A stretch of 32,502 nucleotides of DNA from Candidatus Rokuibacteriota bacterium. GTDB taxonomy: Bacteria; Methylomirabilota; Methylomirabilia; Rokubacteriales; CSP1-6. This document shows positions 1 through 32,502 of the stretch, in pieces (position 1 is the first letter of the stretch; the number at the start of each line of letters is the position of its first letter). The notes under the pieces are model-generated. The model worked only from the letters and a program-made list of their open reading frames with translations. It ran no database searches and was not told the origin of the DNA. The DNA lies in the NCBI GenBank assembly GCA_003220535.1, contig QHSU01000006.1, forward strand, positions 1 through 32,502. Reading direction: 5' to 3'. Made by a program: the position numbers and the translations under genes.

Positions 1-58
1 TACCAACTTCAGTCGACGTTCCCAGGTATTACCAACTTCAGTCGACGTTCCCAGGTAT
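1..58. repeat. Perfect tandem repeat, two 29-bp units
   Basis: Positions 1-29 and 30-58 are identical. Each unit starts with TACC and ends with GGTAT, and contains AAC and GTT flanking a GTCGAC core, so it has partial inverted symmetry. There is no spacer between copies. More copies may lie outside the window. An assembly artefact at a contig end is also possible. Confidence 0.8.
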
Positions 59-242
59 CCGGCGCGCGGTGAGCATAGACGATTTTCATGATGCGAGGGT
101 GTGCCCGCGGCTCATGGCGATTATTTTCGGATTGGGGCTAATGGGCGTGAAGGGCTGCTGCGAGATCAGAACCAAGGCTCCCAAGCGCCAGCGCCGGGTA
201 GCTGCCCGAACGCCTTGCACCAGGATCCAAGCTGTCGGCTTC

Positions 243-776
243 ATGATGTGTCGGATCACGGTCGTCGGGCTGGCCCTGGCGCTGCTGACTGGCGGTGGCG
301 CCGCGGCCGCCCCCGACTTCGCGAGCCTGCAGGTGCAGCCCTACCAGCCGCCCAAGCCGGCACCGGGCTTCGCCCTGCCGGGGTTGGACGGCAGGGTCAC
401 GCGCCTCGACGACCTCCGGGGCAAGGTGGTTCTCGTCTTCTTCTGGGCCACCTGGTGACCGGACTGCCGGGAGGAGTTACCTTCCGTCAACCAGATATAC
501 GGGGAGTTCAAGGGCAAGGGGTTGGAGATCCTGCTGGTGAATTTCCGCGAGAAGCCCGACCACGTGCGTCAGGTCGTGCGTGACCGCGGCTACGTGGCGC
601 CCGTCCTCCTCGACGAGAGCGGGGACGTGACAGGCAAAGCCTACGGCGTGTGGGGGCCGCCCACCGCCTACTTCATCGACCGCGAGGGGCGATTGATCGG
701 CCGCGTGGCGGGATCGCGCGACTGGTCGGGCCCGGCCGCTCGGGCGTTCATCCAGGCCCTTCTCGACGGTCGCTAG
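243..776 (+). CDS. TlpA/ResA-like thioredoxin-fold selenoprotein (UxxC active site)
   Basis: This is an exported thiol-disulfide oxidoreductase of the TlpA/AhpC-TSA type. It begins with a hydrophobic signal peptide (about residues 1-24, ending in an Ala-rich stretch). The thioredoxin fold shows a PGFALPGLDG strand, the FFWATW motif before the active site and a PPTAYFIDREG cis-Pro segment. The family motif is WATWCPPCREELP. Here the first Cys codon is TGA (456-458, residue 72), followed in frame by PDC and the rest of the fold up to TAG, giving 177 residues. The resolving Cys75 is kept. A bSECIS-like hairpin follows the TGA, so I read it as selenocysteine. The start is the ATG at 243 (or 246), chosen because the signal peptide begins there; no strong ribosome site is visible. 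An upstream in-frame extension to 69 does not look like protein. Expected role: reduction of extracytoplasmic disulfides or peroxides. Confidence 0.85.
456..488 (+). promoter_or_regulatory. bSECIS element of the TlpA-like gene
   Basis: Downstream of TGA 456-458 the strand GGGAGG (469-474) pairs with CCTTCC (480-485) around a five-base loop AGTTA (475-479). A further C-G pair (468/486) and a G-C pair (466/488) extend the stem across one mismatch. The loop begins 16 nt after the UGA and has G at its second position, matching the published bacterial SECIS consensus (loop 16-37 nt away, G in the first two loop bases). Confidence 0.75.
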
Positions 777-904
777 TCGTCAGATCGCAGCGGGCGCCGC
801 AAGACTCGATCGCCGGACTTCGCGCGGATCACGAGCGCTCGATCCTCGGGGATCGGTGATCGGATTCTCCGCAGGGGACTGTGAACCGTGCGGTCGCCGG
901 TCAT

Positions 905-1372
905 TCAGTCGCCGCTCCGTCGGTCGACCAGCCCGCCTGCGTAGCGAGCGGTGTAGACCAGTCCGCCGTTCGCGTGAATGGTCTCTTCACCCCAGAACCT
1001 CACCACATCGCCCTCGTGGACGTTTCGGTAGGAGAACCGGCCCTCGGTCAGGGCGTCGGGACCGCGAACGAGAAACTCGGCCGGCGCCTCGCGCAGGGCT
1101 CGCTGCAAGAACGAATAGACCGACTCGACGTTTGCGCCGTCAACCCCGCCGAAGTAGACGGCCATCCAGACCGGCTGGCCCCGGAAGAACACGACTTCGC
1201 GTCCGCCATACGGCTCCCCACCGAAGTAGTTGTCGTGGAATCTCCACTCGCCGTGCTCAAGGACGATGGTCGTCGAGCGATCGGCTTCGCGAGTTTTGAC
1301 GGCGCCGCAGCCCGCCGCATAGCCGCGGCGACTGGCGTCCTGCAAGAACCCCAGAAGGGCTGTCTGATCCAT
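905..1372 (-). CDS. DUF5680 domain protein
   Basis: The 155-residue cytoplasmic protein has the opening FLQDASRRGYAAG and aromatic-rich blocks (HDNYFGGEPYGGREVVFFRG, WMAVYFGG) typical of the DUF5680 family, whose biochemical role is unknown to me. The start is the ATG at 1372 because a strong GAGAGGAGG ribosome site lies just upstream; the longer reading to 1405 would cover that site. The gene is last in the minus-strand run but has its own promoter, which carries the same sequence as the promoter of the ECF sigma gene at 6524. It is therefore a likely member of that sigma factor's regulon. Confidence 0.75.
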   Translation of the reverse strand: MDQTALLGFLQDASRRGYAAGCGAVKTREADRSTTIVLEHGEWRFHDNYFGGEPYGGREVVFFRGQPVWMAVYFGGVDGANVESVYSFLQRALREAPAEFLVRGPDALTEGRFSYRNVHEGDVVRFWGEETIHANGGLVYTARYAGGLVDRRSGD

Positions 1373-1400
1373 GGCGTGTCCTCCTCTCCCTACCCATTTG

Positions 1401-1426
1401 GACACGCTCCTTGCGGGAGTGTGACA
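1401..1426 (-). promoter_or_regulatory. ECF-type promoter of the DUF5680 gene
   Basis: On the minus strand TGTCACA (1426-1420) is followed after exactly 16 nt by GTCCAA (from 1403). The arrangement and much of the flanking sequence (TGTCACACTCC, CGTGTC, GGGTAGGGAG) recur upstream of the large ECF sigma gene at 6545-6570. TGTCACA is a known -35 type for some ECF groups; assignment to the local sigma factor is inferred. Confidence 0.6.
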
Positions 1427-1465
1427 GCCCGGCGGCTCGAGCTAGCCCGGACTGAACCTCTCGTC

Positions 1466-1897
1466 CTAGCGGGTGCTCTCCCTCGCCGCCTGGTCGTCAG
1501 CGATGGTCTTCAGCGAATCCCGTTCAAGCATGAGCACGTGCTTCGCGATGACGCGGTAGGTCCACTGGCCGGGGGCCGTCTCGCGGTTGAACTGTTCGTC
1601 GGTAAGGCCAAGGAGTGAACCGATGAATCGCGCCCGTTCGGCCAGCCACTCCGCCACCAGGCGGTCCATTGGCGATGGCGTGATCCGAGACTCGTAGCGC
1701 CCTTCGACAACCTGGCCGGTATGGATCTTCTCGTGGTCGATATCATTGGTCAGCAGTGTCCAGACGTTTTTCCCTTGGGCACATGCGTGCGACGACCGCA
1801 TCGGGAGTTCCCGATCCGACGCCTCGAGCAAGGCGCCCATCGTCACCATCGTCTGCTCCAGAAGCTCACGGATGGCCTCGCGAACGGTCTCTGCCAT
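1466..1897 (-). CDS. DinB/YfiT-like putative metalloenzyme
   Basis: The 143-residue protein is a predicted four-helix bundle. It has the DinB layout: a middle helix NDIDHEKIHTGQV with two His, and a C-terminal helix WTYRVIAKHVLMLERD carrying the third His of the metal triad. Members of this superfamily include bacillithiol and other low-molecular-weight thiol transferases as well as uncharacterised stress proteins. It starts 6 bp after the cupin gene stop, so it is probably co-transcribed with the cupin and the selenoprotein genes. Thiol-dependent detoxification is a reasonable inference from family and context, not shown by sequence. Confidence 0.75.
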   Translation of the reverse strand: MAETVREAIRELLEQTMVTMGALLEASDRELPMRSSHACAQGKNVWTLLTNDIDHEKIHTGQVVEGRYESRITPSPMDRLVAEWLAERARFIGSLLGLTDEQFNRETAPGQWTYRVIAKHVLMLERDSLKTIADDQAARESTR

Positions 1898-1903
1898 GGA
1901 TGC

Positions 1904-2335
1904 CTACTCCAGGTACTTCGTATCGTTGAGTGGATCCCAGCCGGGGGTGGCGTTCACGAGGATCACGAAGGCCTCGGCGCCCTTCTGCTCGAAGCTATGC
2001 GGCACGCGCTTCGGGATGCTGATGAGGTCGCCCGGGCCGACCTCTCGCCTCTCGTCCCCCAGACGCGCCGTTGCCTGCCCGCGAACCACGTAGACGACGT
2101 GATCTTCCAGGTCGTGGGTATGCAACCGGATCTTCTTCACCTGCCCGGCCAGGATGCCAACGTTGCTGATCTGGGCTGCCGGCGCGAACTTCACCGGTTT
2201 GTCTCCTAGAAAATCGGGGCCGACGATCTTATCGACATTCGTCACGGTGATTTTGGGTGCGTCGGCGGCGGTGGCACTGCCGACGACGACGAGCGTCCCA
2301 ACGAGCAGGCTCTTCAACGTGAGTCCAGGCTTCAT
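1904..2335 (-). CDS. Exported cupin-domain protein
   Basis: A 143-residue protein with an N-terminal signal peptide (hydrophobic residues about 8-23, cut near SATAADA). The single cupin domain shows motif 1 (HTHDLEDHVVYVVRG, with the H-x-H-x-E metal ligands) and motif 2 (PGDLISIPKRVPHSF, with the final His). It should bind a metal ion in the periplasm; the substrate cannot be read from the sequence. It lies 12 bp downstream of the DsrE selenoprotein gene and 6 bp upstream of the DinB gene, in one transcription unit. Confidence 0.8.
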   Translation of the reverse strand: MKPGLTLKSLLVGTLVVVGSATAADAPKITVTNVDKIVGPDFLGDKPVKFAPAAQISNVGILAGQVKKIRLHTHDLEDHVVYVVRGQATARLGDERREVGPGDLISIPKRVPHSFEQKGAEAFVILVNATPGWDPLNDTKYLE

Positions 2336-2347
2336 GAAAGTCCTCCG

Positions 2348-2713
2348 TTAGAGAGAGACGACTTTGTCGGCCGCGGCCACCTTCTCCGCGAATACCTTTG
2401 GATTGATGAACTGAGCGTTCTTGCTCTTCAGATCGGTCTCGGTGACCCCACGGGCCATTGAGCAGCGCCCTCAGACGTACACCGGCACTTTCTGGGCAAC
2501 GAGCTCGTCGAGCATCTCCTTCAGGGCGGGCATGGCCACCGGCTGCACGGCAGCGATCACGGTGTCCTTCATCAAGTACACCGCCTCTCCCGCCAGGAAG
2601 ATCTCCGGCTGGTGGCCGGCGTCGAGCGCGCCCATGGCGAAGTTGAACGGAAAACCAGCTCGCGTCGGATCGTCGGAGCCAGCGGTTCCGAGGTAGAGGA
2701 TCCTGGCCATCAC
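2348..2713 (-). CDS. DsrE-family selenoprotein (UxxC)
   Basis: The 121-residue reading frame starts MMARILYLGTAG and has the DsrE/DsrF-like fold order: an N-terminal strand, FAMGALDAGHQPEIFLAGEAV, then ALKEMLDELVAQKVPVYV. Family members continue with a Cys (VYVCxxCxxARG). Here that codon is TGA (2473-2471, residue 81), followed in frame by GRC, MARGVTETDL and a normal C-terminus ending at TAA 2348. The motif is thus U81-G-R-C84. DsrE-type proteins carry persulfide on this Cys in sulfur transfer, so Sec would sit at the catalytic position. A good bSECIS-like hairpin follows. Read as a stop, the protein would lose its active site and last third. It lies between the methyltransferase (31 bp) and the cupin gene (12 bp). 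Confidence 0.87.
2438..2473 (-). promoter_or_regulatory. bSECIS element of the DsrE-like gene
   Basis: After the TGA at 2473-2471 the minus strand forms a six-pair upper stem TGGCCC (2457-2452) with GGGTCA (2448-2443), including one G-U pair, closing a GTG loop. A 2x2 internal loop separates it from a lower stem CTC (2462-2460) with GAG (2440-2438). The loop starts 19 nt after the UGA and its first base is G. Confidence 0.72.
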
Positions 2714-2744
2714 GCTCCTCCTTGGGCTTTGTGGGCGCGGATGT

Positions 2745-3548
2745 TCACGCCCGCGGTGTCGAACTTATCGGCCTGCGTCCGGTGACGACGACCGTTTGAA
2801 CGATGTCATGGTCGAGCTCGCTGGGGAGCACACGACGCACGAAATCCAGGAACTCCGGCGGAAACAAGGGGTAGCGGGCCAGGTCCGCAAGGCGGAAGGG
2901 GCGACGATCGACCGTGGCGACCGCCTCGAAGCCGACGTTGAAGAGCTTCTTCCTGAGCACTGGCTCCGCCAGTGCGCCGGCCAGTCAGACCGCGAGCGCG
3001 GTCGGGTCTTTCATGAGCGCCTCGGGTAAGGTGTCGGTGAGCACCAGGTCGCCCAGGGCTACGCGGCCGCCCGGACGCAAGACCCGCAGCATCTCGGCGA
3101 GGGCCCGGCTCTTGCGCGTGGAGAGATTCAGCACGCCGTTCGACACGATCACGTCGAACGACTCGTCCGGAAACGGGAGCGCCTCCATGAGGCCCTCGCG
3201 AAGCTCGATGTTGTCGGCGCCGGCCTCGGCGACATGGCCGCGAGCGCGGTCGAGCATCGCTGGCGTCATATCGAGCCCGACGACGCGCCCGTGCGATCCG
3301 ACGACGCGCGCGGCGAGGAGGGTGTCGATGCCGGCTCCGCAGCCGATGTCGAGGACCCGTTCGCCGCGAACGAGTCCAGCGTGGCGCACCGGATGATTCA
3401 CGCCGAAGGCGAGGGCCACGGCGCCAGGCGGCAGCACCGCCAGCTCCTCGGGCGCGTACAGCATCGCGGCCACGGCCCTGCTCCCTTGCGCTTTTTCATA
3501 GGTGGTGCTGATGATCGTGCGGGCGTCGGCGTCCGAGAAGTAAGGCAC
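2745..3548 (-). CDS. ArsM-like SAM-dependent methyltransferase, selenoprotein
   Basis: A 267-residue class I methyltransferase. Seen: the lead-in YAPEELAVLPPGAVALAFG, SAM motif I VLDIGCGAGIDTLLAA (about residues 68-83), VVGLDMTPAMLDRAR, and LPFPDESFDVIVSNGVLNL with LRVLRPGGRVALGDLV. This order is that of arsenite methyltransferase ArsM and its relatives. ArsM has a functional Cys in the segment WAGCVAGAL. Here TGA (2987-2985, residue 188) occupies it, followed in frame by LAGALAEP, LFNVGFEAV and a normal C-terminus. A seven-pair bSECIS hairpin follows. The other ArsM metal-binding Cys are absent (FGVNHPV instead of a Cys-bearing FGCGNPV), so the acceptor may not be arsenite. The start ATG is 3 bp after the anti-sigma gene, so translation is probably coupled. 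The real stop is the TGA at 2745. Confidence 0.87.
2957..2987 (-). promoter_or_regulatory. bSECIS element of the methyltransferase gene
   Basis: The minus strand after TGA 2987-2985 holds a perfect seven-pair hairpin: GCACTGG (2975-2969), loop CGGAG (2968-2964), CCAGTGC (2963-2957). The loop begins 16 nt after the UGA and has G at positions 2 and 3. This is one of the two cleanest SECIS candidates in the window. Confidence 0.82.
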
Positions 3549-3551
3549 CGA

Positions 3552-3797
3552 TCACTCCGTGGACGTCTGGCCTAGCGTCCGGCGGATCCGCGCTTCTAGA
3601 CCGTCCGGGACCGGCGACTGCGGCAGCCGGTTCTTCACGAAGGTGTCCAGTCGCCGGCTGAAGGCCAGCTTTTCGCAGCACGATAGGCAGGCTTCCAGAT
3701 GGGCCTCGAGGTCGTTCAGAGGCTCACCCGCGAGGGCACGGTCCAGGTAGGCGAAGAACTGCTCGACGGCCTGCTCACAGCTCAGAGGCTTCGTCAT
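3552..3797 (-). CDS. Zinc-finger anti-sigma factor (zf-HC2/ZAS)
   Basis: An 81-residue soluble protein with the anti-sigma zinc-finger motif HLEACLSCC (H-x3-C-x2-C), preceded by an upstream Cys (LSCEQAV). No membrane segment is present. It overlaps the ECF sigma gene by 4 bp (ATGA), the usual sigma/anti-sigma arrangement, and is followed after 3 bp by the Sec-methyltransferase gene. ZAS-type anti-sigma factors often release their sigma factor when the zinc-thiolate cluster is oxidised or takes up another metal. A thiol or metalloid signal would fit the downstream genes. Confidence 0.85.
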   Translation of the reverse strand: MTKPLSCEQAVEQFFAYLDRALAGEPLNDLEAHLEACLSCCEKLAFSRRLDTFVKNRLPQSPVPDGLEARIRRTLGQTSTE

Positions 3798-4426
3798 CGG
3801 TCTTCACTCCGCACGAGCCGGCGGCGCCGCGCGCACTCCCACAGCTCACGTTCGAGAATTTTCCGTGCGCGATGGAGCCGCGACATCACGGTGCCGACAG
3901 GACAGTTCAGCGTTTCGGCCAGCTCTCGATAGCTCAGATCCTCGACGTAGAGGAGTATCAGCGGGACTCGGTAGACGTCAGGCAGATTCAGAAGAGCGGC
4001 CCGGACGTCATCGTCCGGGAACTGGTCGAGGAAGTCCTGGTGGAGAGTGTCGGAATACGGAAACGGGTCTTCGTCCCAGATGAGGTCGTACAGGGAGAAC
4101 CGGTCGAGGTCCTGGAGGTCGCCGACCGCAATCTCGGGTGGCTGCTGCCGATGGCGATCGATGGCCAGCCGGGCAAGGATGCGCGAGAGCCAGCCGCGGA
4201 TGCTGGCCTGCTCCCGGAGGCTGGGAAACGCCGCGAGCCCTTTCACATAGGTTTCGTGCACGAGGTCCTCGGCGTCCCGTCCGTGCCCGGCCAGCCGGGC
4301 AGCGAGCCTGTAGAGATGAGCGAGGTGCGGCAGCGCCAAGGCCTCGAACGTCTGGCGCAGTTCGTCCGGCTTCGTGGCCTGCTGGGGCTGGGTTGAAGCG
4401 TCGGGGATCGTCATCGGGTCGGTCAC
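3794..4426 (-). CDS. ECF-family RNA polymerase sigma factor
   Basis: 210 residues. The sigma-70 region 2 is at about residues 30-95 (HLYRLAARLAGHGRDAEDLVHETYVKGL, then GWLSRILARLAIDRHR) and region 4 at about 145-200 (ALLNLPDVYRVPLILLYVEDLSYRELAETLNCPVGTVMSRLHRAR). It is translationally coupled to its zinc-finger anti-sigma factor and starts 6 bp after the MFS stop. It probably directs transcription of this operon or of an oxidative/thiol-stress regulon. It is distinct from the longer ECF factor at 5637-6524, so two sigma factors are encoded in the same run. Confidence 0.9.
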   Translation of the reverse strand: MTDPMTIPDASTQPQQATKPDELRQTFEALALPHLAHLYRLAARLAGHGRDAEDLVHETYVKGLAAFPSLREQASIRGWLSRILARLAIDRHRQQPPEIAVGDLQDLDRFSLYDLIWDEDPFPYSDTLHQDFLDQFPDDDVRAALLNLPDVYRVPLILLYVEDLSYRELAETLNCPVGTVMSRLHRARKILERELWECARRRRLVRSEDR

Positions 4427-4432
4427 ATCCCT

Positions 4433-5612
4433 CTAATACCTGAGACGGATTCGGCTGGCCCGAAAATTCCCGGCTTGCACCCAGAGAAGGGCGCCGGCGA
4501 GCGCGCCGATGACGCCCGCGGCCCCCCCCCGCTGCGAAGCCTACGGTGTACCCGTGCCGCGTGATGACGGGACCCAGCCCGAACGACCCTAACGCGAGCC
4601 CCAGATACAGGCAGGTACTGTAGCCGCCCATGACGATCCCTCGGGCGGCTGGCGTGGTAGACGCCGCCAGGGCCACGCTGATGGCGACGAAGGCGATGCC
4701 ACTGACCGAACCGAAAATGGCGACCACTGCGAGCAGAATCGGTTGGCCGTCGACGTGAGGCAGCATGGCGGTGGCCACCGATGCTACCAGCACGCCACCA
4801 ATCGCGTACGGAGCGCACCACCCTGTGCGATCCACCAGCCATCCCGCTGGGAAACGCGCCAGCGTGTTCGCGAGCCCCAGGACGAGGAAGAGGAGACCGA
4901 TAGCGGCTGGCGTGAAGCCCCGCTCGTGAGCAAGCAAGGGGAAGAACGTGAAGACCACGCCCTGAATGAGAAAGCCGCTGACTGAGAGGGTCCATCCCGC
5001 CCAGACGCTGGCATTGCCTCTGACGTCTGCGAACGTGCCGCCGGGCACAGGGCTCTTGTGCGGAGCGGCTCGCACGGGCAGGGCCAACCCCCCCAGCAGG
5101 GCGACGGCAATGCCGACCGCGCTCCCAACGAAGGCCGAACGATAGCCCCACCGGTTCGCCACGAGGCCGCCGACGAACGGTCCGATTGCGATCGCGCCGT
5201 AGTGCGCCGTCGAATACCACGCGAAGGCCTGACCCGCCCGACCCGGGGCGGCCGCGTCACCGACCAGGGAGAGTGCGCTGGGCGTGAACGCCGCCACGCC
5301 GAAGCCTGCGAGCCCGTAGATCGCCATGAGCGCAAGCTGGCCTTCGACGAGCGGCAAGAGTAACGACGTCACGACGCCTAGGGCCATCCCGCCAAGCAGG
5401 AGCGGGCGGCGGCCCCAGACGTCCGAGACCCGACCGAGTGGAATCGAGCCAACGGCCGCCGCACCCATGTGGACCCCGATGATGAGCCCGACGCCCGTCG
5501 CCGTGGCGCCGTGGGCGGCGGCGTAGAGCGGAAGGACCGGCGCAGCACGCATCTGGGCGCCAACGTAGTGAAGAAAGGTGAGCGCGGAAACGAGGACAAG
5601 GACCGGGATCAC
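4433..5612 (-). CDS. MFS transporter, frameshifted in a G9 run
   Basis: A 12-helix major facilitator carrier with motif A SDVWGRRPLLLGG, a conserved helix 5 (SAFVGSAVGIAVALLGG) and a second-half loop ending in GWLVDRTG. The substrate is unknown. Translation is normal from the GTG at 5612 to GYTVGFAAG. There a run of nine G (minus strand, 4530-4522) shifts the frame into the neighbouring sigma gene. With one G fewer the frame reads AGVIGALAGALLWVQAG, a plausible last helix, and stops at TAG 4433, just before the sigma gene. I take the shift as a sequencing error or slippage and give the corrected extent (392 residues). Confidence 0.75.
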
Positions 5613-5636
5613 GAGGGCGTCGCGCCTTGAACCGCG

Positions 5637-6524
5637 TTAGGGAAGATCGGTGGCCTGCTTGAAATCGTCGCTGCCAACCAACAGTCTCAACGCCTGCACC
5701 AGGTCCAGCGAGTCGTAGAACGGATGCCGCCGGTAGATCTCCCCATACTGCTCGTCGAGCGTCGCGATCGCTTCGTACGTCGTCGGCACGACATCGCGCA
5801 CCCGCCGGATATGTTCCCGCGCGAACAAGAGATTCTTTGGATCGACGTAGCCCGCCTGCATAAAGCCGCGGGTCTTCTTCGCACATCGGCATTGGTTCGC
5901 GCGATTGACGAGTCCGCACTTGTCGTTCATGAAGTTGTGAAGGTCGCGTCGCGCACGGGCTAGACGCTGGCGAAAGTTTTCGCGGCTGATCTCGAGTAGC
6001 TCGGCGGCGACCGTGTCGCTCACCTCGAAGATCTCCCCGAGGATGTAGATCAAGCGCTGGCCGCGATCGAGACAGAGCAGCATTCCGGCCGTGCAGGCGA
6101 TCCGGGCTTCGTCGACCAGCAGGCGGACATCGGTGGCGACGCTCGTCGAATCTGGCGGATCGAGATCGGGTGTGTTGTCGAGTCCGTGACCATAGCAGCT
6201 GAAGGTCATGGCCTCCGGTTCCAGGCGGCCCCGCTTGGTGTTGAGCACGTGGTTGACGACGATGCGGTAGAGCCACGTCCGGAAGCTGCTGCGCCCCTCG
6301 AACGACGACAGCCGAGTGAGCGCCTTGATGAGGACCTCTTGCGTTGCGTCCTCGGCGTCCTGGGGATGGTAGAGCATGCGGACGGCGATGTTGTAGATCC
6401 ACGCCTGATGGCGCTGGATCAGCGCTTCGAGCGCATCGCGGTGGCCCGACTGAGCGCGCGCCACGAGCGCGTGATCCTCGGGGTCAGTAGATGCGCTGTC
6501 GGTTAGCGGATTGCTACTGCTCAT
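5637..6524 (-). CDS. ECF-type sigma factor with Cys-containing C-terminal extension
   Basis: 295 residues. Region 2 is at about residues 20-85 (ALIQRHQAWIYNIAVRMLYHPQDAEDATQEVLIKAL, then TWLYRIVVNHVL). Region 4 is at about 140-185 (GQRLIYILGEIFEVSDTVAAELLEISRENFRQRLARAR). It then continues for about 110 residues with a conserved-looking segment NDKCGLVNRANQCRCAKK and a helical end. That tail is longer than in a normal ECF factor and could sense redox or metal through its four Cys. The start is the ATG at 6524, with GGGGTAGGGAG as ribosome site; the longer reading to 6638 runs through the promoter. The promoter sequence recurs at 1401-1426, suggesting autoregulation. Confidence 0.85.
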   Translation of the reverse strand: MSSSNPLTDSASTDPEDHALVARAQSGHRDALEALIQRHQAWIYNIAVRMLYHPQDAEDATQEVLIKALTRLSSFEGRSSFRTWLYRIVVNHVLNTKRGRLEPEAMTFSCYGHGLDNTPDLDPPDSTSVATDVRLLVDEARIACTAGMLLCLDRGQRLIYILGEIFEVSDTVAAELLEISRENFRQRLARARRDLHNFMNDKCGLVNRANQCRCAKKTRGFMQAGYVDPKNLLFAREHIRRVRDVVPTTYEAIATLDEQYGEIYRRHPFYDSLDLVQALRLLVGSDDFKQATDLP

Positions 6525-6544
6525 GTTGATCTCCCTACCCCTTA

Positions 6545-6570
6545 GACACGGCCGGTCGTGGAGTGTGACA
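6545..6570 (-). promoter_or_regulatory. ECF-type autoregulatory promoter of the large sigma gene
   Basis: On the minus strand TGTCACA (6570-6564) is followed after 16 nt by GTCTAA (from 6547), then GGGGTAGGGAG and the ATG at 6524. The same elements with the same spacing precede the DUF5680 gene. Two independent copies inside 5 kb make this a credible sigma-factor recognition site. Confidence 0.6.
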
Positions 6571-6634
6571 GAAGAGGAGGGCCGGGGAGGTCGTACGCGG
6601 TTCGCGCCTAGGCTGGGCCCCCGCCGGGAGGGTG

Positions 6635-8377
6635 TCATCGCTTACCAGGCGCAAAGAACGGGTTGGACCCCGCAGCATGGTCAGTCGTGTCGACAACCCC
6701 GATGATCTCCGGGAGACGCGACCGAAGCAGACGCTCAACACCCTGCCGGATCGTCACCTCCGCAAGGCTGCATCCCTGACAGCCTCCTTCGAGACGGATA
6801 CGCACGCGGCCTTCGGCGACATCAACCAGGGTCACTCGTCCGCGGTGGGCCGCGACGGCGGGATTCACCTCGGAGTCGAGAATCCGGCGTACGCGCTCGG
6901 TCAGATCAGCGGGACTGCCCGGCGTCGGAGTGGGCCCAGGCCACACGACTCGCACTTCGGCTACTCCGGGCACCTCCGCACGCAGAAGCGCCTCGATATG
7001 TGAGGCCGCGGGCAGGACGGCGCCTGGCGATCCGCTCGCTTCGAGGGTAATCACACCTCCCTCAACGGCGACGACGCGTACCGAGCCTCCTCGAGCGATG
7101 ATGGACGGCATCACGCTACGGTCCATCACCGCCACGATTGCCGCGGCCAGGTCTGAACCTGCCAACGACGTCGGCAAAGGTTCAGGCACCGGCCCGCCGG
7201 TGGCACCGGCCTTCGAGACCTTCTCGAGCGCTGCATCGAGGTCCGCGATCAAGTCCTCGGGCGCCTCGAGCCCGATCGACAAGCGCAACAGATCATCCGG
7301 CACTGGTGACGACGGCCCTTCCGTACTGCGGCGGTGTTCGATGAGACTCTCGACGCCGCCGAGTGACACAGCCCTTTTGAACACGCGTACCGCACCGGCC
7401 ACGCTCATGGCGTTGGCCTCGCCGCCAGCGACCCGGAGCGACAGCATCCCGCTGAACCCGCCGGTCATCTGGCGCGCCGCAACCTCGTGGCCGGGATGAG
7501 ACGGCAGCCCAGGGTAGAGCACCGCGCTCAGCGCTTGATGCCCATCGAAGTGACGAGCGATGGCGAGAGCGCTCTGGGACGAACGCTGCACCCGAACGAA
7601 CAGCGTCCGCATCCCGCGTTGCAGCAGCCAGGCCTCGAACGGGCCGAGCACGGCGCCGGCGCTCCGGCGCCACGAGCGGATCCGCTCCCAGAAGGGATCA
7701 GCGCGCGCCGTGACCACCGCACCCGCGAGGACGTCACTGTGGCCATTCAGATATTTCGTGGCCGAGTGGACCACAAGATCAGCGCCGAACTCGATGGGTC
7801 GTGTCAAGACGGGGGTCGCCGCAGTGCTGTCGACGGCCACGCGCACATCCACGGCATGGGCAATCTCCGCCACGGCCGCGAGGTCCGTGACGTCCCACAT
7901 TGGGTTGGCGGGTGTCTCGACCCACAGGAGGCGCGTCCGGCCGGGGCGAATAGCAGCAGTCACCTGGGCCAGGTTCGTGGTGTCGACGAACTCGACGTCG
8001 AGCCCCCACGAGACTGCGAACTCCGCGAGCCACCGGCGAATGCCCCAGTAGAGAATCCTCGAGACGAGGACATGATCCCCGGGAAGGAGAGACTGAAAGA
8101 CTGCTGTTGCCGCCGCGCTGCCTGAGGCGAAGAGCATGCACGCGACGCCACCCTCCAGAGCGGCGAGCAGCCGTTCGGCGTGGTCGTAGGTGGGATTGTC
8201 GGCGCGCGTGTAGGCCAGGCCGGACCTGTAGCTACCGTCGGGGCTACGCTCGTATATCGTCGATGGGTGGATAGCGGGTGAGAGAGCGCCCGACGCTTGA
8301 TCGATCTCACCGAGGGCTTGAGCCGCGAGCGTTTCGCGCGAGCGTCCGCCAAGAATGGATTGCCCGCGATTCATCAA
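6635..8377 (-). CDS. Cys/Met-metabolism PLP enzyme fused to two NifU-like domains
   Basis: 580 residues. Residues 1 to about 385 are a trans-sulfuration PLP enzyme (cystathionine gamma-synthase/lyase or methionine gamma-lyase family). It shows YTRADNPTYDHAERLLAALEGG, an SGSAAATAVFQSL phosphate loop, VETPANPMWDVTDL, the Schiff-base Lys208 in HSATKYLNGHSD, and SLGGVESLIEHR. After a Pro-rich linker come two NifU C-terminal-like domains: about 400-470, with the CxxC lost (SGSPGAV), and about 478-566, with C533-Q-G-C536. NifU domains hold Fe-S clusters. The fusion joins release of sulfur (or selenium) from an amino acid to a cluster scaffold. It overlaps the upstream CCPF gene by 4 bp. The usual enzyme ends near residue 390, so the fusion is unusual. 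Confidence 0.88.
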   Translation of the reverse strand: MMNRGQSILGGRSRETLAAQALGEIDQASGALSPAIHPSTIYERSPDGSYRSGLAYTRADNPTYDHAERLLAALEGGVACMLFASGSAAATAVFQSLLPGDHVLVSRILYWGIRRWLAEFAVSWGLDVEFVDTTNLAQVTAAIRPGRTRLLWVETPANPMWDVTDLAAVAEIAHAVDVRVAVDSTAATPVLTRPIEFGADLVVHSATKYLNGHSDVLAGAVVTARADPFWERIRSWRRSAGAVLGPFEAWLLQRGMRTLFVRVQRSSQSALAIARHFDGHQALSAVLYPGLPSHPGHEVAARQMTGGFSGMLSLRVAGGEANAMSVAGAVRVFKRAVSLGGVESLIEHRRSTEGPSSPVPDDLLRLSIGLEAPEDLIADLDAALEKVSKAGATGGPVPEPLPTSLAGSDLAAAIVAVMDRSVMPSIIARGGSVRVVAVEGGVITLEASGSPGAVLPAASHIEALLRAEVPGVAEVRVVWPGPTPTPGSPADLTERVRRILDSEVNPAVAAHRGRVTLVDVAEGRVRIRLEGGCQGCSLAEVTIRQGVERLLRSRLPEIIGVVDTTDHAAGSNPFFAPGKR

Positions 8378-8715
8378 GCGCCATCTTGGGAAGCGGAAGC
8401 TGCGAGACCAGCCGCGCCGAGGAACTCCTTGACGCCAAGACCACCGCCAAACTGGAGCCAGACAGGACCGGCGGAAGGTTCAAAGCGTAACTCGAGGCGT
8501 AAGAATGGACAGCAACGGCGCTCAAGCAGGAGCCAATCGAGAGCGTCCTGAACGAGTTGAGGCTCCGCGTCGAGGCGCACTGCATATCCATCAGGGGTCT
8601 CGCGAACCTCTCGAAACCGACCGGACACTCCAGTCGCGACGATCGATCGCCGCGAGCGCTCCTCTTCGCTCAGCGCACCAAGATCACAGGCGAGGACCGG
8701 TTGGCTGTCGTTCAT
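8374..8715 (-). CDS. Conserved hypothetical protein with CCPF motif
   Basis: 113 residues from the ATG at 8715, preceded by GAGGG; a longer reading to 8772 has no ribosome site. Seen: ACDLGALSEEERSRR near the start, DWLLLERRCCPFLRLELRFEP in the middle and VKEFLGAAGL near the end. I know similar proteins with ERxCCPF as uncharacterised neighbours of mercury and other metal genes, so thiol-based metal handling is possible but unproven. It is translationally coupled (ATGA) to the PLP-NifU gene. Confidence 0.7.
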   Translation of the reverse strand: MNDSQPVLACDLGALSEEERSRRSIVATGVSGRFREVRETPDGYAVRLDAEPQLVQDALDWLLLERRCCPFLRLELRFEPSAGPVWLQFGGGLGVKEFLGAAGLAASASQDGA

Positions 8716-8840
8716 TACGCCCTCTACTTTCGAGCCCGAGTTTGGTTGCGGCCTCAACGAGAATTTGGCCACGATTGCTGGCGGCGGCAGCGCGCCACGA
8801 CGTCGCTTTGATTCGTTTCCCTCTCAGCACTCTCGAAACC

Positions 8841-10088
8841 TCAATGGCGAGCCAGGGCTGGGTGAGGCCTAGTCTGGCCCATCAACCGCGCGACGACGAG
8901 ACCAGAGACGAGGGTGAGCACCGCGACGAGGTGGATCGCCGCCGCGATACCGACGAGGTCCGCGACCGCGCCGGAGAGCAGTGCTCCAATGGCGTATCCG
9001 AGATCGCGCCAGAATCGGTAGACGCCGAGGCTGGTCGCGCGCCACGCGGGGTGCGCGTGGTCCGTGATCGCAGCGAGGAGCGTCGGATAGACCATCGCCG
9101 TCCCGAGTCCCTGCAACGCGGCGCCGACCAGCCACGCGACATAGGTCGGCACCAGGACCGTCAACCATATCCCACCGGACTGCACGATCATGCCCCACGC
9201 GATCAGCTCTTTCCGGCCGACGCGGTCGGACAGCGGCCCGGTCGCGACCTGCAGAACGCCCCACACCATGGGATAGACCGCCTTGATAGTGCCGATACTG
9301 CCGACGCCGAGGCCGTATGCGGCGAAGAAGAGCGGATAGAGTCCCCATGACATACCGTCGTTCAGGTTGTTCACGAGCCCGGCCTGGCAGGCCGCGAAGA
9401 GGCTGACGTTACCGAGACTTGTGACATAAAAGACGTTCTGCAGCGATGGACGGACGTCGCTGGAAGTCTGAGGGGACGTGGCCGCTTCGAGGTGCGCGTA
9501 GGGTCGAGTCTCTCTGACAAGGAGAGCGGAAACCGTGAGGCCAACGACGGCGATGACGATCCCGAGGTAGAAGGGCTGCGGGCGCAACGCGCTGTGAGCG
9601 GCGATGTAGCCGGTGACCCACGACATTACCCCTACCGCGAAGTACCCGGCGAACTCATTCAGTCCCAGGGCGAGGCCACGCCGCTTCGGTCCGACGAGGT
9701 CGATCTTCATGATGACCGTCATCGACCACGCCATCGCCTGGTTGGCGCCGAGCAGGACGTTGGCGAGGTCGATCCACCACCATGCCGGCGCGTAGATGAT
9801 CAGGAACGGCACCGGCAGGGCGAAAAGCCAGCCGACCACCAGGATCGGCTTCCGTCCGATGCGGTCAGACGCACGAGCGGCAATCAGATTGATGATCGCC
9901 TTCGTCACACCGAAGCTCACGATGAACGACGTGATGGCGGTCTTCGAGCTGAGCCCGAACTCCTGCTCGCCCAGCAGCGGCAGCACGGTCCGCTCCAGGC
10001 CGACCATGGCGCCGACGAAGGAATTCAGGACGACGAGCAGCGCGAACTGCGGGAGGTTCTCCCGCAGTCCGAGCCGCATCTCGCTCAT
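8841..10088 (-). CDS. MFS transporter
   Basis: 415 residues with 12 predicted membrane helices. Motif A is ASDRIGRKPILVVGW, repeated in the second half as GPLSDRVGRKELIAWG. The cytoplasmic middle loop is about residues 200-220. The substrate cannot be told from the sequence. The start overlaps the end of the MBL selenoprotein gene by 4 bp (ATGA), so the two are co-translated. The carrier may import or export the thiol/persulfide compound handled by the MBL enzyme (inference). Confidence 0.87.
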   Translation of the reverse strand: MSEMRLGLRENLPQFALLVVLNSFVGAMVGLERTVLPLLGEQEFGLSSKTAITSFIVSFGVTKAIINLIAARASDRIGRKPILVVGWLFALPVPFLIIYAPAWWWIDLANVLLGANQAMAWSMTVIMKIDLVGPKRRGLALGLNEFAGYFAVGVMSWVTGYIAAHSALRPQPFYLGIVIAVVGLTVSALLVRETRPYAHLEAATSPQTSSDVRPSLQNVFYVTSLGNVSLFAACQAGLVNNLNDGMSWGLYPLFFAAYGLGVGSIGTIKAVYPMVWGVLQVATGPLSDRVGRKELIAWGMIVQSGGIWLTVLVPTYVAWLVGAALQGLGTAMVYPTLLAAITDHAHPAWRATSLGVYRFWRDLGYAIGALLSGAVADLVGIAAAIHLVAVLTLVSGLVVARLMGQTRPHPALARH

Positions 10089-10822
10089 TCGCCCGTGAGG
10101 TTGCGCCGGCGATTCACGGCGAAAGCTTCGGGCTGTGGCGGAAGATCTTTCAATACGTAGTCCACGAACTCCGCTCTCGAGGCGGCTCGGAGCGCCGGAT
10201 TGAAACGGCGCTCGAAGCCGATGGTGGAACCGGGCTTACCGCTCAGACCTTTACCGCACGCCGCGCCCCCGAAATGCGCGGGAAAGATTTCGAGGTGATC
10301 GGGCAGCGTCATAATCTTGCTGTGCAGGCTGTCGTGGAGCTGTTCTGCGAGCATCGCTTCCGAGCCAGCGCCAATGAGGTCTGGGCGACCGACCCCACCC
10401 GAGAACAGCGTGTCGCCGGTCAGAACAAACCAGGGCTCCGCGGCCCGCGTCTTGTCCGTGACCAGGATCGAGACGCTGTCCGGTGTGTGTCCCGGCGTGT
10501 GGAGGATCGAGAGCACCACATTGCCAAGATCGTGTCGCTCTCCATCCTCGACGTTGAGGTGTGGGAACTCGACTGGTGCTGACTTGTGGAAGATCACCGG
10601 AGCACCGGTTGCATCTGAGAGACGACGAGCGCCAGACAGGTGATCGGCCTGAACGTGGGTCTCGTAGATGTGCGTGATCCGCATGGATTTCTGAGCGGCC
10701 GCTTCGAGATAAGGCTCGATCTCAAGCTGTGGATCCACCACAGCGCAGCAGGCTGCGCCCGCTCAGCCAAACAGGTAGCTGGCGCAGCCGGTCTTCGGCG
10801 ACAGGAAGTGGCGGAAAATCAT
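10085..10822 (-). CDS. MBL-fold persulfide-dioxygenase-like selenoprotein
   Basis: 245 residues. The frame opens MIFRHFLSPKTGCASYLFG, then TGA (10765-10763, residue 20), then AGAACCAVVDPQLEIEPYL. Relatives read SYLFGC at this place, so TGA replaces a Cys. The metallo-beta-lactamase core follows: ETHVQADHLSG (H-x-Q-x-D-H; the second His of the usual HxHxDH is Gln), LHTPGHTPDSVSIL, LTGDTLFSGGVGRPDL and FPAHFGG. This set is typical of the ETHE1/rhodanese-linked branch that oxidises glutathione persulfide. The start ATG at 10822 has a strong AGGAGG site 6 nt upstream. Without Sec the call would begin at GTG 10741 and lose the first strand. A seven-pair bSECIS hairpin follows the TGA. It is coupled to the MFS gene and divergent from a LysR gene. 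Confidence 0.87.
10726..10765 (-). promoter_or_regulatory. bSECIS element of the MBL-fold gene
   Basis: After TGA 10765-10763 the minus strand has a perfect seven-pair hairpin: GCTGTGG (10744-10738), loop TGGAT (10737-10733), CCACAGC (10732-10726). The loop begins 25 nt after the UGA and has G at position 2. A second hairpin (GCGCAG/CTGCGC, loop CCTG) lies between it and the UGA, but that one is too close to fit the consensus. Confidence 0.8.
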
Positions 10823-10918
10823 AAGGGCCTCCTTTTCAGGTTCTGGGCTTGTCATACGCCAGGCTGTGCTATAGGGTCCAATACGATGTTTGGATCTCAA
10901 GCATAGGGAAAACCCGAA
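10823..10918. promoter_or_regulatory. Divergent LysR / MBL intergenic region
   Basis: The 96 bp between the divergent MBL and LysR genes must hold both start regions. Ribosome sites are visible on both sides (AGGAGG for MBL, AGGGA for LysR). LysR proteins usually bind such shared regions and control the divergent gene. I could not pick a convincing T-N11-A operator or sigma-70 pair. Confidence 0.45.
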
Positions 10919-11896
10919 ATGACGCTGCGGCAGCTCGAGGTCTTTCTCGCCGTCGCCAGGGAAAAGAGCTTCAGCCTGGCGGCGAAGAAAATCCATTCGT
11001 CGCAGCCAACGCTGTCTGAACACGTCAGCGAGCTCGAAACCGAACTGGGAAAGCAGCTGTTCTTCCGTCGGGGACGCCGCCGGGTTGTCACCGTGACCGA
11101 GGCAGGCCGTGTCGTCGCGGAGTTTGCGGAGCGTGCCATCTCCGCGATTGAGGGCGGGCGTCAGGCGCTCGCTGAGCTGGATGGCCTGGCTCATGGGTCG
11201 CTCTTGATCGGCGCCAGCACGACTCCGGGGCTCTACGTGCTGCCCAGAATCGTTGCGGCGTTTCGGACCAAATACCCTGGCGTAAATGTGAAGCTCCAGA
11301 TCGCCAATTCTCAGGCCATCGAGGGACGAGTCAGGGAACGCGAGCTCGATCTTGGGATCGTCGGCGGGCATGCTCTTAGGCCGGGCGAGGAATGTTTGAC
11401 GGCCGGAATGCGCGATGAACTTGTCCTCATTGTCGCGCCCGAGCACGCATGGGCTCGACGTCGGGACATCACCCCTGACTCGCTTGCCGATCAGCCGCTG
11501 CTTGTGCGGGAGGAAGGATCTGCGACCCGCAGCGTCACGGAACGCGCGCTTCAGCGGGCGAGGGTCAAGTTCAGCGTGGCGATGGAGCTGGACCATACCG
11601 AGGCGATCAAGCAAGGCGTGATGGCTGGGCTCGGCGTTGCGTTTGTTTCACTCTATTCGGTGCGCGGGGAAATGGCCACGGGACGACTCCGCGCTCTGCG
11701 GCTGCGAGGCGTTCGCATCCAGCGGCACTTCCACATCATTCACCATGAGGCCCGGAGGGTCACCGCGAGTGCACGCGCCTTCATGGAGTTCTTCGACCAG
11801 ACGGGGCGTGGGCGGAGGGATACATGGCTACTCGAGAAGAAGACATCATCCGCCGGTACTTCGGGGCCTTCAACAAGCACGACCTCGAAGGAGTAA
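10919..11896 (+). CDS. LysR-family transcriptional regulator
   Basis: 325 residues. The winged HTH is at residues 1-60 (LRQLEVFLAVAREKSFSLAAKKIHSSQPTLSEHVSELE), followed by the linker helix and a periplasmic-binding-like effector domain (GSLLIGASTTPGLYVLPRIVAAF, then LDLGIVGG). It diverges from the MBL selenoprotein gene and probably controls it. The last 30 or so residues (from GRGRRDTW) are encoded by DNA that is also the ribosome site and start of the next gene, and by an exact 127-bp repeat. They look unlike a LysR end, so the native C-terminus may have been replaced or extended. Confidence 0.9.
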   Translation: MTLRQLEVFLAVAREKSFSLAAKKIHSSQPTLSEHVSELETELGKQLFFRRGRRRVVTVTEAGRVVAEFAERAISAIEGGRQALAELDGLAHGSLLIGASTTPGLYVLPRIVAAFRTKYPGVNVKLQIANSQAIEGRVRERELDLGIVGGHALRPGEECLTAGMRDELVLIVAPEHAWARRRDITPDSLADQPLLVREEGSATRSVTERALQRARVKFSVAMELDHTEAIKQGVMAGLGVAFVSLYSVRGEMATGRLRALRLRGVRIQRHFHIIHHEARRVTASARAFMEFFDQTGRGRRDTWLLEKKTSSAGTSGPSTSTTSKE

Positions 11897-11928
11897 TCGC
11901 CTGCTTTCATCCCGAGCCCGTGGTCGTC
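11802..11928 (+). repeat. 127-bp exact direct repeat, copy 1
   Basis: Identical to 13258-13384. It covers the ribosome site, start codon and first 35 codons of the SnoaL-like gene. This copy reads on naturally into the rest of that gene, so it is probably the parent copy. Confidence 0.9.
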
Positions 11929-12183
11929 GACAATGAGGGCCGGCGGCATGAAGGCGTGGACGCTGTGCGGCTGTTGTATCGGTTTCAGTTTTCACTGGCC
12001 GCTGACGGTCGGTGCGACCTCCGGACTCTCGTCGGCTACGACGGCCGTGGGATGGCGGAATCACTGTTCCACGGCACCATTGATCGTGATGGGACGGTCA
12101 TCAAGGCGCTCGGCGCCGAAGTGTTCGAGTTCGCTGACGAACGGATCAAGGAAATCCGCGACCATCATCGGGTCCTGGATTGA
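11824..12183 (+). CDS. SnoaL/NTF2-like protein
   Basis: 119 residues with the typical NTF2-like opening ATREEDIIRRYFGAFNKHDLEGVIACFHPEPVVVD and the later strands VRLLYRFQFS, MAESLFHGTID and VFEFADERIKEIRDHH. Members of this fold include isomerases, cyclases and ligand-binding proteins; no active-site assignment is possible. The GGAGGG site lies 6 nt before the ATG. The gene overlaps the LysR reading frame by 73 bp. Its first 35 codons recur within the cupin gene at 13280. Confidence 0.8.
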   Translation: MATREEDIIRRYFGAFNKHDLEGVIACFHPEPVVVDNEGRRHEGVDAVRLLYRFQFSLAADGRCDLRTLVGYDGRGMAESLFHGTIDRDGTVIKALGAEVFEFADERIKEIRDHHRVLD

Positions 12184-12218
12184 CCCAGCGATAGGATCAG
12201 GGCGTGCAGGGCGAACCT

Positions 12219-12935
12219 ATGGATGGACAGTCTGATGCGATCCGCTTCCTGAAATCTCTGACTCATTTTGCCGGCCTGCAGAGCGCAACCGTGAAGACGA
12301 TCGCCTCCCGCTGTCGTCTGAGGTCGCGGCAAGCCGGTGAGAATCTGTTCCTCGAAGGCGATCTGTGTCGGGACCTCTATATCCTGGTCTCGGGACGTGT
12401 GAAGTGTTTTCGGGCCAGCTCCGAAGGCCGCGAACAGATTCTGAAAATCTTCGAGCTTCCGGGCGACATGTTCTGCACGACGTCGGCCTTCAGCACCGGA
12501 TCACATATCGTGACGGCGGAAGCGATGAACGACGTCACCCTCTACGTCATCGACGTCGGGACGATAAAGCGCGTCGCTCTCCAAGAGCCCGCCGTAGCGC
12601 TGGCACTCGTGACGACTGCGGGCGATCAGATGCGAAGTCTCGTCTCGCTCGCCGACGATCTATCGCTGAAGACGGCAACGGCTCGCGTGGCGAAGCTGCT
12701 CTGGGAGCGAGCGCGCGCTGAGGGCGGACCCGATCGCAAGGCAGTCCGTCTACAGCGCGCGGGGCTTCGCGAAGATGAGATCGCTGCGATGGTCGGCACG
12801 GTACGAGTCCACGTGTCGAGAAGCCTCAAGGCGCTCGCGACGATGGGTGCCATCACGCTCGACAGGGACACGATTTGTATCAGCGATCTGAAGGCACTCG
12901 AAGGTTTCTTGCGTGCCCTCGAGCATGAGAGCTGA
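12219..12935 (+). CDS. Crp/Fnr-family transcriptional regulator
   Basis: 238 residues. The cyclic-nucleotide-binding-like domain is at about residues 15-130 (AGENLFLEGDLCRDLYILVSGRVKCFRASSEGREQILKIFELPGDMFCT), then a dimer helix and the HTH with REDEIAAMVGTVRVHVSRSLKALATMGAI near the end. Cys residues are present (CRLRSR, LCRD, FCTT), but the N-terminal four-Cys cluster of FNR is absent, so an oxygen-sensing cluster is unlikely. Start: ATG 12219 with AGGG upstream, or GTG 12204. The target is unknown; the next gene downstream is the chimeric cupin. Confidence 0.88.
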   Translation: MDGQSDAIRFLKSLTHFAGLQSATVKTIASRCRLRSRQAGENLFLEGDLCRDLYILVSGRVKCFRASSEGREQILKIFELPGDMFCTTSAFSTGSHIVTAEAMNDVTLYVIDVGTIKRVALQEPAVALALVTTAGDQMRSLVSLADDLSLKTATARVAKLLWERARAEGGPDRKAVRLQRAGLREDEIAAMVGTVRVHVSRSLKALATMGAITLDRDTICISDLKALEGFLRALEHES

Positions 12936-13060
12936 ACGGCTCTGATTCTTTCCAGGCCTGCTCAGGCCGGCCCGCCCGCCCTTCGTAACACTTGTGACAG
13001 ACAGCGCTCGTCGGTCTCCTCAGACTGTCTACAGACGTGACTAATCTGAGGAGGGTTGAC

Positions 13061-13510
13061 ATGAGAACTCGATGGGGCAGAAGCGAAATGGTGGCGGGAA
13101 TCATCGTGGTGAGCTTGGTCGGCGCGACAGTCGTGCAGGCTGAGCAGCAAGGACCCGCGCGAGCCGACACCGGCACGGACAAGGTGATACGGCTAACGCC
13201 AGACGAGCTTACCTGGACAGCCGGCCCGCCGATGTTGCCGCCTGGCGCCAGCATGGCCGGGGCGTGGGCGGAGGGATACATGGCTACTCGAGAAGAAGAC
13301 ATCATCCGCCGGTACTTCGGGGCCTTCAACAAGCACGACCTCGAAGGAGTAATCGCCTGCTTTCATCCCGAGCCCGTGGTCGTCTTCGAGATGCCGGCAA
13401 CGATTCATCATTTCGGCTGGACTACCGAGGAAACGATCATCCAGGAGCACGGCATCGGTCCTCTGAGCGTGAACTACCTGAAGCCGGCGCACGACGCGCC
13501 GCATCGGTAG
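13061..13510 (+). CDS. Chimeric exported cupin gene with SnoaL insertion
   Basis: The start at 13061 has a strong GAGGAGGG site and a signal peptide (GIIVVSLVGATVVQAEQ). The mature start VIRLTPDELTWTAGPPMLPPGASMA and the end MPATIHHFGWTTEETIIQEHGIGP are the two ends of a known exported cupin type with a HHFGW motif. Between them the expected core (GDPxKPGPF with the HWHP metal site) is missing. In its place stands the 127-bp copy of the neighbouring SnoaL gene start, still in frame, giving 149 residues. The product cannot fold as a normal cupin. It is either an assembly chimera or a real recombination product. Confidence 0.75.
   Translation: MRTRWGRSEMVAGIIVVSLVGATVVQAEQQGPARADTGTDKVIRLTPDELTWTAGPPMLPPGASMAGAWAEGYMATREEDIIRRYFGAFNKHDLEGVIACFHPEPVVVFEMPATIHHFGWTTEETIIQEHGIGPLSVNYLKPAHDAPHR
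13258..13384 (+). repeat. 127-bp exact direct repeat, copy 2
   Basis: Identical to 11802-11928, lying 1,456 bp downstream in the same orientation inside the cupin gene. Both edges are sharp: upstream A versus C before the shared C, downstream G versus T. Confidence 0.9.
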
Positions 13511-13557
13511 GGGACCTTGTGCGGCCGGACTAGACTGGTGCGTTGCCACTTTCCCTC

Positions 13558-13588
13558 TTGACCTTCCAGTCGCTGGAAGGCCTATCGT
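13558..13588 (+). promoter_or_regulatory. MerR-type promoter and operator
   Basis: The -35 TTGACC (13558-13563) and -10-like TATCGT (13583-13588) are separated by 19 bp, the long spacer typical of MerR-family promoters. A perfect dyad CCTTCCAG-TCG-CTGGAAGG (13562-13580) fills the spacer, close in sequence to CueR-type copper operators. It lies 30 bp before the MerR start, so the regulator controls its own operon. Confidence 0.8.
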
Positions 13589-13618
13589 TGCCGGCGACTC
13601 AACCGAGGGAGGTAGTCT

Positions 13619-14086
13619 GTGGCGCCCAGCCTCACGATCGGCCAGGTTGCGAAGACGAGCGGCATAGCCGCGAAAACGATCCGCTATTACGAACAGATCG
13701 GAGTGTTGCCGGCTCCCAGCCGCGCCGCGTCGGGCTACCGACTCTACGATCAGCCCGGCGTGGAGCGGCTGCGGTTCATCCGTCGAGCCCGCTCGCTGGG
13801 GCTCCCGCTTCAACAGCTCAAGACACTGATGAGCACACTTAACGGTGGCGCGCACCCCGCTCTCCGCCCTCGACTTCGCGCGCTGGTTCGCGCGCAACTT
13901 GACGCCGTGACAAATCAGATCGCCGAGCTGGAAGGGCTTCGGCAGCAACTCGAGCAGATCCTCCAACGAATGCGGACTTCGGAACGCCGGTCCCATGGAG
14001 GCGCTTGCCAATGCCTGGGCACGAAGAACGGTCCAGTGCGCCCGCGTGGAGCCGGACCGACTGGAACGTCCGACGCGAGCCCATGA
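13619..14086 (+). CDS. MerR-family transcriptional regulator
   Basis: 155 residues from a GTG start with GAGGGAGG upstream. The HTH is LTIGQVAKTSGIAAKTIRYYEQIGVLPAPSRAASGYRLYD (residues 5-45), followed by the second half RLRFIRRARSLGLPLQQLKTLM and a long dimer helix. The C-terminus has HGGACQCLGTKN, whose Cys residues could bind a metal. This matches the heavy-metal branch (CueR/ZntR/PbrR type) in outline, but the exact metal cannot be named. The gene is first in a plus-strand operon: MerR, MFS, PIG-L deacetylase, thioesterase. Confidence 0.88.
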   Translation: MAPSLTIGQVAKTSGIAAKTIRYYEQIGVLPAPSRAASGYRLYDQPGVERLRFIRRARSLGLPLQQLKTLMSTLNGGAHPALRPRLRALVRAQLDAVTNQIAELEGLRQQLEQILQRMRTSERRSHGGACQCLGTKNGPVRPRGAGPTGTSDASP

Positions 14087-15288
14087 CACCTCCCTCAGAG
14101 CGGCCGCAGCGGGTGCCGTCGGCGGTACTCGCAGCGGCGTTCTTGTTCAATCTCGGCCAGGGCGTTCTGCGGCCCGCGATGCCGCTCTATCTCCAGCGTA
14201 GATTCTCCGCGAACTACCGGATGGTGACCTTGATCCCCGTGGTGTTCGGCGCCGGTAAATGGATCGCCAACCTGCCGACCGGATACCTGTTGGACCGTCT
14301 CGGACGTCCGCTCATGGTCGCGGGGTTGACGCTGATCGCACTCATCGATGTCCTCAGCGTCATGACGTCGCGGTTCGACGTATTTCTCGGGTTACGCGCG
14401 CTGGGCGGACTGGGTTGGGCCATGTTCGCGACCGTTGCCACGACCGCCACCGTCAGTGGGCCCGAGCCGCAACGCAGAGGCCGGGCGATCAGCTTGCTGC
14501 TGATGAGTGAGACATTGGGATTGTTACTGGGCAGCGCCGCGGGTGGCTGGCTCTATCAAGGAATTGGAGTCGCCAGCCCCTTTCTCTTCGAGGCCGCGTG
14601 CATGGTCGTTGCGGCGCTCACGGTCTTGCACTGGGCATCACTCGCCGCCGCTACACCATCACGGCAACGATCGCAGGATCGACGCGCTTTGAGCACAGTG
14701 CTGCAGACACCGGGCGTGATTCTTATGGGTGTGACGACCGCGTTGTTGACGGCCATTCAAGTCGGCATTCTCGTGTTCCTGTTCCCTCTCTACCTGCTCA
14801 CGCACGCGGGTCTTGATCCGAAGGCCGTCGGCACTGTCGTCAGTTTGAGCGTGCTCGGGCGGCTCATGGCGTTATGGCTGGGCGGCACCCTCTCCGATCG
14901 GTGGGGTCGGATGTCGGTCCTGATTCCAGGCTTACTCGTCTACGCCCTATTGCTGGCTGGCACGTCACGGCTTACGGGGCCGGTTCTCCTCGGCGTCTGT
15001 AGCTTTGCCATCGGAGCAACGGCAGGCTTCGTCGCTGCCGTTCCAACAGCGCTGACGAGCGACCAGGTTGCGCCTCCACTCCAGGGCATCGCGATCAGCT
15101 GGATCCGGACGATGAGCGATAGCGGCCAGATCGTGGGCCCCCTGGTGATGGGCGCTCTCGCGGACGCCGTCGATCTCTCCGCCCCATTCCTGATGGGAGC
15201 CGCACTTCTCGCGGGAACAGCATGGCAGTGCCGCCGCCAGGCAAGGGTCACGGCTGCTGCCAATGCCGAAGGAGGCGGCAACCTATGA
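14083..15288 (+). CDS. MFS transporter
   Basis: 401 residues, 12 predicted helices, with motif A GYLLDRLGRPLMVAGL and a second-half repeat GGTLSDRWGRMSVLIPG. The start ATG at 14083 overlaps the MerR stop (ATGA); the reading from 14005 lies inside MerR. Its control by a metal-type MerR protein suggests export of a toxic compound, but nothing in the sequence names the substrate. Confidence 0.87.
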   Translation: MTPPSERPQRVPSAVLAAAFLFNLGQGVLRPAMPLYLQRRFSANYRMVTLIPVVFGAGKWIANLPTGYLLDRLGRPLMVAGLTLIALIDVLSVMTSRFDVFLGLRALGGLGWAMFATVATTATVSGPEPQRRGRAISLLLMSETLGLLLGSAAGGWLYQGIGVASPFLFEAACMVVAALTVLHWASLAAATPSRQRSQDRRALSTVLQTPGVILMGVTTALLTAIQVGILVFLFPLYLLTHAGLDPKAVGTVVSLSVLGRLMALWLGGTLSDRWGRMSVLIPGLLVYALLLAGTSRLTGPVLLGVCSFAIGATAGFVAAVPTALTSDQVAPPLQGIAISWIRTMSDSGQIVGPLVMGALADAVDLSAPFLMGAALLAGTAWQCRRQARVTAAANAEGGGNL

Positions 15289-15986
15289 CCACGACGACCG
15301 GCCCGGTACTGGTCATCGCCGCGCATCCCGATGATCCTGATTTCCTTGCCGGCGGCACCGTAGCCCGGCTGGCCAAGGAAGGCCGGGAGGTCGCCTACGT
15401 GATCCTGACCAACGGCAACAAGGGATCAGGTAATCGGGGCGTCACGTCGGAGCAACTCGCACCGATTCGAGAAGAGGAACAGCGACGAGCCGCCCACGTG
15501 CTCGGCGTGAGGCACGTTGAGTTCCTGGGCTACGAGGATGGCGAGCTGGAAGATACGCGCGAGCTCCGGCGCGACATTAGCCGCGAGATCAGACGGTGGC
15601 GACCGGACCTCATCATCACTCTTAACCCATACCGCACGTACAACAACTTCCCTGGCTGGCACCGGGACCACCGGACCACAGCCCGCGTTGTGCTCGACTG
15701 TGTCTACCCGCTGGCGCGCGACCACCTGTCGTTTCCTGAACTGGCGCCGGACTACGAGCCGCACAAGGTCCGTGAGGTGTACCTGATCCAGTGGGAGCAC
15801 CCGCAGCTCATTATCGACATCACCGCCACGATCGACCTGAAGCTCGAGGCGATCCGCTGCCACGCGAGCCAGGTCACGGACTTCGCGGCGTTCGAAGCTC
15901 GCATGCGAGATCGAGCGACAACTCTCGGTAAGGAGAAGGGGTATTCCTACGCCGAGGGGTTTGATCACGTCATCGTTCCCGGATAA
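15285..15986 (+). CDS. PIG-L (LmbE-like) deacetylase
   Basis: 233 residues. The zinc site motif AAHPDDPDFLAGGTVARLAKEG is at residues 11-32, and HRDHR about residue 125 supplies the third ligand. PIG-L enzymes remove acetyl groups from GlcNAc conjugates, including the bacillithiol and mycothiol precursors (BshB, MshB). The start overlaps the MFS stop (ATGA), with AAGGAGG upstream. A role in making or recycling a low-molecular-weight thiol is possible given the thiol-related genes nearby, but other deacetylase roles are equally compatible. Confidence 0.87.
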   Translation: MTTTTGPVLVIAAHPDDPDFLAGGTVARLAKEGREVAYVILTNGNKGSGNRGVTSEQLAPIREEEQRRAAHVLGVRHVEFLGYEDGELEDTRELRRDISREIRRWRPDLIITLNPYRTYNNFPGWHRDHRTTARVVLDCVYPLARDHLSFPELAPDYEPHKVREVYLIQWEHPQLIIDITATIDLKLEAIRCHASQVTDFAAFEARMRDRATTLGKEKGYSYAEGFDHVIVPG

Positions 15987-15995
15987 GGAGCCCAC

Positions 15996-16580
15996 ATGCT
16001 TTCGTTTGCGGCCCAAGATCCAGAGTTCGACACTAACGTACGCCGCAGTTTCGAGGGTCTCACGTTGATGCGAACTGTTGGCGCACGACTTCAACATGTC
16101 GCCCCCGGCGAGGTGGAGATCGACTTGCCGTTTCGCGAAGACCTCACCCAGCATCACGGTTACGTGGCTGCGGCCGTTCTCACGGCGATTGTTGATGTCG
16201 CTTGCGGTTACGCGGCGATGACGTTAATGCCATCCGGCGCTTCGGTCTTGACCGTGGAGTACAAGGTGAACTTTTTGTCGCCGGCCCAGGGGGAGCGGAT
16301 GCTCGCGCGAGGTCGAGTCATCAGGCCGGGACGGACAGTGACCGTATGCGGTGGGGATGTTCTCGCCGTCAGGGCCGGGGAGGAACGGTTAGTCGCGACG
16401 ATGCTGGCGACCATGGCGACGGTCCGTGGCGAGGGCCGCAATGTCCCGCCAAGCACGCCGCCGACGGCCCATGAGCACCGCCTCGGTATTCATCGTTCGC
16501 GGGACTCATGGCGTCAGGCCCGACCGTGGTGCGTCTGCCGGGACGGCAAGCTACGACAGCAGCTCCGACAACTTCTCTGA
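15996..16580 (+). CDS. PaaI-type hotdog thioesterase
   Basis: 194 residues. The hotdog domain (about 15-145) has LPFREDLTQHHGYVAAAVLTAIVDVACGYAAMTLMP, then VLTVEYKVNFLSPA and LVATMLATMATV. In PaaI proteins the loop is usually HGG/HAG followed by a catalytic Asp; here it is HHGYVAA, with Asp in AIVDVACGY. The normal end is near residue 147. The following 45 residues are Arg/Trp-rich, low in similarity to the fold and may be a frame-shifted tail. Last gene of the MerR operon, 9 bp after PIG-L. Confidence 0.82.
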   Translation: MLSFAAQDPEFDTNVRRSFEGLTLMRTVGARLQHVAPGEVEIDLPFREDLTQHHGYVAAAVLTAIVDVACGYAAMTLMPSGASVLTVEYKVNFLSPAQGERMLARGRVIRPGRTVTVCGGDVLAVRAGEERLVATMLATMATVRGEGRNVPPSTPPTAHEHRLGIHRSRDSWRQARPWCVCRDGKLRQQLRQLL

Positions 16581-16633
16581 GGTTAGATCGTCGTCTGGCG
16601 AGTGAGCTTACTGTTCAGCGAGCCGCGGCGCTG

Positions 16634-17905
16634 TTACGACGCCGCTGCAGAAGCGGGTATCGGCCGAGAGCTGATCGGTTCCTCGCGGATCAGGAGCGTC
16701 AGCGCGCTACCCAGAACCGCCATCACGGCGGCGGAGACGAACGCGCTGGTGTAGGTGCCGCTCCACTCGAAGACCCATCCGGCGATCGCGGCACCGAGCG
16801 CGGCGCCGACCTGGTGCGCGAAGAAGATCCAGCCCGATAGCTCGCCGACCGAGTATCGGCCGAAGATGTTCACGGTGAGCGTGGTCGTCGGCGGCACCGT
16901 CGAGAAGTAGTTCAGCCCGAAGATCACCGCCCAGACCTGAAGCGACGGGACATTCCACACGAAGGGTAACAAGAGCAGCGACACCCCGCGCAAGAGATAG
17001 AACGTCGCCAGCGGTCCACAGCGACCGAATCGGTCGCAGATCCAGCCGGAAGCGATCGTTCCGACGACGTTCATCGCCCCCATCAGCCCGAGCGCCATGG
17101 AGGCCTGGATCTCGGTGAAGCCGTGCTCGAGCGTGTGCGGCATGAAGTGGGTGAGGATCATCCCGAGAGAGGTGTACCCACAGACGAACTGCGTAGCCAT
17201 CAAGAGCCAGAGCTGCGGAACTCGAGCGGCATCCATGAGCGAGACGCGTCCGGCGCGCTGGAGCTCGGCGCTCTCGATCGATGTCCGGAGTGGACCGGTG
17301 GCACCATACGGCTGGAGCCCCCGCTCTTCCGGTTCGTTCCGAAGGAATCCGGCGACGAACGGGAACACGCACGCCAGCAACCCGAGTCCGAGCACGAGAT
17401 AGCTGGTCCGCCAGCCCTGGTTGAGGGTGAGCACGGTGGCGAGCGGAATGATGCCGAGCTGGCCGACGGAAATCGCGGCACCGGCGAGGCCGATGGCCAG
17501 ACCGCGGCGGGCCTCGAACCAGCGCGCGATCACGGTAGATCCCGCCGTGAGACCAGCACCGCCGGAGCCGAGGGCCATCAGGATCCCCGCGGTGATGTAC
17601 ACGTGCCAGAGCTCGCGGGCGAATGCCGTGCTGATCGTCCCGACGCCGAGCAGCACGATCGAGAACGCGATGACCCGACGCGGTCCCCAGCGATCGGCGA
17701 GACGTCCCGCCAACGGACTCGCCGCGCCGAGGAGGAGCAGCGACAGCGCGGCGACCTCCGAGAGCGCCGCCCGAGACCACCCGAACTCCGCCTCCATCGG
17801 TTTGACGTAGACGCCGAACGCCGTGCGGACACCGGAGGCGGTCATCATGGCGAGCGCGACGGCCGAGAGGACGAGCCAGGCCGGATGGATAGTGGAGCGT
17901 GTCAC
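16634..17905 (-). CDS. MFS transporter, monocarboxylate/oxalate-type
   Basis: 423 residues, 12 helices. It starts at GTG 17905. Features: FGVYVKPMEAEFGWSRAALSEVAAL at the first loop, GRLADRWGPRRVIAF motif A, FEARRGLAIGLAGAAISVGQL in helix 4-5, and MALGLMGAMNVVGTIASGWICDRFGR. This pattern is typical of the oxalate/formate and monocarboxylate branch of the MFS in soil bacteria. It is monocistronic and convergent with the thioesterase gene. Confidence 0.88.
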   Translation of the reverse strand: MTRSTIHPAWLVLSAVALAMMTASGVRTAFGVYVKPMEAEFGWSRAALSEVAALSLLLLGAASPLAGRLADRWGPRRVIAFSIVLLGVGTISTAFARELWHVYITAGILMALGSGGAGLTAGSTVIARWFEARRGLAIGLAGAAISVGQLGIIPLATVLTLNQGWRTSYLVLGLGLLACVFPFVAGFLRNEPEERGLQPYGATGPLRTSIESAELQRAGRVSLMDAARVPQLWLLMATQFVCGYTSLGMILTHFMPHTLEHGFTEIQASMALGLMGAMNVVGTIASGWICDRFGRCGPLATFYLLRGVSLLLLPFVWNVPSLQVWAVIFGLNYFSTVPPTTTLTVNIFGRYSVGELSGWIFFAHQVGAALGAAIAGWVFEWSGTYTSAFVSAAVMAVLGSALTLLIREEPISSRPIPASAAAS

Positions 17906-18208
17906 GTCGCGCGGATGCTATGCCTCTGCCCGAGTCTTGGCAAGCGCCATTCGGCTCGGCAGCATGTCGTTTACCACGGGACTGCGCGAGGGTAGAGCAG
18001 GTCGGTGCGATCAAAAGCTCAACGAGTGGGGCGTGAGGCGCGCGTGGCGTAGGGCTTGGCCGAGGCGGCGAAAATGTTGGCGGAGAAGCTCTCTAGCGCC
18101 GATGGCAGCGCAGGCTATGAATCGACGACGAGTCGCGAAATCGGGCGACTGCGGTCGTCGCCTCAGAAGCCGGTCGACACGGTCGTCAACGCATAGCACA
18201 GTGGTGTC
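17906..18208. other. Intergenic region without recognised gene
   Basis: 303 bp between a divergent MFS gene and the CDF gene. Open frames are present on both strands but show no family features. It presumably holds both promoters; I see no clear operator. Confidence 0.5.
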
Positions 18209-18814
18209 ATGAAGGACTGTTGCGAGGTAACGGCAGACTACACGGCACGCCAGCGGCGGGTGCTTCGCGTCGTCCTCTGGATCAACATCGTCATGTTTCT
18301 GGTTGAGGCGACGGCCGGGTTGCTGGCGCATTCGACGGCGCTGTTCGCCGACTCCGTCGACATGCTCGGCGACGCCATCGTCTACGGATTCAGCCTGTAT
18401 GTCATCAGCCGGGGCCTCTTCTGGCAGGCTCGCGCCGCGCTGCTCAAGGGCGTGATCATGGCCGCTTTCGGGATCGGCGTTCTCGTCCAGGTGGGCGTAA
18501 AAGTCGCCCGAGGGCTCACACCAACCGTCGAGGTTATGGGCGTGGTCGGCACGCTAGCGTTCGTCGCGAACCTCCTCTGTCTGATACTCCTCTGGCGGCG
18601 GCGAAGCGATGACATCAACATGCGGTCGGCGTGGGTCTGCTCTCGGAACGACGTGATCGGCAACGCGGGCGTCCTCGTGGCCGCTGCCGCGGTGGCGCTT
18701 ACCGGCTCGCCTTGGCCTGACATTGCCATCGGAGTGCTTGTCGCTGGGGTGTTCGGCCACTCGGCGGTGGGGGTGATTCGAGAAGCATCGGGTGCCGTGG
18801 CCCTGCCACACTAG
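18209..18814 (+). CDS. Cation diffusion facilitator (CDF) family metal exporter
   Basis: 201 residues, six helices. N-terminus MKDCCEV with a vicinal Cys pair. The transport site is seen in ALFADSVDMLGDAIVYG (D-x3-D, helix 2) and SRNDVIGNAGVLVAA (helix 5, N-D variant). It ends directly after helix 6, so it belongs to the short CDF group without the cytoplasmic domain. Exports divalent metal from the cytoplasm in exchange for protons. The metal is not certain. Confidence 0.85.
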   Translation: MKDCCEVTADYTARQRRVLRVVLWINIVMFLVEATAGLLAHSTALFADSVDMLGDAIVYGFSLYVISRGLFWQARAALLKGVIMAAFGIGVLVQVGVKVARGLTPTVEVMGVVGTLAFVANLLCLILLWRRRSDDINMRSAWVCSRNDVIGNAGVLVAAAAVALTGSPWPDIAIGVLVAGVFGHSAVGVIREASGAVALPH

Positions 18815-19011
18815 CGCGAATCTCTGTCGCTCAACCGTTGTCGCCCCTATCGGCCTGACTGCGCCTGAGACACGTTGCTGAGGTTCGCCACGCCCTTCGA
18901 TTGACGATTCCGTCGAGACCGTGCTACTTCTCCGCTCATTATGCACGGTCGAGCATATTGTCGTCGGTTGGCCTACCACGACGCCCGGTCAACGCGGCGG
19001 TAAGCGGCGTA

Positions 19012-20142
19012 GTGGTCATCGGCGGCAACCGTTATGACCACAGCGAGCTCGCCGGGGCGTTCGGTGACCTCGGCACGCTCATTCCGTTCGTCGTCGGTTA
19101 CATCACGATTAGCCGGCTCGATCCGCAGGGCGTGCTGCTGGGTTTCGGGCTGCTCGCGGTCTTGACCGGGCTCTACTTCAGGACACCGATGTCGGTGCAG
19201 CCGATGAAGGCGATCGCCACGGTGGCCGTGACACATCCCGGAGTCGTCACACCCGGTGGCATCTTCGTCTCCGCGGTCGTCACCGGGATGTTCTGGCTCG
19301 GGATGGGCCTTACGGGCGCGGTGTCTTGGATCGCCGCGGTCACGGCACGGCCTGTCGTTCGAGGCATCACGCTGGGTCTAGGCTTGAGCTTCGTCCTCGA
19401 AGGCGTTCGCCTCATGGAGCGTGGATGGCTCGTCGCGGTGCCGGGTGCGCTGCTGACGTTTACGCTACTCGGACGGCCGCGGCTACCCGCGATGCTCGCG
19501 CTGCTCGCCTATGGCGCCGCGATGGCGCTGGCGATGGACGCGACGCTCATGCAAGACCTCGCTGCCCTTGCGCCGCGTCCGCGCCTGCCGACGATCGCCT
19601 TGCCCCCGGTCTCGTGGAGCGACGTGATAATCGGGGGGCTGATGCTCGCCCTACCACAGGCGGCGTTGACCTTAGGCAACGCCGTGGTGGCGACGGCCGA
19701 CGAACATAACGCGCTGTTTCCCAAGCGGCCGATCACCGTGCGGCTCCTCGCGATCGATCACGGCCTGATGAATCTGCTGGCGGCGCCGCTCGGCGGCGTG
19801 CCGATGTGCCGAGGCGCGGGCGGCATGGCGGGCCACGTGAGATTCGGCGCCCGCACCGGTGGCGCGCTGGTCATACTCGGCACGATTCTGCTCACGGTCG
19901 CGCTGCTGCTGCCCGACTCGGTCGCGACGCTGTTTCGGCTGTTCCCGCTACCGGTTCTCGGCGTGGTGCTGTTCTTCGGCGGGATGGAGCTCGCGTCGTC
20001 GGTCAACGGCGACGCATCTCCACGCGCCGATCGCGTCGTGATGGTCGTGACCGCCGGGATCGCGCTCTGGAACATGGGCGCCGGCTACGTCGCGGGCCTG
20101 GTGCTCTACCATGCGGAGGCCCGAGGGCTCGTCCGGCTTTGA
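19012..20142 (+). CDS. MOT1-type molybdate/sulfate transporter
   Basis: 376 residues from GTG 19012. The family hallmarks are GAFGDLGTLIPFVVGYI near the N-terminus and PMCRGAGGMAGHVRFGARTG at about residue 265, the two signature stretches of the MOT1 (PF16983-like) molybdate carriers related to SulP. Also MSVQPMKAIATVAV. A longer reading starts at TTG 18901 but adds residues unlike the family, so I prefer 19012; the start is uncertain and no strong ribosome site is seen. It is followed by a TupA-type binding protein, which supports an oxyanion (molybdate or tungstate) role. Confidence 0.87.
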   Translation: MVIGGNRYDHSELAGAFGDLGTLIPFVVGYITISRLDPQGVLLGFGLLAVLTGLYFRTPMSVQPMKAIATVAVTHPGVVTPGGIFVSAVVTGMFWLGMGLTGAVSWIAAVTARPVVRGITLGLGLSFVLEGVRLMERGWLVAVPGALLTFTLLGRPRLPAMLALLAYGAAMALAMDATLMQDLAALAPRPRLPTIALPPVSWSDVIIGGLMLALPQAALTLGNAVVATADEHNALFPKRPITVRLLAIDHGLMNLLAAPLGGVPMCRGAGGMAGHVRFGARTGGALVILGTILLTVALLLPDSVATLFRLFPLPVLGVVLFFGGMELASSVNGDASPRADRVVMVVTAGIALWNMGAGYVAGLVLYHAEARGLVRL

Positions 20143-20168
20143 CGGGCCGAGAGCTGGAGGAGATGTCG

Positions 20169-20996
20169 ATGACCGGTGTGCTGCTCGCGCTGGTCGCCGT
20201 GCTGGTCCTCACGTTGCCAATGGAGGCCCAGCAGTCGACCACTATCATCCTGTCCACGACCACGAGCACCCAGGACTCGGGGCTCCTTGATGTCCTGGTT
20301 CCAATGTTCGAGCGAAAGACCGGAAACACAGTGAAGACCATCTCAGTGGGCACCGGCCAAGCGCTTGCGCTAGCCGCTCGTAGCGAGGCCGACGTGACGC
20401 TTGTTCACGCGCCCGAGCTGGAGAAGAAATACGTGGCTGAGGGCAAGACGATTAATCGCCGGCTCGTGATGTACAACGACTTCGTCATCATCAGGCCGGA
20501 GGAGGACCCGGCGAAGGTCAAGGGGGAGAAGAGCGCGGTCGCTGCGTTCAAGAAGATCGCGTCAGCTGGGGGCCGTTTCGTTTCCCGCGGTGACAAGTCA
20601 GGGACGCACACCCTTGAGCTCGCACTGTGGAAGCAGGCCGGCGTCACGCCCGCCGCGCCCTGGTACATCGAGTCCGGCCAGGGTATGGGCGCCACACTCG
20701 GCATCGCCGACGACCGTAAGGCGTACACACTCACCGATCGCGCGACGTTGCTCGCCTTTTCCAAGCGTGTGCGACTCATGACGATAGTCGAGGGCGACCG
20801 GCCACTGCTGAACATCTACTCCGTGATGGAGGTCAATCCCGCGAATGGGCCTCGCGTGAACGCTGCGGGTGGCAAGGCATTTGCCGACTTCATGCTCGCG
20901 CCCGAGACCCAGGCCGTCATCAAGACGTTCGGCGTGGAGAAGTATGGCCAAGCGCTCTTCGTACCGATCGCCGGGAAGAAGGACGAGGACTTTTAG
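20169..20996 (+). CDS. TupA-like tungstate/molybdate ABC substrate-binding protein
   Basis: 275 residues with a signal peptide (TGVLLALVAVLVLTLPMEAQQ). The mature start has the TupA signature STTTSTQDSGLLDVL, then VGTGQALALA, GRFVSRGDKSGTHTLE and YTLTDRATLLAF. Start: ATG 20169, because GGAGG (20156-20160) is 8 nt upstream of it and only 2 nt from the other ATG at 20163. No permease or ATPase gene follows: downstream is a decayed RND fragment and a mobile scar. Either the partner genes were lost or it works with the MOT1 carrier or a distant TupBC. Confidence 0.9.
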   Translation: MTGVLLALVAVLVLTLPMEAQQSTTIILSTTTSTQDSGLLDVLVPMFERKTGNTVKTISVGTGQALALAARSEADVTLVHAPELEKKYVAEGKTINRRLVMYNDFVIIRPEEDPAKVKGEKSAVAAFKKIASAGGRFVSRGDKSGTHTLELALWKQAGVTPAAPWYIESGQGMGATLGIADDRKAYTLTDRATLLAFSKRVRLMTIVEGDRPLLNIYSVMEVNPANGPRVNAAGGKAFADFMLAPETQAVIKTFGVEKYGQALFVPIAGKKDEDF

Positions 20997-21009
20997 GACG
21001 TCAGGCCGC

Positions 21010-21146
21010 GCTCCCGTTCGACCAGTCGGCACGCCGGTGAACACCAGCAGCGCCTGCGTGACTGAATTGAATGTGGAAAAGAGCAACAGGAAGATCAGGA
21101 GCAGCGACAGAGGGACGACGATGAACAGCTGTAAGTTCGAACGTGT
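21010..21146 (-). pseudogene. Fragment of a heavy-metal RND efflux pump (CusA/CzcA type)
   Basis: The minus strand reads LQLFIVVPLSLLLIFLLLF, then STFNSVTQALLVFTGVP, a well-known membrane stretch of the CusA/CzcA inner-membrane pump. Nothing of the remaining thousand residues is present on either side. Deletion or a mobile-element rearrangement is the likely cause. Confidence 0.7.
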
Positions 21147-21466
21147 CCCGTTCGGGACTTGAACCCTTGTTGAAGAAGCGCGACCGGTTCTAGGATTCAA
21201 GCGCTCAGTGCATCGCCGAGCGGTTCATCCTTGAGCTTCACCTCGACGAGGGAGATCTGAATGGGGCGGTACGCCATGTATGGATGAACGTGCTGCACGC
21301 AGGTGAACCGGGCAAGATCCGCACGGCGATTCCGACCGGCTATGAAGTCTCTATGAAGTAAACGGACCGAAGCGAACCAACACGGGAGGACCTCGTCACC
21401 TCGTAAGTCTCCGTCGTTGTTGGTTCCTGTTGGGTCTTTTGGGTCCGTGTGTAGGCCGGATTTCCC
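21147..21466. other. Decayed region with short coding-like plus-strand frame
   Basis: No complete gene. Between 21194 and 21361 the plus strand has an open frame of 55 codons without an early start. It contains ELHLDEGDLNGAVRHVW and GEPGKIRTAIPTGYEVSMK, and its composition looks coding. I do not recognise the family. It may be the end of a lost gene next to the tRNA fragment. Confidence 0.4.
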
Positions 21467-21511
21467 CTCATAACCCAAAGGTCGCTGGTTCGAATCCAGC
21501 CCCCGCAACCA
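21467..21511 (+). tRNA. 3' fragment of a CAU-anticodon tRNA (attachment-site remnant)
   Basis: The stretch reads anticodon loop CTCATAA, anticodon-stem 3' strand CCCAA, variable AGGTC, a perfect T arm GCTGG-TTCGAAT-CCAGC, acceptor 3' strand CCCCGCA and ACCA. The bases upstream do not form the matching anticodon stem (TTTCCC instead of a TTGGG strand), D arm or acceptor strand. Only the 3' part of the tRNA is present, as left by integration at a tRNA gene. Confidence 0.82.
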
Positions 21512-21526
21512 CGCAGGGACAAGGGG

Positions 21527-21772
21527 TTAGCGGTCGCCGCCGCTGACCCCTTCGTCGTTTCTGCTACCATTCTGCAACCGCTGCAGCGCGTCAGCGGCCA
21601 CGCGAACCGTGCCGGCGTGGTTGCTCTCACCGAACACCAGCCGATCGAGCTTCCGCGCCTCCGCTGCATGGACATCAGGCATGAGATGTCCGTAACGGTC
21701 GAGCGTTGTCTGGATCGATGCGTGGCCGAGCTGGGTCTGGATGTACTTCGGGTGCGCCCTGTGCTTCGCCAA
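21527..21772 (-). pseudogene. C-terminal fragment of a tyrosine recombinase/phage integrase
   Basis: The frame contains HPKYIQTQLGHASIQTTLDRYGHLM, the box II end of a tyrosine integrase with the conserved His and catalytic Tyr region, then a normal variable tail. Upstream in frame (to about 21840) the sequence lacks the HxxR box, and the transposase gene begins at 21971. The N-terminal and catalytic core parts are missing, probably cut off by the insertion. It stops 16 bp from the tRNA 3' fragment, the classical neighbour of such genes. Confidence 0.8.
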
Positions 21773-21970
21773 AACATTGTCCGAGTCGCTTGGCGACCTC
21801 GGCTCGCTGAGAACAGGCTCGAACCGGACACGGGGTGAGCAAGAGCGATCGGGTCGTGAGGGCCGCGCTGGGCGTCATAAGGCGCGTTCGGCAAGGCAGC
21901 CAGCCGTGGCCGCGAGGCAGACGAGGGGATGCCTGGCGGTGGTCCTGTGGGACCTTCCCGGAGTGTTCGC

Positions 21971-22999
21971 CTACGCGGCCTGCCTTTGGTAGCGATGGTG
22001 CAGGCCGCCGACTTCTGGAAGCTGCACGATCCTCCCAGCCGAGGCGAGTTCGACGGGCCTGGCTTCTGGTGCGTCCTTGGCGAGTGAGAGGTGTGTGCGA
22101 GCCCGATGGTAGTACGCGAAGTAACGGACCAGGACGCGGCGTAGGTGCCGTTCACCAGGGACCAGAACATGATTCAGGCACTCGCGTCGGATCGAGCCAA
22201 TGAGCCGCTCCGCGAAGGGATTCTGCCAGGGGCTGTGCCTTGCGATGACGACCTCCTCAATATTCATGCCCTTCATGCGGCGCCGAAAGTGCTCTCCGTA
22301 GATCTGGTCGCGGTCGCGCAGGAGATAGCACGGTGCGGAGTCGTCCTGAAAGGCGTCGATGATCTGCTGAGCGGTCCAGTGGGCGGTGGGGTGCTCGGTC
22401 ACGTTGAAGTGGACGACGCGTCGGCGATGGTGAGCGAGCACGACAAGAACGAAGAGCACGCGCAGGCCTGCAGTGGGGACGGTGAAGAAGTCGAGAGCGA
22501 CGAGGTCCCGCACATGGTTGTCAAGGAACGTGCGCCACGCCTGCGACGGCGGTGAGCGCCGCCTCGGCATGAGCCGAGAGACGGTGCGCTCAGCGACGTT
22601 GAAGCCGAGCTTCATGAGCTCCCCATGGATTCGTGGGGCGCCCCAGAGGGGGTTGGCACTGGCCATTCGGGTGATCAAGGCCTTGAGCTCGGTATCGACG
22701 GTCGGGCGACCTCCGGTGGGCCGAGCCGAGAGCTTGGTCCAGTACTCGCGGAAGCGACGACGCTGCCAACGCAAGACGGTGTCGGGCGACACGATGATGA
22801 GGGCTTGTCTCCAACCGGCCCAGACTCTGGCCAGGCCGACCCACAACAGGCGATCAGTCGTGCACAGCTTCGGCCGGGGCACCGTTCGCTTGTACGCGGC
22901 AAGCTGCTGACGGAGGGCGAGGTTCTCGAGGGCGAGCTGACGATGGCCGCCGAAGAGGAAAGGGAGGATCCGAAGCAGGTCGAGCAGGAGGGTAATCAT
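21971..22999 (-). mobile_element. Integrase-core (DDE) transposase of an insertion sequence
   Basis: 342 residues. An N-terminal helix-turn-helix region (ENLALRQQLAAYKRTVPRPK, then WVGLARVWAGWRQALIIVSPDTVLRWQR) is followed by a RNase H-like core. The first Asp is in LVALDFFTVPT, the second in CYLLRDRDQIYG, and the Glu is in PFAERLIGSIRRECL. This single-frame type is related to the IS3/IS481 integrase-core group. The gene is intact. I could not find convincing terminal inverted repeats by eye. Its insertion probably destroyed the integrase gene next to it. Confidence 0.87.
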
Positions 23000-23123
23000 C
23001 GAGCTGGAAGTGTGGCCGGATCACGACCGGAGGATCAACCGCTTACTCGGCGGATGGGTTTTGGCGAAGGACAGGCGCGCCGGCCACGCCGTCGCCCCCG
23101 ACATCGTAAGACACCGCGGCCGC

Positions 23124-23291
23124 CTACGGCGCCAGGGCGAGAAAGCGCCCCGCCTCCTCCGCCTCCTGCCACGTCGCGAATCCCTTCGGCCCCTCGACGC
23201 GCGTGAACTCGCCGGTCTCTGGATCCCAGGTGACGAACTGCGGAACGAAGAGGCCGGACGCGAGGTCGAGGTAGGGCGAGCGCCAGGTCAT
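23124..23291 (-). CDS. Small hypothetical protein
   Basis: 55 residues from ATG 23291 (GAAGGGGG upstream): MTWRSPYLDLASGLFVPQF, then WDPETGEFTRVEGPKGFATWQEAEEAGRFLAL. It looks like a compact beta-rich domain. I do not recognise a family. A longer TTG-start reading would overlap the response regulator gene and is less likely. Confidence 0.55.
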   Translation of the reverse strand: MTWRSPYLDLASGLFVPQFVTWDPETGEFTRVEGPKGFATWQEAEEAGRFLALAP

Positions 23292-23341
23292 CGCGGTGCC
23301 CCCTTCACTCCGCGCGGGTCCACGGTATCGCCGGACCGCGC

Positions 23342-23737
23342 TCAACCACCAGTCGCGCGAGGGCCGGACCCGAGGGCGAGGACGACGGAATGGTCCAGCT
23401 CGCGCATATCGAACGGCTTGTGCAGATAACCGACCGCTCCCGCGAGCAGCGCCTCGCCCTGCTTCTGGATGTCCCAGCCGCCACTCATCACGAGGACTGG
23501 CGCCTTCACTCCAAGGGTGCGGATACGCTTCAGTAGGTCGAGGCCACCTACTCGCGGCATGATCATGTCCAGCAGAATGAGATCGAACAGCTCCCGGCGT
23601 AGGATGTCTACCGCTTCGGCAACAGACTCCGCCGATGTGATCTCGTAAGCGTGCCCGTGCTGGAAGCGGGCAAAGAACTCCCGTAGCACCTCGATCACGC
23701 GCGGCTCGTCGTCAACGATAAGGACCCGCTTCGTCAT
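23342..23737 (-). CDS. CheY-like response regulator receiver
   Basis: 131 residues, one receiver domain and no output domain. Acidic pocket VDDEP (residues 8-12), phospho-acceptor Asp in LILLDMIMPRVGG (about 57), Ser in VLVMSGG (about 85) and Lys in YLHKPFD (about 107). It acts in a phosphorelay or controls another protein directly. No histidine kinase lies nearby, so its partner is not known. Confidence 0.9.
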   Translation of the reverse strand: MTKRVLIVDDEPRVIEVLREFFARFQHGHAYEITSAESVAEAVDILRRELFDLILLDMIMPRVGGLDLLKRIRTLGVKAPVLVMSGGWDIQKQGEALLAGAVGYLHKPFDMRELDHSVVLALGSGPRATGG

Positions 23738-23803
23738 GTTCGTTCTACAACGATGCGCTCGCGGATTCCATGTAGAAGGCGTCGAGGGCCGCAGCGACGG
23801 TAT

Positions 23804-24058
23804 TCACTTCGACTTCCGTGCGCGCCGTAGAAGCCAGAAAATCCAGACAGTGAGAACTGCGAGGATGGCGCCCGAAAGCACGACGTGCAGGTCAATTCCC
23901 ACGAGGTCGATAATGAACGTGCCGAGTATCAGCCCGACACCGCCCAGCAGCAGATAAGCCCACCAATCTGTGAGGCGCCGGTTAAGCGACTCGCGATCGC
24001 GAGTCGCCTCTCGCTTGCCGAGTGTCCGCAATGCGGCACCTCGTTTCCGGAAGCCCAC
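23804..24058 (-). CDS. Small membrane protein, two helices
   Basis: 84 residues. A charged N-terminus (about 30 residues, LGKREATRDRESLNRRLTD) is followed by two membrane segments, WWAYLLLGGVGLILGTFII and VVLSGAILAVLTVWIFWLL, and a basic tail. No family recognised. The start is the only available ATG. Confidence 0.55.
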   Translation of the reverse strand: MGFRKRGAALRTLGKREATRDRESLNRRLTDWWAYLLLGGVGLILGTFIIDLVGIDLHVVLSGAILAVLTVWIFWLLRRARKSK

Positions 24059-24608
24059 AGGATCTAAAGTGCCGTCCTATGTAGCACGTGGCGGCGCGCT
24101 GTCAATCCGTGAAAAGATTTGCAGTTCCTGGAATTCGACTATCGCCCGCATAGCGGCCGGTCGCGCATCATTGCCGGTGCCCACGGTCGAGCCTAGTGGC
24201 TACTGCTTCGGTGTCACGGTGAATGTCGCGAGCAGCTCGCGAAACTTTCCGACCGCTGCCGCGCGGTAGAAGGCCCGGAGCGGGGGGACGGATAGGCCTG
24301 ACGCCACGGGGGCACGACGCCAGATTGCGTCACCCCGGGTGCTCCAGTGGTCGTCGAGCGGGAGGAGAGCACTACCCTATCTTGCCGTGAAAGCCCCAGG
24401 GCTCTTGAAGGCAATATCCTGATGGACAACCGACGTTTTAACGACGAGACCATGGGTAGACCATCGCCCAAACTCCACATACGTTTGGTCGTTGGTCAGG
24501 GTCGGCGTCCCGCTCCAACGGGGCGCCGGCCCGCCTTGGTCTTCCCAGGCGTCGAGAGCCCGGTGAGTTTGGCGTGTGTTCGCGGCCGTTGCTACCCGCG
24601 AGGTCACT
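24059..24608. other. Gene-poor region with possible decayed minus-strand frame
   Basis: No intact gene over 550 bp. On the minus strand one frame from about 24565 to 24199 reads coding-like stretches on both sides of a single TAG near 24377: PAPRWSGTPTLTNDQTYVEF and SPGAFTAR before it, WSTRGDAIWRRAPVASG and LRAFYRAAAVGKFRELLATF after it. It has no clear start. It may be a pseudogene; I recognise no family. Confidence 0.4.
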
Positions 24609-24851
24609 ATGGACCAGGAAACTCTCCGTCTTCTCATCCGGCAGAAGATCCAGAACGGCCGCCTTCCACATGACAGCATCACAAGGGTCTGGAGCAGTCC
24701 CAGCGACGGCGAAACGTGCGACGCGTGTGACACGATCCTTTCGAAGGAGCAGTTGCTGATGGAGGGGACCACTCTGGCGCCCGGCCGGAGGCCCTTTCAG
24801 TTCCACGTTCGCTGTTTCCAGATTTGGGATCACGAAAGACGAGCAGCCTAG
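24609..24851 (+). CDS. Conserved hypothetical protein with Cys/His cluster
   Basis: 80 residues from ATG 24609 (GAGGT upstream): MDQETLRLLIRQKIQNGRLP, then GETCDACDTILSKEQLLMEG and FQFHVRCFQIWDHER. The C-x2-C ... H-x2-C set resembles a small zinc-binding fold. I know similar small proteins only as uncharacterised. The longer frame from 24576 is less likely given the ribosome site. Confidence 0.65.
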   Translation: MDQETLRLLIRQKIQNGRLPHDSITRVWSSPSDGETCDACDTILSKEQLLMEGTTLAPGRRPFQFHVRCFQIWDHERRAA

Positions 24852-24949
24852 TCATCGCGGCTCCCGTTTTAACGCGCCCCACGCCGCTCCCTGGACCGCG
24901 TGCTACGGCGTGCGGTCCCAGCCGGTGCCTGTGGCGCTCGTCGGCTGGT

Positions 24950-25156
24950 CTAGAAGGTGGCTCGCCAGCCCTTTTCGTCGTACCGCGTGAGCTGGAGGTC
25001 GTAGCCCTGCCTCGCCATGGCGACCGCAACGCGCCCGATCCCTGCCCATGAGTCCAGCCACGCGCGGAGGACGTGCAGGGCGCGGTCGTTGGAGGGCATG
25101 GGGAGGACGGCGAATCCAAGTGCTGCCCGGAGAAGCTGGCCCCGTTGGTCGAGCAC
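24950..25156 (-). CDS. Small conserved hypothetical protein
   Basis: Up to 68 residues: the core is ALHVLRAWLDSWAGIGRVAV, then MARQGYDLQLTRYDEKGWRA. That core is coding-like and similar to small uncharacterised soil-bacterial proteins I have seen. The start could be 25156 or the ATG at 25099 (MPSNDRALHV), which begins closest to the conserved part. It follows the ABC binding-protein gene by 3 bp. Confidence 0.6.
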   Translation of the reverse strand: MLDQRGQLLRAALGFAVLPMPSNDRALHVLRAWLDSWAGIGRVAVAMARQGYDLQLTRYDEKGWRATF

Positions 25157-25159
25157 GCG

Positions 25160-26138
25160 CTACTCGATCACCCGATCCGCCCGCCCCAGCGCCGATGGCG
25201 GAATCGTCAGCCCGAGCGTCTTGGTTGTCTTGAGGTTGATGATCAGCTCGAACTTCGTCGGCTGCTCGACGGGTAGGTCAGCGGGCTTGGCGCCCCTCAG
25301 AATCTTGTCCACATAGGTGGCGGCGCGCCGATACAAATCAGCGACGTTCGGTCCATACGCCATAAGGCCCCCGACATCCGCACCCTCCTTCCATGGGTAC
25401 ACTGCCGGCAGCCGGTTCTTTGCTGCCATGTCCACGAGGCGTTTGCGCTCAGTAAAGAGCATGGCGCTCGTCAACACACTCAGAGCGTCCGCTTGCGCCC
25501 TGGTCATTTCCGAGAAGGCCCTGTCGAAATCGTCGGGACCGCGGGCCTCAACGAATTGAACCCGCCCCTAGCGCCCGCGCCGCGACTTCTGCTTCCTTCA
25601 GCATGTCCTTTGCGGTGCGTTCGGGGACGTCACCTGGCTGCCAGAGGACAGCGACTCGGCGGACCCCAGGAACGGCCTGCTTGAGCTGTTCCAGTCGCTT
25701 ACCGACTAGCTCCGGGGCGAGGAAAGACACGCCCGTGACATTGCCGCCCGGCCGGGCAAGGCCGGTGACGAGCCCGCTCGTAACCGGATCGGCAAGAGCA
25801 GTGAAGACAATGGGGATAGTCTTGGTCGCTTGCTTGACGGCCAGGGTATGGGGTGTGCCTGTGGCCACGATGACATCAACCTTGAGCGCAACCAGTTCGG
25901 CCGCAAGGGCGGGGAGCCGCTCGAACTTCCCCTCGGGAGATCGGTATTCAATGACGAGGTTGCGACCCTCGACGTAACCGAGGTCACGCAGTCCCTGAAG
26001 GAAGGCTTCGTGCAACTGGGGATTGAGCGGGTTGCCCCCCAGGTAGCCTATTCGAGCGATCTTCTCCGCCTGCTGCCCCTCGGCGGCCAAGGGCGTAAGA
26101 AACAGGCTGAGAGCGAGAATGAGCCCGATCAGTCGCAT
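25160..26138 (-). pseudogene. TrpXYL-type ABC transporter substrate-binding protein, frameshifted
   Basis: The signal peptide (LIGLILALSLFLTPLAAEGQQ) is followed by ARIGYLGGNPLNPQLHEAFLQGLRDLGYVEGRNL, IEYRSPEGKFERLPALAAELV, VDVIVATGTPHTLAVKQATKTIPIVF and DPVTSGLVTGLARPGGNVTG, the pattern of the PF04392 (TrpXYL-like) binding proteins common in Rokubacteria and Proteobacteria. After AARALGAG the frame breaks. One base less in the G-rich stretch at about 25558-25568 restores VQFVEARGPDDFDRAFSEM, then TRAQADALSVL and the normal end VIE at 25160, for 325 residues. The start is ATG 26138, or GTG 26144. Sequencing error or a young pseudogene. Confidence 0.83.
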
Positions 26139-26250
26139 GGGCACCCCGGTGGAGGATGGCTGCGGGGGAGTTTAGTCGAACGCCGGGACGCGCACCAGCA
26201 CGGCGCCGCACCTCAACAAGCGCCGGGCGATCACGATGTGGCTTCCTGAA

Positions 26251-26694
26251 CTAGTTACGTTCGGGCAGGAACGCCATCAATCGCGCTGCCGCCGTCGCGG
26301 GATCTAGGAAGAGATCGTGTTGCTCGCCCTTGATGAACTCTGCCACCGCCCAGATGTCAACGAGCTTGACCTCTAGCCGGACCGGTACGAGGTCGAGGAT
26401 CTGATCCCCGAAGGGCTTCTGGATGATCCCATTGGCAAGGACGATGCTCGCGTCAAGTAGGTGAGGCTCGAAAAATGCCGTGCACGTGAAGCTCTCGTCG
26501 GTGAGATCGATGTCTGGGGGCGTATGTTGGTTCAGGCTCAGACCGGTGGCCGAGTGCGGAACACCCTCAATGTAGTACCCAACAAGGCCGACGTGGTATT
26601 CGCGTGGCTCGGCGCGCATCAGGCTAGAGACCATAGCCTTGATCACCGCCGTGCGCTCGGCCGCGACCTCATCACGATTGGCAGGCAGAGCCAT
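26251..26694 (-). CDS. Hypothetical protein
   Basis: 147 residues from ATG 26694. No membrane segment or signal peptide. Segments such as YHVGLVGYYIEGVPHSATGLSLNQH and EPHLLDASIVLANGIIQKPFG look like a folded beta domain, but I recognise no family. It ends near an ABC binding protein gene and begins 19 bp after the TPR gene, so co-transcription with the latter is likely. Confidence 0.6.
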   Translation of the reverse strand: MALPANRDEVAAERTAVIKAMVSSLMRAEPREYHVGLVGYYIEGVPHSATGLSLNQHTPPDIDLTDESFTCTAFFEPHLLDASIVLANGIIQKPFGDQILDLVPVRLEVKLVDIWAVAEFIKGEQHDLFLDPATAAARLMAFLPERN

Positions 26695-26713
26695 TCCTCA
26701 CCGCCCCTCTCGC

Positions 26714-27160
26714 CTATCGCCTCAGGTCGTCGCGCAGCCGCATTGCCGCATTCGACCTCGGATTGACTTTCAGTGCAGAGTCTACTCGGTCGAGCGCGCG
26801 ATCACGCTGCCCCAACGCCTTGTAGGCCCGGGCGAGCGTCAAATTCACTTTGGGATCCGTTGTGGGGCGCTTGGCGACTTGCTTGACGCTCTCCTCGAGC
26901 TGGGCCTTCGCTTTCGCGTCACCTGGATTTGCTTCAGCGGTCGCCAGAGCCTTTTCGACCGACACGATCTCATTCCCAAAACTGATCTTTTGGAATGCCG
27001 GGAAGCCGATCATCACCACCGGAAGCATGAAGAATGGTAGCAGCGTGGTCAGCTTGCGCTCGCGGTACACATACAAGAACATCACCGCCGCCAGCATGAC
27101 GAACATCACAATTCCCAACACCATCAGAACTATTTCGTATGAATGAAGCCCGTCGAACAT
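26714..27160 (-). CDS. Membrane-anchored TPR protein
   Basis: 148 residues with AAGGGGGG upstream of ATG 27160. Two N-terminal membrane helices (IVLMVLGIVMFVMLAAVMFLYVY and LLPFFMLPVVMIGFPAF) precede a soluble part with at least one tetratricopeptide unit (PKVNLTLARAYKALGQRDRALDRVDSALKVNPRSNAA). It likely holds partner proteins at the membrane; no specific role can be read. Confidence 0.75.
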   Translation of the reverse strand: MFDGLHSYEIVLMVLGIVMFVMLAAVMFLYVYRERKLTTLLPFFMLPVVMIGFPAFQKISFGNEIVSVEKALATAEANPGDAKAKAQLEESVKQVAKRPTTDPKVNLTLARAYKALGQRDRALDRVDSALKVNPRSNAAMRLRDDLRR

Positions 27161-27216
27161 CTGAGCCCCCCTTCACGCTGCGTTTGAACCAACTCCGAGA
27201 CGATTTTAGCCTTCAG

Positions 27217-27954
27217 CTAGCCATCCGTCGCGAGCGACTTCCAGGCGATCTGGGTGGGCGACGTGCGCCACGCCATGTCGCCGGTCCCCATCCACTTGGG
27301 TACCCCGAACGGGAGATCCGGCGGGGGGATGTCCGCGAGGTCGTTCTTCTTGAACTTGCTCCCGTAGGGTGTGGTGTCGGGTGTTACCCCGGGGTCGGGT
27401 GTCACGTGGGTGCGGATCCCCGGAAGTGCAGCGTTCCAGTTGGTCAGGAGTGGGCCGTCTTCCCGGAACGACGGGTGCAGGATCTTGGCGACGAACAAGC
27501 CGCTCGCCCCCGGCCAGAGATCGACGACCTGCTGGGCCCCAGCACCGAACGCGATGACCGCCTCGGTCTGGCCGGTCGTGAGCAGATCCAAGAGCTGATT
27601 CCGCCAGTTCTTGATGCTCGCCGAAGCGGAGATTGTCTTGGCCTCCGCATCAATCTGTCCCTTGAGGCCATAGAGGAACGTGTTCACCATGACGTAGGAC
27701 TTGGTCAGTCCCAGCTTCCGCAGAAAGCCCTGGACTCGCTGGCCGGCCGAGCCGACAAGGATTCGCCGAGCTACGTTCTCATCGGCTGCAGGGTCCTGGC
27801 CGATGATAATGACTCGGGCCGTCCCATCGAGCCGTCCGCGGTAGTAGATCGGACCCCAATTCATCCGGAACCGTGCCTTGACTGAGTTGTAGTTGGGTCG
27901 GTTGTCCCAATGCGTTGCGAAGGCTCCGGTAGGTCCTGGGTCAAACTCAGGCAT
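27217..27954 (-). CDS. Uracil-DNA glycosylase superfamily protein
   Basis: 245 residues from ATG 27954 with AGGAGG upstream. The UDG-like fold has motif 1 VIIIGQDPAADENVARRIL (residues about 48-66), then VNTFLYGLKGQ and a later IAFGAGAQQVVD stretch. KILHPSFR (about 150-157) corresponds to motif 2, HPS. In this superfamily GQDP with a polar residue after it removes uracil from DNA; here Ala follows DP, so the exact specificity is open. Probably a base-excision repair enzyme. Confidence 0.8.
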   Translation of the reverse strand: MPEFDPGPTGAFATHWDNRPNYNSVKARFRMNWGPIYYRGRLDGTARVIIIGQDPAADENVARRILVGSAGQRVQGFLRKLGLTKSYVMVNTFLYGLKGQIDAEAKTISASASIKNWRNQLLDLLTTGQTEAVIAFGAGAQQVVDLWPGASGLFVAKILHPSFREDGPLLTNWNAALPGIRTHVTPDPGVTPDTTPYGSKFKKNDLADIPPPDLPFGVPKWMGTGDMAWRTSPTQIAWKSLATDG

Positions 27955-27985
27955 CACATGCCTCCTCTCGAAGTCAGCAAGGGTC

Positions 27986-29332
27986 TCAAGGTGTCAACGG
28001 AGCAAGCAGGGGATAGTTCGTCTGCAAGATAGTCCGAATCTGGTCAAGCGTTTGTGTCGCCTTCAGGACCTGGAGCTTGGTGTTCTTGACGCATACCTTC
28101 TTCTGGGACCCGTAGACGAGCATGGCCTCACATTCGCCGGGCTTGATCTTGTCCAGGATCGCCTTGTTGGCGTAGAGCAGGTCCCCGCCGACCCAGACCA
28201 TCTGGACATCCTGTAGGTGGGTCTTCATCACGCTCTTGGTCGGGTTGTCATCCCGGGACCGCAGCACCGTGATGTCAGCCTTGAGGCCCGGAGCGAGTCG
28301 ACCGACGAAAGCATCCAGGGCGAGCGCCTTCGCCGGGTTCAGGGTAATCATCTTGATCCAGTCAGCGTCGGGAATGGCCCCGCTGAAGTCGTCTTCATTG
28401 ACCTGGGCCGCTGTCCGTAGCTCATCAAAGATGTGGTCACTGCCGCTTGGGTTCCAGTCCACGCCGAGTGAGACCTCTAAGCCCTTTTGCAGGGCGACGG
28501 GAATATTCGTGGTCTGCGCATAGAGGACGAGGTTGCTCCGGGGGGACCAAATAAGCTTGGCACCTGCGGCCCCCATCTGTTGGAACTCCGTATCGCCAAA
28601 CGCCGCCCCGTGAATGACGGCCGTACCGCTCGCAAGCAGCCCCTTCGTCTTCAGCGTGGTGAACTCAGTGAGCGATTTGGGGTCGCCCCGCACGCCCTCT
28701 GCCAGGTGGACGACGAAACTCTTGGTCGCGGTCCAGTTAATGCCGCCCTGGAAGCTCCCGATGTCCAGAATGAACGTCCGGATGTGGTTGGCGGATGTTG
28801 GCAGGTTCGCCTGATTCTCGGCGTTTCGGATGAGCGTCCGGACGCACTGCGAGCCCGGGGAGGTCCCCTGGATCGTCGTCACCCCACTCAGCAGGGCCTT
28901 GACCTCCCCGTACTTGATCATCTCGCATTCGAGGTCCTTGCCCTTGAGGTCGTCATACGGCTTCTTGAAGACCTTGTACGCGTCGCTGCCCTGCCATTGA
29001 CCCCGGTTCTTGTAGAGCTTTGGCGGAGTCCATCGCGGCAGCACGTTATAGGCCACGTGGTTATGCGCGTCGATGAAGCCGGGGAAGATGTAGGCGTTGG
29101 TCACGGTGACGCGGGTGGCGCCGGTCGGAGCGGTGCAGCTCGCCGCCACGCACGTGATCGTGTCGCCCTCGATGACCAGCTCGCCGTCCAGCACCTGATC
29201 CGGTATGACGAGCGTGCCCTTGATCACCACCTTGGTGGGATCGGTGCCGACCGTTACCGTGGTTGCCGCCCACGCGGGTCCAGTGGGCAGCAGGATCACC
29301 AACGCGATTACCCATCGGGTCGCTACGTTCAT
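27986..29332 (-). CDS. Exported amidohydrolase-superfamily metal-dependent hydrolase
   Basis: 448 residues from ATG 29332 with GGAGGG upstream. The signal peptide (WVIALVILLPTGPAWAA) is followed by the amidohydrolase TIM barrel. Metal ligands are HNH in FIDAHNHVAYN, His in SFVVHLAEG and AVIHGAAF, and Asp in SLGVDWNPSGSD. The C-terminal LAPGLKADITVLRS is the usual composite beta-domain return. The substrate is unknown; the family cleaves amide, ester or C-N bonds in cyclic compounds. Confidence 0.9.
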   Translation of the reverse strand: MNVATRWVIALVILLPTGPAWAATTVTVGTDPTKVVIKGTLVIPDQVLDGELVIEGDTITCVAASCTAPTGATRVTVTNAYIFPGFIDAHNHVAYNVLPRWTPPKLYKNRGQWQGSDAYKVFKKPYDDLKGKDLECEMIKYGEVKALLSGVTTIQGTSPGSQCVRTLIRNAENQANLPTSANHIRTFILDIGSFQGGINWTATKSFVVHLAEGVRGDPKSLTEFTTLKTKGLLASGTAVIHGAAFGDTEFQQMGAAGAKLIWSPRSNLVLYAQTTNIPVALQKGLEVSLGVDWNPSGSDHIFDELRTAAQVNEDDFSGAIPDADWIKMITLNPAKALALDAFVGRLAPGLKADITVLRSRDDNPTKSVMKTHLQDVQMVWVGGDLLYANKAILDKIKPGECEAMLVYGSQKKVCVKNTKLQVLKATQTLDQIRTILQTNYPLLAPLTP

Positions 29333-29466
29333 CTCGGGTCGCCCTCCCTGTTCATAGGCCAGGCGGAGCATCCACCACCCGTCGAGCCTATCGCCTTGAG
29401 CCGCGTAGGCCCAAGAAAGGGCGAAGTGGCTCAGCGAGCACTCAAAGGGCCGGGAGGGGGCCTAGT

Positions 29467-29652
29467 TCAGCGATGCAGAGCGGCGCAGGTCCAGTTGGCA
29501 CCCAGGGGCATGACCCACCGCTCAAACGCCACTCCACACGGACACGCCACGGTGAGCAGGTAGCCGTTCCAGGCGGGCTGTATAGCGTCGCCGGTCAGCC
29601 GGCCGTGCCGGCGGTGGTCAGCGACGAACTCCTCGGGGTTCAGCGAGAAGAG
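29467..29652 (-). CDS. Small conserved Cys-containing protein, start disturbed
   Basis: 61 codons: FSLNPEEFVADHRRHGRLTG, then GYLLTVACPCGVAFERW and LGANWTCAALHR, ending at TGA 29467. The composition is coding-like, and the ACPCG pattern suggests metal or disulfide binding. I recognise similar proteins only as hypothetical. The frame begins with TGA-CTC-TTC; an ATG at 29656 is one base out of phase. One extra C near 29652 would make MTFSLNPEEF. It may be a frameshift error. Confidence 0.55.
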   Translation of the reverse strand, partial: LFSLNPEEFVADHRRHGRLTGDAIQPAWNGYLLTVACPCGVAFERWVMPLGANWTCAALHR

Positions 29653-29708
29653 TCATGGTTCGAGGGTAGTGGGCGGGGAGTGGCGTATGAGACGCGGCTT
29701 GTTCGGCC

Positions 29709-30548
29709 TTACCGTTTAGGGGCAGATCGCGTGTACGGGGCAACATACGTACCGTCGCCTCGAGTGTAACCCCTGACATTCACGTCGGAGCCCGGTGGAG
29801 CCGCGGTTGAAGTACGCGACGAACTAGGGAGTGGTCCAAGGGGTATCGCCGTCGCAGGGACCGAACCTGAAGTGCTTTCCGTAGCCCGTTCCGGGTTTGC
29901 AGCAGGTGTCGAGGGCTGCGGGTACTCCGCATAGTCTGGTGGCCGCGGACGATGGTAGGCGATTGCGTCCGGATCGGCCCACAAGCCGCGCTTCGTCTCG
30001 CGCGCTTGACGCTGAAGGCCCACGAAATAGTCGGCGTACCGGACGTTCGGTGGGAACGTCGCGGCTTCCACGTAACCCTGCCACACCAGCTCGGCGTTGA
30101 CGAACCGTTCGCCGACGTAGACGTAGGCGAGGAGTCGGCCGAACCGATCTCGCGGCTGCACATCGAGTACGAGATTGACCCAGCGCCTATCCACCAGACG
30201 AGCGTTCGCGTCCCGTGCGACATCCCCGTATGGTTCTCTGCCCTTCGTGGGGTGATGAATCTCGGGCGTGTTGATTCCGATGTACCGCACCTTCTCGATC
30301 TGGTTGCCGATCGCGACGTAGATCGTGTCGCCGTCCACGACGCGCGTCACGTAGCCTTGAAAGGTCGTTGGCTGAGCGGACTGCGCCGTCACGCCATGGC
30401 AAAGCGCCACGATCGTAAGGAGCACCAGAAGCGGGGACCAGCGAATTGCGATCACTGCCCGACTCCTTCGCTCTCGCCGCGCACGGCGTGAGATGACAAT
30501 AGGTGCTCGGTACTGACCGAAGGTAGGCGCGGGCTGATTCCCCGTCAT
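29709..30548 (-). CDS. Exported thermonuclease (SNc) family protein
   Basis: 279 residues from ATG 30548 (GGAG upstream; a longer reading starts at 30644). A signal/anchor (SPLLVLLTIVALCHGVTAQ) precedes the SNase domain: VTRVVDGDTIYVAIG (Ca-binding Asp), VRYIGINTPEIH (Arg and Asn), DRFGRLLAYVYV and VNAELVWQGYVEA. The C-terminus is Pro/Thr-rich and ends VNVRGYTRGDGTYVAPYTRS, a tail often attached to such nucleases. It cuts DNA or RNA outside the cytoplasm with Ca2+. Confidence 0.9.
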   Translation of the reverse strand: MTGNQPAPTFGQYRAPIVISRRARRERRSRAVIAIRWSPLLVLLTIVALCHGVTAQSAQPTTFQGYVTRVVDGDTIYVAIGNQIEKVRYIGINTPEIHHPTKGREPYGDVARDANARLVDRRWVNLVLDVQPRDRFGRLLAYVYVGERFVNAELVWQGYVEAATFPPNVRYADYFVGLQRQARETKRGLWADPDAIAYHRPRPPDYAEYPQPSTPAANPERATESTSGSVPATAIPLGPLPSSSRTSTAAPPGSDVNVRGYTRGDGTYVAPYTRSAPKR

Positions 30549-30622
30549 CGTGCTCCGCCCTTCGGCCCGCGCGGGTCCACGGTGTCGGGGAGGGAGACGA
30601 CACGGACTGCGCGGGTGGTTCG

Positions 30623-31241
30623 TTACCTGGCGGTTCGCCGACACGCCAAAACCAAAACGCCGAGCCCCAACAGGAACAGGGTCCCCGGCTCGGGGACTAC
30701 GCCTTGGCCGTGAAATGACGCGCCGAATCCCAGGAACCCCAAGTCACCATCCGAGAATGTCAGCCGCAAAGGCTCACCGATGCTGCCAAAGAAGGACACG
30801 ACACCGTCGTTGAGGAAGCTGTCTCCGTGTGAGCAACGCCCGCCCTGAAAACAGTTCTCGATCGCACCAAACTGGAACTCCGGCGTCATGACACCCAGGA
30901 ACAACTTAGGAATATTGAATGGTGGGGTGGGCAGGTTGGTGGCAATGAGGCCCACGGTGCCCGAAGCCTTCCAGTCATCCTCGAATACCGTGAAAGCGGC
31001 CGCGTGCGTCGTGCCATGACCAGTCGCGGGGGCCCTGCTCGCCATAGACGCCATGCCCGACCGTGCTGCTGAGAATCAACGAGAAGTCCTCAATGAGGAT
31101 GATCGAGTTCTCGTCGGCGAAGCGCGTCAGCCGACCCTCGGCGGTGAACGTAAAGTCGGTCAGGATGAATGGCGTGGAGAAGTCGGCCGCAGCTAGTCCG
31201 GGCAGGAACAGTAGCACAACCAGGAGGATGATCCGACCCAT
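30623..31241 (-). pseudogene. PEP-CTERM sorting-signal protein, frameshifted
   Basis: The signal peptide (MGRIILLVVLLFLPGLAAADF) opens the frame at 31241. The C-terminus has the VPEPGTLFLLGLGVLVLACRR sorting motif: PEP, a membrane segment and an Arg-rich tail recognised by exosortase. The two halves are in different frames. One base less in the G5 run at 31028-31032 joins them into a 205-residue protein. The middle (GEQGPATGHGTTHAAAF, then AIENCFQGGRCSHGDSFLNDGV) is typical of short exported proteins of this type. The genome should encode an exosortase. Confidence 0.75.
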
Positions 31242-31244
31242 CGG

Positions 31245-31547
31245 TCAAGGCGCACGTCAGGTCTTCAAGGTCTATGTGACCGCGTTTCCCGATCTGCACA
31301 TCGACATCCAGCAGATGCTGGCAGCCGGTGACAGCCATGTGGTGGTTCGCTGGCGCTCGAGCGGAACCCATCTCGGTAAGCTGGGCGACATTCCGGCCAC
31401 CGGACGTAAGGCGAGCAACCATGGTTGCACGGTCATGGAAGTGAAGAACGCGAAGGCGCGGGTCACGCCTGGGTCTATTTCGACAACGCGCACCTACTGC
31501 GGCAGATTGGTGTTCTGCCAGCGCCTCGAAGGACCAGGAAGAGGTAG
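31245..31547 (+). pseudogene. SnoaL-like ester-cyclase fragment
   Basis: The plus strand reads ARQVFKVYVTAFPDLHIDIQ, then HVVVRWRSSGTHLGKLGDIP and ASNHGCTVMEVKNAK, as in ester cyclases of the SnoaL fold. The N-terminal part is missing: the frame runs into the start of the PEP-CTERM gene on the other strand. At about 31454-31462 one base is lacking. With it the frame continues GHAWVYFDNAHLLRQIGVLP to TAG 31545. Confidence 0.7.
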
Positions 31548-31554
31548 GTGGATC

Positions 31555-31853
31555 ATGCGACTCGCGCGCAGGGCTCCATTACTGCTCGCCCTCTCCCTGC
31601 TCGCCTCCGCTGCGACGGCCCCGCTCAGGACGCGTGGGTGCTCATTCCCGCTGACAATCCCGAGGCCCACGACGCGTGGATATGGCGGGCCCAGCCAGGG
31701 ACCAAGACGCAAAAGCAGTGCGAATCAGAAGTGAAGGAATATCGAGCGCTCGATCCTGACAAACAGCTGCTTGACCCCGCCGGACGTCGGTATCGGATCG
31801 AGTACCACTGTGTTCCCGAGACCGTGGACCCGCGCGGCGGGAGGGCGAATTGA
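31555..31853 (+). pseudogene. Small exported protein, frameshifted
   Basis: A signal peptide (RLARRAPLLLALSLLASAATA) begins at ATG 31555 with GGTGG just upstream. One base seems missing at about 31618-31623 (GCCCCG). Adding it joins AQDAWVLIPADNPEAHDAW and CESEVKEYRALDPDKQLLD, ending RGGRAN at 31853, for 99 residues. Two Cys could form a disulfide. No family recognised. Confidence 0.6.
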
Positions 31854-32325
31854 GCGCGACCTAGTCCCAATACGCGGGCCAGAAGAAGATCACCCACGCA
31901 GCCAGCAGAGCCATGACGACGACGATTGCGCCGACCCCGATCATTCGCTGTGATTCCGTCAGCCGCTTGGCTTGCAGCACCCGACAACGCCCTACACGGC
32001 GATTCCAGCGAAGGGACTGGGCGGTGGCCACGATCCTGCGGGCATCGCCCTGATGGCAGGAGAGGCCAGTGTCCTGCTTGATGCGTGGGCGTCCAGCCCG
32101 TGAGGATCTTACCGAACAGATTGGACTTGGAGCTAGAGGACACGAATCGGTGACGGGTTCGCGGTTCCGTGAAGCATGTGAGGAGCCGACCGACGTGAAG
32201 GGAGGCTGGACGGCCACGGCTTCAGTGGACTGCGGCTCAGGACGACCCGCGAACGGGACGCCACGCGAAGCCCTACCGCAATGCGCGGCAACTGCTCCAC
32301 CGAAGACGAGCCGGGGTACCGCCAG
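31854..32325. other. Region with no recognised intact gene
   Basis: The minus strand ends a frame with a C-terminal membrane segment (MIGVGAIVVVMALLAAWVIF) at 31861, but its upstream part is low-complexity Arg-rich and unlike protein. A short membrane peptide starting near 31944 is possible. Nothing else supported. Confidence 0.35.
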
Positions 32326-32475
32326 CTACTGCCTAGCCCGTCCAGCCCGAGGAGAGTCTACTTCTCTTTTCGATCCTTCCGCCAGTGCTTCTACCTGGAG
32401 CACCGCCGCTGCGGCGAGCTGGACGACTTCCTTGCTGATCCCGTCATCGGGGATCGCAGCGATACGGTACGTCAT
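32326..32475 (-). pseudogene. N-terminal fragment like isocitrate/isopropylmalate dehydrogenase
   Basis: From ATG 32475 (GGGGGT upstream) the frame reads MTYRIAAIPDDGISKEVV and stops after 49 codons. The family opens with MKTYRIAVIPGDGIGKEVVP, so the first 18 residues match closely with two Gly changes. The rest does not match. It is probably a truncated or rearranged remnant. Confidence 0.5.
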
Positions 32476-32502
32476 GCGCGCACCCCCGTCCGCCTCGTCA
32501 TG

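Follow-up and report, generated by a model that had tools for sequence, protein, structure and literature searches.

The window, i.e., the whole stretch of 32,502 nucleotides that was analysed, carries four genes, each with one in-frame UGA, and beside them genes for regulators, an enzyme and a transporter. The genes and features are the following:

246..776, + strand, TlpA/ResA-like thiol:disulfide oxidoreductase, predicted selenoprotein, Sec71 in WATWUPDC (UxxC)
456..500, + strand, predicted Sec UGA (456-458) and SECIS-like hairpin of TlpA, loop 16 nt on
2348..2710, − strand, DsrE-like protein (PF02635), predicted selenoprotein, Sec80 (UxxC)
2430..2473, − strand, predicted Sec UGA (2473-2471) and SECIS-like hairpin of DsrE, loop 19 nt on
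2745..3548, − strand, ArsM-like SAM methyltransferase, predicted selenoprotein, Sec188 (UxxG)
2940..2987, − strand, predicted Sec UGA (2987-2985) and hairpin of ArsM, loop 17 nt on, -16.0 kcal/mol
3552..3797, − strand, zinc-finger (zf-HC2) anti-sigma factor (PF13490)
3794..4426, − strand, ECF sigma factor 1 (TIGR02937, above cut-off)
5637..6638, − strand, ECF sigma factor 2 (TIGR02937, above cut-off)
6635..8377, − strand, Cys/Met-metabolism PLP enzyme fused to a NifU domain (PF01053, PF01106)
8841..10088, − strand, MFS transporter downstream of the Sec-PDO; the start codon ATG overlaps the TGA stop of the PDO
10085..10822, − strand, likely CstB-type persulfide dioxygenase (PDO) domain of the MBL superfamily, predicted selenoprotein, Sec20 in CASYLFGU
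10715..10765, − strand, predicted Sec UGA (10765-10763) and SECIS hairpin of MBL/PDO, loop 25 nt on
10919..11896, + strand, divergent LysR regulator, best model NF040786 ('selenium metabolism-associated LysR')

The four in-frame UGAs are real. Their positions and frame are as the sequence-only reading had given them, and all four proteins run on in frame past the UGA into their own families (NCBIfam and Pfam profiles). As that reading had predicted, homologues have cysteine at each of the four positions; the UGAs at these columns are conserved over many genomes, beyond what chance would give, and the coding sequence downstream is conserved in all four genes. There is coding constraint on either side of the UGA, with dN smaller than dS in 12 of the 12 pairs compared. 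The machinery whose presence had been proposed as a check is encoded in the same genome: selB, selA and tRNA-Sec (69.8 bits, above the cut-off) lie together on one contig (C107), and selD, the match to which carries one in-frame TGA, lies on another (C1). SelB is present in 84 of the 95 genomes of the phylum. UGA also serves as an ordinary stop in the window, as had been noted: the TGA that closes the MBL gene (10087-10085) overlaps the start codon ATG of the MFS gene, and the ArsM gene has its TGA stop at 2747-2745. Sec decoding thus has strong support, from the Sec machinery, from the cysteine in relatives and from the recurrence of the TGA in independent genomes, and the four UGAs very probably encode selenocysteine. 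The genome has 8% contamination and holds near-copies (94-95%) of TlpA and of the PDO; therefore, two strains may be mixed in it.

Selenoproteins of the TlpA, DsrE and ArsM types are already catalogued. The TlpA protein matches the ResA subfamily (E 3.6e-28, below the model cut-off), and its UxxC motif agrees with that of the catalogued thiol-disulfide isomerase-like/TlpA selenoproteins, no notable difference being found. Within the phylum, the 48 best places, which include its own copy and lie in 42 of the 95 genomes, all have the TGA, and cysteine is found at the Sec column in 12 of 12 relatives read that are without UGA. The DsrE protein combines PF02635 with UGRC, the UxxC motif of the DsrE-like selenoprotein described in PMC13188914. 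All 51 listed places in the phylum (own copy included) have one or two TGAs each, and there are natural cysteine homologues (P0123, P0124 and P0136). Some relatives have UGGU or UTGU, i.e., two UGAs, whereas the catalogue of PMC13188914 lists one Sec. For the methyltransferase, arsenite methyltransferase is the top family, and ULAG is a form of the UxxG found in the arsenite methyltransferase selenoprotein (NF008823), which is experimentally verified according to PMC13188914. However, the protein scores 208.4 bits against a cut-off of 263, has a single UGA and lacks an AhpD or DUF2284 fusion; it is best described as ArsM-like. Its TGA occurs at 7 places with 47-99% identity (own copy included), most remoter places being without it, and cysteine stands at the Sec column in 24 loci.

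The fourth protein had been called ETHE1-like. Its MBL identity stands, but the name is too loose, since the closest relatives are in the CstB (type III) branch. Its sequence matches in the PDB are 3tp9 from Alicyclobacillus (E 7.6e-49) and 3r2u, the CstB of S. aureus, a type III persulfide dioxygenase-sulfurtransferase (E 4.7e-43). The same two lead the Foldseek matches of its AlphaFold model (pLDDT 84.4), with TM 0.91 for 3tp9 and up to 0.90 for 3r2u, followed by ETHE1, so that among solved structures the CstB type is closest in sequence and in fold. The dioxygenase domain is common to all three over its whole length, as is the cysteine at the column of Cys190 (in a numbering one higher, in which His56, His112, Asp137 and Cys189 become His57, His113, Asp138 and Cys190). 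As aligned, Sec20 falls at the column of CstB Cys20, where UGA replaces the cysteine codon present in both 3tp9 and 3r2u. In contrast to CstB, the protein stops where the dioxygenase domain does, lacks a C-terminal rhodanese and has an MFS gene and a LysR gene as partners. Thus, it is likely a CstB-type persulfide dioxygenase domain without rhodanese, and not a full CstB. His56, His112 and Asp137, which by their motif context are the probable equivalents of the PDO iron ligands, are invariant in 21 sequences, and Cys189 is kept in 90% or more of 21. This predicted 2-His-1-Asp site is of the kind described for PaPDO in PMC12856154.

The UGA is kept as TGA in 31 full-length loci from 29 genomes of the phylum (own copy included). 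Across 80 GTDB loci, the column holds U in 26 and C in 53, with one locus lacking coverage there; paralogues with at least 47% identity have cysteine in 11 of the 11 read, and so does one fragment from the phylum (G090:C69; 72 residues, 64% identical). The Sec-PDO is spread over Methylomirabilota/Rokubacteria, Eremiobacterota, UBP12 and a Bacillota genome, the homologue of which has UGA at both conserved cysteine columns; one of the five Sec-PDO genomes outside the named Rokubacteria/Methylomirabilota showed no SelB. The expectation that automated annotation would truncate such genes was borne out, as public predictions are mostly short. For MBL, the best 120 of 7,793 homologues are 208-218 aa long and cover 84-89% of the query, and the four read all start after the Sec; for DsrE, 115 of the 120 homologues listed (of 409) cover 64-66% of the query, and the three short ones read end at the UGA. 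As none of the best 120 public MBL matches has the full length, the PDO is likely overlooked when sulfide detoxification or selenium use in the phylum is surveyed. Persulfide dioxygenase is absent from the 119-family selenoprotein catalogue of May 2026 and did not turn up in the published selenoprotein lists consulted.

Each UGA is followed by a hairpin. The distances to the apical loop had been given as 16, 19, 16 and 25 nt, which holds for three of the genes, that for ArsM being 17 nt; a G within the first two loop bases was found in all four, as claimed. Taken one by one, the hairpins do not serve as evidence, because, of 300 codon positions drawn at random from nine genes of the window, 83% satisfy the bSECIS constraints quoted in PMC13188914. 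This control, in GC-rich DNA, is a warning for the prediction of selenoproteins from single sequences. A test of mean folding energy was equivocal: z was -4.44 directly downstream of the UGA and nearly as low, -4.39, at codon +68. Only by comparison among relatives can the hairpins be taken as significant, and this for MBL, TlpA and DsrE, by synonymous conservation or covariation. In MBL (GCUGUGG-UGGAU-CCACAGC), compared over 28 of the 31 phylum loci, the codons GTG GTG and CCA are present in 28 of 28 and GCT in 27 of 28; four-fold codons are nearly frozen (identity 0.98 vs 0.47), a value reached by none of 20,000 random draws. In TlpA, stem pairs are kept in 87-100% of 31 sequences, and codon identity is 0.89 in the hairpin (8 columns) vs 0.56 elsewhere (57 columns). 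The DsrE stem covaries over 32 sequences: in register, 0.87 of cells are paired, with 27 two-sided changes, compared with 0.34-0.58 and 2-20 two-sided changes when the stem is slid by 1-3, although a slide of +1 still gives 20. For ArsM the support is thin, with just 7 sequences compared, pairs kept in 71-100% and one two-sided change.

Could the four UGAs be plain stops, in truncated proteins, pseudogenes or assembly errors? Such truncated products are what ORF callers yield, but the same UGA recurs in many independent genomes with purifying selection downstream, cysteine is its exchange partner and the synonymous sites of the MBL hairpin are nearly frozen, making this explanation very improbable. 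Slighter still are the chances that this lineage reads UGA as an ordinary amino acid, Trp or Gly: two public DsrE predictions (P0121 and P0122) do read W at the UGA, which looks like the product of a table-4 pipeline, but the MBL and ArsM genes themselves end in UGA, the exchange partner is neither Trp nor Gly, and the Sec machinery is complete.

The neighbours of the four genes are as the sequence-only reading described them (a PLP-NifU fusion, two ECF sigma factors and a zinc-finger anti-sigma factor). Its proposal of a single selenium-dependent locus is not supported in that form, as the parts are for the most part found in relatives as modules apart from one another. The MFS gene adjoins the Sec-PDO in 28 of the 31 Sec-MBL loci and LysR lies upstream and divergent in 23; the LysR protein scores 237.9 bits with NF040786, the best of 43 families, below the cut-off of 250. 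The PLP/NifU fusion adjoins the MFS gene in 6 of the 31 (a fragment only in two), DsrE lies on the fetched stretch in just 5, the second ECF gene in 4 and, in 3, a UGA-containing ArsM match. The latter adjoins the Sec-PDO in one genome (G011) and in a UBP12 locus (L257). Relatives of ECF2 lie near the Sec-PDO in three loci (L145, L148 and L150) and near the Sec-TlpA in one (L176). The anti-sigma factor and ECF1 are found near the Sec-ArsM in five of six close Sec-ArsM loci. Four other TlpA loci were read: one (G050) has both the second ECF gene and MFS1 beside it, one has weak MerR matches only, and two are without any gene of the window. Thus, the "island" is mostly a set of separate conserved modules, i.e., LysR with Sec-PDO-MFS, and ECF-anti-sigma-Sec-ArsM, plus DsrE and TlpA. 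Several selenoprotein genes also stand together in the Sao and Tso multi-selenoprotein operons, but none of the families shown for the four proteins is a Sao or Tso model; in the case of ArsM this covers the 25 best of 60.

Related genes also occur on plasmids. ArsR, PDO and MFS were found in seven of seven plasmid regions read, in the order ArsR-(DsrE)-PDO-MFS-(methyltransferase); DsrE, PDO and MFS are together on three of the seven, two of these with a SAM methyltransferase, and merA is near the PDO homologue in three. In Azotobacter salinestris (NZ_CP045301), PDO (48% identical) and MFS (58%) are adjacent as here; there and in Methylocystis rosea (NZ_CP034087), DsrE and SAM methyltransferase are also present, as remote relatives (33% over 40 aa and 31% over 103 aa, respectively). 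Unlike the genes in the window, the plasmid operons have no UGA (Cys is read in the Azotobacter PDO) and have an ArsR/SmtB regulator instead of LysR. The Azotobacter ArsR scores for sulfite-sensing BigR and has a rhodanese-like stretch, both below model cut-offs. PMC9918477 and PMC5823870 describe sulfide clusters in which a PDO is joined by a TauE-type sulfite transporter and by either DsrE or a transferase domain. The plasmid operons support a reactive-sulfur or metalloid role for these genes, and a common sulfur-stress role of the four may reasonably be supposed.

We therefore favour, with a probability of about 0.7, the reading that the window holds four predicted Sec genes, including a likely CstB-type Sec-PDO, in largely separate selenium-armed modules for reactive-sulfur/metalloid stress. 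SelB and tRNA-Sec would insert Sec at each UGA. The selenolate of the PDO (Sec20), perhaps with Cys189, would take sulfane sulfur from a persulfide donor, perhaps the Sec-DsrE in the window, and hand it to a mononuclear iron (His56, His112 and Asp137), where it would be oxidised to sulfite. The MFS protein would export this sulfite, and LysR would control the PDO-MFS pair. The ECF/anti-sigma pair would govern Sec-ArsM, whose substrate for methylation would be arsenite or a related metalloid; outside the membrane, disulfides or persulfides would be reduced by Sec-TlpA. That Sec acts as sulfane-sulfur acceptor by non-haem iron in a selenocysteine-dependent PDO of the MBL superfamily, in a defence against stress shared with Sec-DsrE, Sec-ArsM and Sec-TlpA, is a narrower claim, to which we lean slightly.

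Alternatively, the four may be true selenoproteins brought together by coincidence in a selenoprotein-rich lineage, with modules that do not act together. The separate conservation of the modules, the few Sec-PDO loci with DsrE or a UGA-containing ArsM match, the commonness of UGA-containing TlpA and the frequency of SelB in the phylum all fit this; the plasmid regions with DsrE, PDO and MFS together, the two loci where ArsM adjoins the Sec-PDO and the recurrence of the second ECF gene near PDO and TlpA speak against it, leaving it a serious contender at somewhat less than even odds. Those same two ArsM loci, the ArsR-type regulators and merA could also mean that what Sec-PDO/MFS handles is not a persulfide but a metal or metalloid (mercury or arsenic), for which Sec would serve as a soft-metal ligand. 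This is unlikely, given the invariance of the residues expected to bind the persulfide dioxygenase iron and the sub-threshold BigR and rhodanese-like scores of the Azotobacter ArsR.

If the reading of these genes as selenium-armed stress modules is right, persulfide dioxygenase is a selenoprotein family that has not been listed. The UGA and Cys versions, present beside the same transporter gene, would then make the gain from selenium near the dioxygenase iron measurable.

Four genes in the window, between 243 and 10822, were claimed by the sequence-only reading to contain an in-frame TGA, and all four codons were found in frame: at 456 on the plus strand, and at 2473, 2987 and 10765 on the minus strand. 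The genes are:

246–776, plus strand: TlpA-like
2348–2710, minus strand: DsrE-like
2745–3548, minus strand: ArsM-like
10085–10822, minus strand: metallo-beta-lactamase (MBL), ETHE1-like in the sequence-only reading and a likely persulfide dioxygenase (PDO)

With TGA translated as selenocysteine (Sec, U), family searches place the four proteins with ResA/TlpA, DsrE (PF02635), arsenite methyltransferase and the metallo-beta-lactamase/glyoxalase II group, respectively, mostly at scores under the curated NCBIfam cut-offs. Ordinary TGA stops are present, as had been noted: the MBL gene ends in a TGA which shares bases with the start codon (ATG) of the following gene, and the ArsM gene also ends in TGA. 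Thus, TGA is a normal stop in these two genes and the genetic code has not been changed as a whole. On either side of the UGA, dN was lower than dS in each of 12 pairwise comparisons; for MBL compared with its relative at locus L147, dN was 0.068 and dS 0.855 over the 225 codons after the UGA. A scan of the window, guided by relatives, for further recoded UGAs gave no convincing case, antisense and wrong frames having swamped this non-exhaustive scan.

The TGAs had been said to lie at a Cys of each family, and the relatives without UGA that were read for TlpA, MBL and DsrE do have Cys there. This holds for 12 of 12 fetched TlpA relatives, for 11 of 11 MBL paralogues with at least 47% identity (at lower identity the residue is Ser, Asp or Ala), and for the DsrE homologues P0123, P0124 and P0136. 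Among 95 genomes of the phylum (counts of places include the window's own copy), the 48 best-scoring TlpA places (58–99% identity, 42 genomes) have one TGA, one of them with a TAG in addition, and below these, TGA is present in some places and absent from others. DsrE has one or two TGAs in all 51 listed places. MBL has exactly one TGA in 31 full-length places (29 genomes), down to 58% identity, and in four fragments; the full-length places without TGA are all at 55% identity or less. ArsM has one TGA in seven places at 47–99% identity, and of the remoter places eight have a TGA, one a TAA and the others neither. In the fetched loci, which are the best-scoring ones and several of which overlap the same gene, the Sec column is U in 35/35 TlpA, 58/58 DsrE and 63/63 MBL matches; for ArsM, U and C each occur in 24 matches, two of the U rows being poorly aligned.

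The DsrE relatives at L069, L071, L076, L081 and L195 read UGGU or UTGU, with two UGAs, where the accessible text of a catalogue of selenoprotein families (PMC13188914) gives a single Sec. Two UGA-bearing ArsM matches lie on one contig in G003:C241 and in G077:C143, and in G016:C109 such a match lies beside a two-UGA DsrE. At L320 (G090:C69), a PDO fragment matches for about 72 residues (64% identity) before it diverges and has Cys at the Sec column; the genome that it comes from carries a full-length copy with UGA as well.

A broader scan for MBL covered 84,980 species, each by one genome, and yielded 252 stretches encoding relatives; the best 80 of these 252 have U (26) or C (53) at the Sec column, one not covering it. 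Outside Rokubacteria/Methylomirabilota, U was found in two Eremiobacterota, UBP12 and one Bacillota genome, and a record labelled 'Acidobacteria' (L232, 74%) is probably misbinned Rokubacteria.

The prediction that automated annotation would truncate these genes is borne out by public MBL and DsrE homologues. Of 7,793 MBL homologues matched, the 120 listed have 208–218 amino acids and cover 84–89% of the query, and the four sequences read start after the Sec. For DsrE, 115 of the 120 listed homologues (of 409) have only 64–66% coverage, three of these when read stopping at the UGA, and the five longer ones have Trp (two) or a natural Cys (three) at the UGA. The public DsrE proteins P0121 and P0122 have Trp there, the reading that genetic code 4 would give.

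Each TGA had also been reported to be followed by a SECIS-like hairpin. All four hairpins do satisfy the published bSECIS constraints (taken here from the accessible text of PMC13188914), but so do 83% of 300 codon positions drawn at random from nine genes of the window; one hairpin alone therefore says nothing, and the single-sequence SECIS was rejected as evidence. A search of Rfam gave no match at the gathering threshold. Unlike one hairpin, the comparison across relatives is informative for MBL, TlpA and DsrE, ArsM being undecided. For MBL, 28 of the 31 phylum loci were compared (L162, L183 and L184 were lost to the motif/spacing filter), and the codons of the hairpin are nearly frozen: GCT in 27/28, GTG GTG in 28/28, CCA in 28/28 and CAG in 26/26 of those with Gln. 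Codon identity averages 0.97 within the hairpin windows vs 0.57 for the full set of 72 conserved degenerate columns; for four-fold codons it is 0.98 (4 hairpin columns) vs 0.47 (33 columns, highest 0.86), a value reached by none of 20,000 random draws. One locus, L181, has a compensatory change in the MBL hairpin, T-A to C-G. The TlpA hairpin has CGG and CCT in 31/31 and a codon identity of 0.89 vs 0.56, and for the DsrE hairpin the values are 0.74 vs 0.49. The DsrE stem covaries, with 27 two-sided changes in register vs 2–20 when slid; a slide of +1 still gives 20, so shared ancestry accounts for some of the signal. A test of mean folding energy by codon permutation is equivocal (z −4.44 from one codon after the UGA, −4.39 at +68), the filter having reduced the Cys comparison set of this test to 5 sequences, and the RNAalifold consensus was only weak when three sequences from other phyla, whose best fold lies elsewhere, were included.

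The Sec genes looked for in the same genome, i.e., SelA, SelB, SelD and tRNA-Sec, were all found. The window is contig C130 of the assembly, which has 7.18 Mb in 162 contigs and is 93.8% complete with 8.2% contamination. There is one tRNA-Sec (69.8 bits, over the Rfam cut-off), which SelB and SelA adjoin on contig C107, and SelD is on C1, its match holding one TGA; the window itself yielded no tRNA. SelB is useless as a discriminator inside the phylum, being present in 84/95 genomes; outside it, SelB scores over the cut-off in 4/5 Sec-PDO genomes vs 9/17 Cys-PDO genomes. Further UGA-containing copies of PDO (95%) and TlpA (94%, 67%) occur in this assembly (G000:C36:5314-6051, C142:7898-8419, C84:113088-113591), and the near-copies (94–95%) may mean that there are two strains in the bin.

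The nearest solved relatives of the MBL, over the dioxygenase domain, are 3tp9 and 3r2u (CstB), both with Cys at the Sec column and also at conserved Cys190 (in a numbering one higher than that in which the Sec is residue 20). In CstB, Cys20 and Cys201 are important residues. The predicted structure (pLDDT 84.4) gives 3tp9 and 3r2u as the top two Foldseek matches, followed by ETHE1 and other persulfide dioxygenases, and His57, His113 and Asp138 (same numbering) are invariant in 21 sequences. In contrast to CstB, the window's protein is without a rhodanese domain; the S. aureus enzyme is described as type III in the accessible part of PMC6060420. A Cys paralogue in the same genome has a longer open frame of 478 amino acids. 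In a Bacillota homologue (L292, 3001-3720), each of the two conserved cysteine columns is occupied by an in-frame UGA.

The catalogue of 119 families (PMC13188914) lists DsrE (UxxC), ArsM (UxxG) and TlpA-type (UxxC) selenoproteins; metallo-beta-lactamase and persulfide dioxygenase are absent from its accessible text. No such selenoprotein appeared among the open-access papers listed by literature searches, nor is there a selenoprotein model among the 12 NCBIfam families matched by the MBL. A Methylomirabilota genome with 63 predicted selenoproteins (Deng 2026, as cited in the accessible text of PMC13188914) may include these genes.

The island had been read as a single selenium-dependent sulfur-stress locus, a reading that the relatives do not support, as they carry the pieces mostly apart. 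Counting matches to the window's own proteins on the fetched stretches, the 31 Sec-MBL loci include DsrE in 5, the PLP-NifU fusion in 6, a UGA-bearing ArsM match in 3 and ECF2 in 4, and MFS1 adjoins ECF2 in two of the four ECF2 loci. In G050 it is Sec-TlpA that ECF2 and MFS1 follow. For the island, the main rival reading is mere co-location of genes. An MFS gene adjoins Sec-MBL in 28/31 loci and a divergent LysR gene in 23/31 (two of the eight misses, L158 and L187, are at a contig edge), and ECF1 and the anti-sigma factor lie near Sec-ArsM in 5/6. The best model for the LysR is NF040786, 'selenium metabolism-associated LysR' (237.9 bits vs a cut-off of 250), the selenium link being the model's name only. 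The patchy co-occurrence implies an island made of several modules meeting in this genus. As to the contig, an open frame at 21971-22999 resembles an integrase-type transposase by eye, and a mobile element may therefore lie on the contig. An exact direct repeat of 127 bases (11802-11928 and 13258-13384) covers the start of a SnoaL-like open frame (11824) and part of the open frame 13037-13510, and a 29-base sequence at the contig start (1-58), present as two exact head-to-tail copies, is perhaps an assembly or library artefact.

Chloroflexi, Mesorhizobium and others have the PDO–MFS pair in Cys versions, and plasmids have UGA-free ones. Seven plasmid regions, taken from annotated top matches (H1, H2, H3 and H10 from 774 PDO records; H14, H16 and H22 from 130 MFS records), all contain an ArsR/SmtB gene, MBL and MFS, together with DsrE in 3/7, a SAM methyltransferase in 2/7 and merA in 3/7; the main rival on function is that Sec-PDO/MFS serves a metal or metalloid role. 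In an Azotobacter plasmid operon, identity to the window's proteins is 58% for the MFS and 48% for the PDO, which has Cys at the Sec column, but the DsrE and methyltransferase are remote. The accessible parts of PMC9918477 and PMC5823870 describe sulfide clusters in which a persulfide dioxygenase occurs together with a TauE-type sulfite transporter and either DsrE-type carriers or a sulfur transferase domain. Because of the plasmid PDO–MFS operons and these sulfide clusters, the favoured putative role of Sec-PDO and its MFS partner would be persulfide oxidation and export of the product.
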